A DNA stretch of 64,000 nt, from NCBI GenBank assembly GCA_964036195.1, contig OZ038452.1, positions 21,897,785-21,961,784 on the forward strand. The letters are read 5' to 3'. Origin of the DNA: Sphaerolaimus hirsutus. Its lineage: Eukaryota; Nematoda; Chromadorea; Monhysterida; Sphaerolaimidae. The position numbers were made by a program, and so were the translations under genes. This document shows positions 1-64,000 of the stretch, one piece after another. How positions within the stretch are numbered: position 1 is the stretch's first letter; every line of letters begins with the position of its first letter. The notes under the pieces are model-generated. The model was not told the origin of the DNA, searched no databases, and saw nothing but the letters and a program-made list of their open reading frames with translations.

Positions 1-939
1 GTGCTGTGAAATTTGAACTGGATGTGACAAGCAATGTTCAGCTGATTGTTGCATATTTGTATATGTAGGTAAATTTGTAATATTTTCAGCATAATGTGTA
101 CCAGATTGATTTTGGCAGGGTGGATAAACATCATTATGCTTCATAGGGTGAGTATTTACAGTAGAAAAATTTACACTGGATTGCTTAGGTATGAAATGCA
201 TATCTTTCCTCCCACTAGTCCTAAATAAGCTAGGTGGCTTTAAGGAAGAACTTTGTCTTATTACAGGTTCATTTATTTGAGGGATACAGTCATTACTCCT
301 AGTAACACAAGAATCTATTTTATTTTTAGTTTCCTCATTGATTTGAGGCACAGATGTTTCAGTAGAGAGAGATTTTGGTGACCCTGAAAAACTGTCAAAT
401 TCACTATCTTCTACAGAAATGTGTTTCAATCTCAATGTCCTGCAGGCATAAAGAATAGATTCTTTACCCTTTGTATTAGGTGAGATTGGCCAAGGAAATT
501 TACCTTGCTGAATTTGCTTAAATTTTTGATTTATACTTTGTTTGGTACTATTAAGATCTTCTACAAGCTTACTGTCTGTATCAATCCCTACTGAAGATAA
601 AGCCTGTTCATGATTATGAAATGTATAAAAAGGTCCCAAAAAGGCCATAGTTCTTTGAGCTAATGATGTACCTTGTTCACCCAACCAAGGGGAGTCTTCA
701 TTCAAAGAAGTATGTGTTAATTCCATTTCAAAACCCCTAGCTAAGATTTGCATCTGATCATAATTTAAATGTGATATGTCATAATTGTGGTTCCTTATTA
801 ATTCTACCATGCACTGAAGACTTGCTTGAGTTAACTCAGAAACCCCTTGAAGATAGAGATAGCCCAAAATATTCTGCCATCCCCCTTCATTTTCAAGTTT
901 TTCCCAATATTTAGGGAAAATATTCTTAAAATCACCCAT
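1..939 (-). CDS. Unrecognised 313+ codon ORF, runs off left edge
   Basis: Reading the minus strand from the ATG at 939 gives 313 codons with no stop before the window edge, in DNA of roughly one third GC where a chance run of this length is very unlikely. The start reads MGDFKNIFPKYWEKLENEGG. The first 190 residues look globular, with Trp/Tyr-rich stretches (WEKLENEGGWQNILGYLYLQ, then PWLGEQGTSLAQRTM and KFPWPISPN); the rest is polar, Ser/Thr/Asn-rich and probably disordered. I see no signal peptide, membrane segment, zinc finger or catalytic motif, and I do not recognise the family. It sits head to head with the gene at 1675 in a CpG-depleted block, so a protein of a mobile or virus-like element is possible, but that is inference. 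Confidence 0.6.
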   Translation of the reverse strand, partial: MGDFKNIFPKYWEKLENEGGWQNILGYLYLQGVSELTQASLQCMVELIRNHNYDISHLNYDQMQILARGFEMELTHTSLNEDSPWLGEQGTSLAQRTMAFLGPFYTFHNHEQALSSVGIDTDSKLVEDLNSTKQSINQKFKQIQQGKFPWPISPNTKGKESILYACRTLRLKHISVEDSEFDSFSGSPKSLSTETSVPQINEETKNKIDSCVTRSNDCIPQINEPVIRQSSSLKPPSLFRTSGRKDMHFIPKQSSVNFSTVNTHPMKHNDVYPPCQNQSGTHYAENITNLPTYTNMQQSAEHCLSHPVQISQH

Positions 940-1674
940 TTAAATCAATCTGGCTTTGAAAAATTTTAGGGACACAAAACTTTTGTGCAGGGATACAATT
1001 TTATTTTTACACACTTTATTTTTGTACTTTCCACTTCTACTTCAATAATGAGTAATTGCTAACCTTTAGCTTTTGCCTTGTTGTATTTCCTGGGTGATGT
1101 CAAATTTGTCCTGGTATCCTTGGGTTAGAACTGACTGGATAATGCCAATTTAGGTACTTCAGCTTGTATTTATTGAGTGATGCTAGCACTGTAAAGAGTA
1201 AGTTTATTATTTCAATGTTTATGAGACACTTTTTTTGAAATAAAATAAGAAAAATTTATGCAGGCAAATTGGTTGACTTCTTAATTTAAGCAGTAAGTGG
1301 AGCAGTAACCAATAACTTTGTTTTCACTGTGAAATTTATTTGCAGTGAATGGGTAAATTTTGAATTTATTCACTATTTACTCCACCCCCCTCCTAAAAGT
1401 GGAAATTGAGAAACAGTTGAGCAAGGAGGCACACAGTGTAAAAATAAACTGAGGCAAGGATCATGCATATAATTTGTAAAAAGAAACACTGTTGTTTCTG
1501 TTTATGTGTAAAGTGATTAATGAGCTAATGCAAACAGTGGCAATGTCATGCACTTGTTTATGTAAAAACTGTGTAATTGCCTGTGAGAGGAAAGAAGGCA
1601 AGGTCAAAACAAGAGTGCTGTTTAAAGCAGTCAGTTTAAAAAAAAGGTGAAAAAAAAGTGAAGTTTTTTTTTAA

Positions 1675-2512
1675 ATGGCTGAAAATAGGCAAGAGGCAGG
1701 AAGGATGCCACTGTTGGCTAGAGAAAATGTACCAGCAAAAAGAGCACTGGAAGAAGTTGTGGTAGTAGATAAATTTGCAGCTGCTTTACCCTTGGTAGCA
1801 GGGAGGAGAAAGTTTGAATTACTGGAAAGTGCCAGTGGGGCAAAAAATTTGTTTCAAATGCAAGTCAGTTTGAGTGCAGCTGAAGGTGGAAGAAATTCCA
1901 AAATTTGGTTGAATCAGCCAGATAAGCAGGAGATTGAAATTGTTGTTGAAAGTGAAGTAAAGTGAGTCTGTTTTATATATATACATATATATTTTATGTG
2001 TCCTTGAAGAATTTGAGGGAACAGTGTTATTATTATTATAGAAAACCAAGTGAAAATATGGGAATTTGGCTGTGTGAAAAGATTCACGTAGGGGAAGCTA
2101 TCAGATGGTATGCAGGAGATGTTGAAAAGTTGGTGCCCCACGGATATAATGTGCAAAAGGTGGGCATACAGTTTGGTTTTCTAAAGAGTCAAGATCATCC
2201 CTGGGTGACACTGTGGATAATGAGCAGGCTGAAATTAATTTCAAATAGCCCAGAGGCTTATGGTTTGGCCACCTTGATCAGGGTAATGAAATCAGCACCA
2301 GCTCCAGTAAGTAAAAAAAGAAAGTTTTGTAAACAAAGAAACTTTGTTGTGAGTATTTAATGAAATATTATTTGCAGGGTGTAATTGTGAGTAGAAGTGT
2401 AGACCCCAAAATAAAAAATGCTAATGAGGAGGTGGACCTGTGTTCTAAGGTCCTTATTGCTTATGATGAAAGTCAAGATTTTGGGATAGATATCTATCAA
2501 TGTAAGTTTTGA
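1675..2512 (+). CDS. Unrecognised three-exon gene, about 229 residues
   Basis: Three exons join in frame: 1675-1961 (ATG, donor GTGAGT), 2042-2306 (acceptor after a TTATTATTATAG tract, donor GTAAGT) and 2378-2512 (acceptor TTTGCAG, stop TGA). Phases match at both junctions (phase 2, then phase 0), which supports the model. The protein starts MAENRQEAGRMPLLARENVP and contains GIWLCEKIHVGEAIRWYAGD in exon 2; the last exon is acidic. No family is recognised. A second GTAAGT lies at 2502 just before the stop, so a further 3-prime exon is possible. The gene is divergent from the ORF ending at 939, with about 735 bases between the start codons that could hold a shared promoter. Confidence 0.5.
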
Positions 2513-5200
2513 AGTAGTAAGGTAATTTTAAGCCGCGCTCGCCAGTTCTGTAGCTTCTTTAGTGGTTAATTTTGGTACTAATAATATTTATTTGTGAAGC
2601 AAAGCTAGTCTGATTGAAATTTTAAATTTTAAGTGTTTAGCAGGTCCTATTTGAGCTACAGATTTTTAAAGTAGACCAGCTTTGATCTTTGGCCCACACC
2701 CAGCCAAAGAAAAATATCAAAAATACTAAAATAGATAGACAGATACTGCAAAAACACAGTATAAGTTTCTCAGTATTTATTCCCAAAAACATCCAGGATT
2801 TTTATTTAATGTTTTAAATTTCCTTTTAAATCCTTTTGAGATACCTTTTTGAGGAAAAGTTTTATAGTTTCTTCTATTTTAAGAAAAATTCTATACAATA
2901 AAAGAAGTAATGTATTTTCTTAGAAAATAACTTATAACTTCTCTTTCACAGCTTTGTAATGGGCTAGTTATTGGAAATGCCCAAGTTCCAGAACAATGTG
3001 TGATGAATGATGGACAATTCTGAAGAAATTTTTGAAGGGATCTGAAATTTTATACTTAGAGAAATTTCAGATTTTTTGTTGATTTCAGTATTGTTGATTG
3101 TTTACTGAATTTTTTGTGATTTTTATGTTATCTTGAAGGTTATTTATATAAAAAAAAAAAAACACAATTTGAATTTTTGTTTATTTACCTTTAGCCAAAA
3201 ATGAAAGAGAAAACAATTTAATATAAGTAAAATTTCACTGAAATCTTAAGAAAATGACAAAATAATTTAGAACAAGGTTACACAAAGTCAGGCTTATAAT
3301 TATTAGCAGTATAGTTCTCAGTAAAAAAAATTATAACAGATGTACAGATTTGTCAAGAGTGTACAGTATATATTAAAAATTAGCCCTACACCTATAGCTT
3401 AGATAAGGTTAAAAAATGAAACAATTTGCTCCAATACTTTGCTCCTTTTATTGATCTTTTGAGCTTTGGAAATTTAGCAAGTATTGATGAGCAAAACTTA
3501 ATTATAAGTCCAAAAAAATGTAGTAAAACAGGTACAAAAAAATAATCTAAAATAGCCTTTACTAGAAAAGCAGACAATGATATGACTACCTATAGAAAAT
3601 AAGGCAGTCAAAGAAATCTTATATATAGCACAGGAACAGGTAGAAGTGTTGTAGTGGAAAACTGCAAGTGATGCCTTTGCTTGCTTTGCCACCCATATTT
3701 ATATGGTTCAGGGCTCATACATGTATACAGGTACTATTACAGTAACCCAGGCATGAAACAAAGCAAAGTGCTTCTTCCAGCCTAATTAGATGTGACCCCT
3801 ACTGAAACACAACTTAAGTTAGCACAGGGCAAATTGGATATGGTAGTTGTTTACACAGAGAAATACAAGGTATGTGTGTACCTACATACACTTTGCATTT
3901 GACAGAAAGTCCCCTGCACAAGGCAAGTACCAGTGCATTCTCAGGTATGCTCAATACATGGAAACTCTCTCTGTCAAGTACAAAGTACATGCATACATAA
4001 GGTATATGGTAGATGTACATGCATTTGACAGAAAGTCCCCTGCACAAGGCAAGTACCAGTGCATTCTCAGGTATGCTCAATACATGGAAACTCTCTCTGT
4101 CAAGTACAAAGTACATGCATACATAAGGTATATGGTAGATGTACAGAGGCATGAAATATTTTAAAACTTTCTGCCTGGCAGAAATTTGTGTGCATGGGTA
4201 AATAAATACATAGGTATGTACTCACACCACTGCACCTGCATAGAGTTTTAGTTTTTGACTACCAGTTTGATGCAGGTCAATACTTGTTCAGATCATGCAT
4301 TGAAGTTTTATTTAAAAACTTCCTGCCTGGTAGGTGTCTGAATGTATGGATAAATACATAGTATGTACTTGTCCAGATGCACATGCAGACAAAGTTTTTG
4401 TGTTAGTCTACCTGCTGGGCAGAAGTACTGAAAAACATATGTATTTACACCCCATACATGATCAGTAAACAAGTACAATTTCAATTATGGTAGAATATAT
4501 AGTACACACCATATATAGATACATAAATGCCCATGTACTGCACATCTTACATATGAACAAGTAATTTTTCCATATGGGCAAGAAAACATACAAATAAATG
4601 GTAGTTTCTTTTACTCAAAATCATGTGAATTTGAGGGGTTATGCAGTGCACTAAATGAATGTTTTTAAAGGGGAAATTTTAACGAAAATGCATAGCAAAT
4701 CAATGTGAACGCACCAAAATTAATAAAATAGTGGGAGGTTTTTTTTGTTGTTTGGTTGTTGTTGTTTTTATTTGTTTTTATTTGTTTTTTTTATGCCAAA
4801 CAGCCTAACCACTAAATATGTTTCCTTTTTTTTTAAATGTAATTTTTACCTTTATTTATTTGTAGTCCCAGTGAAGCAGAATTTCAATTTCTTTGTCCTA
4901 CCAAAGCATTGTGTCTACCCACATAGCAGAGGTCTGATCTCACTGTTTGGAAATATAATTCTGTCACTTGAAATGAGACAATTATATAGACTGTTATAAA
5001 GGTATTTTTTTTTAGGTGAATAATGAGTAAAAGTTGTGTTGTGGTTTTTTTTTGTAAACTGGAAACATATAAAGGGCTGAGGCTCAGAATTTGGCCCGAC
5101 TGAAATAAAATAAAATATGCTTATATATATATATATATATTGGTTTCTTTATTTATTATATTTTAAAATATTTTTGAAACACCAGTAACTAGAAGTTACA
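2513..5200. other. Gene-poor AT-rich stretch
   Basis: No convincing coding region longer than 100 codons is visible. A possible plus-strand terminal exon begins after the acceptor-like ATTTATTTGTAG at 4865 and stays open to a TAA at 4997-4999 (text includes NFFVLPKHCVYPHSRGL), followed by AATAAA-type signals at 5102-5115. That would fit a transcript from this block, but there is no partner exon I can join to it. Confidence 0.3.
3895..4146. repeat. 126-base tandem duplication, two copies
   Basis: The segment beginning GCATTTGACAGAAAGTCCCC at 3895 is repeated at 4021 with essentially no differences until the end of the second copy. The period is 126, a multiple of three, which explains the open frames on both strands here; I do not regard them as genes. 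Confidence 0.85.
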
Positions 5201-5208
5201 CAACCACC

Positions 5209-8200
5209 AAATAAATTTCCAGCTACGGCAGCAGGCACTAGCACGGCGCCTGGATTTTTGTGAACTTAACGTATAGAAAAACCGAAAAAACATCTCTGTG
5301 AAACTGACCAGTCACGGCTGATGAAATGCTCGGTGACAAGTGGAAGAAGCTTTGGACAAGCTTTGGGAAAAAGTTTACGATACCACTGGCAATTATACCC
5401 TCAATGAGCTCGGCGAGGCACAAGAATATGTAACTTTTCGACTGGCATGTCACCTGTGAGAATGAGGTCTGCTGCTCAGCGGGAAAATATTGACCGCAAA
5501 TCCTTGAATAAGACCCCCTCGAACAACCCTCCTCAAAAACTTCTGGCGAAAAATAACTCCTCTGGGGTTTTATTCGAGGATTTAGGATATATAATACCAC
5601 TTTAATCACTTCAAGGGCAAACCTTCAAATCATATAAAATCTCCTTGCACCCGGAATGGAAATGTGCCGTGGTCGCTCTGTCCATGAGTTCATTCTCTTT
5701 CGGCGCATCTGACAAATAAGTATTATACAACGCAAACATTTCACCATGTGCATTGTGCACCATCAATGGAGCATATATTATAACAAAGAAAGTTTGAAGG
5801 CAGAGGAAAAGCACAAACACCTGGCAATTTCCTATCAAAGCCTGCCATGAGCAGTGCAGCCACCAGTGCCATCAAACTGGCCAGGGGGCAGTCACAAACC
5901 CTGTAAAGTGTAAAGTAAAGTGTCAAATGTCATGTAAAATGTCAATCAAACAAAAGATTTGATTACTGAACGTTGCATGACAATTGACAATTTATTTTAC
6001 ATTTGTCATGACAATTGACACTTTGCATGAATTTTTACTTGCAATTTGACACTTAACCTAACACTTCACAGGGTCTGTGATTGGCACCAGCACAAACCCT
6101 AGCCACCAGGCGCCGTGCCAGCGCTGGTCATCGGGCGACAGCCACACGTCGCCTAACTGGTAGCCGCTGTCGAATGGCCAGTGCCCGCTGAGGCGCAGTA
6201 GCGCGCCGCCGCCGAGGTAACCCACTACTGGGCCCACGAGGCTGCCGGCGAGCAGGGTACCTGCGTCAATATGGTAGTTGATGGAATGGCGCCATGGCGC
6301 TGGTGCCATTCGAGCAGCGCCAAATGGTGTCGACTATGGCGCCATTGATGCCCCTCGTTTTTTTCCGGTGCTTTTCTAGCACTATTTACGAGCCACACAT
6401 TGTATGACTTACAGCCGCACTGATGGCATTACATTTTAAACTGTTTTTATTTTCTAAGATAATTTTTTCAAATTTTTTCCAAAAAATATTTTTCAAATTT
6501 AGTTTTAAAATGTTGTTTTTTCGAACCAAAAATACCGAGAAAAAATTATTTTTTATCGAAAAAATCGAAAATTCTAAAAAGTTTCCGAATTTCTATTTGC
6601 CATCGCTGCCCACTGATACCTAAATAGACTGGGCTCTGTTCCTGCGTGACAGATTCGTCCAAATAGGTAACCCCCAGCGTCCACAGAGGCGCCGCGCCAA
6701 CTCCGTGCAGACAGTTGCCGAGGAAAAGCAACGCAAACGTGATCCTGTGCTGACGGCGCGACAGCAATTTGGGCGCTGCAGTTTCAGCACTTTTCTCATG
6801 TGTCTTGCCACTGCGATAAGTCAACGAAGGGTCGGGATGCAAGATACCACCTGCACGGATCAACGCTGTGCAAATTAGCTAACGTATATCTTTGAATAAG
6901 TACCAGGGGAGTTATCTTTACGTCAGAATTTTTGAGGGAGGAATTATTCAGGGAGGAATTATTATTTTTCCTTAGAATTACATTTGGTATCGGTTGTTGC
7001 TGCCGTAGGCTAACATTGCTTCGTATTTTTTGTTTCACATAATGCACTGCATTTCTTGCCCAGGCGTAGCTTTATTAGGTCTGTCAAACTTCATTGATTG
7101 TTTTTAAATTGACCCAACATCTTTTCCAACTATCACAGAGAGAGAGTTTTTCAAGGGGGAGTAATTTTTCCTCACTCAACCAACAAGAGGGAGTTATTTA
7201 AAAGAGGGAGTTATTTAAAAGAGGGAGTTATTCAAGGGGGTCTTATTCGAGGATATACGGTATGTGGGTTAACAACAGGAAAAATTGTCCGTGATGACGA
7301 ACTAGTAGCCAGAAAGTTCGTGTCAGCGTCCTGTTGCTGGCATAGGTTGCCGTCAGCTTGAACATCGTTTTCACGATGAATCCTGCATCGCCAGTTGTAA
7401 GATTGAAAAAAATTGGCAAATTATGCTTTTTCTTTAATACGTCCCCTAATGCAGAGCCCACCATACCCCCGCCCCTGCAACTTCCTCTCACATGACGATC
7501 CAGATTTCAAATTTAGATTTTTGAAAAGTGATCACCGTATTCCAAAGTGATAAAATTCGTTTGAGATTGCTTGCCCGTTTGCTTACTGTATCCTCATGTA
7601 AATATTTATCAATAATTGATTTATGGGGCTTTAATCAAGTAATCAAACTGCGGCAAAAAAAACGCGCGTACATCAAATTCATAGGTGGTCTAAACAGAAA
7701 GTGCGGCGTCACACAAATGACGGCTCCAGCGGCAACGAATAGCATGCCGGCTGCAAGCCAGCGGCCTTTGTGGCCGCGCTCGCCGAAGTGCGTCGTCGGC
7801 ACCAGGCACAACACGATGGCCTGGGTGTCGCGCCGACAAACCCGTCGCCTAGCTAGTGAATGGTTGTAAAATAGCTGGCCTGACCACGGCAGTGACGGTG
7901 CAAGTCTCACACCGTGATTCACAGCGAAAATGGGTTCGTGAAGCGTGCTCTGTGAAAATACTTCTACACGCTTCACGAAACTTTCAGTGAAGTGTCTTCC
8001 AGAGTTGTTAAAAGGTACGTACGTTTACTCGAAAAATACGCGTAGGCGAGTACGCGGTAAATACGTTTACATATACTTTTAGAAAAAGTAACGTACTCAC
8101 ATGTACACGTACATTTTTGAAGCATACGCGTAAAGAAAATGTATTTCTGAGAATGCAATGTGGGACATGTTTATAAGGTGACTACACTCCAATGTACTCT

Positions 8201-9689
8201 ATTTCCTCGAAACCTCCCCCCGGGCTGGTGGTGATTCTTTCATAGTGCAAATTTTGAAGGCGGTTAAACAATAACGGGTATTTCGAGGGGGGTTATTACT
8301 TCGCCAGAAGTTTTTCATACTCTCAGTTAGGGTTCAAACGGGATTGACTTTTCGGGATCGGGATTGGTTTTTCGAGATTTCGGGATCGGGATCGGGATTG
8401 GCCGGGATTGGGGTCACGGGATCGGGATTGGCATTTTTTCGGGATCGGGATTGGGGTCTTGGGATAGAGATTTTGGCCAATGTTCTGGCATCCACAGTTG
8501 TTCATAAAGGTCTCAAAACACTGTTGGATGCCAGAAAAGTGGCATAAAATGGACGCTGGGGGTTTGTGTACACATTTTTGCATGCAAAAATGTCATTTTT
8601 TCACTTTTTATTATTTCCACTAATTTTTCCAGGATCGGGATCCCGGACTTTAGTTTCTCGGGATCGGGATTTGAAAATTTTCGGGATCGGGATCGGGACT
8701 GCTAAATCCCGGAATTTCACGGGATCCCGTTTGAACCCTACTCACAGTACTGATCATTGACCATTGTTTGTAACATACGCCGAGGTAGAAAAATGCAACA
8801 ATAAGCACCATATACATATAAGAGTCTATAGACTTATGTACCTAAGTATGTAAATGTATGTAAACCTAGGTACGATGGGGGTCTATTAGGTAATTCGTAG
8901 TGGCCATTTTGAAGGGGTAGATTTCGAAAACCTACCCTGTTCTACATATTCTATGAAGAAAAGTGCTCACTTTTGCATTTTACTGGGGAAAAAATTGTAC
9001 TCGCATTTACGCGTACGTACGAGTAAAAAAAAGTATTTTACGTTTTCTATACTTTGCGATGAGTATTAAAAAAATACTTTACGTTTACATGTACTTTAAA
9101 AAAAGTTCAGTAATTCTAACAACTCTGGTGTCTTCCACACAATTCACCTAGCTTCACGAAGCCTAAGCGTGCCTCCCGACGCTGACGCAGTGAAGACACT
9201 TCATAAAAATTGTACAGCAGCGTGAAGTGACGGGAAGCACCGACCAGCTTTGTGAAACGTCGGGAAGTGTCGCCGTGAAGACACTTCAAGACGCATCACA
9301 CCAATTTTTTTTGCTGCGATTGCCATCTCCACATCGAAACAGTGAGTAACCGATCGGCTGTTGCGCCACTCGCATGTCGGGCCGCGACCTTTCTTCGGGC
9401 GGCTCATAAGTATTTATCATCGCTAGTTGCTCAATCTCGAGGGGAACGGCGAGCAGAGTATTTACAACCATCGCAAGCGGGCGACAGATTTCCCGGCGCT
9501 AGCACCAGGTCGTAGCCGCCCACGAACACGCCCGCCTGCAGGCCGGTCAATTGGAAGCGTCGCTCGAGCGTGGACAGCGTGACGGGGATGAGCGAGTTGA
9601 CGAGCATCGTCTGCACGGTGGCGCACAGGCACAGCGACAGCAGCAGGCCGCCGCTGCGGTGCAGCCGCGCCGCCCACACGTAGCGCAGG
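5209..9689 (-). CDS. OATP/SLCO organic anion transporter, N- and C-terminally incomplete
   Basis: Nine minus-strand exons join in phase: 9506-9689, 7696-7820, 7303-7382, 6620-6775, 6098-6260, 5821-5876, 5623-5708, 5309-5453 and about 5209-5249. They cover transmembrane helices 1 to 8 of this 12-helix multi-substrate transporter family: [17 protein letters not shown] after helix 1, [12 protein letters not shown] before helix 3, [12 protein letters not shown] in helix 4, and [19 protein letters not shown] in helix 7. The superfamily signature D-x-RW-x-GAWW-x-G is present as [12 protein letters not shown] near helix 6, ending on the 6098 splice. The last readable exon gives [13 protein letters not shown]. 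Helices 9-12 and the Kazal-like loop are missing because the sequence changes to the CpG-poor block. The initiator exon upstream of 9689 was not found. The 7303-7382 exon is inferred from phase and position only. Expected location is the plasma membrane. Confidence 0.88.
5877..6097 (-). mobile_element. Introner-like MITE forming OATP intron
   Basis: This 221-base intron consists almost wholly of an inverted-repeat element. On the gene strand it reads GTTTGTGCTG, then GTGCCAATCACAGACCCTG, an interior of TGACATTTG/CATTTTAC runs, then CAGGGTTTGTGACTGCCCC and CTGGCCAG. The element is flanked by CTG on both sides, a 3-base duplication. The same ends recur in the RBR gene (29018-29208). The element supplies the acceptor region; the donor GTTTGT lies just outside it. 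Confidence 0.65.
6880..7262. repeat. Element of the TACCGTATATCCTCGAA family
   Basis: The stretch contains repeated phrases GAGGGAGTTATT and GGGGGAGTAATT and ends TTATTCGAGGATATACGGTA. Related copies are at about 5480-5595, 56796-57110 and 63820-64000. It lies inside an OATP intron. The left boundary is approximate. Confidence 0.6.
8190..8930. mobile_element. MITE of the CCGTATTTCCTCGAAAT family, interrupted
   Basis: The left end reads CTATTTCCTCGAAACCTCCC and internal phrases match the copy at 54871-55272 in order: GGTTATTA, TTCGCCAGAA, then TAGTGGCCATTTTGA near 8900. The copy is split by the hAT MITE at 8328-8740. The right terminus is degenerate. Confidence 0.6.
8328..8740. mobile_element. 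hAT MITE with GGGATC simple-sequence core
   Basis: The ends are TAGGGTTCAAACGGGAT and ATCCCGTTTGAACCCTA. The flanks CTCTCAGT and CTCACAGT form an 8-base duplication with one mismatch. Both halves are tracts of GGGATCGGGATT. In the middle a hairpin-forming unit reads CTGGCATCCACAG...CTGTTGGATGCCAG. Other copies are at 10332-10700 and 21978-22417. Confidence 0.85.
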
Positions 9690-9783
9690 CTGTAAATAAT
9701 TGACTGGCGCTGTTTATGCGATGAGCGGAACCGCTTAAAAATGACCTCATCGAGAAAGCATGTTTTTGGTCAGGACAAGAGAC

Positions 9784-9895
9784 AGGGTGTCAACTTTCCG
9801 TTTTCAGCAGGCAGAATTTTTCCGCTTCCATTTCCGTTTTCTGGCAAGTGCAAAATTTGTCCAGTTTCCGTTTTCAGTAAATTTTTTGGCACCCT
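9784..9895. mobile_element. Short MITE with AGGGTGTCA ends
   Basis: The element begins AGGGTGTCAACTTTCCG and ends TTTTGGCACCCT, with a core of CCGTTTTC-type repeats. A longer relative with TAGGGTGTCA/TGACACCCTA ends sits at 28577-28851. Confidence 0.6.
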
Positions 9896-10832
9896 AAATA
9901 AAACTCAGGTTAGCTCACCCAAACCATCCGCGTGTCTCAGTGGTATCGATAGATGCTTCAATTGTCTCCATAGGTCAAGTCAATAAATAGTCAACTGTGC
10001 TGTTAGGTATGTATAAATAAATTTAGCTATTATAGAAAGCACGTGCAGCAATACTTCAATTTGTCAGACGATTTTTATGATTTTTATATGGTCCTATATG
10101 CTTTCTATATATTTTTGTATTTATGGTTTCATGTCACGCAGAAAGGGTAGTTAAAAATAATTATTGTATGCGATAATAATTAGGATGCATAGCTCATGTT
10201 CCAGTCATAAATAAGGTGTATTTATCTAAACATTTAGAACCAAGGTTTCATCTATGATCAAGGCAGAGTTGTTAACCTACTGCTATTTTTGGAAAGCATA
10301 AACTAATAAAAACATTTATAACAGTATAAATGGATTCCGGGATTTTGCAGTGCCGATCCCGATCCCGAGAAACTCCCAAGTCCGGGATCCCGATCCCGGA
10401 AAAATCAGTAATATTATATAAAGTGAAAAAATGACGTTTTTGCATGCAAAAAATGGGAACGAAAAACCCCAGCGTCCATTTTATACCACTTTTCTGGCAT
10501 CCAACAGTGTTTTGAGACCTTTATGAACAACTGTGGATGCCAGAACATTGGCCAAAATCTCTATCCCAAGACCCCAATCCCGATCCCGAAAAAATGTCAA
10601 TCCCGATCCCGATCCCGTGACCCCAATCCCGGCCAATCCCGAAATCTCAAAAAACCAATCCCGATCCCGATCCCGAAGAGTCAATCCCGTTTGAACCCTA
10701 TTTCTAACCTATTTTGGCTAATTTTAATAATTTTCCCCTTTTTGCCTTCTATAGCTTGAAAACGCCTACCTATATATTTAGCTCCTGTAGAGCCCCCCAG
10801 AAAATTTCCCACCTATTATCCCTCGTGCGAGG
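9896..10832. repeat. Intergenic DNA with a 5-prime truncated GGGATC MITE (10332-10700)
   Basis: From 10332 to 10700 this is a copy of the GGGATC-core hAT MITE lacking its left terminus; it ends ATCCCGTTTGAACCCTA. The remainder is AT-rich and I see no gene in it. The missing first exon(s) of the OATP gene should lie between here and 13.9 kb but were not recognised. Confidence 0.6.
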
Positions 10833-11586
10833 CAGAGTTGCGAAAGTGTATTTACACTTACCCGAAATACCCGGGTAAATGGGTATTTATATTTACACTT
10901 ACACTTACACTTTCATAAAATACCCGTACACTTTTTTTACACTTTCCTGGGCAAAATACCCGGGTACAGAAAGTGTATTTTTTCAGATGGCCCTGTTACA
11001 AACAGGTTCATGTACAAAAAATAACTGCACAGTGCACATGTGCAGTTATGCATTGAATGTAGAAAATTGGCAAATGTGCAAACTAGCACTATCTTTGACC
11101 TTTGAACAGTACTCATGGTACTCTACAGTTTCATCATACTTTTGTGAAAAGAACAAGATCAATTGAAATTCACCAGCTGGACACAAAGTCGACTGGCTTT
11201 TGCATTGATATTTGCTGCATGTACATTATTGCATTGAAACAGTGTGTATCACATTGCTTAATCAGTAAAATATCAACACTGAAAAAGTGACATTATTAGG
11301 CAACTTCATACCACTAAATTTGTTACAGTCTGAAATGTTTCATAATTGGCAGTAAAATGTGAAATAATGAATGAAAATGATAGATAAATTGATCTAAAGG
11401 TGAAAACAGTGGTGTTTTCTAATGCTCAACAGTGAGAGCTCTTTATAAAAAAAGTTACACTCACACTATTTTTACACTTTCCTTGATATTTTAAAAATAC
11501 CTTACACTTTTGGTATCCATCCTTAAAATTTGGAAAGTGTATTTACACTTACACTTTCCAAAAATACCAGTATTTAAACAACTATG
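10833..11586. mobile_element. CpG-poor hAT-like element
   Basis: The element begins CAGAGTTGCGAAAGTGTATT and ends inverted AAACAACTATG. It is flanked by the perfect 8-base duplication GTGCGAGG (10825-10832 and 11587-11594). It belongs to the family at 8000-9127 and 24461-25313, but its body is almost free of CpG, with AAGTGTATTTACACTTACAC in place of the ACGTA-rich runs of those copies. Confidence 0.85.
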
Positions 11587-11680
11587 GTGCGAGGGTCAAA
11601 ATCCTGTAAACCTTGTCTTCACATGTTCACCATTTTGCAGATTGTCTTACGATCGATGTGCGAATAATTGGGTATTAACA

Positions 11681-12033
11681 TACCGTATTTCCTCGAAATA
11701 ACCCCAGGGGGTTTATTTTTTCAGAGTGGAAATTTTGAGGGGGATATTTCGAGGGGGAGGGGCTTATTCGAGGAGGTTATTATTTCGTCAGAAATTTTCG
11801 GGAAAATCATACTAAAGAATACGCTTTTACATACCCCAAACCGGTAATAAACGTGACCAAATAGCGTATACGTATAACTGCCATACAAAATGGTCGCAAT
11901 ATATACATCATGTTCCTTGCATACATGATGTACCTCATTCCAGAGGGGGGGGGTCATTTTTTCCTCAGCTCGGAAAATCCTGGGGGTATTTCGAGGGGGT
12001 TAATGCAAGGGGGTATTTCGAGGAAATACGGTA
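11681..12033. mobile_element. MITE with TACCGTATTTCCTCGAAATA ends
   Basis: The left end TACCGTATTTCCTCGAAATA pairs with the right end TATTTCGAGGAAATACGGTA, a 20-base perfect terminal inverted repeat. The interior has CCCAGGGGG and GGGGTTAAT-type runs. It is non-coding. Full copies are also at 14280-14505, 54871-55272 and 60956-61290. Confidence 0.85.
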
Positions 12034-13963
12034 GGTTCAATTAAAATATACTCGATTCTCGAAAATATGCTTAAAACTCTCAGGCTAATGGGCGGCGGGC
12101 GGCAAGATAAATATTTACATCGAAAAGCTAAATAGGCTTTGCTGTTGTCGCATAGATCGCATGCTCAGACATCAGTGGGAAGAAGCTTGAGGGATGTATT
12201 TAGACTTTAGCAGGTCTCCGCGGGCGGCTACAAACGAAAGCTCAAATAATTCGCTAACGTTTATATTTATTTTAGCTTTGCACCTGTATGTGGGTCCCAA
12301 ACGTTCTCGAAGGAATATTTGAATAAAATTTGTGAATGAATGAGGGAAAAAAATTCCTGATTGTGATCAATAACGCAGGGTGCTCAAGAAACTGAACCCC
12401 ATTATAAATATTTACTTTAGTGTAGGTAATCATGGAAGAAGTAGAGTGGCGCTGTTGTAGTGTAGGTAATTAACAGCGCAAATTATATCCGGCACCCTTT
12501 TGTTAATGAGCACCACGGTGCCATTGTTAATTATATCTGTGGCGGCAGGCGCCATGTTTTGAAAGCCGCTTTTCTATTTGCCAATTCGTGTGGCAGGAAA
12601 CTGCAAAATTTCTCGTTTACCTATCATTGTTCATGCAATGAATCGACATAATTATGGGTAAAAACTACCGCCTTGAAAAGTGCAGACCCCCCTTCAAAAA
12701 ATAAACCCTCAGGGGAACAGATCAAGGATATACCGAAAATCCATAACAGACACCTACTTAGAATAACATTGCATCAATAGCAGTCAATTTCGCAATCATA
12801 AAGCCGCAACAAAGGCGCTGAGAAAAGTGAGTCTTCTTCCATGCGAATGTCACCAGTATACTCGGCGTACATGATACTATACAATGAGTTAAATGATGTC
12901 ATATCATGCACGCTGTATCCAACCCGTAGAACTCTGTTTTGGTGACTCGTGCTTACGCATATACGGAATGAAACTATTCAATTGTGCCCGCACAATTCAA
13001 ACCCCCCGTCAAAGTGTAGTTGAGTTTTTTGGCATGATGCCATCCAAGCGTCGTCTGGATGGACAGCATCTGAATAAATACAAAGCGGGAACGTTTTCTG
13101 AATTCAAAATTTTGAACGTAACAAGTTTTCTTCAAAATGAATTGATAGCATGTAACTTTTCTAAATATGAATTAGATTACACGTAGGTAAACGTATACTC
13201 AAAAATTTGCAGCACCTATCGATACAAAAATTGGAGTAAACGAGTGCATAAAGAACCACACATTTTTATTTTCCTTTTTATTATATTTCCATTTTCTTTT
13301 TAAAAATTTTCATTTCTCGTTCGCTCCGTACAAGAACAAAATATAACTTTCCAATTTTGTAGAATGATATTTCCGTCGACTATACATATTGACATATTTA
13401 CGACCCACTGTGCACCGTTTTTCTACCGTATTTAAGATGTATCGCACTTTGCTGTTCAGTAAGATGTTGAATTTCATTGACGCTCAGCGAAGCGAAACAT
13501 AAGTGGACCAAACCTGTATAATATCATGTCTGTCGAGTTTAACAGCATGAACTTAAAAAAATGATTTTCCAAATTCGAAATTTGTCAACAACTGTTGGAA
13601 TATTTCATTTGCAATAATTTAGCGGGATGAAACACATGAAAACATTTGATGAAAAACTCTAGTCCCTAGGGAACTCATTCGACGATTTACGACAGAATAA
13701 CAAATATTTTCCTACATTAATGCAATGAAATGATGAATTTATGTCGAAAAGTAACTATGTTAATTTTGGCACTTTGTATTTGGTCCCTGGTAGGAATGTA
13801 TTTATTGATAACATATTGAAAGGCGGGAAATGTCAAGTTGTTAGTCCAACAAATTTAAAACACCACTTAACTCGACAGGACAACCTTTTACATAGAAGTT
13901 CAGTACAAATTTGAAACCTTGTCACCTACGTGGTCGACACAAGTAGACTGCATCATTCTCTTT
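12034..13963. other. Intergenic region, no gene recognised
   Basis: Short open frames here (for example 12893-13186 plus, and a 41-codon minus frame starting MAPAATDIINNG near 12557) show no known domain and no matching splice partners. The stretch includes the expected 3-prime flank of the aldo-keto reductase gene and possibly an unseen first exon of the OATP gene. Confidence 0.5.
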
Positions 13964-16458
13964 TCATAATTCATGAAATGGGAAATGTGGATGATCCAGA
14001 TCCCGCTGTAAATCCAGGATGCGCCAGCCTTTATCCAGCGCGTTGATTTTGTTCATTTCATCGGAATCCAATGCGAAATCAAATATGTCACGATTTTCCT
14101 GTGATATATGCATCAACATTGCATCACGTCACACACTTTACATTGAACACTTTAGAGTGTAACGTTTACCTTGATTCTACTCTCCGACGTGCTTTTCGGT
14201 ATGGGACAACATCCCCGCTCGATTTGCCACCTCAATGCGACTTGCGCAGCACTCTGAATGTGAAAAATGCCATAATAAATACTGTATTTCCTCGAAATAC
14301 CCCCCCCCCCCATCGAAACAAGCGAAATACGGTGATCCCGAATTTTTTTTGGTCATACTAATTACTGGTTTTGGGTATGTAGAACAGCGTATTCTTTACC
14401 ATAAATTTCACGAATATTTCTGACGAAATAATCCCCCCTCGAAAAAGCTCCCCCTCAAAATTTTCACTCAAAAAACCATGGGGGTAATTTCGAGGAAATA
14501 CGGTACGTAGTGTTTCATATCAGGGTTGGATGTAAAATGTCAGTCAAGCATTCGCATGTAAAAAGCATCATGATGAGATGATTGTGTCATTCAGTTGTGT
14601 ATTTGATTCGAACAAATTGCCAGTTTAAAAAGCGGGGCACAAGCAAGTCAAAATACATTTAAATGTGAGCTATAAAACAAACAATTTCATTTTCAAAAAA
14701 ACTACCTTGCCATATTTCCGGCCAATTTCAATAACCACCTGCTCCTCCAATACATTTGGCTGGTCTTCCTTTCGGAACATGTGAGTCATATTAGCTAAAG
14801 GGCTGGACGGTACAAAGCAACCATGTGGAAATATTCAAGCAATAGACACGGGGAAGTGAATTAGGCATACCTATATCCAGTGACGATGATCGATTTATCT
14901 TTGCACCATTTAACCAGTGCGTTCTGGGGAAAATATGGATGCAATTCTACCTGCGAAAATGTGAACGCTTTTCGGATGTTATTTATTTAAAATACAGGAG
15001 TGAAGTAGATTTTGGATAAATGGGTCGCTATTCATAATAGTTGTGCAAGACGAGGCATTTCACATGCGTGTTGGAGTTACAAAATCATGATTTCAACTGT
15101 TTTTGGCTTATTTTCATCTATTCTAATTACACCGCCGTAGGGTTGGCACTTGCTTAGAGTAACAGATTGCATTTGTTCATGCTACAGTGTAATAATAAGC
15201 CGTGATATACTAGTGTAGTATAAAATATCCAGCTAATGTGCTCCCACATAGGTACTTCTACCAGGTGTAGCGTCACTGTCAATGTATTAGCCTTCTCTTA
15301 CAACCTTATTTAAGCACTATTCCATGCTGAACTTTACTTGAAGTCATGAACATTCGACAAAAGGTGATATACGTAATAAGTCGACATAAAACAGATATTT
15401 TTGAATTAAATCACTGCTTATAATGCTATCCCATGACTCCACAGTCATAATATGACCACAATAGACATAACAATACATTGTCTGACACTTAACATACACA
15501 TATTTTTCTCTATAGTCCCATTTTGGGCGATTTTAAAAACCCTGATTTTAATTTTAAAAAATCAAGGTGTTTAAAAAAATTTTTCCAACCCTACACCACC
15601 GTAATCACACCTTAAAAAATCCCGATTTCACAGACAGCAATTTAAAAAGCAAAAACCTGCAAAACCGCTGGCTGCACTTTTGCACTGTCAATAATACGTT
15701 GCATTTGCTTCGTGTTAAAGTTGGAAACGCCAATTGAACGTATTTTTCCATCAGCTACGCCCTCTTCCATAGCCTTCCATGTCTCCAGGTAATCCACATC
15801 AGAATGTTTCATTTTGGTACCATCAGCTGTCTATGATTTAAATGGTAAAATGTAGTGGTAAAAAAGAGTTTTGAAACATACGAACAACTCACTCTCGGGA
15901 ACATTTCACCACCTTCAACATAACCTTGTGGCCAGTGAATGAGACACAGGTCGATATAACCGACGTGCAGTTCACTGATGATGGAATCAATGGCCGATTT
16001 GGCCGCTTTGTGCGAGTGAAACGTGTTCCATATTTTGCTGGTTATGAACATTTCCTCGCGTTTCACCTGTGTGAAACAGTGCGCGGTTATAGCATCTCCC
16101 ATAAACACCACATTGTGCCCCACTGAAACAAAAGAACAACACAATCACCTGGCCACAATCAAATGCTTCCTTCAAAGCGCCACCTATTTCACTCTGATTG
16201 CCATAAGCCTGGGCACAATCGATATGCCTGTAGCCGGCGCCGATTGCACATTTCACCTGTCAGCAAAAACGTGAAAAATTGAACACGTCCACAGTGAATT
16301 CGGTAAGTCAACTAATTGTGGCTGAAACAGCAACGAGAATAGTAATCTACCGCTGCAGCCACTTCGCCGGGTTTTGAAAGCCACGTTCCCAAGCCCAACT
16401 GCGGCATACTGAAACCGCTGCTCAACTTAACACGAGCTCCTCCTATTTGCTGAGCCAT
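13964..16458 (-). CDS. Aldo-keto reductase, eight exons, complete
   Basis: Eight minus-strand exons join without phase conflict: 16351-16458 (ATG), 16149-16256, 15893-16066, 15657-15830, 14871-14950, 14706-14802, 14170-14253 and 13964-14098 (TGA). They encode about 320 residues, the normal length of an NADPH-dependent aldo-keto reductase that reduces aldehydes and ketones in the cytosol. The catalytic tetrad is visible: Asp and Tyr in [15 protein letters not shown], Lys in FITSKIW and His in LIHWP. Also seen are MPQLGLGTW at the N terminus, SIGVSNFN in the barrel and [12 protein letters not shown] in the cofactor-binding segment. The C terminus ends [10 protein letters not shown], close to the AKR1A/1B pattern. 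Subfamily assignment is open. A MITE sits in intron 6 and an hAT MITE in intron 4. Confidence 0.93.
14280..14505. mobile_element. MITE of the TACCGTATTTCCTCGAAATA family
   Basis: The ends are TACTGTATTTCCTCGAAATA and ATTTCGAGGAAATACGGTA, with a CCCCCCCCCC tract and TTCTGACGAAATAATCCCCC inside. It lies in the aldo-keto reductase intron between the exons at 14170-14253 and 14706-14802. Confidence 0.8.
15138..15593. mobile_element. hAT MITE with TAGGGTTGG ends
   Basis: The ends are TAGGGTTGGCAC and TTCCAACCCTA. The flanks CACCGCCG and CACCACCG form an 8-base target duplication with one mismatch. The body shares the phrase CATTTGTTCATGCTA and AATAAGCCGTGATAT with the elements at 23437-24160 and 50458-52221. 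It sits in intron 4 of the aldo-keto reductase gene. Confidence 0.8.
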
Positions 16459-16903
16459 TGTTTCGCAACTGCCACTTGATAAAGACTTGGCGAGATGCCA
16501 AACCTTATTTCCTTTTGTGACAACGCAAGTTTTGGATACACTAAAAAATATTTCGGGAAAAAATAACAGAAAGTATCAAAGTGGAAGAGTCCACGTATGT
16601 AATCTTGGCTAAATGCCAAAACAGTCGTTTGGATATACCCGTTTGTACACATACATCGCATACGTGTGTCAACTGGTGTGTGGGCCACTATTAGCGACCA
16701 TTTCGGGTTGCTAAATTGCATTCAGCGGCCATTATCGTTGACGCGGACATAAATCCTGCATCCTCTACTTTTGTTCGTACAATATCCTACTGTAACATAC
16801 CATATCCAATACAACTTTGGCGTAGTGCCAAGATTACATAAATGACCCGATCCATCAAAGTTCGTCAGGTGATTCATTGGCACCTACCCAAGTGAAGAAA
16901 GCG
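16459..16903. promoter_or_regulatory. Shared 445-base divergent promoter region
   Basis: The start codons of the aldo-keto reductase (16458, minus) and the TBC1D15-like gene (16904, plus) are 445 bases apart with no transposon between them, so both promoters must lie in or overlap this interval. No TATA box is convincing; this is inferred from the arrangement. Confidence 0.5.
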
Positions 16904-19900
16904 ATGAGCGTCCGCAGTGTCGACAGGGTGAGTGTTCATTTACCGTCTTTCTAAACATTTTTCTAGCGAAGACACGTTTTTGTGTATTTACATGGCCACT
17001 GTTCAGGCTGTCTTTACGGCGCCCGATGTCTTCGCAAAATTTGGCGATGATGTGGACCAAGGAATCGAGATTTTCGGAGCACTACGCATAGCAGAAAGAG
17101 TTAGTGCTGTTGAAATTTTGCCATTTGGGAGTTGTTTGCTGGTTTTTCTATTTTGTCCGGTTGTTTTGGACAAGTGTCAACCCAATGGGCCTCTGAAATT
17201 TCCTAACCTCGTTTGCCATTTCGCAACGCATTTTACATTTTACAAATGACATTTTGCATTTTCCAAATGACTTTTGACATTTTACAACGTCTGTAAAGCT
17301 TACAGTCCCCCCAGTTGCTCCCAGATCAGCCCCAGGCCCTGTAAACAAAAAAATCACCCCAACCCTAAAACTCAGTCCCCAACCCTCACCCCCAATCCTA
17401 ATTCCCAACCCCAACCCTCCTCTACCTTCCAGGCAGATGGGATCTACATCGAATGGCAGCCAGCTGTGGAGGACCCGTCGAACCTGTCGCCGGGCACGCC
17501 GAGTTCGTGCGAGGCGCACAACGGGTGGGTGGTCGAGCCGGAGCCGCCCAGACAGCCTCCGCAGAGCAGTGCGGGTTGGGGGGGGGGGGTGGAGGGTTGT
17601 TGAATTGGGAGTAGAGTGATATGTGATGTATTGAACGTCCTGTCCATATTAAACGTATCGTTCCGGTATGAAGTTATACCGATGAACTATGAACTGTGTT
17701 TTAACAGGCTCTTGGCATAGTTTTTAGCTTCACATAGATTAGCAGATAACAACTCTACGTTCTCATGAACTAAAACGTCTTAAAAACGTATTATTTGTCA
17801 AGCTTCAGTTGACCAGGGGTCAACTACAAAAACAAATTCTTCGATCTCGTAGGGCTATCCGGAAATTTATTTCGCAGGTGCGGCAGGTCCACTGTTGGCG
17901 GCGGCGGTCCGTAGCGCTTTCGCCATCAATACTGAAGACATCCGTTCTTTTTATTGTGACGAAAGCACGAAAAATGTTGGTTATTTGTTGGCGTGTCGTT
18001 TCTTACGGTGACTGATACACTACAGCAAAAGCGACGCCATGAGCGGGGCTTGGAATGTTTTGGCTTTTGTGCCCTTAATTTAATTTGTATTGGAGTGGTT
18101 TATGATGTCTTAAATTCTTTTTGCCTTTTGGGGGTCAGAGCGGGACACACCAAAGGACGTCCAGGCACCGCCAAATTAATGTATCGCACATCCTCTTGTT
18201 TAATTTGCCGCATTGTTTTCATGTTGGCGCATTTATTTCAACTCCGCAACCGAGTGGAGCGCCTACTTTGCCATAATCCTACCTGCAGAATCCTACCATG
18301 ATTTATATTCCACCCATTTCAACCCCCCCCCCCTCTCTGGAAAAGTTGATTATCCCCAAATCTATCTGATAATCGATATTTGATCATATCAGTGTGCATT
18401 TGCTTGCACGGCGGCGAAGATCAAAGTGGCAAAAGAGTCACCCACGCCACTTGAAAGCGTCGCTATTTCTGTAGTGTAAATACACCCGTTTCCCGTTCTT
18501 ATGAAAATTCCATTTATTGATGGTTCAATTAAACGCGCAGGGAAACGTGCCCAACATTCAATTTATTGGCAAAGACGGCACTCGCTATCAGACACTTTAT
18601 TTGCAGAACGTGTCCCGGGTGCCAAAATTCATTGAGAAATTGCAATGGTACGCTTTTTCCATCGAAAGATTTAACCTCGAATAAATCCACACACTTAATT
18701 AACGCCGTTCAGCTATGTGAGCCTGAAGCGGTCGGCCAAGGAAAAGAACCTCGTGCTTCTTGTGGACGAGCGGAGGGAAGCTTTGCACCAATCCGTCAAC
18801 GCTCTGTTCGAAAAAGACGACCGCAGCAAAGACTTTTTCTCTGTTTGTTTTGTTCTTGTTTGTTCATATTTTTTTGGCCGCGTTGGTTTTTGAACTTTTC
18901 CCTCGCAGCGTTTGGTCACAAATCCGTACGCGACGGCTATGACCACTCTGGGAAAAGTGGCGGGCGTGCTGCAGCCCACCGAAGTCAATCGGGTAAGTTT
19001 ATAGCTGTGCAAGGATTTTGATCCTCCGGGGGGTTGGCTAGGTAGCAAATCGCTTCTCCGGAGGAATAGCTGAAAAAATGGGGGGGGGCCGGTTAGGGGA
19101 TAGTAGCCCAAAATTTTGCCTCCGGGATAGATAGAAAGCTGAGCGGCCTTCGGGATAGGTAGGTAGCTGGGCGGTTACCCCCACCCCCCTCAACCCCCCC
19201 CCCCCCCCAATGGAGACCCGTGTAGCTGTGGCTTCGCTTGTTTTTACTACGTTTATACACTTACTTTCTACCAATTTTGGCAAAATGGCTTTGATGTAAG
19301 ATAAATATGCGCATAAGCGGCGCGCCATTCGCAGCGTTTTAGTAAGTCTCGGATCGGACATCAGGTGTCAAATATTTTCAGGCTTTTCTGGACGATGGCG
19401 TCGATGCGGAGGAGCAGCGCGTAATGATGCAGTCACTAATCGAACGGGAGCGCCTTGAAAGCGCATTCTACAATGTTGACGACCAGCCAGATGCAACCGG
19501 CACCAGCAGGTATCCGTCCATTTTTTTTGTTTTCCATAAATCAATCCTGTACTATCAATTCTCCATCGGGCCATCGCTCTTTATGTATGTAAATTTACAT
19601 ACATATCAGCGATTTTTGGCGCCAACGCCAATGGCGACATGGCGTGGCGCCCAGGTTTGGCGCCAGCGCCATATGACCATTTCGTCACTATTTATGTAAC
19701 ATTTTAAGGGGTCTTGAACACCCGTTGGGTCTTGTCTTGAACCCCGTACGCCGCCCTCCGTAAACAAGCAGCCAATATCCTGTGATCAACTACCTTTCAG
19801 GTCAGACGAGAATGGGTTTGAGCTGGTCACCAGACTTGATCTACCCCCGCGGCCAAAAATTAGCCGCGAGGAACCTGTAAAACACGAACAATTGGTCACT

Positions 19901-22810
19901 TTTACCACGGCCGACGGCAGTTACGACGTACACAGAGTGAGGCAGTTGAAAATGATGATATTCAAAGGAGTTTGTTGCGATTTCATTGCTGCATTTATCT
20001 ATTTTACTATTATCTATTTATCTCTTACGTGACGTCACTTACAGGGTTTGGAACCTGAAATTCGCAAGGATGTGTGGAAATATTTGCTGGGATATTTTGA
20101 ATGGGCCATGTTGCCGCTGGAATTGACCGCTGTGCGAAATGAGCGCGCAGATGAATATTTCAGGTAATGAGCATATTCTTTTTGGGACCATCCCGGCCAG
20201 AATAGAAGTCATTAACTCAGCACCCTAATTTGTTTCTTTCAGGATAAAAATGCAATGGAAAACGATCAGTTCTGATCAGGAATCCAGATTTTCACGTTAT
20301 CGAGATTTCAAGTCGCTTGTCGGTCGGTTACCTTCACCCCCTGTACAGTTGTGTAAATATGGTTAAACCATTATTTTGTATTTTAATTAAACGGTTGAAC
20401 CAACCCAGTATTTTATAGTCCCATTAAAAAATTTTCAGATAAAGATGTGCACCGGACTGACCGGACACACCCTTACTTCCAGGGAGATGGAAATCCACAT
20501 TTGACAGAAATGAATGATATTCTAATGACTTATGTGATGTATAATTTTGATTTGGGTTAGTTCTATTCTGTACCATGTGTGGTGCTATTATGGCTGAAGC
20601 TCATTACTCATCTAAACTCATTTCGCATCTAGTCCCGCCATTACTTATCTAATTCTACCGGTCACCCATCCATTGATGGGTAATGCGTTTAGATTAGAGT
20701 TGGAAAAACGAGATTTTTCAAGCACCCTGATTTTTTTATTGATTCTTTGAAATAAAAGTAGTTTGAGTCAAAATGAGTCCTATTTTTCTTTCAAATCGCT
20801 TCTGATAGATATAAATGAACTAAAAGTCATATGAATTGATTGCCAGTGCACAGTTACTTTCTTTGTGGTAAACTAATAACTGCAGAGCTTTTGAAAAGCT
20901 TAAATTCGATGTGTAACGGGTCAGGATGAATGATGGGTTTAGATGAGTGACGGCGCAGGGCCGCTATTGTTACTACTATTGATTTCTGCATTCACGTTAT
21001 ATTTTTCAGGTTATGTTCAAGGAATGAGCGATTACTTGGCGCCGATACTCTATGTGATGCAAGATGAAGTAGATGCGTACTGGTGTTTCGTGGGGCTCAT
21101 GGATAGAATTGTATGTTTTAACATTTGATCTCTGATTGTTTGAGTAGCTACGTGTTCACCTAAATATTCCAACAAGAGCTAGATACACAAATACTCGAGT
21201 ACATAGGATTTGTTATTGTGACATGGATTGCCTCCAGCCGGAACCAGGGGCCAGTTCCGCAAATTGAGAATTGAGAAGGAACTTGGCAAAAGCGAAGGGA
21301 AATTAGTTTTTCTTTTTCTTTTGTATACTTCGCTTTTGCCAATTTCCTTCTCCATTCACTTCCTTTTTCAGCTCGCATTTGCCATTTTATTTCTCACTTC
21401 TCAATTTGAGGGACTGGCACCTGGATCGCCGTTATACTCATCGCGATAGCTATTGCCATATTTCATTTTTGCAGCACGAGAATTTTGCGATGGAACAGCG
21501 GCACATCCGAGCAGAATTGATGAGTCTGCGCGATTTGCTCATGGTGGTCAATCCACGGCTCGCTAACTATCTAGGTAATTGCATTTTTTTCTGCAATTAA
21601 TTTCCTCGTTCACTTGGAACACTCCCAATCCGATATACAGAGTCGCACGATTCCGACAACATGTACTTCACATTCCGCTGGCTGCTAGTGCACTTCAAGC
21701 GGGAGTTCTCATTCAACAACGTTCTCAGATTGTGGGAGGTGTGTCCATTCACATTTCCATGAAACAGGAAACACCATTTTCACATGAAATAAATTTTTTT
21801 CACATCACAGGTGCTGTGGACCGCGCTGCCATGTAAAAACTTCCACTTGCTCGTGTGCATCGCAGTGTTAGATCGACAGTGCCAAGTGATTATTGAGAAT
21901 AAATTCGGTTTGAATGCCATCTTGAAGGTGCGTTTTTCTGTAGGGTTCATACGCGATAGACTGTTCGGGATCGGGATTAGGGTTCAAACGGGATCCCGAT
22001 CCCGATCCCGGATCCCGTGAAATTCCGGGATTTTGCAATCCCGATCCCGATCCCGAAAATTTTCAAATCCCGATCCCGAGAAACTCCCAAGTCCGGGATC
22101 CCGATCCCGGAAAAATTAGTGAAATTATAAAAAGTGAAATAATGACGTTTTTGCATGCAAAAATGTGAACAAAAAACCCCCAGCGTCCATATTATACCAC
22201 TTTTCTGGCATCCAACAGTGTTGTGAGACCTTTATGAACAACTGTGGATGCCAGAACATTGGCAAAAATCTCTATCCCAAGACCCCAATCCCGATCCCGA
22301 AAAAATGCCAATCCCGATCCCGATCCCGTGACCCCAATCCCGGCCAATCCCGATCTCGATCCCGAAATCTCAAAAACCCAATCCCGATCCCGAAAAGTCA
22401 ATCCCGTTTGAACCCTAATGGGGATTGTTTTTTGAGATTTCGGAATTGGGATTAGGGTTTCGAGATTGTGATTAGGGTTTCGGGACCGGGATCGGGATTC
22501 ATTTTTTGATCGGGATCGTTATCGGGACCACCAAATCTCAAAATATGACGGGATCTGGATCCCGTTTGGACCCTAGTTGTCTGTAAATTTTCTACCAGAA
22601 TAAATGGTACTCTATCGCTATCATGCCGAAGGCGTCTGACAAGTGCGCTCAACTTCTTTTTTTTCACAGCACATCAACGACTTGGCACTGAAAATCCCTC
22701 TGGACGAGACGTTGTGTTCCGCGGAGGCCATTTACCACCAACTGGCGGCCACGCAGCACAAACTGCCCAAGCACGTGTGCGACGTGCTCGGCTTGGATGG
22801 GGCCGATTGA
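16904..22810 (+). CDS. TBC1D15: TBC1D15/TBC1D17-like Rab GTPase-activating protein
   Basis: Seventeen exons encode about 613 residues: 16904-16927, 17007-17099, 17433-17568, 17878-18007, 18541-18647, 18713-18842, 18909-18992, 19382-19509, 19801-19936, 20045-20163, 20243-20322, 20439-20555, 21010-21110, 21475-21574, 21641-21738, 21811-21927 and 22670-22810. The N-terminal region matches the TBC1D15 family in order (GIYIEWQPAVED, RSFYCDESTKNVGYLLACRF). The TBC domain starts near GLEPEIRKDVWKYLLGYFEW and has both catalytic residues of Rab GAPs: the arginine finger in DKDVHRTDR and the glutamine in YVQGMSDYLAP. Members act on Rab7-type GTPases in endosome and mitochondrial dynamics. All junction phases agree except 18007 to 18541, where a small exon or another donor must be missing. 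The last intron holds two nested GGGATC MITEs. Confidence 0.93.
20602..20949. repeat. Foldback-type element in TBC intron
   Basis: ACTCATCTAAACTCATT near 20606 is matched in inverted orientation by GGTTTAGATGAGTGAC near 20936. The stretch lies between TBC exons at 20555 and 21010 and looks like a small inverted-repeat element. Boundaries are approximate. Confidence 0.4.
21940..22575. mobile_element. Two nested GGGATC-core hAT MITEs
   Basis: The inner copy spans 21978-22417 with TAGGGTTCAAACGGGAT and GTTTGAACCCTA ends, flanked by ATCGGGAT and ATGGGGAT (8-base duplication, one mismatch). Outside it, 21940-21977 and 22418-22575 carry the two halves of an older, more diverged copy with ends TAGGGTTCATACG and CGTTTGGACCCTA. 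The newer element thus inserted into the older one, in the last intron of the TBC1D15-like gene. Confidence 0.75.
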
Positions 22811-23383
22811 TGTTTTTTTTATTTTTTTTTATTGTCGCAAGTTGAGTTTTGATTGATTTGAGTGATTGAAGTGTGTATAATGCGGAGATTTTGAGAGTGT
22901 TTTAAAAGTTTGATCAAATTGATATCTTGAAATAAGAGATTTTTTATGAGCCGCATAATTTCTCTGCTCGGCGTGTCATACAAGTGTTTCTGGCTTATAA
23001 TCCACACTGCTTACTTACTCGACGTTGTTATTGTAATAATTGTTTTTAAATCCAACATTCTACAGTTGTAAATAGCACAATAACAAATTCAGGCGGTATC
23101 TGTTTTACTCTGTGATCGCGTGTCGGTAATAGAAGCTCGTTTGTCCATTTGGGGCGGGTCACTGATGTAAATATTTTAATCTGTCTGCTTAACTTTCGCT
23201 CAAGCCTTTTATGAATTATGAAGCATCAAAACATGTAGCCTTCAGTGAAGTGTTGATATGTGGACTTTCATCAAAGATGTAGAAAATATTTACCTAATGG
23301 AAGAAATAATATTTCTCACTCTATCCTCTAACATGCGATATGTTCACGCGCCACGTGCCAGGGTCACTTCTCGGAGGCAGACG
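22811..23383 (+). other. Spacer between TBC1D15-like and RBR genes
   Basis: This 573-base AT-rich stretch contains the TBC 3-prime end and the RBR promoter. An in-frame ATG at 23258 lies upstream of the RBR start chosen at 23384 and could give 42 extra residues; no recognisable domain starts there. Confidence 0.5.
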
Positions 23384-26300
23384 ATGGTCAGCGGGTCGGA
23401 CGACACGCTACAGCAGCAGGTGAACTATCTCACAGCTAGGGATGGCGGGTGTTTTTTGACCGTCTTTTTTTAAACAGTCATCGAAACCGGTTAAAAAAAC
23501 ATCAGCCAAAACAATTTGTACGTTTTTTTACGTTTGTTTGTTTATTGGTTTTTCTATGGCACTAGACTTTCTATGCTTCTATTCTACTTATGCACTAGGT
23601 ATTTTGCAATTGTTTGCGCGCAAGCGCGATATTTCGCATACCCATTACCATTGGTGGTTGTTTTCATTGGTTTTGAGGCATTTTAAGTCTGAAAGCTTCC
23701 ATTTGTTCATGCTATTGTGTCACAATAAGCCGTGATATGTTAGTGTGATATATAATACCCAGTGAATGTGCTCCCATATACTTGTACAGTGAGAACAATC
23801 ACTGCCACTGTATTAGCCTTCTATTGTAACATAATTCAAACACTTTTCCATGTCCAACTTCACTTAAAGTCATGAATGTTCGACAAAAAGCGATATACGC
23901 AATAGTCGACGTAAAACTTATTTTTTTGACAGAAATCACCACTTATAATGCTATCCCATGGCTCCACAGCCATTCTGTGTCTATCTATATATAACATCAC
24001 AAAGTACTGACAATTGTCTGATATACCTGTAAATGTCTTTATATGTTAACCCATAACCATATTTGGGAGCTTAAAAAAACCGTTTTATTTATATAAAAAA
24101 CATTTTTTTAAATCTTTGATTAAAAAAATGGTTGTTAAAAAACATTTTTGGCCATCCCTACTCACAACATAAATATATCACGATTTGCCCCTTCAATCCG
24201 TTCTCTCCATTCCAACCTTCCCCATTCCTCTCTCAGCTGGAAGAACTGTGGGCCCTTCAGCAGTGCGTCGGCTCGGGCCGCGTCCGACTGCATCTGCCGC
24301 CGCAAGTGTCCGCCGCCGCGGCCGTCTGCACCGAGGACGACCCGCCCGCGCCCGACGTTCAGTTGGGCCGCGTCGCCGGCACGTTGGAGATTGGCGTGCA
24401 TGCTGATGCCGCGGCTGCTGGAATTAGTGTTACTGCGAGTGTGTTCGTTTTTTTGTGAATCGGAGTTGTTAAGATTATTGTACTTTTTTCAAAGTGAACG
24501 TAAGCATAAGGTATTTTATTTTTACTCACTCCTGAGTACAGAAAGCGTGAAGTAATTGTTTACTTTTACACTGCGTAAAAGGTGATCAACTGTAAATACC
24601 CGTACTTTTATTCAAGGAAAACGTAAAAGCGAGTATTGGTTCGATGTTGTACTCAAGAAAACATAAAAGTGAGTCATATTTACCCATATAAGTCTTTACA
24701 TGTCAGTTATTGTTAAATTTTTGTATGTCTGTATACGTTACAAACAGTGAATAAATACTGGGAGTTCAAAAAAATTCTGGCAAAATGATGACCTCCCTCA
24801 AAATATGCACTGTGACAAAATTAACCCCCTGAGGGCATTTTGAGGAAATACGGTATATAATTTTTAACTTTCACACCGCATAAAGTAAGAGTAAACGCAA
24901 AAGTGAGTATTTTTCGATTTTGTACTCGGGAGGACTTAACGTAAGTAAAAGTGAGAGTCATCGCTTTCCCTACCCGTTCGATGATTTCCGCTGTCATTTT
25001 CACAGCCATTTCAATTCATTTGAATCGTTTTTGCTTTTTATGCACCCCATCAAATTTTTAGTTTCACGTTTTCTGTACTCGCGCACTTTCATAAAGTACG
25101 CATAAAGGTGAGTACAGGGGGCCTGTGCCTCTGTGCATGTTTACCCGCTGTGCATGTCAGGAGTATTCAAGACTTTCAACCTCCAGGGGGTTGGATAGAT
25201 GGCTAATCGCTCCTCTGGAGGTATATTGTTTCAGGAGGAAACGTAAACTTATATGCTCGGTACTCGAGTATACATATTTTTCGAGTAAGCGTAAATGCGT
25301 TTTAACAACTATGCTGTGAATCTTTAAACCTTTAATGCCCACACCACGTAAATAACGCAAAATTCGTATTCATGAAGGTTCCGACAAGAAAACTGACAGC
25401 TGCACCGTGCACCGGCTGCCACCCATTAACATAGATTTTCACCTGCCATCCGGTTATCCAATGGAAGAGCAGCCAAAATTCGACATGACTTCTTTGTGGG
25501 CACCGCACGAATTGGTAAAATTTTTCCACTTATACTGAACTGACATACCGCTATACAATGGATGCTACCATATTTTGGCTGAATAAGGTGTTGCATATTG
25601 TGAAAAATATTGTACCATGTTAACCAAAAGTGGGAGCAATGTGATCGGATTATAATTTTTTATGTCATTTCGTTTATTCAGATGGGATATGGTAGATTTC
25701 ATTGTAAGGTGGGCTGTCCGTAGACTTAACACTATCATGTATTTTATGTCACTGATCAGGTTTTCACTGTCAGAAATCCTAATCATTCGACACCGCAGAT
25801 ATCACAATGCAAATCAGCGGCGGACAAGTGCGTTCAAGATAACTTTGGGCTGCCAGTTTTATACGAGTTGGCAATGTCGGTGGCTGATGTCGTAGACAGC
25901 TGGCTGCTGGGGACACCCGCTCCCGTTGTTGACTGTGGCAGCCTGGTGCATTTGGTGGGTGCTCTAATCGTGTAAAAGTGATAGGGCGAAAAGTCCACAC
26001 ACATCAGTTTACTCCAATGTTTTGGAAACTCAAATTAGCTTGAAATCGTACTTGAGTTTACCGGAATAGGGTGGCTGTCAACTACGCTTGACTGAGATTA
26101 AAAGTGACTTATTCGGGTAAACTGGTGACTACGGATTTATTTTCCTCGAGTTTTTAAACTGATTTTTGTTTTAAAAATCGCATTTTTTGAGGGGGAAAAA
26201 TCACAGCGTGGTAACTGATTTTATTTTTAATAAATGAAAAGGCAAAATGCTTGAGCTTTTCATTTTGGGAAGTGTGCAGTAAATACTAGGTATTTAAAAA

Positions 26301-29300
26301 AATGATATATTTTGCTACAGGGTTCTGCGACCGCCGGTGCCGACGCGACGATACTCTTCCAGAGATTAATTGCCTATGATTTGCAGGAGGAACACTCGGA
26401 ACAGTCCACGACTTGGGTAGAATGTGAGGTGAGGTTTTTCACTCCGCCCGCCGCCGCTCGATTCATCCAGTATAAGTACTTGGCGGACATCACACTTAGT
26501 ATGGAAACCTACCATAAACCATCTGAATAATGAACCAAAAATTATACAGTTTTTATCATATTTATTTCGTTTTTATCGTGGAATAACAAATTTCTAAAAC
26601 TATCACGAGATTTTATACAATAATTTATGATACGATTCTGTGCATACTTTGCGGTCCGCCGTGTATACCATCAAATATTTCATCATCGCAGGTGTGTCTC
26701 AGTTCCGAACGCGCGACCAACTGCGCCACCTTCTCGCCGTGCAGCCACCGGTTCTGCACGCGCTGCACCCAGCAGCACTTCGCCGCCAAAGTGGCCGACG
26801 GCGTGGTGCAGATGCACTGCTTGGCCACCGGCTGCGACTCGGTGGCCGCGCCCGATTTGATTAGGCGTGTGTTGCTTGGCGCGCAGCCAATGGTTGATGG
26901 CGGTGGCCCCATTGCTGATGTTACAGCTGGCCCGTCTTCATCGAATGGTGAGCACTTGGTAAAATGCAGACTCAAGGACAAGTTTTGTATTTACATCTTT
27001 CTGTTATAAGTTTTTTAACCACAAATAGAATGCAAGATACTGCTGAATATGTAACAAATGCAACAAGTTATATTTGCTATTTGTTATATTTACCTATTTT
27101 CAGCAGGCCCTGTGCCATTACACATGTAGACCCGGGACGCATTTAATTATACCAGGCTTGCTGATAATAAACAATCAAACACATGACCTAGTGATTTTGA
27201 AGGTGGAAATGTATAAAAGTATGACAATTAGCGATTTTGGATGAAAGTTTTGGTAAACTTGCTCAAAAGCGCTCCAGATAGCTAGGGGGGGGGGGGTGTT
27301 CAGGGGAAAGTTGTTGAAAACATTTGCTTCTGTGATATATAGATAGCTGGGCAGTTTGGGGTGGTGTTACCCGCCCCCTCTCTACCCCTGCGGGTATAAT
27401 GTGTCTATAATGGCTTTACATGCGTGATGGGTTTACATGCGTAATAGGCTTGACCCTTTTCAGCATGCCGGGTATAATTAAACACGTGCCGGGGCTACAT
27501 GCATGATGGGTTTACATGCGTAATGGCACATGCTTGTCTGGACGGGGAATTTTTCGAGGTCAGGGTTTCTTGATTTATGTGTGCTGCGTTTAGCTTTTTA
27601 GGTTTGTTGGATAAATTTACTATCAAAATTTCACTATTATAAATTATACAATTAAAAGTTTATTTTTGCTTAAGCGGTTTTATTCAATTTACTGTCAGCA
27701 CTTCTACATAATGAAAATAATATCTCAAACACATCGCAGCGACCGACGCCTCCCCCGAGCACTTGCAATCAATTTACGATCGATGGGAGCGATTGACCCT
27801 GACGCGCGGCCTGGACGCCATGTCCGACGTGACCACGTGCCCCAGATGCGAGGCCTACGTGCTCGTGGAGACGGCCGCCACGCTGATGGGCCACTGCACC
27901 CTGTGCTCGCTGGCTTTTTGCGCATTCTGCAGACGGACGTATCACGGACTGCAGCCGTGCAAGTTGATGAAAAGTTTGTCAAGTGTCAAATTCAGGCCAA
28001 ATTTTCCGTTACAATGTATTTCTGGGGGCAGTCCCAGACCCTGTAAACTGTAAAATGTCATATTTCATGTAAAATACCCTGTAAAATGTCATTTGTCATG
28101 TAAAAATACTTTTGGACATAAGATTTGGATACAAAAACAGAAGATTTGGGTAGAATGACACCTTTCAGTGTCGTCTACACGACACATGACATTTTACATG
28201 GGCTTTTTTATGACACTTGACATTTTACAGGGTCTTTTACACTTTACAGTGTCTGGGACTGGGACCTGGTAATCGGCATTTATAACCACTAAAATCTAAC
28301 AAATGATCGATCGAGTAGTGGGCTCCGCCCACGCTTTCAATCGGTGCACTGTGTCATTTTTCTGATAACCGTTTGTCACAGAGGATGCGGCGCGGATAGC
28401 CAACGACTACCTCTCCGGTGACGGCGCGGCCCGTCTGGCCATGGAGCAACGTTTCGGCCGCGAAGTGCTGCAGCGCTGCGTGGACGACATGCTCGCGGCG
28501 TCGTGGATCGATTCCAATTCCAAGCCGTGTCCCAGCTGTAAAATTCCTATTGAGGTGAGGGTGATCGTGTTCTAGCTAGGGTGTCAAAAAATTTACGGAA
28601 AACGGAAACGGAAAAAATTGGCACTTGCTGGAAAAGGGAAATGGAAAAGGAAAAAATGCACTTGCCGGAAAACGGAAATCAAAATTTTCACGATAACGGT
28701 AAAAGTTTTTGCCTGGAAACAGAAAAAATTTGCAGAAATTTTTGCCAAAATTGGAGAAAAATGCTGAAATTTTGCCAGAAATTTATTCCGCCGGAAATCG
28801 TGAACGGAAGCGGAAAAATATTTCCGTGTAAAACGGAAATTTGACACCCTAGTTCCATCATTCCGCAGCGTGTTAAAAAACTTCCATCAACCCGCAGAAG
28901 AGCACCGGGTGCAACAAGATGCACTGTTTCCGCTGCGCGACGCATTTCTGCTGGCTATGCGGCCGCGTGCTGCCCGACGACGCGCCCTACGACCACTACA
29001 ACGAGCGGCGGCTGCAGGTGCCAATCCCAGACCGTGTAAAAAGCCCTGTAAAATGTAAAATGTAATGCAAAGTGTCAAAAGTCATGGAAAATGCCCTGCA
29101 AAATGGTAACCCGGTTGCCATTTTGCAGGGCATTTTGCATGAGTTTTGACACTTGCGTGACATTTGACATTTTACAGGGCTCTTTACAGGGTCTGGGAGT
29201 GCCCCCAGAAGCGAAATCAACGCGCGGATACCTCTTGCGTGGGCATGCTTTTTGCTGGGATGAATGTGGACGATTTGGATGATAACGAGGATCAGTTTGG

Positions 29301-29337
29301 GGTGGAAGGATTTGGATTTGAAGCTGATTCGGATTAG
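23384..29337 (+). CDS. RNF14: RNF14-like RBR E3 ubiquitin ligase
   Basis: Exons are 23384-23419, 24237 to about 24430, about 25375-25514, 25799-25954, 26321-26428, 26692-26947, 27740-27973, 28382-28554, 28898-29017 and 29209-29337, giving about 515 residues. An N-terminal RWD domain is split over the first four exons (LEELWALQQ, then PPINIDFHLPSGYP). RING1 has the pattern C-x2-C...PCSHRFC-x2-C, the IBR shows CPRC...HCTLCSLAFCAFC, and RING2 reads CPSCKIPIE, then a new exon with KSTGCNKMHC, whose GC is the catalytic cysteine, and FCWLCG. The C-terminal SCVGMLFAGMNVDDL is typical of RNF14/ITT1. The enzyme accepts ubiquitin on the RING2 cysteine and transfers it to substrates; RNF14 acts on stalled translation factors. 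Only the exon 2 to 3 junction is unresolved. Transposons fill introns 1, 2, 6, 7 and 8. Confidence 0.93.
23437..24160. mobile_element. hAT MITE with TAGGGATGGC ends
   Basis: The element runs from TAGGGATGGCGGGTG to TTTTGGCCATCCCTA. The flanks CTCACAGC and CTCACAAC are an 8-base duplication with one mismatch. It begins 18 bases after the RBR exon 1 donor and makes up most of that intron. Confidence 0.8.
24461..25313. mobile_element. hAT-like element, CAGAGTTG family
   Basis: The left end CGGAGTTGTTAAG pairs with the right end TTTTAACAACTATG. The flanks TTGTGAAT and CTGTGAAT form an 8-base duplication with one mismatch. A fragment of the TTTCCTCGAAAT MITE ends inside it at 24852. The element occupies RBR intron 2, so exon 2 must end before about 24450. 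Confidence 0.75.
28024..28270 (-). mobile_element. Introner-family MITE, reversed, inside RBR intron 6
   Basis: The plus strand reads CTGGGGGCAGTCCCAGACCC at the left and GTCTGGGACTGGGACCTGG at the right. Reversed, these are the ends of the elements at 5877-6097 and 29018-29208, with CAG at each border. Here the element lies within a longer intron in the opposite orientation, so it does not supply the splice sites. Confidence 0.7.
28577..28851. mobile_element. MITE with TAGGGTGTCA ends
   Basis: The ends TAGGGTGTCAAAAAATTT and AAATTTGACACCCTA are inverted copies. The core is a run of ACGGAAA and TTTCCG motifs. It begins shortly after the RBR exon ending at 28554 and fills intron 7. Confidence 0.75.
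29018..29208 (+). mobile_element. Introner-like MITE that is the whole RBR intron 8
   Basis: The 191-base intron starts at the element end GTGCCAATCCCAGACCCTGT and finishes ACAGGGTCTGGGAGTGCCCC plus CAG. The upstream exon also ends in CAG, so the intron equals one element plus a 3-base CAG duplication, with the donor GT from the element and the acceptor AG from the duplicated target. The middle has a second inverted pair (GCCCTGCAAAATGG and CCATTTTGCAGGGC). Confidence 0.75.
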
Positions 29338-29494
29338 GGTTGAGTTGACATGGCCAATTTTTGGCATTGTTGTTTTTTGTTTGCTTCTATGGGCATGCTT
29401 TTTTGGTATAATATTTTCAGTTGCTGTCTACCACGAGCTTTTTATATTATGAGAATTTTTCACGATTCTATAATTTGGTTCGTTTGATCGCTAA

Positions 29495-29500
29495 AATAAA
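29495..29500 (+). terminator. Poly(A) signal AATAAA for the RBR gene
   Basis: AATAAA occurs in CTAAAATAAAGTC 158 bases after the RBR stop codon, a typical distance for a 3-prime untranslated region. Confidence 0.6.
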
Positions 29501-30381
29501 GTCTAACACTACGATGCTGCGCGTTTGCGCATGGAATATATGTTAAAGTGATTTTGAAGTGTAGTTCTGCATTGCCTAGATAGCTGCGGGGTCTCCGGAT
29601 GGAATAAATATATTTATTGCTAAACGATTTAGGGTGATGTGGTGGCCCATTTTTTTGGGGGGGATGGATGTACGGAATGAACTAGATGGAGAGAAACGCG
29701 AGTCCTACACGCCGCGCCATGACGCCACGACGAATGAGTGCCATAGTGGTTTTCTGAACTTCCAATGGCACTTGATCGCCATAGCGCTTTTACGTCACTA
29801 CATACGAGGTACTGACGTTTCAATTGATAAAAGATTGATTGAGACATAGGCAGCACCACATGCAGTTATTGTAGCAAAGCAGAAACATTCTACCCCTGTT
29901 TCTCTAATAGGCGCGACGACATTCATGGTGTTTGTCATCACTAGGCCCTGGTTTTTATTGTGTTTTTTTATAAAAAGTCGTGTTTATTTGCCGCACATTT
30001 CTATGTCAATACGCACTGTGGTTATGAATCTGTCCCAAAGCTGTTTCGTTGGTCATAGGCTGTCCAGTTCCTAAGATTTTATATTTCTTTTCTTTATCCG
30101 AAATTTTATTTCTTAATTGCAGTCACTCAAACATGGTATTTAACATGTATGCACATTTCGCAGCGATGTATTTAAGTACATTGGTGAAATGAAATGTATC
30201 AAGTAAGGTATTAAACGCGTTTGTGAAACTAGTGGTGGCCTTCGATTTTTTTCAAACTGCTTTTGTAATTATTTAACAATCAGATTCTGGAAATCAAAGG
30301 GTGTAATGATTTTTTCAATAAAGGGGGAATTTCGTGCCCCGATTCACTAGGTATTTTGCTAATTGTGCACGTGCGCGCGAC
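29501..30381. other. Spacer without recognised gene
   Basis: Only short frames without domains are visible (for example 29634-29849). The unseen first exon of the PYROXD1 gene could lie here or elsewhere upstream of the LTR element. Confidence 0.4.
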
Positions 30382-31110
30382 TAGGGTTGGGACGATATGA
30401 CTTTTCGATATCGATATTCGATATTTTTTTCTGAAACTCGATATTCGATATCGATACGATATGGACCCTCGATATCGATATTCGATATTAAAAAATGCTC
30501 GATATTCGATATCGATATTTCGATATTTTCGATATTTCGATATTTTGCTTTTGGTATAGCAGGTCATATCTCATTTGGCATGTTGCCTTTCCATTTGATC
30601 ACAAACCCAACTGATCATCTCTACTGAAAAGTAGATGATACAAATTTAAATGGCACACAATGATCAAAATGACAAAATGATTTTAAAGTGTGACAGATGT
30701 GGTAAGGAAAAGGTGCCAGCTCCATTTATAGGTGCCATGTCATGGTGTAAGTAGCTATTAAACATACATATACTCTGATGTGAACATCTGAGAGATCATT
30801 TGCACAAGATTTGATGCTGCCGCAAGTGCTGAAACAAAAATACCTGTCATGTGAGAACAAAGTGCGCGCTTGCGCGCAAAATTTGTTAAAATTGCTTATG
30901 AAATCGCCTTCTAATAGTGCCATTCCTGGCTTATTTGAAGTCAGGCCCAGGGAGTATAGAATATCGAAAATATCGAAAAAAATGGTCGATATTCGATATC
31001 GATATTCGATATTTTTTCAAAATTTTCGATATCGATATTCGATATTCGATATGAAAAAATAGTCGATATCCGATATTCGATATTCGATACGATATATCGT
31101 CCCAACCCTA
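30382..31110. mobile_element. hAT MITE with GATATC/ATTCGATA simple-sequence ends
   Basis: The ends are TAGGGTTGGGACGATAT and ATATCGTCCCAACCCTA. The flanks are the perfect 8-base duplication CGCGCGAC (30374-30381 and 31111-31118). Both arms are tracts of CGATATTCGATATCGATA; the centre is unique non-coding DNA. No transposase is present, so it depends on an enzyme from elsewhere. Confidence 0.9.
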
Positions 31111-31118
31111 CGCGCGAC

Positions 31119-31524
31119 TTCACATAAATAAAAAAATCACACTGGATGTTGTTTTCATGTGTGATACTTTTAGTGGCCAATCTCCCATCTCTGCATGCTA
31201 CCATTTAAAATTAAGCGCTGATGTTTTGGTAAATGTTTTGGATGATAAACATGCAACGTAAATTGAAACGATTCCTCAGCGGCTGAGGTAAATATATTTA
31301 CCGTAAAAATTCAAATGCAAACGGCAGCTCATCATCAGCCACAAGCACCCGATAAATAATTATTAATTTGCAGTAAATGTCATCTTCAACTATCTGCACC
31401 TCGGTACAGGGGTCTCCGATGGGGGGGTTCAAATAGGCTTAGACACCGCTCATCTATCCCGATGCAAAAATTGGTATTCTATCCCCCGAAACCCCCCCCC
31501 CCCATTGTTCTGGTATCTTCCTAC
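31119..31524. other. Short spacer before the LTR element
   Basis: Unique DNA followed by a G-rich/C-rich repeat near 31415-31500 (GGGGGGGTTC and CCCCCGAAACCCCC) related to stretches near 19025-19210, 25180-25235 and 27280-27380. No gene is seen. Confidence 0.45.
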
Positions 31525-34164
31525 TGTCATGAATTTTCACCGGCTACTTTTTACTCAACCAAATTCCACTATGGCAAACTGCCAAGTTTTACCGATCTCA
31601 CACCTACTCGTTGGATGAGCGACAAAGTAAGGCAACGGAAAAGCGACTACCGATTGAATTCGCAACGCACAATGGTGAATTCACCGAAGTGAATATCACA
31701 GGTGTACGCTACGTCAATTAAGTTAGCTTTTTAGAGAATGGCGTTTTTATCAACGCACCAGCAATTAGTTGAATGTCTAATTTACACCAAGGGGTCCGAA
31801 GTTTTTAGAAGAGATTTTATTTTAGGCGATTTTTTAGACTCAGAATTCACACATTTAGATAGAACACAGGGAACACACTGAGAGCGAGTTTCTAACCAGC
31901 GGCACAAAACCTTCGAAAAAACTCCAAGAAAATGAAACCGAAGCAATTTCGACTGAATCGACCCCTACTCTAAATTACGGTACGCTTTTATACGCAACAA
32001 CATAAGCCAAGTCCAGACAACACTTCCACATACCACGAGAAGCATGCTTACAAACGACTTTACAGACACACGGAATTTTAAAACGGGCATACCTAAAATT
32101 ATTCACGGCGTCAGTTTACAGGATACGTCGATCAACTACACAAAAACACAAAGAATTCACGCGCCAAAAATCGGGTTGGGAACAAGAGCGAGGATAAAAA
32201 TAGAAAAATAAGAAAATGAACGAATGCGACAAGAATAAAAAGAACAGGAAAAACACACGAGATACTGTAAAAACTTGTTTTAGCGCGAAAAAAATGGCGG
32301 GCGATTCAAATTTTACTCAGCGAACTCTACCGAAATCCCAAAACCACCTCCACGAACGGGGAAACACACAGCAATTAGCGAAACAAATAAACACGCGAAC
32401 AGTAATCCCATCAGCAAAAAGAGCGTATAATAAACGAAAATGACGTTGATATCCAAAGCGTAAGAAGCACACGTATTATTAATGCACAACGAAAAAATGT
32501 CGTAAGTGGGATAATCCATGATAAGATTAGGATACCGGTAAGGCGAATGGAATTAATTTCCACACTGACTGTCAAGGAAAAAATGAATTACGGTACCGTT
32601 TTAAAGACTCTTAGCGGAAATTCTATCAGAGTGATTAAATAAATACGCACTCAAATCAGATCACCTTTACACTTATCAAAATATTCGGGGAAAAAACAGG
32701 AAAAACAAGCGGCTTATTATTTCATCTCTTTGTATAATAAAGATCAACCACGAAATTTGCATAAATTCCTAAATATCCAAATGTCAAGTTATCAGTTTTC
32801 TAGGGGAAAGGGAAATACAAAAAAAATCAATCTAGGATTAGGTAGATAAAAAAAATAGCGAAGTTGCAAACGTAAAATCAAATAAAAATTAACATACTCG
32901 AGTTTTACCTATTCCCTACCAAACCTAAAGTTAAAATGAATATGAAGTCGGTATAACGCTTAACAGAAATACGAACGCAAATGATTGGCAACTTGAAAGT
33001 TTATAAATTTCAATCTTTGTAGCTTAAATGCATGTTTAGATTGCATGACTTTTTTAAGTTTAAACTAAAAAAAAAAAAAAAACTCAAGTGAATCCACTGC
33101 CACATGCCGAAACGCAACAGCCATTAACTACCGAAGGCACTTATCACGAAAATGACCACTCTCGCTGCTACACCACTCATTCTGCTACCAGAATATTAAT
33201 TAGTCAGTCACGGCTTTTTGATCCCATACTCACTGTGCAAAAACCACACCCCGACAATACCGAACTGCTCAACTCACTCAAAAATAGGTACACTTGTCAC
33301 TGTATGGGTGCTTGTTTCGATGAGATCGGCGGACTGGGCTGTTCTCACAACAAGCCAAGGGAGTAGGCATTTAGACATGCGATCATGCCTGTCGAGTTAG
33401 ACTCGATTCTTTTAATTACCTCTCATTTTCAACACCAATCATCATCGCACCGCTATAATCAGTGTACCTTTGTAAAATCGCGTGTAAATTAACTTTTGTT
33501 TCCCAATCCGGAAATGCAGGAATGCACAGTACATACTAGATCAATAGCCGCGACCCTCATGTCAAAAAAATGCAACGAAAGTTAGTCAAAATTCAACCTA
33601 TGTGCCCTCAGTTATCACTGACCATTCACGCACTACGACACGTAACTGCAGCGTCACTCTTTTTACTTAGAGAAAATAACTGAAACTTTGTTATGCAATC
33701 CAAACCGCTAGTAAAAAATTACTTTTAAATTAAACTGTCACAATTAAAATTGTTGCCAATTCACTTGTCTCACTTTCTAAAAAAAAAACTACCTAATTAA
33801 AAAAATCTAAACAAATAAAAACAACTATTTACATCACAGCGTCAACTTTGTGTCAGATCCTCAATACCTCCAGTCCTTTCCTTGGCCAGAAAAAACACAC
33901 ATAACACAATGGGGCACCGGAAAAACGGAAATGCACGTTGCCACGTTGCCAACGTAGCGCAGCGACGTAGCCGAAAACGTCAACGCCACGTTCGCCCACC
34001 GAATCGCCCAAAACCATCGTCGAAGTAGAACTGAAATGTTTAAATTATTGTAAGCTCGGAAGTGTAAACAACCCTCTACATAAATTCATTAAGTGAACTA
34101 TATATACATTTACACTTAAAATTTTTGAAATTTTACAATTTTTGGACACCCACTTTTGCTCACA
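31525..34164 (-). repeat. 3-prime LTR
   Basis: This 2,640-base direct repeat is a near-identical copy of 46830-49469. On the plus strand it starts TGTCATGAATTTTC and ends TTTTGCTCACA. Short frames inside (for example 32216-32443 and 33088-33366) occur in both LTRs and have no recognisable domain. Confidence 0.95.
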
Positions 34165-34485
34165 AACTCCACCAGCCATACATTTTACCTCCCGGCTAAA
34201 ATCGAAGCACAGCAAAACTATTAAAGAAACGAATTGAACTAAATTCCCGTTTTTTGAGAACTATTTTAAACCAATTTTAAATTTGTTGACAACCATTACG
34301 CATTTTTCCACACTTTGTTGAGAACACACAAAAAAAACTTTTGAACCGGTAAAACTCAATGAAAATTCAATTTTCAATTCAACAAAAGCTCAATTCTACT
34401 GGTAAAACGTTCGCTCTAACAAAAACGACTAAATACAAAAACAACCAAAACAAAAAAAAAAAAATCCTGTACACCTAAATTACCA

Positions 34486-37400
34486 TTACTCCGCTTCCAT
34501 CTCCTCCTCTGGCTCCAAACCTGCCAAAGTTGGAGTCACTGGCGGGGGCGGACTCTGTTCCTCTTGCGGTGGCGGTGACGCGCCAACTACAACAACCTGA
34601 ACAGGTTGCTGCAGCTGCTGTGCGGCCACTTCCTCAGGCTGCTCCTGCTCCTGCTCATCTTCCTGCATGGGCTCAGCAGATTCATTGGCCTCCTCCTGGA
34701 TGGCGTCCATTTGTCTTAGCATCTGCCGGTCTGGGCTCATGGACTGTTGCTGTCGCTCAGCGTCCAACTCGGTGTTCAACTCGCCCGCCATTTGAATTAA
34801 CTCATCCAATTTTTCTCCAATAATTGCATTATTGGCCTCTTCAGTATCTGGCTCTGGTTCTTGCTCTTGCCGTTGACCTTCCATTGCCGGTTCCTGCTGT
34901 TGAGCACCTTGTTCACTTTGCTCCTGTTCCACCTCCATCACTTCCTCCTCCTGGTGCGTTTTCTGTTTGTGTGCCGGTACGGGCGGCGCGTGTTCAGACT
35001 CCGAGGCCGAATCGGTCTCACTCGATCCCGATTTTGACGAACCCGACGAAGAACTAGAGGAAGAGGAAGAACTCGACGAGGGAGAGCGACGACGACCGCG
35101 ATACCGACGCCAAGACCGAGAACAACTCGCTTTTTCATCCGCGCGCGGCTGAACTTTCTCTGACTCCTCCTCCTGCTCTTCGGGCGGCAACATTTGCACG
35201 TCTGGGGAATCGGGAGCGGGAACGACGTCGGCGTCTGGCTGAGGGGACGCTCGCTGTTCGCTCACATCCACCTCCTGAACTTCTTCCGGCGACGGCGGAA
35301 CCTCATTTTCTTCTTCTTCTTGCACGGGCGGAGCGGGTTCTTGCAGATCGACCGGCGCACTTCTCCAGTGGCCCAGAAACCTAGCCAACGGGTCACTCTC
35401 CCACAAATGTCGCTCGTGGTACGCAAAAACGCGTCCCTTTCCTAATTCCACCGCCACAAAACGCCAGAAAAATTCAGAATGCAGCACGGTAGCGGCGTTC
35501 ATGATCACGACTCTGGCCGTTTTGGCGCGAGACGTGGCCACGTTGCACCGCTCCGGCATCGCCAAAAAGCCAATTCTGTCCATCACATCGCGCTCGCGCT
35601 GCGACGGGTGTCCAGTAGCGTCCACGCGCGGCGCGCTACCCCTCACACATGACACAATCACCACGTGCGCTTCACGAGCTTGCGCTCGATCAGCAGTGAT
35701 GACTTTTTTCCGCCAAAACGCTGGGGTCGCTAAATAGCCAGGGAACCCCTCACCCCCTAACAACTGCGCCCAGCTCAATTGCACCAATTCGTCAATCACT
35801 CTTCTCTCCTGCGCTGAATAGAAACACACAATCAGCAGCGAATCGGCGCTTTCTAAATCACTCCACGGAACGACATTCTCGCCCTCGCTGTTCAGCGCCA
35901 AAATGACAAATTGCTGCACAACGCGCACCACAATGTCTACCTCCGTCAAATTTTTAACAGACACGCCCTCGCTCGTTTCAAAACCCATGTGCACGATCAC
36001 AGAAGACAAAGGCACCTGATCGGCACCGCAAGCCATAAGCGGCAAAATATCTCGCCACTGACTGTATTCGTGGAACGCGCGCAATTGGCCATCGTACGCA
36101 GCGACTGAATTCGCTTGAATCAGCGCGTCGTGGCCGCGGAAGACAGTCTCGAGCTTCAGAATTGGGCACAACACACCTTCCACCAACCTGTTGATCAGCG
36201 ATGGATCAGGTTTCAGGATCGGAGCGATCCATGAATGCGGCCTGACCATTCGGGTCAACTGCTTGCTATCCCCAAACAAAAGCACCAAGCCATTGTGGGG
36301 GAGTCGAGCGTTTGAAACAGCGCCAAAAATCGCAGTTTCATCCGCCAAAGACGCCTCGTCCACAAATACCGCGGCATATTTCAAAACTTGCAGTCGCTTA
36401 TCGCGCGATGAATCCAAGGTCACATGGACTTGGCCTGGCTGCAGCACATTCAACACCACCTTATGCAACCTAGTAGCCACCCTAACGAGGCGTCGCATTT
36501 CGCGCTTGTAAATTTTGCCCCACACCTGGTTGTCATCGACAAAGCCAGCCGCGGCCCCCCACGCCTGCACGCCCTCCTCTTGACCATCGTCCAGTGGCAC
36601 CAATTCATCCTCGTCGTCTTCGTCGATGGACAAACGAACCAAAGGCAACTGCGACCGAATGGCTTCGAAAATGTCGGCGGGGTGCTGATTGTTCGCGATG
36701 ATCTCGTTCAAAGTGTCACAAATATGGCGTTGAGCGGTAAAGCGTTCATAAGCAGTTAGCCAGTGGTCATTCAATCGGATCACATGCATGGGCATGTTTT
36801 GCGCGATCAAATTCAGCAGCGGCAATTGCTGGAGCGTCATATCGACGTAGCGATCGTCAACTTCCAACAATGGACTCAGCACGCGAATCGCGAAAGCGGC
36901 GCGCACCTGACAAAAACGCGCATAGCCAGGTGTTTGAAAATTTGGCTTATCATCCATCGCAGTCCACCTCTCCCTACTGCGCAGCAAAACTTCCACGACC
37001 GTTTCCAAATTAGGCAGACCAATGTTTGCCAAACTTTGCAACGATCGTCTGGCAGACTCATCAGCGGCCGAATTCACACTGCAAGTAATCATTGTGGAGT
37101 GGTAAAGCGCATTTTTGTTTGCATCAGAGGGCAATTCCCTCTTCAGCGGGTTCGGCGGGTCATTTTTCTCAGTAAATTTGAACGCAACCGCGTACGCACA
37201 CTGACTTTGCACAGTCGTTTTACCGGAACCGAACGGTGAATCACACATCAACAATAGCGGCGCAGTTTTTCGCACAGACTTGATAACTGACGCAATCACA
37301 CGCCCCTGCCCCTCCTGCGGCCGAAAATCACCCTGCTGCGCTTGCAATAAATCTTCGCATGTGCCTCTGCGCACCTCGGCATACAACCCGTCAGACTCAA

Positions 37401-39042
37401 TTTTTTCGAGCGTGCGCTGCCAATCAGTCTCAACTTGGTTCAACTGCTTGTGCAGCACTACCGCCATTTTGACCTGGTCTTCCACAGCGAGCATTCCGGT
37501 GTTGCTCTCGGTTGGCCGGTAACCACTAGGCCCCATTATGCACAACCGCTCCAAAATTTCCATGCGGCCATTGTAGCTAGGCGACAAAGCGGAACCGCGC
37601 ACCATGTAATCGCAATTAGGCAGCAAATGCGGCGACAGCGCCTGCGGCACCAACACATCCGGTTTGGCGACCAGCTGCACCGCCTCGGCAGTGATGTCGG
37701 CGCTGACCGTACGTAAATTTATTTGCGGGCGGCCAGTCAGAGCGCGCTCTTCCCCCCGGGGATCAGCTTCGACGATTTGTAGCGACGACATGGGCGAAGT
37801 AAAATTCAACATGTAGCCCTGCGCCTTATTCCTGTGCCACTCGGCCGTGTCGCGCATCGCAGCAGCTGGATTCAAATGCACGCGCTCCCACCTAATTATC
37901 GCAATTAATCCCCGCGGCCCATTTTGCCAAGTCACCTGCGCGCGCACCGCTTTCGCCCTAGTCGCTGTGTATCGCAAATGCGCTTCGTGACACACGTTAG
38001 CAGCGGCCAAAAAGATGGAACGAAGCTGCAGCTGAGAGGTGAGGTAATTTCTATTCATTTCGCCCTTCCACTCCATACCAGCCTCAATTTGCCGCGCCGA
38101 AAAAATACGCACGCCATACGCATGACCCCAATAAAAGTTGTTGACTTTGCCGGCGTCATCAAAAGCGTGATATTCTACATGCGCCACACCTAATTGTCCG
38201 GCGTGCGGGTGTATGTCACTTTCCATGACATTTTCGCTGTGCGCAAAAATTAACTTTTCAGGGCCCGGATCCCGCTCGTCGGCGCCTTTGAAGGGGGGTG
38301 CACTAATGTACCGCGAAGGGGTGAACGCTGCCCTCAAACGCAAGTATCTCCACTTGGCCGGATAAGGATGATATCCTTCGCGATTTTCCTGTCCTCTCTG
38401 TGAAATTTCCGATGCTGGCTCATCGACGGAGAGGTCAACCTGTCCTTGCGAAACAATAACAACAGGGCGGCCCAAAAACAATGGCATTTGAGCGTCATTT
38501 TTCATAATTGTGACGCCTCGCAATTCCCAATATTTCGGATTGGCGCTAACCCTACTGATACCAGTCGCGACAAAATGCATGCCGTGGCGGACAAGCGGCA
38601 AAAACATGTCGTAAGCTTCGTTAGCCTCGCGATATTCCCTCAAAATTTTCTGCACCGACCGCTCACGAGCGCGCTCCGCTTTGTTGACCGAATAGGTGAA
38701 AAAGGGATAAGCCGTTTCCGCTTCCGACCACTCCGGATAACTTTCCAAAAGCGCCTGCGCATCGCCGTCGAAACGAATGTGGCATTGATAACTGGTAGGA
38801 CGCTGCTCGTTACCGACGTGAACTCGATCCACTATTCCCGACAACTTCTGGTTGATGACAAATTCAGGACAAGTCGATCGGGCGTTTCGAGGAGGATTGT
38901 AGGGCAGCGGCGGAATAGTGTCACCGCCCTGTTTTCCATGAGAAGTCCACGACTTGAGCGGCGCTTTGGCTATGCGCCCGCCACGATACGAACTGGAACT
39001 CGCTCCATACCCACCCATGGGTACGCCACCCGAACTAGTCAT
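34486..39042 (-). CDS. Superfamily 1 (UPF1/DNA2-like) helicase of the retrotransposon
   Basis: One uninterrupted ATG frame of 1518 codons lies between integrase and the 3-prime LTR. Helicase motifs appear in order: Walker A PFGSGKTT (about 603-610), Walker B VFVDEAS (892-898), motif III FGDSKQL (923-929), a region with ETVFRG (965-970), motif V-like AQAREAHVVIVSCVRG (1120-1135) and motif VI NVATSRAK (1167-1174). This is the UPF1/DNA2 branch of SF1, ATP-driven enzymes that unwind or translocate on RNA or DNA. The first 580 residues have no domain I recognise. The last 300 are acidic and Gln/Glu/Pro-rich with an Arg/Ser stretch and a 13-residue serine run. It has its own ATG, 532 bases after the integrase stop, so it probably needs its own spliced or internal transcript. 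The role is unknown; no env-type features are seen. Confidence 0.9.
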   Translation of the reverse strand: MTSSGGVPMGGYGASSSSYRGGRIAKAPLKSWTSHGKQGGDTIPPLPYNPPRNARSTCPEFVINQKLSGIVDRVHVGNEQRPTSYQCHIRFDGDAQALLESYPEWSEAETAYPFFTYSVNKAERARERSVQKILREYREANEAYDMFLPLVRHGMHFVATGISRVSANPKYWELRGVTIMKNDAQMPLFLGRPVVIVSQGQVDLSVDEPASEISQRGQENREGYHPYPAKWRYLRLRAAFTPSRYISAPPFKGADERDPGPEKLIFAHSENVMESDIHPHAGQLGVAHVEYHAFDDAGKVNNFYWGHAYGVRIFSARQIEAGMEWKGEMNRNYLTSQLQLRSIFLAAANVCHEAHLRYTATRAKAVRAQVTWQNGPRGLIAIIRWERVHLNPAAAMRDTAEWHRNKAQGYMLNFTSPMSSLQIVEADPRGEERALTGRPQINLRTVSADITAEAVQLVAKPDVLVPQALSPHLLPNCDYMVRGSALSPSYNGRMEILERLCIMGPSGYRPTESNTGMLAVEDQVKMAVVLHKQLNQVETDWQRTLEKIESDGLYAEVRRGTCEDLLQAQQGDFRPQEGQGRVIASVIKSVRKTAPLLLMCDSPFGSGKTTVQSQCAYAVAFKFTEKNDPPNPLKRELPSDANKNALYHSTMITCSVNSAADESARRSLQSLANIGLPNLETVVEVLLRSRERWTAMDDKPNFQTPGYARFCQVRAAFAIRVLSPLLEVDDRYVDMTLQQLPLLNLIAQNMPMHVIRLNDHWLTAYERFTAQRHICDTLNEIIANNQHPADIFEAIRSQLPLVRLSIDEDDEDELVPLDDGQEEGVQAWGAAAGFVDDNQVWGKIYKREMRRLVRVATRLHKVVLNVLQPGQVHVTLDSSRDKRLQVLKYAAVFVDEASLADETAIFGAVSNARLPHNGLVLLFGDSKQLTRMVRPHSWIAPILKPDPSLINRLVEGVLCPILKLETVFRGHDALIQANSVAAYDGQLRAFHEYSQWRDILPLMACGADQVPLSSVIVHMGFETSEGVSVKNLTEVDIVVRVVQQFVILALNSEGENVVPWSDLESADSLLIVCFYSAQERRVIDELVQLSWAQLLGGEGFPGYLATPAFWRKKVITADRAQAREAHVVIVSCVRGSAPRVDATGHPSQRERDVMDRIGFLAMPERCNVATSRAKTARVVIMNAATVLHSEFFWRFVAVELGKGRVFAYHERHLWESDPLARFLGHWRSAPVDLQEPAPPVQEEEENEVPPSPEEVQEVDVSEQRASPQPDADVVPAPDSPDVQMLPPEEQEEESEKVQPRADEKASCSRSWRRYRGRRRSPSSSSSSSSSSSSGSSKSGSSETDSASESEHAPPVPAHKQKTHQEEEVMEVEQEQSEQGAQQQEPAMEGQRQEQEPEPDTEEANNAIIGEKLDELIQMAGELNTELDAERQQQSMSPDRQMLRQMDAIQEEANESAEPMQEDEQEQEQPEEVAAQQLQQPVQVVVVGASPPPQEEQSPPPPVTPTLAGLEPEEEMEAE

Positions 39043-39574
39043 ATTTCACACTTCAAAGTAGAGCACCGGAAAACACAACTTATTGCTACTTAAAATGCGC
39101 CACCCAGAATGTCGGCACCGAAATGCACGAAGGTCTGAGCGACACCCTAATCGAAAAGTTGCGAATTATTTTCAACGCACTACGTTGAACGTATTGCGCC
39201 AAAAATAATTTTTATTTTGTTGCGAAACGGGCGAAAATGAGAATGAAATTAAAGAACAAATTTAGAACGAAATAAATGCGATGGTATGAACAACTAACGA
39301 ATTAAACTTGCGGCGATAATTAGAAACGAACAATTAATAACACCGATAAAATTTTCGCGCTTTACCTTTTACATAAAGAATAACTTTTTACACTTTTTAC
39401 CTCAAAATTACCTTGCGCACAATCAAAAATACCAAATTTGCAACCCCGAACTCACCACGAATTGACGGTCAGAATTAAACGCGAATAATCCAAAAATAAA
39501 TTTTAATTGAATTTTCGAACGGAATAATTAACTTGAAGCACTTTAGGTTGAAGAGCGGAAAATCTCGGGGTTTT
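39043..39574 (-). other. Untranslated gap between integrase and helicase ORFs
   Basis: About 530 AT-rich bases with no open frame separate the two ORFs. It is the likely place for a splice acceptor or internal promoter for the helicase ORF; no single site stands out. Confidence 0.45.
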
Positions 39575-42283
39575 TTAACCGAAGATCTGCGAATAAGTGG
39601 GATTAACTGGCTCATTTGTCAATTTAACGCGATCAGCATGAACGGTATAAGTTTTCTTAGACAACCTATTAAACACGGTCACAATGGGATGCACATAATC
39701 TAAACATTCATACGGGCCAATATAATGATGCGTGAATTTCTTAACGCGACCTAACTTTCGAAGAATTCGGGGCGAATAAACACGAACTGATTGACCGGGC
39801 TTCAAATTCAAGCGGCGCGCACTGCGATTTGCATAAAAACACTCTTTTTCTTGCGCGCGCTGTAAAGCCGAATGTGCGGCCGTGCGGACGTCCGAAAGTC
39901 GCGCGTCTAAATTTGACACAAAAGGACTGTACGCCTTCGGCTTATCGGTCTTATCGGTGCCATTTCCCGTCGGCTCGATCATACGCTCCCAAAGTGACGG
40001 AGAATTTGATCCAAATAGCAACGCATATGGTGTCACTTTCATAGAGGGGTGCATAGACGTATTATACGCATAGACAGCGGCGCCTAAGTGTTTGTCCCAA
40101 TCCGAATGCGAGCCATTCACATAATGTGAAATTATTTCCATTAAGACTCCATTCCTACGCTCAACCAAACCATTCCCCTTTGGCGTATAATTGAAACACT
40201 TATGCTGCACTGTATTTAGATAACGTAGCAATTCCGCAAAAATGCCGCCAATGAAGCTTGGTGCATTGTCGGATAAGATTACAGCGGGCACACCAAAAAT
40301 CGGTAACACATGTTGCAAAAACACAATAGCCACAGTATCTTGCTTCAAATTAGGAACAGGCACTGCTAAACCAAAACGCGTACATTGATCCACAAATACC
40401 AATACATGCACATTCCTTTTTTCGGTAATTGGCAATGGCCCTACGGCATCAATCGCAATAAAATCACCAGGAAACTTAGCGATTTTCCGGCTCTGAATTT
40501 GAGTTTTCATTGAGCGGCGCAATCCTTTCTTCGCGTTGCACGAAGGGCAAGTAGAAACCCATCTAGCGCATTCTGGACGCATATTTGTAAACCAAGCAAA
40601 TTCGCGCAATCTTTCAAACGTTTTCATCACACCTAAATGTCCAGCAGTGGGATGATTATGAGCCAATTCTAACACAGTGACAACTAGTGACTGGGGAATG
40701 CACGCAGGGTCGTATTTCCTTTCACCCACTAATATTGACGGGTCTGCATCACGCCTGACAACATCAAATTGATCAATGAAAAACGGTGGGGCCCTACGCA
40801 AAGTAGATTCCTCGCACATACGACGAATTGTAATTATATACGGTTCTTCTTTTTGCAAACGCGACAACTCTTCAATTGGAGTAATGGGAGGAGGTAAAGC
40901 ATCGAGTTTTTCCGGTTTCTTAATTAATTGAACAGAACGGCGGCCACCAGCCATTAATTTAGGCGCATCGTCACTTTTGGGCGGCGATTTCAAAGCATTT
41001 TCAGAATTGGACTCCACCTTCTTTTTACTTCGCACACGCATTGTCATTGGATGCGGCGCCCGCACAGTAGCAACGCTTGCCACTGGCAGTTCAGTAGCTA
41101 CCGTAACTAACGGTTCCAAAGACTTCATTTTCGCATGTTTCAGCCAATTTTGAGCAGCAGCCAATCGTGCCATGGCCTTAGCTACCGCTTGACAAGCCAA
41201 ATGTTCCTCAGATGTTAACAACGCCATTTCCTCAGTCAAAATTCTCGCCAATTCATCAACAGGTATATCAAATGCATATTCCTCAAACGCTTCGTCCAAA
41301 TTAACACGCTCATCAAATTCAACGGGTGCATCACGCCGGCGCGACAAAGCATCAGCCAATTCGTTACTTTTCCCACGCAAATGCTTAAAAGTAACTTGAT
41401 ATGATTGAATAGCAAGCGCAAATCGGTGCAAACCCGTATGGGGATGGGTTTCCAAATTTGGATTTTTCACCCATGAAATACTTTTCGCATCAGTCCAAAC
41501 TTCAAACGGCCGGCCCGCTAAATAACAATGCCAATTGCGTATGCTCTCAAAAATAGCACATGCTTCTTGCGTAATTGCAGGCCATCGGGATTGCGCTTCA
41601 GAAAGTTTTCGACTATAAAATGAACACGCATGCAAAGCGGCGGCAGGTTCAGCGCGTTGTACTAAAATGCCAGCTAATGCAACTTTAGAAGCATCGGTAA
41701 TAATTATGAACGGTTTACTGGGATCAGGATACTGTATACAGGGACTTTCAGCCACCATCACTTTCAACTTATTAAAAGCTTCCAAAGCGGCGGGGTTCGC
41801 ATTTAAATCTACGGGAGTACTTCCGCTATACTTTTCAGTTCCTAATTCAGTTTTTGTTCGAGTTAAATTAGACAAAGGAGCGGCATATTCAGCACATTTA
41901 TGAATTAATCTCCGGAAAAACCCAACGGCACCCAAAAACGCTTTAACTTCACGCACACACACAGGTAGCGGCCAGTCACTCAAATACTTTCGCTTATCAT
42001 CCGGTATACAAATCCCTTCACGCCCTACCATATAACCCAGGAATTTAACAGCAGTTGTGCGCGCGAAAAAACACTTTTTTGGGTGTATTTTAAAACTGCT
42101 ACTTATCAAACGCGACAAAACCTGACTTATATCACTCAAATGATCTTCCCATGACCTACTGTAAATGAGCAAATCATCTATATATACCAACACATTTCGA
42201 TGCAATAATCCAGCCATTGTAACTTCAAAACAGCGCTGCGCTAAAGCCGGGGAACACTTTAATCCCATCGGCAAGCGTTTCAT
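39575..42283 (-). CDS. pol: Pol, downstream part: RT, RNase H, integrase
   Basis: The 902-codon frame starts within reverse transcriptase. The RT active site YIDD is at about residues 34-37 (in VLVYIDDLLIYS), preceded by LPMGLKCSPA. An RNase H domain follows (FIIITDASK, EVWTDAKS). The integrase has an HHCC zinc site (HNHPTAGHLG...CPSC) and a DDE core with Asp in AIDAVGPLP, Asp in ILSDNAPSF and Glu in LVERRNG. This order is characteristic of Ty3/gypsy. The frame is shifted by one base from the upstream gag-pol frame, within a run of five T residues near 42385 on the coding strand, in the middle of RT. I interpret that as a disabling mutation or an assembly error. Confidence 0.93.
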   Translation of the reverse strand: MKRLPMGLKCSPALAQRCFEVTMAGLLHRNVLVYIDDLLIYSRSWEDHLSDISQVLSRLISSSFKIHPKKCFFARTTAVKFLGYMVGREGICIPDDKRKYLSDWPLPVCVREVKAFLGAVGFFRRLIHKCAEYAAPLSNLTRTKTELGTEKYSGSTPVDLNANPAALEAFNKLKVMVAESPCIQYPDPSKPFIIITDASKVALAGILVQRAEPAAALHACSFYSRKLSEAQSRWPAITQEACAIFESIRNWHCYLAGRPFEVWTDAKSISWVKNPNLETHPHTGLHRFALAIQSYQVTFKHLRGKSNELADALSRRRDAPVEFDERVNLDEAFEEYAFDIPVDELARILTEEMALLTSEEHLACQAVAKAMARLAAAQNWLKHAKMKSLEPLVTVATELPVASVATVRAPHPMTMRVRSKKKVESNSENALKSPPKSDDAPKLMAGGRRSVQLIKKPEKLDALPPPITPIEELSRLQKEEPYIITIRRMCEESTLRRAPPFFIDQFDVVRRDADPSILVGERKYDPACIPQSLVVTVLELAHNHPTAGHLGVMKTFERLREFAWFTNMRPECARWVSTCPSCNAKKGLRRSMKTQIQSRKIAKFPGDFIAIDAVGPLPITEKRNVHVLVFVDQCTRFGLAVPVPNLKQDTVAIVFLQHVLPIFGVPAVILSDNAPSFIGGIFAELLRYLNTVQHKCFNYTPKGNGLVERRNGVLMEIISHYVNGSHSDWDKHLGAAVYAYNTSMHPSMKVTPYALLFGSNSPSLWERMIEPTGNGTDKTDKPKAYSPFVSNLDARLSDVRTAAHSALQRAQEKECFYANRSARRLNLKPGQSVRVYSPRILRKLGRVKKFTHHYIGPYECLDYVHPIVTVFNRLSKKTYTVHADRVKLTNEPVNPTYSQIFG

Positions 42284-42377
42284 CTGAAATTGACCAAAAC
42301 AATTACGAAACGACGTAATATGTCTATCATCCGGATGCAGCGCAATGTTGTAAAACGCTTGATTGATATCGACACTG

Positions 42378-45300
42378 CTAAAAATATTTGCAACTGTGCA
42401 ATGACTCTATTGTATCGTCTAATCTGGGCAGCGGAAATTGGGGAGCGTGAACTACTGCATTTAATCGTCGATAATCTATCACCATGCGCTTGGCACCATC
42501 CGGCTTAGTAACAACTAATGTCGGCGCGCAGTACGGACTCGTACTGTGTTCAATGACGTCATGCTCAAGCAGGCAACTTAAATGCTTTTCTAAGTACTGC
42601 TGGTCATCCAAACTCAACCTATACATTCGACACGCGACCGGAATTTTACTAGTCAACTGAAGTCGATAATCAACCAATTCACTGTATCCCAAATCATACT
42701 TATCCCTGGCGAAAGCATCCTGATGAGTCAAAATTAACTCTTTTAATTGCTGGCGCTTAATTTCGTCCAATTCAACCGGTACTTCAAAATCCATTTCCCT
42801 CCCATCGGCACAAACCACTTTCCTAGTCGTATTCGCCGCTTTTGAAGGTACAGTGCCCTTCGTTGGTACTTTTTCCTCACTAGCTTCAAGTATAGTATCG
42901 GTAAAACTCATATCACGCTCGCGGCACTCTCGCACCCACTCAGCAGGCGGATCACCTCGACGCACTTGTAAAACACACTCCACTGGCTCTACGATGGCAA
43001 TTTTCTGGCCCACCTGCAACTTTACTGGCACCTCAGTCACATTAACACACCTCACCGGAAATAATTCACTCGCGCTTTCATAAACAGCATTAGCTGCAAA
43101 CACACCCGTTTTCACATGAAATTCGTTCAAAGGCTCAATCGCAAACGTCAATTCATCAATTGGTTCAGATAATTTCGCACTAATTATCGTTTCATGCCGC
43201 GGCTTAATTTCAGTCGGTTCAGTCACAACTGCATAAATATGCCGTTCTTGCACTACAGGCGACGGGTTGTCAAAAGGCACAGTCAACTTTTCACGCGCAT
43301 CGCCACTCTCAATTCGCAACTCACGCGCAGGCATATCAATAACCATATGCCTCAATACATCAGCGCCTAATAAAATGTCGTCCGACAAACCGCTAATCAC
43401 CTGAAATACAATAGAAAACGCTTTCCCGGTAATCATCACTTGAAGTTCCAGCTGACCCTCAATTTGCAATTTGCATTGAGACGCGCTTTGCAATCCCCCC
43501 ACAGGCGTGACCTCATCAAACGCTATGCAATTATTTCGATGCCTAGCCAACACCAGCGGGCTGCACAATGACCTCATCGCACCTGTGTCCAACAGACACC
43601 TTTTGTATTCATTCCCCTCAATTTCTACCGTAATCGACGGACTATAGTAAATTGGCACGAGTTCTTTACGCTTAGCCGTAATACTTTTGATGTTCGCAAT
43701 TTCTTCACTGGTCAGCGTGACTACATTCACCTTTTCCATGACGGCAGAACCTTTAGGAACGCGCAGCGGCGGCAAACGCTTAAATCTACTCACTGGCGTT
43801 TCTTCAATATCGGCGCCATACCCTGAACTGTCAGCGCTAACTGGATTTAACTTTTGCGGCGGTGTCACGGGGGTCGCACCCCTTGCAGGATTGCGCCTAT
43901 TTTCTATCGCTAACATGCGATTTAATTGAACCCGCAACACTCTCATTTTTATCCAATCACACACTGTGAACACTAAATACAACACCAGTTCACACAAAGC
44001 GGGCAGAATATATCTCAAAAACACGGAAGTGCACATTCCAGCGATAAATCCCTCAAGAAAATTTCGCACGGTCAAAATCCACTCATCTGACTCTCCTTTT
44101 TTCTTAACAACGCCACCACTTGGAACACCCAGGGCGTCAACACTTGCAAAAAACGTAAATAGACAGCACAGGAAAAACACACGGTTCAACACACTGGGCA
44201 ACATACTCGGTTCCGACCACGTTCGGTACAAAGTTGGCACGCTCGCTTCACAATAATCGGACAACACATACAATTCAGAGTCAGATGACGTTCGCGACAA
44301 ACTAATGTCCGGCGGTTCACACATAAATGTATGCATGGTCAATTCTAGCAGCGCTTCTAACTTAACGTACGTCAACGTGTCCTCAGGGTCATCATGCGGA
44401 TGCTCATCAGCATGCTCACAAAACCCGCTTATATTCAATCCCTGCAAACCCATGTGTTGCAATTGAGCCCACCACTTTGTTCGAAAAATCATGCTATCTA
44501 ACGAACGCGCATAAACCCAAGGCATAATCCAAGCCTCTCTTTCGAGCATGAATTGATGTTCTTGCGGCGTTATTTCAGGCGGATTGCATGGATCCTCTGC
44601 TTCCTCATCTGAACTTTCAAGACCCGGTACAACCCTAATCATGCGCACATATTCCTTACTTTCTTGCACGCTGCGTGCATGATTCACTGAGTTCGCAGAC
44701 ACGCGCGTCGGATTTAACGCAGTCAATTCAGTTGACGGAGGGGCCGCAATGGCCATTTGCGATGATTGAACTTGTTGCACTGGAGACCAACTAGTAGTTG
44801 ACACTTGCGCGGGAGGGGGATAATACAGGTAAGGCGGCGCTTGCATGGAATATACAGGTTGCTGTGCAGAGCGCATCATATTCGCTGGACCTCTGAAGCT
44901 ATTCATCGGTCGCTGCGGCGGCCCGCGCCGAAAATTTCTAAAGCGCGCTCTTTCCTCTTCTGTCAATTTAGGACAATCAGAGCGAAAGTGATCATCTGCC
45001 CCACATTCATAACAGCCCTCATCAAATTTACGCGGCCTAAATTTGGAAACTGGTTTCGCAGCATTGTTACCTATCAATTGCTTTTCCAAGTCAACTAAAC
45101 GCTTATCCTTATCCTCTAACTGCCTAGAAAGTTCTTCCAATTTCACTCGCTGTTCCTCAAACTTTGGATTTTCCGCCGCCACCGGAACGGGCGGGGAATT
45201 TCCGAAAGCTCCCGCACCCCCTAAAGCAAAAATTCGCTCGATTACCGAATTGGTGGCTTCTGAAACTAATTCAGCGTTGGATTTTGACTTTTTCTTACCA

Positions 45301-46769
45301 CCCACTTTGTCCTTATCAATTTCCAGAAAACTTTCTTGCGTGCGCGCATTATTGACTACGTCTTGAAACTTAGCCCCAGCAGTAATAGATACATTCCTAC
45401 GGATGTCAGGATACAATCCACTGACAAATTTCGCCACTGCCATCTTTTCGCGTTCAATTTTTGAAAGTTTCGGAAAAGCGCGTTTTATAATCTTCTCCAG
45501 CCGCACTGACCAATTTAACACATCTTCATCTTCGCCCTGCTCACTACTAATCACTTCCCTTTGCGCATGATGCTCCGAAATGGGGTTAGTATAATAACGT
45601 TCCAAAGCGTCCATAAACTCCTCATAATCCAAATTAATCAATTCACTCTTATGCGACATGTAAATCGAACGCGCGCTGTCACGCAAATAAACCGGAAGCA
45701 GCGATTTTCGCTCATCCGTCGGAATTTGCAACGCCTCACAAACTGCGTCCCAATTTTTACGCCAATCAGCAAATTTATCATCAGCGCGCCCCTTAAAAGG
45801 TATCACCTGTCCAGTAAGCGCGGTCATGGCAGCAGCATAACCCTCCCTACTAGTAGCAATCATACTCACAGCAGGTATAGGTGGTGTGGTAGCGGTAGAG
45901 CACCCTCCCGAATTAGAAACAGCGCTAATTATAGAATTAATCGCTTGCATGTCAGGCTTTTCTAAATGAATATACTCAGCAAATGCATTAATCGCGTCCG
46001 CAATTTGACTCACATCATTTCGCAAATTATAGCAGTCAACACCTAACTTTACTAATGACACTAATTTTTCGTCATTATCACTCATGTTCCCATTTTCCAA
46101 AGAACTCATGGGTCGCTGATTATACAAATAAGCGGCAATACTCACCGTTTGAGTCACAACCTGACTAAGGTTCCATTCTGACCCCTGAACCGAATTCCCC
46201 ACTATCGACGAATTAATTTGATTCAAAGTCAAATTTTTCGCTTGAATCAACAATTGCACCACATCGGGACCCGTGTTCACACCACTACCGCTCGCATGCG
46301 CCATACTCAAGGTAGAATACCGGAAAAACACACACTCACTCGACGACTGGGTACTCGCGCTTCGGTACCCGGCACTCGCGCTTCGGTGCCCTAACTTACT
46401 TTGCCCTACGGTCGGGAATGGCACCTCCGCACCCGCACTTGGCTTGCCTTGCTCACAGGTCGGGAATGACTCCTCCGCACCTCTTTCAGGGACCGGTCCT
46501 TCCGCGTCCACCCAGCAGTTGACGTCAAAGTCGTTAGGTTCGTCACTCAACTCAGCGGTTCCCGGTTCAGAACAGTGCGCGTCCGTACTGAACTGAACCG
46601 ATTTCGATTTTTTCTTACTTTTCCGCTTTTCCCTTTTTTGCCCACTAATAATTTCGTCAGTTTCGCGTCCCAAAACAAAAATATCCGTGCTTATCGGTTG
46701 CGTCGATCGGGTAGCCTTCCGTTCCTCCAGCCGGGCGGTGGTTCGTTTGTTCTCACCAGCGATTGTCAA
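42378..46769 (-). CDS. gag-pol: Gag-protease-RT polyprotein, upstream part
   Basis: The open frame spans 1463 codons. The first in-frame ATG of note is at 46304, beginning MAHASGSGVNTG; codons before it may be leader. A capsid-like region runs to about residue 490 (FADWRKNWDAVCEAL, FVSGLYPDIRR). A coiled-coil-like stretch (540-566) precedes a zinc knuckle CYECGADDHFRSDC (586-599, CX2CX4HX4C). Unusually, residues about 858-881 look like a signal peptide (RVFFLCCLFTFFASVDALG) and 905-940 like a membrane segment. The aspartic protease follows with LLDTGA (1059-1064) and ILLGAD (1132-1137). RT begins near 1380 and stops at 42378 after KYF because of the one-base shift described for the downstream frame. 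Gag packages the genome and the protease matures the polyprotein. Confidence 0.92.
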   Translation of the reverse strand: MTIAGENKRTTARLEERKATRSTQPISTDIFVLGRETDEIISGQKREKRKSKKKSKSVQFSTDAHCSEPGTAELSDEPNDFDVNCWVDAEGPVPERGAEESFPTCEQGKPSAGAEVPFPTVGQSKLGHRSASAGYRSASTQSSSECVFFRYSTLSMAHASGSGVNTGPDVVQLLIQAKNLTLNQINSSIVGNSVQGSEWNLSQVVTQTVSIAAYLYNQRPMSSLENGNMSDNDEKLVSLVKLGVDCYNLRNDVSQIADAINAFAEYIHLEKPDMQAINSIISAVSNSGGCSTATTPPIPAVSMIATSREGYAAAMTALTGQVIPFKGRADDKFADWRKNWDAVCEALQIPTDERKSLLPVYLRDSARSIYMSHKSELINLDYEEFMDALERYYTNPISEHHAQREVISSEQGEDEDVLNWSVRLEKIIKRAFPKLSKIEREKMAVAKFVSGLYPDIRRNVSITAGAKFQDVVNNARTQESFLEIDKDKVGGKKKSKSNAELVSEATNSVIERIFALGGAGAFGNSPPVPVAAENPKFEEQRVKLEELSRQLEDKDKRLVDLEKQLIGNNAAKPVSKFRPRKFDEGCYECGADDHFRSDCPKLTEEERARFRNFRRGPPQRPMNSFRGPANMMRSAQQPVYSMQAPPYLYYPPPAQVSTTSWSPVQQVQSSQMAIAAPPSTELTALNPTRVSANSVNHARSVQESKEYVRMIRVVPGLESSDEEAEDPCNPPEITPQEHQFMLEREAWIMPWVYARSLDSMIFRTKWWAQLQHMGLQGLNISGFCEHADEHPHDDPEDTLTYVKLEALLELTMHTFMCEPPDISLSRTSSDSELYVLSDYCEASVPTLYRTWSEPSMLPSVLNRVFFLCCLFTFFASVDALGVPSGGVVKKKGESDEWILTVRNFLEGFIAGMCTSVFLRYILPALCELVLYLVFTVCDWIKMRVLRVQLNRMLAIENRRNPARGATPVTPPQKLNPVSADSSGYGADIEETPVSRFKRLPPLRVPKGSAVMEKVNVVTLTSEEIANIKSITAKRKELVPIYYSPSITVEIEGNEYKRCLLDTGAMRSLCSPLVLARHRNNCIAFDEVTPVGGLQSASQCKLQIEGQLELQVMITGKAFSIVFQVISGLSDDILLGADVLRHMVIDMPARELRIESGDAREKLTVPFDNPSPVVQERHIYAVVTEPTEIKPRHETIISAKLSEPIDELTFAIEPLNEFHVKTGVFAANAVYESASELFPVRCVNVTEVPVKLQVGQKIAIVEPVECVLQVRRGDPPAEWVRECRERDMSFTDTILEASEEKVPTKGTVPSKAANTTRKVVCADGREMDFEVPVELDEIKRQQLKELILTHQDAFARDKYDLGYSELVDYRLQLTSKIPVACRMYRLSLDDQQYLEKHLSCLLEHDVIEHSTSPYCAPTLVVTKPDGAKRMVIDYRRLNAVVHAPQFPLPRLDDTIESLHSCKYF

Positions 46770-46811
46770 ACGGTGATCAGTCGCCTGAACTCACTGGGAA
46801 TATTAAACAAA

Positions 46812-46829
46812 CCACTCGCTGCTACCAGT
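46812..46829 (-). other. Primer-binding site
   Basis: Immediately inside the 5-prime LTR the coding strand reads AC then TGGTAGCAGCGAGTGG. It starts with TGG, the complement of a tRNA CCA end, at the position expected for minus-strand priming. I could not assign the tRNA. Confidence 0.6.
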
Positions 46830-49469
46830 TGTCATGAATTTTCACCGGCTACTTTTTACTCAACCAAATTCCACTATGGCAAACTGCCAAGTTTTACCGA
46901 TCTCACACCTACTAGTTGGATGAGCGACAAAGTAAGGCAACGGAAAAGCGACTACCGATTGAATTCGCAACGCACAATGGTGAATTCACCGAAGTGAATA
47001 TCACAGGTGTACGCTACGTCAATTAAGTTAGCTTTTTAGAGAATGGCGTTTTTATCAACGCACCAGCAATTAGTTGAATGTCTAATTTACACCAAGGGGT
47101 CCGAAGTTTTTAGAAGAGATTTTATTTTAGGCGATTTTTTAGACTCAGAATTCACACATTTAGATAGAACACAGGGAACACACTGAGAGCGAGTTTCTAA
47201 CCAGCGGCACAAAACCTTCGAAAAAACTCCAAGAAAATGAAACCGAAGCAATTTCGACTGAATCGACCCCTACTCTAAATTACGGTACGCTTTTATACGC
47301 AACAACATAAGCCAAGTCCAGACAACACTTCCACATACCACGAGAAGCATGCTTACAAACGACTTTACAGACACACGGAATTTTAAAACGGGCATACCTA
47401 AAATTATTCACGGCGTCAGTTTACAGGATACGTCGATCAACTACACAAAAACACAAAGAATTCACGCGCCAAAAATCGGGTTGGGAACAAGAGCGAGGAT
47501 AAAAATAGAAAAATAAGAAAATGAACGAATGCGACAAGAATAAAAAGAACAGGAAAAACACACGAGATACTGTAAAAACTTGTTTTAGCGCGAAAAAAAT
47601 GGCGGGCGATTCAAATTTTACTCAGCGAACTCTACCGAAATCCCAAAACCACCTCCACGAACGGGGAAACACACAGCAATTAGCGAAACAAATAAACACG
47701 CGAACAGTAATCCCATCAGCAAAAAGAGCGTATAATAAACGAAAATGACGTTGATATCCAAAGCGTAAGAAGCACACGTATTATTAATGCACAACGAAAA
47801 AATGTCGTAAGTGGGATAATCCATGATAAGATTAGGATACCGGTAAGGCGAATGGAATTAATTTCCACACTGACTGTCAAGGAAAAAATGAATTACGGTA
47901 CCGTTTTAAAGACTCTTAGCGGAAATTCTATCAGAGTGATTAAATAAATACGCACTCAAATCAGATCACCTTTACACTTATCAAAATATTCGGGGAAAAA
48001 ACAGGAAAAACAAGCGGCTTATTATTTCATCTCTTTGTATAATAAAGATCAACCACGAAATTTGCATAAATTCCTAAATATCCAAATGTCAAGTTATCAG
48101 TTTTCTAGGGGAAAGGGAAATACAAAAAAAATCAATCTAGGATTAGGTAGATAAAAAAAATAGCGAAGTTGCAAACGTAAAATCAAATAAAAATTAACAT
48201 ACTCGAGTTTTACCTATTCCCTACCAAACCTAAAGTTAAAATGAATATGAAGTCGGTATAACGCTTAACAGAAATACGAACGCAAATGATTGGCAACTTG
48301 AAAGTTTATAAATTTCAATCTTTGTAGCTTAAATGCATGTTTAGATTGCATGACTTTTTTAAGTTTAAACTAAAAAAAAAAAAAAAACTCAAGTGAATCC
48401 ACTGCCACATGCCGAAACGCAACAGCCATTAACTACCGAAGGCACTTATCACGAAAATGACCACTCTCGCTGCTACACCACTCATTCTGCTACCAGAATA
48501 TTAATTAGTCAGTCACGGCTTTTTGATCCCATACTCACTGTGCAAAAACCACACCCCGACAATACCGAACTGCTCAACTCACTCAAAAATAGGTACACTT
48601 GTCACTGTATGGGTGCTTGTTTCGATGAGATCGGCGGACTGGGCTGTTCTCACAACAAGCCAAGGGAGTAGGCATTTAGACATGCGATCATGCCTGTCGA
48701 GTTAGACTCGATTCTTTTAATTACCTCTCATTTTCAACACCAATCATCATCGCACCTCTATAATCAGTGTACCTTTGTAAAATCGCGTGTAAATTAACTT
48801 TTGTTTCCCAATCCGGAAATGCAGGAATGCACAGTACATACTAGATCAATAGCCGCGACCCTCATGTCAAAAAAATGCAACGAAAGTTAGTCAAAATTCA
48901 ACCTATGTGCCCTCAGTTATCACTGACCATTCACGCACTACGACACGTAACTGCAGCGTCACTCTTTTTACTTAGAGAAAATAACTGAAACTTTGTTATG
49001 CAATCCAAACCGCTAGTAAAAAATTACTTTTAAATTAAACTGTCACAATTAAAATTGTTGCCAATTCACTTGTCTCACTTTCTAAAAAAAAAACTACCTA
49101 ATTAAAAAAATCTAAACAAATAAAAACAACTATTTACATCACAGCGTCAACTTTGTGTCAGATCCTCAATACCTCCAGTCCTTTCCTTGGCCAGAAAAAA
49201 CACACATAACACAATGGGGCACCGGAAAAACGGAAATGCACGTTGCCACGTTGCCAACGTAGCGCAGCGACGTAGCCGAAAACGTCAACGCCACGTTCGC
49301 CCACCGAATCGCCCAAAACCATCGTCGAAGTAGAACTGAAATGTTTAAATTATTGTAAGCTCGGAAGTGTAAACAACCCTCTACATAAATTCATTAAGTG
49401 AACTATATATACATTTACACTTAAAATTTTTGAAATTTTACAATTTTTGGACACCCACTTTTGCTCACA
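46830..49469 (-). repeat. 5-prime LTR
   Basis: This is the partner of 31525-34164, with the same termini and a constant offset of 15,305 bases. It should contain the promoter and poly(A) signal; these were not located with confidence. Confidence 0.95.
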
Positions 49470-49710
49470 CTACCTTGAGTGAATTTTGACCTATTTTGCA
49501 ATTTTGCACTAATTTTTGCACCTTGTGGCTCATTTTCACTTCAAAATCGCTTTTAAGCTATTTGTGTAGTGATACACCTATTTTAGTTATGTTAACATAT
49601 TTTTGGTAAATTTTTTACCTTTCTGCTTGTCCACCTCGAAAACGCCCGTGTATCGAACACCCGCGAGCCCACCCCCCCCCCCCCCCACAAAAATGCCCCC
49701 CCCAGAGCAG

Positions 49711-52700
49711 CGATTTGCCATCTACACCCCCCCACAAACCCTCAAAACCCGCCGGAGACCCCATCGGTAGCGATAGTAGGCGGCGGCATCGCAGCTGTAG
49801 CCTGCGCGCAGCACCTGCGCTGGCTGTGCAACCGCGACTCGGACGACAGCGTGCCCCAGCCCAACATCGTCGTGGTGTCGGCCGCGCCCGCCGTCAAGGC
49901 TGCGACCGATGTGCACCCACTTGGGAGGGCTATGGTGCAGATGGATGTGGGTTGGGTTTTTGGGTGTTTCTTGAACGGGTGGTGACACGGCGATCGGCAC
50001 ATGAATGTGGCCTTCGATCAGATGGAAATGGCTACGCACACTAGTGCCCCGTCGAAATTTCAAAGTTTTAAACACATTTGAGTTTGCCACAGTGTATGAT
50101 TTTTTATTGCTGTCAAAGGCGGTTGACGGACTGTATTCAGGTAAACTCAAATGTGTTGAAAACACTTATGCTGCATGTGTAGCACCCATCTAGTGAGAAT
50201 GGTGTCAGATTTTTTGTTCTTTCTGTCGCTGCCAGGATGTAACAGGGTTTTCATGTCAGGCGACGCTGGCATAGCCATCTGAGTGTGGTGGTTCAGTTCT
50301 GTTGCCCCATGCAAGTTGTTGCTGCCTCATTTCACTACCGTTAATGCGTAGGGCTCGTTTTGTATGACTACATATGAGGCGTCGAATTCTAAAGGTAGTC
50401 AATTCTAAAATATGAAAATCTCGAGTTAGACCCGGAAACGTCATCAGGGGCTACGTCTAGGGATGGCCGGGTTTTTTTCAACTGTTTTTAAAATATAAAA
50501 AACGTTGTTTAAAAAAAAAACACAGGCATCGAATTTTTAGTACTAAGCACTAGGTATTTTGCATTTTTTTGGCGCGCAAGCGCAATTTCACATGGCCATT
50601 AGCATTGGTGGTTGTTTTCATTGGTTTTGAGGCATTTTTAGTGTGAAACCTTCCATTTGTTCATGCTATTGTGTCATAATAAGCCGTGATATGTTAGTGT
50701 AGTAAATAATATTCAGCCAATGTGCCCCCATATAGCTGTACAGTGTGATAAATCACTGCCACTGTATTTGCCTGCTCTTATAACCTTATTTAAGCACTTT
50801 TCCATGCCCAGCTTCACTTGAAGTCACGAACATTTGACAAAAGGCGATATATGTAAGAAGTCGACATAAAACGGATATTTTTGACATAAATACCCATTAT
50901 AATGCTATCCTATGGCTCCACAGCCATTCTGTGGCTATATATAACATCACAAAGTACTGCCAGTTGTCTAATGTACCCGTAAACCCCCGTTTACCTAGAT
51001 CCGAACGCTTACGAATTTTTGAAAAACGATTCATTCACGGCCCCCCCTAAACTTTTTGGGAAAATTCACCCCATACAAAAGATAGCCCAAATAGTTGTCT
51101 AAATGATGTATGGTATGCCCCCCAATATAAAGCCGCGTGGGCCGTGTAAACGGCCCACACATTTTTTTATACAAAAATGCACTGATCACCTTGGTCCGAA
51201 CGTTTCTTTTAATATGCTTATATTCTGTTTTTCAAGGCCAGCATTTGGCCATAATACAGAACAGAGTCCTGGCTTAGTGCCAAATGCCATTTCGACGGTT
51301 TCTTTCCAGGCAGAAATAAGATTAGGATATTTTCAATTTTCACTGTTTTGTATTGCGATCACGATCAGCTGTGATTGTGATCATTTTATCTCCTAATGTT
51401 AGATCTATTAACACAGAAAATGCTTCCACCAGAAAGAGAAATCTTAAGCGGTTTTTTTTAAACCTACACCACTTAAATTCACCTAACCAAACATTAGAAT
51501 TTGAGGGGCGAAATTTATTAAACTTAGTACATTTCGTCCGGGGAAGGAACTTAGTAGTAAGTAAAATTTGACAATGTTTTTTAAATTTCGTCCCTCAAAT
51601 TCTAATGTTTGGGTAGGTGAATTTAAGCAGTGTAGGTTTTAAAAAACCGCTTAAGATTTCTCTTTCTGGTGGAAGCATTTTCTGTGTTAATAGATCTAAC
51701 ATTAGGAGATAAAATGATCACAATCACAGGTGATCGTGATCACAATACAAAACAGTGAAAATTGAAAATATCCTAATCTTATTTCTGCCTGGAAAGAAAC
51801 CGTCGAAATGGCATTTGGCACTAAGCCAGGACTCTGTTCTGTATTATGGCCAAATTCTGGCCTTGAAAAACAGAATATAAGCATATAAAAAGAAACGTTC
51901 GGACCAAGGTGATCAGTGCATATTTGTATAAAAAAATGCGTGGGCCGTTTACACGGCCCACACAGCCTTATATTGGGGGGCATACCATACATCATTTAGA
52001 CAACTCTTTGGGCTATCTTTTGTATGGGGTGAATTTTCCCAAAAAGTTTAGGGGGGGCCGTGAATGAATCGTTTTTCAAAAATTCGTAAGCGTTCGGATC
52101 TAGGTAAACGGGGGTTTATATGTTGACCCATAACCATAACTGGGAGCTTTTGAAGAAAGAAAAAACGTTTTGAATTTTTTTTAAACAGGGTCGTTATAAA
52201 AACGTTTTTTGGCCATCCCTAGCTACGTCTGCACATTTTGCAGTATTTTCCATAAATTTTTCGACCTGACATGCCCATATGGCATAGTGCCAAATTTAAC
52301 ATATTTTGGGGAAAATGCAAAAAAATTGGGTAAGAAGTCCACTTAGTTTTGGCCTAAAAGTCGACAAGTCCATCCTCCGCGTCCTTTTCTATGGGGAAAA
52401 ACGCAAGAAATGTGATAAGTCCACTGTGGACACCGATTTCTAAAAGGCGACGAGTCCATAATTTTCCCATAAGGCAGCTCCATCGCCGCCCGGAACAAAA
52501 CGTACTCGCGTGCAAGCAGTCGACAAGTCCATTTCCCTCCCCAAAATATTTTTGCTCTGACTAAATGGAATTTTATGGACACCCAATTTTTCACATATAG
52601 GTTGAGATTAGGGGCTGAAAATTTTACACTTTATTCTCAACATATGGAACTTAATGGAAAACATGAGAGAGCCAAATTGGACACACACACCTGGAATAGG

Positions 52701-55700
52701 GTCTGAAACTTTAAATGTGATTGACTCAAGATCGCATTTTGTGGACATGTCGACTTTTAGAATTAGACGCCTCATATGTATGTCGATATTTTTCACACTT
52801 TTCGGGATGGAAGAGGTCCTCGCTATTTCGTATGATTTATCGGCGATTCAATATTAGATATTTTCCAAAATTGTCGAATTAAACGAAATTATCCTCACCT
52901 TGACAATATGTAAATAGATTACTAGGCTTTTTTCGTGGATACCATAATTTATCAATGCCCTTTTGTAAATTATGCAGGTAGCCGAACAGGATGCCAACGA
53001 AGCGCTACCCGGCATCACATTCATCCAGTCAGCGGTGGTCGATTGGTCGCCGGCTCAGCGGCTTATAACCACGGCAGATGGAAAACGTATCACCTATTCC
53101 GCCGCTCTGTGCATCGCCACTGGCGCCCGGCCAAAGGTTGTTTTTTTTAAATCGGTTTTCAATTTTGCTTCATTTTTACGTCAAATTTGTGGATTATAGT
53201 GCCTATAACGATGAATAGAATCCAGTCAAAACAGAAACTAGTTGAGGTAGCAAAAGGTGTATCAGACCTAAAGTGCCCAATGCGGCAGCCGCATTTCCCT
53301 GCACTTCACACTGGCTGCACTTATCACAATCAACCACTTTCTCATGCCCATCCTGCGTACTCTCTGGCGCAAGAGTATTGGTTTCAGTGTGATCGTTTGT
53401 GGGTAGCTCTGTGGTGGCTGGCAGTTCAGCCGTGGTGCGCACAGGTTTGGTGGGCGTGGCCACCAGTAGACGCTTGCTCATGACCACCCGCTCTTCTACA
53501 CGCGGGTCCGGCTCGCACCTGCGTTTGTTTGAAGCCTTGCTGATGAGTCATTTGAATGGAATGGCGGCCCGCGGACTAGTTGACACATGCGTGCCAACTG
53601 CTCTGTGTCAACTCAGATTTCGGCTTCACGTGTCGCACAGCGATCTACAAATGCACACGCGGCAATGTTGAAAAATAAATATGAGAGAAAGTGCATTGGA
53701 AGATCTCTCTGCGACACATGAAGCCGAAATCTGAGTTGACACGACCAGTTGACACGCATGTGTCAACTAGTGTGTGTGCCGTCAATGGTGCGCTGACCTA
53801 TCGGCGTGCTTGCAACAGCATATCCTGAGCATTGTCGCATTCCGGTGCTCTGGGGGAATCTCGTCGAACACGAAGCGCGCGTTCACCAATTGGTGCGTTT
53901 CGCAGCCCTCCGCCAGGCAGTCGAGCGGTTGTCCATCTGTGCGAGTTGCGGAGTTTTGACTAGTAAAGTGCGGCTTGTCTAGTGGTGTAAAAACGCCTGG
54001 GGTTTAACACCAAACGCCATTGCGCTTGTTTCAGGGTCTAGATAGCATTTGCTTTTAATTGCTTTAATGCTAGCGCCTGGCGCTTTTTTACTGGGCGCCA
54101 CGGAAAATAGCCAGGTTATATTTATATCGACTCTTATGTAAAAGGCAAGTGTCCAGTAGTATTCGTTTTTACCACGCATTTTACATGACATTTTACATGA
54201 CATTTGACAAATTTGTTTGGCATTTTGTATGATATTTTATAGGGTGCGGGGTTGTCCTATGGTTGCTTCTTTTTGGGTTGCAGCTAACCCTCTACTTGCG
54301 TCCGCATATGCAATTAATTGTTAGGCATGGCAGCCCATGACGTTACGCAACTTGTCAGCGTGTATTTACGTCAGCGGTGTTGAACAAAAAATGGCCAAAG
54401 AATGGCTGTTTTCTTGCCAACTATAATTTGCACAATTGGTTTTGCAAGCGTATACTTCAGTTACTTTACACCCTGCACGCGTGGTTCCTGCTGGAAGCAT
54501 GCCAACGATTTTTTTTACGCATGCGATTTTCATAAAAAGTTGAAAAAAGTAATCGTTGTTATAATGCTAAACGTTTTTTTCACAACAATGCTTTTTTCTT
54601 CTTTTGTACAAAAATCGCATGCTTATCGTCATTGGCACGCTTCCAACGTGTGACATAAATGAGTGCGCGGGCAGAGTATCATGTCCGCCGAGTATACCAG
54701 TTTTCAGTAGTCACTAACCCGTGAGAGCGATGTGGTCGCAGCCATATCTGATGTCTGCGTACTGGTCGTTGCCGAACTGCACCCTGATGCACCATTCGGT
54801 TGCTTTGCAGTGGCTGACTGCTTCTGTCACATCCGCTTTTGCTCTGCATGTGATGAATGTTTATTATATTTACCGTATTTCCTCGAAATACCTCCCCCCG
54901 GGGGTTATTTTTTCATAATGGAAATTTTGATGGGGGGGTTAAACGAGGGGGGTTATTATTTTGCCAGAATCTTCTTGAACTCCCAGTACTTATTTGTTGT
55001 TTGTCACGTACGCAGACGTAAACAACTTCAACAATAACCGCCATGTTTAGTCTTATATAAAAATATGTAAATATTTAGATGGTAAATATAAACCCTGTTC
55101 TAACGTAACACAGTCATTGTTTTAAACGTGTGTTCTGCATTGCCCGGGTCACAAATCGCAGCTTATGTCATTTACATTCTCGTTACACTTAATTTGTGAG
55201 GGGGTATTTCGAGGGGTTCTTAATAAATAGTGGCCATTTTGAGGGGAGGGGGTATTTCAAGGAAATTCGGTAGTCTACCTACGGTAGTTTATTTTTCCTA
55301 GTATAGTGGAAATGTTCACCTGTAGAGACCTCCGTAAGAGCGACAGTACAGCCCGTGCGAGCCCAGTGGAAGGATAGCCGCCAGCAAAATTGGTAATAAA
55401 TAGCTGGTCGCAGATAGCATCATAAATCGGGTTTAGCTAATGTTGGAAGTTGGAACAATGCTCTGAAAAAAAAGTAAAAAGTTTTTTGGGGCGGTTCGGT
55501 TGGAAGTTTGGAAACTTTGTGGACGCTTTTTCCGCAAGCTAATGACATTCCAGCCGTAACAAATGACCGAATAGCTGCAGCCTAGAACTGGGCTGCGTGC
55601 AAAAATGCTCATAGAAAAAATGCCGCCCCGACGAGCACAAATGCCACCTTTGAAAATGGTGAAATGCGAGCCGACGCGCTCGTCCGAATAGCGCCGTGTT

Positions 55701-58700
55701 TGATTCTTTATTAGGCGCCATAAAACCCGGTCGCCGTACATAAATATCTTGCTCAACTACAAATGCGGCCACTGTACGCTTACACCGGCGAAACAAAAGT
55801 TGTCACTCGCAAATTTTAGCCTTGCGGTTCTCGTATAGCAATGGCCCTGCGCACACTAGTTTTCACACGAAATTTCGAAAACTAGTTTTCACACGAGTTC
55901 TCCACAATGAGTCATTTTTAATCTCCGTCAACTGCAGTTGACGGCCACCTCATTGTAGAAAACTCAAATGCGTTCTAAGCTGATTTGTGAGTTTTCGAAA
56001 TTTCGTGTGAAAACTAGTGTGCGCAGGCACATTCTAGCGCATTGCCAGAGTTGTTAACGGCAGTCGGTATGTTGTAGCGTCGATTTGTTGCCATCGTCTG
56101 CTGACGTTCGCGCTGCGGCCGGTTCAATGGAACAGCTGACATTTTGGCGCGGGCGAGAAATGCCCGCCCCCTTTTGTCGGTACACATTTTTAGTTGTGTT
56201 TGGAATATTAGCCCCGACTGTATGCCGGTGGGGCTATTTGGCGGCGAAATTATTTGATGGGTGAACTCAAATTCCCTCCGTGTACCTACTTAATTTCCAA
56301 GTAGCGCCTGTCAATCTAAATTGTGATTTGTGTGGAATGAAATTTAAAAAGCGGCGGGCGGATGAAATGTAACCTGAGAACTGGGCTCTTAGCGCTTTCA
56401 CTTGCTCTCACTAAATCAACCGTGAACAGGTGCCGGCGAGCTCGCTGCACTGCGACCGGGCGCTGGTGCTGACCATCCGCGACACGGATTCGGTGCAGCG
56501 TCTGTGCGACCGGCTGGCCACCGTGCGCCGTTTGCTGCTCGTCGGCAATGGGGGCATTGCCACTGAGCTCGTGTGAGTGCGGCCAATCTTTGCCCGTTGC
56601 CACGGGGACGTATTTAAAATGTTCACATAAAAACGGGTTTATTACGTTTCGAGTTTCCTTCAAGGGGCGCATCCACAACATCATTTTTACACATACCGCT
56701 ACTTTACACATACACTACACATTTATACATAAATATAACGTGCGTATAAAGCACTAAGTGGCCGTGGCACGATTCAACGATGCAACGCCAACATACCGTA
56801 TATCCTCGAACAACCCCCCTTGAATAAGTCCCCCCTGTTGGCCGAGTGAGGAAAATAAAACTCCTTGAATAGCTCCACTTGAATAACTCCCCCTCTGTGA
56901 TAGGTGGAAACTGATGTGGGGTCAATTTAAAAAAAGCAATGATGTCAAACAGACCAAATAAAGCTACGCCTGGGCTGCAAACGCAGTGCGGTGTGTGAAA
57001 CATAAAATACAAAGAATATTATACTACAGCAGCGACAACATATACATAATGTAATTCTGAGGAAGAACTCCCCCTTTTGAATAACTCCCCCATTGAAAAA
57101 CTCCCCTCAAAACCAATAGTTACAGCTATAAATCACTCCACTGCCATAACTTCCACGTTCATTCAGCTACGCGCTGGACTCGGTCGAGGTGGTGTGGAGC
57201 ATCAAACACGGCAGCATCAGTGCGTCGTTCATCGACGCGGGCGCGGCCCAGTTCTTCGCCGACCGCTTGGAGTGCGGCGCCGCGTCCGGCCAGGGCGGCG
57301 TCAGCAAGCAGTTGAGGTTCAGCGCGGACTTGGCCACTGGCGACAGTGTGGGCGCTGCGCTGGGGCCGCATTGGGTGGAGAAGGCCGCCTCGAATGCTAC
57401 TGGCGCCCTGCAGGTAAAATACGACTAACGATGGCGAAGAAAAATTTGAAAACTTTTTTGGGTCTTTTATAAAAAATTTTCACTACTAGAAAAAAATTAA
57501 AAATCTAGGTAGGTAAATATATTTTTTTCTAGAAAAATTCGAAAACGTTTTCGAATTTTTCACTGTTTTTGATATTTAAAATGCATGGAGAAACAATTCA
57601 AAACATCAATTTCACATGGATCAGTTTCTGGCGGCAGGGCAAAAAAATGCTAGTGTGTCTACGGTAAGTTCGAAATGCCGTAAAATATAAAGATGTATTC
57701 AAAATTCACCAGAAAAATTCGAAAATGCTTTCGAAAATTCGAAGATGTTTAGTGAAAAAAATCTGAAATTCGAAAACTATTCAAAAAATTCTAAATTTGA
57801 AAATTCATTGGTAGAAGAAAGAAAAAACACAAAAATTTGAACACTTTTTCAAGAGGTTTTGCCATCGTTAAGCACCACCGCCCATTGCTTGTTGCTTAAT
57901 TTTTTTCATTTCGTCGCTTAATGTCAATCGCTCTCTGACGTGTCGCAGTCGGGCGGCAGACGCGTGCATGTAGTTCAAGGGACAGAGTTGAAGGAGGCAC
58001 TTCCCGCCGACAAAAAGCATGAATACCCCACTGCAGCCTTGCCACCATCATTTCAATGTCAGTAATTTTCGAGTAAACGTCCGAGTTTCAGATTTGACTG
58101 GCTGATTTAACTTTTTGTAGCCACGACGGACTGGCCAGTGAATGCGGTGCTCACTGATGGTACTGTTTACGGATGTGATCTGATAGTGCTCGCAACTGGC
58201 GTTGTGCCAAACAGTGACATGTGGACGTCAAAGTGTGATCAGGTCAGTCCGTACGCTTTGGCACAGTGGCCACAAAACAGTTTACATTGATTGACAAAGA
58301 GCCTGAAAAATTGAAAATTCAAATCTAGTAGAAAACAAAACCGGAAGTCGGAAAACTGTTCCAAAAGAGTTCATAAACTGAAACATTTCCAAATTTTCTC
58401 AAAAACTTGATTAAGAAAAAAAACCTGAAAAATTTAATTAGATTTTTAAAAAGTTTGCCATGTCACTGGCCACACGCAGCTGCAAACCGCCCCGGACGGC
58501 GGCATCACCGTGAGCGATCAGTTCGAATCCAGTGTGGAAGACGTATTCGCAATTGGGGACGTGTGCACATGCGGTTGGGAGCCGGCACCCCACTGGATTC
58601 AAGTGCGTTTTATCTTCTAGAAGTCAAATCGGTCGATCATGAAGATGAAGCATGTTTTAGATGAGACTTTGGACGCAAGCACACCAGCACGCGGTGCACG

Positions 58701-59391
58701 CTGGAGAGTGTATAATGCAGCGGCACGTTGCCAAGATAAAGCATGCGCCACCTAGTGTGGTATCGTTGCCTGTGTCGTTCGAAATCTTCACCCATGTGAC
58801 CAACTTTTTCGGCTTTAAGGTTGGTGCTGTTCAGGCTTTTCGTTGTATTTACGCAGTAAGTGTAGATTTCTGACATGTTTCGAATAACGTGCATCTTCAA
58901 TACCTATTTATACGAAATATCGACAATTGGAATTTATCAAATGTCGAACATCGACATTAACATGTTTAGAATATTTACATCGAAAGATTTAGATGATGTC
59001 TCGAATATCGTCATCGAAAATATCTACATATCTGAAACCTGATTCAACGAAGTGTCTTTTTCTGCAGGTAATATTGATGGGAAAGTTCAATGGTCAGGGT
59101 CTGCCCTCAGATACGGAAGCCCTGTTGAGGGTCACAAAGGGGGTGGAATATGTAAAGGTGATTGTTGTTTTGTTTCTGAGTTGACAAGTTTATACTTTTG
59201 ACAAACTCACTTTTGTGTCATTTTTTAAATAGGTATTGGTTCACGATGGTCGAGTTCACGGGGCCATACTCATTGGCGAGACCGACTTGGAAGAAACGAT
59301 GGAGAATCTCATATTGAACCAGCTTGACATATCATCTATCAAAGATGGTCTGCTAGATCCGAGAGTAGATATTGAAGACTATTTCGATTGA
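49711..59391 (+). CDS. PYROXD1: PYROXD1 orthologue, pyridine nucleotide-disulphide oxidoreductase
   Basis: Ten exons match PYROXD1 along its length: about 49711-49946, 52978-53136, 56430-56572, 57167-57413, 57949-58057, 58121-58242, 58480-58602, 58661-58819, 59068-59157 and 59233-59391, about 500 residues as in the human protein. The FAD-binding motif [15 protein letters not shown] is near the N terminus, a second Rossmann motif reads [14 protein letters not shown], the family signature [10 protein letters not shown] follows, and AIGDVC is the second FAD contact. The C terminus [11 protein letters not shown]...VDIEDYFD is nearly as in vertebrates. All junctions agree in phase. There is no CxxC redox pair, normal for this member, which is linked to redox protection of the tRNA ligase complex. 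No in-frame ATG precedes the first exon, so a short initiator exon is upstream, possibly beyond the LTR element. Intron 2 hosts an antisense gene. Confidence 0.94.
50036..50200. repeat. Short inverted-repeat element in PYROXD1 intron 1
   Basis: CACACTAGTGCCC starts the stretch. Inside, AAACACATTTGAGTTT near 50070 pairs with AAACTCAAATGTGTT near 50145. The CACTAGT ends resemble the elements at 53572-53772 and 55850-56030. Confidence 0.5.
50458..52221. mobile_element. hAT MITE with TAGGGATGGCC ends, interrupted
   Basis: The ends are TAGGGATGGCCGGGTTTTT and TTTTTTGGCCATCCCTA. A perfect 8-base duplication GCTACGTC flanks it (50450-50457 and 52222-52229). The body matches the element at 23437-24160 except for an inserted 1.1 kb palindrome at 50981-52117. 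Confidence 0.9.
50981..52117. mobile_element. 1.1 kb foldback palindrome, arms about 530 bases
   Basis: The left arm begins AAACCCCCGTTTACCTAGAT and the right arm ends in its exact inverse. The arms run to about 51515 and from about 51585 with few differences, leaving a centre of roughly 70 bases. Mirror-image 97-codon frames (51103-51396 plus, 51702-51995 minus) follow from the symmetry and carry no known domain. It inserted into the hAT MITE at 50458-52221. Confidence 0.85.
53203..55423 (-). CDS. Secreted, GPI-anchored ET-module/three-finger-like protein
   Basis: Four minus-strand exons join in phase inside PYROXD1 intron 2: 55320-55423, 54719-54843, 53798-53936 and 53203 to about 53518, about 227 residues. 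The ATG exon encodes a signal peptide ([17 protein letters not shown], cleavage likely near GSHG). The cysteine-rich part contains [26 protein letters not shown] and [10 protein letters not shown], a spacing that resembles the nematode ET module or other Ly6/uPAR-type three-finger domains. A Thr/Pro-rich linker follows, and the protein ends in a hydrophobic segment ([19 protein letters not shown]) fitting a GPI-anchor signal. Such proteins sit on the outer cell surface. Function is unknown. Evidence is four matching splice phases plus a coherent secreted-protein architecture; ligand and family need a database search. Confidence 0.75.
53572..53772. repeat. Inverted-repeat element between exons of the antisense gene
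   Basis: ACTAGTTGACACATGCGTG at the left is inverted as CACGCATGTGTCAACTAGT near the right end, and the inner arms (GTGTCAACTCAGATTTCGGC and its inverse) also pair. It is about 200 bases, non-coding, and lies in the last intron of the antisense ET-module-like gene. Confidence 0.75.
54871..55272. mobile_element. MITE of the TACCGTATTTCCTCGAAATA family
   Basis: The ends TACCGTATTTCCTCGAAATA and ATTTCAAGGAAATTCGGTA frame 402 bases with CCCCCCGGGGGTTATTTTT and GTGGCCATTTTGAGG inside. It fills almost the whole first intron of the antisense gene. Confidence 0.8.
55850..56030. repeat. Foldback element with CACTAGTTTTCACACG arms
   Basis: GCGCACACTAGTTTTCACAC at the left is perfectly inverted at the right end, followed inwards by GAAATTTCGAAAACT pairing with its complement. 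Inside lies a second small palindrome, GTCAACTGCAGTTGAC. It is non-coding, in PYROXD1 intron 2. Confidence 0.8.
56796..57110. repeat. Element of the CCGTATATCCTCGAA family
   Basis: It starts TACCGTATATCCTCGAACAA and continues with CCCCCTTGAATAAGTCCCCC and similar phrases to ACTCCCCCATTGAAAAACTC. It is the best preserved left end of this family in the window and lies in PYROXD1 intron 3. Confidence 0.65.
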
Positions 59392-59460
59392 TAAAGACTA
59401 AATATTTATGGGCCTTAGAAATTTATCTTGATTCGGAGCGAACTCCTTGAAAACATATTT

Positions 59461-59469
59461 GGAAATAAA
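59461..59469 (+). terminator. Poly(A) signal for PYROXD1
   Basis: GGAAATAAATAA about 70 bases after the PYROXD1 stop contains AATAAA. The convergent aquaporin stop is only 192 bases from the PYROXD1 stop, so their 3-prime ends may overlap. Confidence 0.55.
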
Positions 59470-59583
59470 TAATTCCGGAAAAGAGAAAAAGTATTAAATC
59501 AGTAATTTGCAATCACCTTGACCTCTATGTATCATTTGGTCATTAATATCGAACTATTCATCATCTAGAACCTCTAAATGCCG

Positions 59584-61845
59584 TCATTTCAACTTCTTGT
59601 TTGCAACACTCAACCCCGTTCGTCTCTGTTGTATATAAGCAGCCGTGAGCCAGCCAACTGCGGACGCGCCGCAGTAAACGGCCAGGAAATGTTTCAGGGA
59701 CATGTTGTCGCAGCCGTACAATCGTCCCAGCGCCACTGTAGGGTTCAGGCCCGGCACGCCGATGAGGTAGATCGCTGGGCATTCGGTGCTATTTACTTTG
59801 ACCCTCCCATTTGGTGTCAAATGTGATAGTTATGATAGCGTTTTTAGGCCCAGTGCCACGATGGGGTTCAGGACCGGCACGCCGATTAGGTAGATTGCTG
59901 GGCATTCAGTACTACGTTGACTATCCCGTTTGGTGTTAACCATTTAAACACCTTCCAAGCCAGGTTCGGCACACTACTGGAATTATGTCGGGTACATCCC
60001 CCAAAATTCTGAATATACCCCCACCGCAGCTGGAATTTTAATCATTTTTATCACTGTTTGATGCTGAACCTGGCTTGAACAGCGACATTTCCAAAAAAAT
60101 GAGTTTAATGAGCGGCAGCCCATGCACAGGTGGGTTGCCACCCCTGTGTCATGTACAGTTGTGAGGATGTCAGGTACACCCCCCTGCCCAAAAAATAAGA
60201 GTCCAAAAACCATTGGGTGCGGTACCTCGCTTGGACACTTGATTGTTTTTAAAAATGAATGTATACAGTGACCTACACACAGGTTGATGGCTGCCCCCAC
60301 GGAAACTCTCCGCGCAAGTAAACTTTGCCCCAGGTAGCACATACTGCACCAGTGTGCACATTGAGTGCACACTTGCTCTGGGTGTAGATTACTTGCACTG
60401 AAAGCATACTTGCGCTGAGAGTTGATTTGGCCTGACTGAGGTACACTACCCTGCCCCCTGCCATGTATAGTTGTTAGAGTAGACTCCCCGAAAATTTGGA
60501 CTTCTTAACTCCCACACAACTGGAGATGGTGTTTGGCACTGATTCAGAAAGTAGGTTCCGAACCTGGCTTGGAAGGTGTTTATGATGGCGTTTTAGTCTA
60601 TCGTGAGTGAAACTAACCGAGCGTTAATCCAGTGGCAGTCATCACCGACACCGCATATCTCTTGTTGTTGGGCGAAACGTAGCCAACGACGAATCTGATC
60701 AAAAGACAGCCGGCCGCTTCGAAAGCGACTGCCGCAGCGAAGGACACCTTGTAGTTGATGGCGCAGTGGAAGCCCGCCATGTGCATGTGCGCGTGCGCGC
60801 CGCACAGCTGCGCCGCCCACAGCAACTTTGCTAAGCGGAATCCACACAGTGCGCCGGTTATCTGTCCTAGGAGCAGTGCTACGAAATTGCTGCTCGATTG
60901 CCTGTTTTTCGTAATCGCAGTGATCATTGACGCACTCATTTGCATGCAAAATAGGTACCGTATTTCCTCGAAATACACCCAGGGGGTTTATTTTTTTAGA
61001 GTGTAAATTTCGAGGGGGTTTATTATTTCGCCAGAAATTTGCATGAAGGACAGTAGTAAAGAAAAGGTATTTACATACATACATGACTGTACCCATAACT
61101 GGTAGCAAACATGAATAAACGGGATATATTTTAGACATTTTATCGAAGATCGTTACGCAAACAAGGTGTAAATTCGCAGCAGCGAATACATCATATTCAT
61201 TGCATATTTTACCTGATGTACCTAATGCCAAATGGGGGTATTTCAAGGGGAAGGTTATTCAAAGGGAGAGTATTCGGAAGAAATGCGGTAGCAGTGCTAA
61301 CCTGCCCCACAGCAGCGCCTCCAAATTGGTCAGCATGCTGACAAGCGCTCCCCGGTTTGTCATTTGGTGCACTAGCAGCAGGACTGCGGCTGCCATAAAA
61401 AAGCCGGGCAGCCCAAAGTTCTGCATGACGAAGCCATTCTCGTAGACGCAGGCGACCACTTGCGTTGAGCCGATTGTTTCCAGCAAGAACAGTCTGCAGT
61501 TGCGAGTTTGGACATGTGTACTAAGTGGACATCACACTTAGTATCGAAACCTACCATAATCCATCTGAATAGTTGACCGAATTTATGCAGTTTTTCATCA
61601 TAATATTTCGTTTTTACTGTTGAATAATTACGAAATTTATCACAAGATTATATTCAGTAAATTATGGTAGGATTCTGCACATACTTTGCGACTATATGCA
61701 ATCATAAATAACTGCCAAAAAGAGAAGCCCACCTAAGGATGGATCCTTCCCTCGCCTGTGTGAGCACGATCCGCCGCGCCACTTCGCATAGAACAATCAC
61801 AGCGGCATAATACGCCAGTGATGGTACTAATAAGTTTAGATCCAT
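59584..61845 (-). CDS. Aquaporin-11/12-like channel (superaquaporin), four exons
   Basis: Exons 61733-61845 (ATG), 61302-61493, 60618-60901 and 59584-59774 (TGA) join in phase into about 260 residues. The N terminus is MDLNLLVPSLAYYAAVIVL. Membrane helices follow, including GLPGFFMAAAVLLLVHQ and NFVALLLGQITGALCGFRLA. The second pore loop reads GVPGLNPTVALGRL, so the NPA box is N-P-T, and it is followed by LKHFLAVYCGASAVGW. The first box is degenerate (TNRGALVSML region). Divergent pore boxes and this overall layout are typical of the AQP11/AQP12 group, often intracellular and conducting water or glycerol. Intron 3 holds a decayed partial copy of exon 4 and an inverted-repeat element, and intron 2 a MITE. 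Confidence 0.85.
59848..59942 (-). pseudogene. Duplicated partial copy of aquaporin exon 4
   Basis: This stretch repeats 59731-59820 (phrases GGTTCAGG, CCGGCACGCCGAT, AGGTAGAT and GCTGGGCATTC) with many substitutions. On the gene strand it keeps the acceptor and an open start equivalent to IYLIGVPVLNPIVALGL, then diverges, so the rest of the exon is missing. It looks like a remnant of a tandem exon duplication. Confidence 0.65.
59945..60585. mobile_element. Inverted-repeat element in aquaporin intron 3
   Basis: AAACACCTTCCAAGCCAGGT at the left is inverted as ACCTGGCTTGGAAGGTGTTT at the right end (24-base terminal repeats including TTCGG). The 640-base interior has no coherent ORF. No clear target duplication was seen. 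Confidence 0.65.
60956..61290. mobile_element. MITE of the TACCGTATTTCCTCGAAATA family
   Basis: It begins TACCGTATTTCCTCGAAATA and ends GGAAGAAATGCGGTA, with CCCAGGGGGTTTATTTTTT and TTCGCCAGAAATTTG inside. It occupies most of aquaporin intron 2 (60902-61301). Confidence 0.8.
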
Positions 61846-62120
61846 TTTGAATCGAATCTCAAACCTATTTGGTTTAGTGCTAGTGATTGACTGGATATAG
61901 GTACTTTTCTTTGTTCTGGGTTTACCTGGGCTGGTATGTGCTCGATGTCTTTACACATATGGCGATGTGTATTTACATTAAACACACAAACACACACGCA
62001 TTCGTCTATTGCCCGGCAACAAAGTGTACGCGTAGTGTTAGATTTCTTGTCGACTCGCAGTCACTTATTTTTATTCTTATTGCCACATGTGCGTGTGCGA
62101 AATTGCTGTACGCGCCAGAG
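61846..62120. other. Spacer upstream of the aquaporin gene
   Basis: The aquaporin promoter should lie here. Two overlapping plus-strand short frames have no recognisable domain. Confidence 0.35.
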
Positions 62121-63015
62121 CAGAGTTGGCCAAATTACAGTACTTTCTGAAAGTGTATGTAAACAGAGTATTGATAATTTTGTAATGGCCAACTCATGAA
62201 AATTAAAACAAAGAATGTGTTACCCAGGAACACAAAAGAAGAATTAATTTTTACCAAAAAAGGAACAACTTGAACCTCAGGAAGGGATATTCAATTTAGC
62301 AAGTTCAGAAACATTTAGTCATTTTCTGTTTGAAAAACAAAGAGTAACATCTGTTCAAGACATAATCTCAATACCCAATTTAATATACCAAAAAGTCCCT
62401 TTTTCCCAAAATATGTGCAAAATTTTTGAAAGTTGGGACTTTTCAAAAGTCATTTTGCTGGACTCAGGATTGGGATTCTGTTCACACTCTACAACTAAGT
62501 TCATTATTACTATATTTAAATTTTCAATTTTCTGATAACCAGGATGCCAATTATCTAGCTGGGTTGAATGTCACTAAATCTTTTTGTAAATATGACATGC
62601 CTCTCCCCCCACACTAGCAATTTGTCCTCACATTTGTGTTGAAAAAAGTAAAATCTTCTAAAAAAACTAGATTGCAGCTTGATAAAAATGTCAAGTCCAA
62701 AATTTGGTAACAAATTCCACACTTTTTTGGTTAAAAATTAAGGGTTGCAGAGCAAACACGTGTCACCATTGGTAATGGGCCTTTTTGTTGTTTGTTTTTA
62801 TGGGTGATAGAGCCCCAGCAATACTTAAGTTACATGTAAATATTTACAGTGGGTTTTACATTCTGTAGTACCTGAGTATCTTCTCCCAGAAAAATGTAAC
62901 AAAGCATAATTGCATTTTTAGAAAATGTTAGGTATTTGATATTATAAATACTTTAAATACCAGGGTATTCAGTGAACTTTGGCACAACTTTTTGGAACTT
63001 TTTTTCACAACTCTG
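62121..63015. mobile_element. CpG-poor element of the CAGAGTTG family
   Basis: It begins CAGAGTTGGCCAAATTACAG and ends TTTTTCACAACTCTG. The interior is AT-rich and nearly free of CpG, like the copy at 10833-11586. I could not find a matching 8-base target duplication, so the borders are less certain. Confidence 0.55.
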
Positions 63016-63298
63016 GCACCCACTACACTACTGTGCCAGTATGGGTGATTGTGATTATGGACCTTGTGTATACAGTTATTTATATACACTGAATTACTGT
63101 GTGACGAATACCGATGTAAATACAGCAGGACATTGAAAACCGTGAATCGACGAACTGTGCCACTACAGTTGTATTTATTACTTTTTAAACTTCATAAATT
63201 CTAATTTTCCGGTGAAGTAAAATCTTTATTTATTTGTACACATTATAGCAGAATTTCGGGGGAACATGGGCGTTTAAAAAGTAGGCATAGCTAAATAT

Positions 63299-63432
63299 TT
63301 ACGTTGGCACAGTGCACAAACCGCAGGTCACCCGACAGTGTTTCCTTACAAATAGGTGCTTATCACATAATCCTGCCTTCCTCCATTCGTGGCATTTTCT
63401 CGCGTATTGAAGCGTGTCCCTGCAGCCAGCTG
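63299..63432 (-). CDS. C-terminal exon with a ShK-type domain, partial gene
   Basis: The minus strand encodes, after an acceptor-like CACTTCGCAG near 63431, a stretch with six cysteines in ShK order: C at GCRDT, then KCHEW, LCDKH, HCRVTCGLC, ending CTVPT and a stop at 63299. ShK modules are about 35-residue disulphide folds found at the ends of many secreted worm and cnidarian enzymes and surface proteins; the domain alone does not imply toxicity. Upstream exons are not identified and may be beyond the window, since 63440-63660 is repetitive. TTTATT at 63223 (AATAAA on the gene strand) is a suitable poly(A) signal. Confidence 0.75.
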
Positions 63433-63528
63433 CGAAGTGAGGTTCTACTTTCGTAAATGCCAAATATAGGCATGCACAGTGGTGACGCCTGAGCCTGTGC
63501 CTCTCTGAATGTATACCCGCCCCGAATG

Positions 63529-63650
63529 TATACCCGCACCGAATGGAAGCATACCCGCTCCGAAGGTAAGCCCGGCCCGAAGGTAGCATCAGTTACCTTC
63601 GGGCCGGGCTTACCTTCGGAGCGGGTATGCTTCCATTCGGTGCGGGTATA
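63529..63650. repeat. Perfect 57-base palindrome with 8-base loop
   Basis: The arms 63529-63585 and 63594-63650 are exact inverse copies around GCATCAGT. Within each arm a unit like ACCCGC-x-CCGAA repeats (TATACCCGCACCGAATGG, CATACCCGCTCCGAAGG). Extra direct copies of the unit precede the left arm from 63505. Such DNA would form a stable hairpin. Confidence 0.9.
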
Positions 63651-63819
63651 TATTCGGAATGAGCCTTGGTCGTGACGCCTCGCCCCTGTGGAGCGTCAAA
63701 AGGGTCTCCACAAGGTGAGGCGTCAGTAGTAAGTAACACCAGCAACCGTGTAGCGGTCCGTGTGGGCGCCGGCACCACGATTTTCAGGATCGAAATTTTC
63801 GATGTTAGATTGTATTCGG

Positions 63820-64000
63820 GATACCGTGTTTGCAAGAATAATCCCTCCTTGAATAATTCCCCTGTCTTAGACGAGTGAGGAAAAAATAATTTCCCCTTCA
63901 ATAATCCCTCTTCTTAGGCGAGTGAAGAAAAAATATTTCCCCCTTGAATAATTCCCCCTTGAATAATTCCCCCTTGAAAAATTCCCCCTTGAATAATCCC
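63820..64000. repeat. Element of the CCGTATATCCTCGAA family, cut by the window edge
   Basis: After ATACCGTGTTTGCAAGAATA the sequence repeats CCCTCCTTGAATAATTCCCC and CCCCCTTGAATAATTCC to the end of the window, matching 56796-57110 in phrasing. Confidence 0.6.

What the first reader, a model, noticed from the sequence alone, without database searches (positions are those of the whole stretch)
34486..39042. An LTR retrotransposon that carries an intact superfamily 1 helicase
Seen: a 1518-codon ORF with Walker A GSGKTT, Walker B VDEAS, GDSKQL and NVATSRAK lies between integrase and 3-prime LTR, same strand, inside one LTR pair with a 4-base duplication. Known: Ty3/gypsy elements normally encode gag-pol and sometimes env; helicases belong to Helitrons and RNA viruses. 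Inference: the element captured or evolved a UPF1/DNA2-like helicase, perhaps to protect its RNA from decay or to aid reverse transcription. Intactness in a young copy suggests it is maintained.
Basis: partly seen in the sequence, partly recalled or inferred. Interest (0 to 1): 0.93.

Follow-up and report, generated by a model that had tools for sequence, protein, structure and literature searches.

The report
Jumping element carrying a helicase-like gene
A young retrovirus-like jumping element in a eukaryote's genome carries, after its usual genes, one large unbroken gene for what looks like a UPF1-type helicase (an enzyme that unwinds nucleic acids), an unusual passenger or tool that might help the element cope with the host's RNA surveillance.

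Summary
On the minus strand, 31525-49469 is one Ty3/gypsy-type LTR element of 17,945 bp, with two 2,640-bp LTRs (2 differences), TG...CA ends and a CTAC target duplication. Between integrase and the 3' LTR lies a sense 1,518-codon ORF, 34486-39042. Its core matches AAA_12 (9e-20) and, just under cut-off, AAA_11 (1.8e-5); the nearest solved structures are NAM7/UPF1 and SMUBP-2. The P-loop is read by eye only. No nested-element borders were found. The N-terminal region matches no Pfam family, and no viral helicase model appeared. No relative was found in two protein searches, IMG/VR or GTDB. Codon usage differs from gag-pol, which hints at capture. Pol changes frame inside RT, so this copy is young but not fully intact. 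Whether a family of elements carries the helicase is untested: the host-genome search was unanswered in 19 of 19 tries. Best reading: an accessory third gene acting on the element's own RNA against surveillance or restriction (function inferred). New variant of a known kind (LTR elements with captured third ORFs).

The parts
46830..49469 (-). 5' LTR, 2640 bp
   Evidence: 99.92% identical to 31525-34164; TG...CA ends
31525..34164 (-). 3' LTR, 2640 bp
49470..49473 (.). target-site duplication CTAC, 5' side of the element
31521..31524 (.). target-site duplication CTAC, 3' side of the element
46810..46827 (-). putative primer-binding site, begins TGG two bases inside the 5' LTR; tRNA not identified
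   Evidence: read by eye
42378..46790 (-). gag - PR - start of RT, one open frame (first in-frame ATG at 46304; PNMA-like capsid, CCHC knuckle, hydrophobic segments, weak protease match)
39575..42406 (-). rest of RT - RNase H - H2C2 - integrase, in another frame
39043..39574 (-). 532-bp spacer between pol stop and helicase ATG, with donor- and acceptor-like sites of unknown use
34486..39042 (-). ORF3: UPF1-like SF1 helicase, 1518 aa
37213..37239 (-). motif I (Walker A), SPFGSGKTT
   Evidence: by eye; not covered by the AAA_11 match, and a 649-aa piece that contains it gave 0 Pfam families
36253..36429 (-). AAA_11 match holding motifs II and III
   Evidence: E 1.8e-5, 25.1 bits against a cut-off of 27
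35497..36201 (-). AAA_12 domain holding motifs IV-VI
   Evidence: E 2.2e-19, 70.2 bits against a cut-off of 27, whole ORF
34489..35382 (-). 298-aa Glu/Gln/Ser/Pro-rich acidic tail with a short RS-like stretch (35068-35109)
   Evidence: net charge -50; SR-25 match under its cut-off, 20.9 against 40 bits
37606..39042 (-). 479-aa N-terminal region with no recognised domain
   Evidence: 0 Pfam families

Best explanation
A Ty3/gypsy-type LTR retrotransposon acquired a UPF1/DNA2-like SF1 helicase gene and carries it as a third ORF in the place where related elements have env. Shown: one insertion unit with LTRs and TSD; the ORF in sense and unbroken; a helicase core with readable motifs; no nested-element borders. 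Inferred: the protein is made from a spliced (subgenomic) or separately started RNA; it binds the element's long RNA (internal region 12,665 bp, with 5,410 bp between the pol stop and the 3' LTR, which would look like a very long 3' UTR on gag-pol RNA); and it protects or remodels that RNA against host surveillance (NMD) or helicase-based restriction, as an element-owned UPF1/MOV10-like factor.
For: LTR pair and TSD. Sense ORF, 1518 codons, far over chance. AAA_12/AAA_11 matches. Of 12 PDB sequences matched by the core up to E 10, 10 are NAM7, UPF1 or SMUBP-2. No TIR+TSD pair better than shuffles (32 of 40 shuffles equal or exceed it). Codon usage of the helicase departs from gag-pol (GC3 0.586 against 0.453 and 0.381; correlation 0.77 and 0.66, against 0.92 between gag-PR and RT-IN), as expected for a gene of other origin. 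Retroviral full-length RNA is described as having traits that NMD targets, a long 3' UTR among them (PMC2925335), and HIV-1 recruits host UPF1 for genomic RNA export (PMC4693258): both seen as search listing with the start of the abstract.
Against: One copy only; no second copy, transcript or dN/dS. Pol is frame-interrupted, so this copy may never have moved as it stands. Motif I rests on reading by eye: the only tool support is a weak P-loop match (nSTAND_NTPase5, E 0.096), the 649-aa piece that contains it matched no Pfam family, and it has Ser where the usual signature (recalled) has Gly/Ala. No UPF1-type N-terminal domain was recognised. The codon-usage contrast is not clean: pieces of the helicase itself correlate as low as 0.64 (tail against core). 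The function step has no direct evidence.
Confidence: 0.45

Rival explanations
1. The helicase is an element gene that helps replication directly: it travels in the particle and unwinds the RNA/DNA template during reverse transcription of an unusually long genome.
For: Internal region 12,665 bp plus 2.6-kb LTRs; a helicase could ease processivity; the motif set is readable.
Against: Giant LTR elements such as Burro and Ogre are larger (passages of PMC6431247); the three uses of 'helicase' counted in that paper fall in its Helitron, Polinton and Teratorn sections. The ORF is not fused to Gag or Pol, so packaging is unexplained.
Confidence: 0.23
2. Passenger: a host helicase mRNA was trapped between the LTRs of this one copy (transduction) and has no role for the element.
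For: Intronless ORF with codon usage unlike gag-pol. Two host exons have GC3 19 of 38 and 48 of 63, nearer the helicase; but they were picked, whose score was trained on the element's own ORFs, so this is biased. Only one copy is known; pol is frame-interrupted.
Against: The ORF sits between pol and the 3' LTR in sense, with spacers on both sides. No host-type relative was found in two protein searches that scored 7985 and 7992 candidates, so a capture would be old, or from a fast-evolving gene or an unsampled host.
Confidence: 0.2
3. A separate mobile element or gene inserted into an already integrated LTR element.
For: Distinct base composition (GC 54% against 45% in gag-pol) and codon usage. 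One AT-rich 12-base inverted match between the two spacers was reached by 1% of 300 mononucleotide shuffles.
Against: Best TIR(12)+TSD score 13, reached or exceeded in 32 of 40 shuffles. The 12-base match did not come out as the best TIR+TSD pair. Longest direct match between the spacers is 9 bases, reached in 81% of 300 shuffles. No sense A-run of 8 or more in 34001-39700; the two runs found are T-runs in sense.
Confidence: 0.07
4. The helicase is virus-derived, as in insect TRAS/Jockey LINEs.
For: Such captures are described (PMC5563155, passages; PMC6338049, passages).
Against: Those are virga-like SF1 helicases; this one matches AAA_11/AAA_12 and UPF1/NAM7/SMUBP-2, and no viral helicase appears in Pfam or PDB with limits of E 10 or in PHROGs up to E 1 (viruses of prokaryotes only).
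Confidence: 0.05

Closest known systems
Insect LINE elements (TRAS, Jockey) and Ty1/copia fusions with virus-derived SF1 helicase (PMC5563155, passages)
   Same: A retrotransposon-encoded SF1 helicase; roles in RNA quality control or silencing suppression are proposed there
   Different: Those are LINEs, or SF1H fused to a copia RNase H or integrase, with a virga-like helicase; here a Ty3/gypsy-type element with a free-standing UPF1-like ORF of 1518 aa
Bdelloid rotifer LTR retrotransposons with enzymatic ORF3 (GDSL esterase, DEDDy exonuclease; PMC5408684, abstract and passages)
   Same: An enzyme gene in the env position, downstream of pol
   Different: Other enzymes; 'helicase' occurs once in the held text, in a reference title
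Orchid Ty3/Gypsy elements with an m6A RNA demethylase domain (PMC9289625, search listing)
   Same: A Ty3/gypsy element with an acquired RNA-acting enzyme domain
   Different: Demethylase, plant
UPF1 / NAM7 / IGHMBP2 (SMUBP-2) helicases
   Same: Helicase core, AAA_11/AAA_12 architecture
   Different: Weak similarity only (best PDB E 8.7e-4); no UPF1 N-terminal domain recognised; 229 residues between motifs Ia and II, more than I recall for UPF1; acidic tail with an RS stretch

Membership tests
Ty3/gypsy (Metaviridae) LTR retrotransposon | Two LTRs with TG...CA ends and a 4-6 bp TSD | tested here: met
Ty3/gypsy (Metaviridae) LTR retrotransposon | Domain order Gag-PR-RT-RNase H-IN | tested here: met
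   the protease match is weak and under its cut-off (E 0.046, 0.022)
Ty3/gypsy (Metaviridae) LTR retrotransposon | Pol groups within a Ty3/gypsy clade | tested here: inconclusive
   397 hits with E <= 0.001; the 120 listed were put in a tree with P0002, which is a long branch with weak support for its neighbours (0.64)
Ty3/gypsy (Metaviridae) LTR retrotransposon | tRNA primer-binding site and polypurine tract | tested here: inconclusive
   TGG two bases after the 5' LTR, tRNA not identified; no textbook PPT seen (by eye)
UPF1-like (SF1B, DNA2/NAM7) helicase | AAA_12 domain | tested here: met
   71.5 bits over a cut-off of 27
UPF1-like (SF1B, DNA2/NAM7) helicase | AAA_11 domain | tested here: inconclusive
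   25.1 bits, under the cut-off of 27, and only the last quarter of the profile (196-251 of 257)
UPF1-like (SF1B, DNA2/NAM7) helicase | Motifs I, Ia, II-VI in order | tested here: inconclusive
   II, III, V and VI align to NAM7/UPF1; I, Ia and IV only by eye
UPF1 orthologue | N-terminal Cys-His (UPF2-interacting) domain (recalled as defining) | tested here: not met
   0 Pfam families in the N-terminal 479 or 649 residues with a limit of E 10
Virus-derived SF1 helicase of insect retrotransposons | Match to alphavirus-type viral helicase | tested here: not met
   no such family
Nested transposon carrying the helicase | Own terminal repeats and TSD around 34.3-39.2 kb | tested here: not met
Family of helicase-bearing LTR elements | Further copies with both LTRs and the ORF | not testable with these tools
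   The genome search unanswered in 19 of 19 tries

The most novel reading that the evidence does not exclude
A lineage of Ty3/gypsy-type retroelements has made a UPF1-type helicase its own third gene, in place of env, and uses it to steer host RNA surveillance or small-RNA silencing of its own long RNA: an element-encoded counterpart of a host restriction and decay factor.
Probability: 0.35. Interest if true: 0.88.

Novelty: new variant of a known kind. Interest (0 to 1): 0.7.

Why it matters
UPF1-like helicases help decide the fate of RNAs with long 3' ends, and retroviruses recruit or block the host's copy. An LTR element that brings its own would be a natural test of whether RNA surveillance limits retrotransposons, and would add an RNA-remodelling enzyme to the list of captured third ORFs.

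Tried and rejected
Single-sequence AlphaFold2 of the helicase core gave mean pLDDT 33.4 and was not used for any fold comparison. Protein searches for helicase relatives: none at E <= 0.001 or E <= 10 (piece). IMG/VR scans with the helicase and with pol, and a GTDB scan with the helicase core, found none; each scan rests on six short peptide patterns, so distant relatives would be missed. A plasmid tblastn gave 81 of 72,556 records at E <= 1; 8 were listed, best E 0.01, 6 of the 8 annotated as AAA domain-containing protein. No Rfam family at gathering scores in the window, no tRNA by ARAGORN.

Pfam on 20 flank ORFs or segments gave 4 weak matches, none at its cut-off. Two of the 32 segments printed were picked by eye for PDB searches: one TBC1D15-like, one Ariadne-type RBR-like. 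They point to a eukaryote, nothing narrower; nematode was my early guess and has no support. The pol tree did not settle a lineage. A tree with SETX, DNA2, ZNFX1 and MOV10 was not built, because no such sequences were in hand. Troyka was considered and dropped: it has CG...CG ends and 3-bp TSDs (PMC12440569, abstract and passages).

Full report
Observation. On the minus strand the window holds one LTR element from 49469 down to 31525 (17,945 bp). The LTRs are 46830-49469 and 31525-34164, 2640 bp each, with 2 differences; ends are TG...CA and the flanks repeat CTAC. Upstream lie a gag-PR-RT frame (42378-46790) and an RT-RH-IN frame (39575-42406), with PNMA-like capsid, CCHC, RT, RNase H, H2C2 and integrase matches; the CCHC and protease matches are under their cut-offs. 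The finding's ORF, 34486-39042, is in sense, 1518 aa, after a 532-bp spacer. The longest open frame in 200 mononucleotide shuffles was 221 codons against 1519 stop-to-stop.

What the ORF is. In the full ORF AAA_12 is the only Pfam family over its cut-off (E 2.2e-19). The core piece, residues 480-1220, gives AAA_12 9e-20 and AAA_11 1.8e-5, the latter just under cut-off and covering only the end of the profile. NCBIfam gives the IGHMBP2-family model at 1.4e-9, far below its cut-off (37 against 348.9 bits). Of 12 PDB sequences matched up to E 10 by the core, 10 are NAM7, UPF1 or SMUBP-2 (E 8.7e-4 to 0.014) and 2 are Pizza6 proteins at E 0.57 and 1.5. Motifs II, III, V and VI align to NAM7 and UPF1; I, Ia and IV I read by eye. 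Motif I, SPFGSGKTT, has Ser where the usual signature (recalled) has Gly or Ala; a 649-aa piece containing it gave 0 Pfam families, and the core piece gave only nSTAND_NTPase5 at E 0.096 there. So the ATP-binding half is the weak point of the assignment. The N-terminal 479 residues match no Pfam family. The last 298 residues are acidic (net -50) and Glu/Gln/Ser/Pro-rich, with a short RS stretch.

Is it part of the element? A scan for terminal inverted repeats plus target duplication across the two spacers gave a best score of 13; 32 of 40 shuffles reached it. Direct matches between the spacers are at chance (9 bases; 81% of 300 shuffles). One 12-base AT-rich inverted match was reached in 1% of 300 mononucleotide shuffles; it did not come out as the best terminal pair with a duplication. 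There is no sense A-run of 8 or more. So nothing speaks clearly for a nested insertion, though an old one with lost borders is not excluded.

Origin. GC is 54% in the ORF and 45% over 39575-46790. GC3 is 0.586 in the helicase, 0.453 in gag-PR and 0.381 in RT-IN; relative codon usage correlates 0.92 between gag-PR and RT-IN but 0.77 and 0.66 with the helicase. Against over-reading this: pieces of the helicase correlate with each other at 0.84 (N-terminal part with core), 0.71 (tail with N-terminal part) and only 0.64 (tail with core), so length and composition matter. Two host exons have GC3 19 of 38 and 48 of 63, but they came from a score trained on the element's ORFs, a bias. Two protein searches found no relative (7985 candidates scored, none at E <= 0.001; 7992 scored, none at E <= 10). 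That database does hold named animal proteins, since the pol search returned some. The helicase is therefore fast-evolving, long diverged, or from a poorly sampled host.

Against the intact-element reading. Pol changes frame inside RT. It may be a recent mutation or an assembly error; either way this copy cannot be called fully intact. With 2 LTR differences the copy is young, so an open helicase frame shows that the parent was open, not that selection holds it in this copy.

Mechanism. Committed reading: an accessory third gene acting on the element's own RNA, shielding it from decay or helicase-based restriction (0.45 for the whole statement, function part inferred). Copy number, dN/dS and transcripts would separate them; none could be had, since genome search was unanswered in 19 of 19 tries.

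Known context. PMC5563155 (passages) reports virus-derived SF1 helicases in insect LINEs and fused to Ty1/copia proteins in Aedes aegypti and Leptopilina boulardi, and proposes Upf1-like quality control and silencing suppression; my functional reading is thus an extension of an existing idea. PMC6338049 (passages) says such helicases suppress silencing weakly in a plant system. PMC5408684 (abstract and passages) reports enzyme ORF3s in rotifer LTR elements. PMC6431247 (passages) reviews ORF capture downstream of pol. Nine literature searches were answered; they matched 2,414 papers, overlaps included, and listed 86 rows. Among those rows no title or abstract start describes a UPF1-like helicase ORF in a Ty3/gypsy element. 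The library lacks most subscription papers, and no repeat database was searched.

Verdict. Clean anatomy; a UPF1-like helicase core as third ORF of an LTR element; one copy; function inferred.

Noticed in passing
window 43950-44204 (minus strand): Two hydrophobic stretches (residues about 856-884 and 908-940 of P0003) lie between the Gag zinc knuckle and the protease match in the same frame, an unusual place for membrane-type segments.
   Followed up: partly
window 42378-42406 (minus strand): Pol changes reading frame inside the RT domain; mutation and assembly error cannot be told apart.
   Followed up: partly
window 46304-46790 (minus strand): About 160 open codons precede the first in-frame ATG of gag, with a donor-like site near the start (by eye); a non-ATG or spliced start is possible.
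   Followed up: no
window 50980-52118: Large palindrome: arms of 478 bp, 98% complementary, 183 bp apart.
   Followed up: no
window 20042-20155 (+): TBC1D15-like host exon, PDB E 2.6e-4.
   Followed up: partly
window 28381-28569 (+): Ariadne-type RBR ubiquitin-ligase-like host exon, PDB E 0.0015.
   Followed up: partly
window 39164-39210: Imperfect 47-base hairpin in the pol-helicase spacer, 81% identical to its own reverse complement.
   Followed up: no
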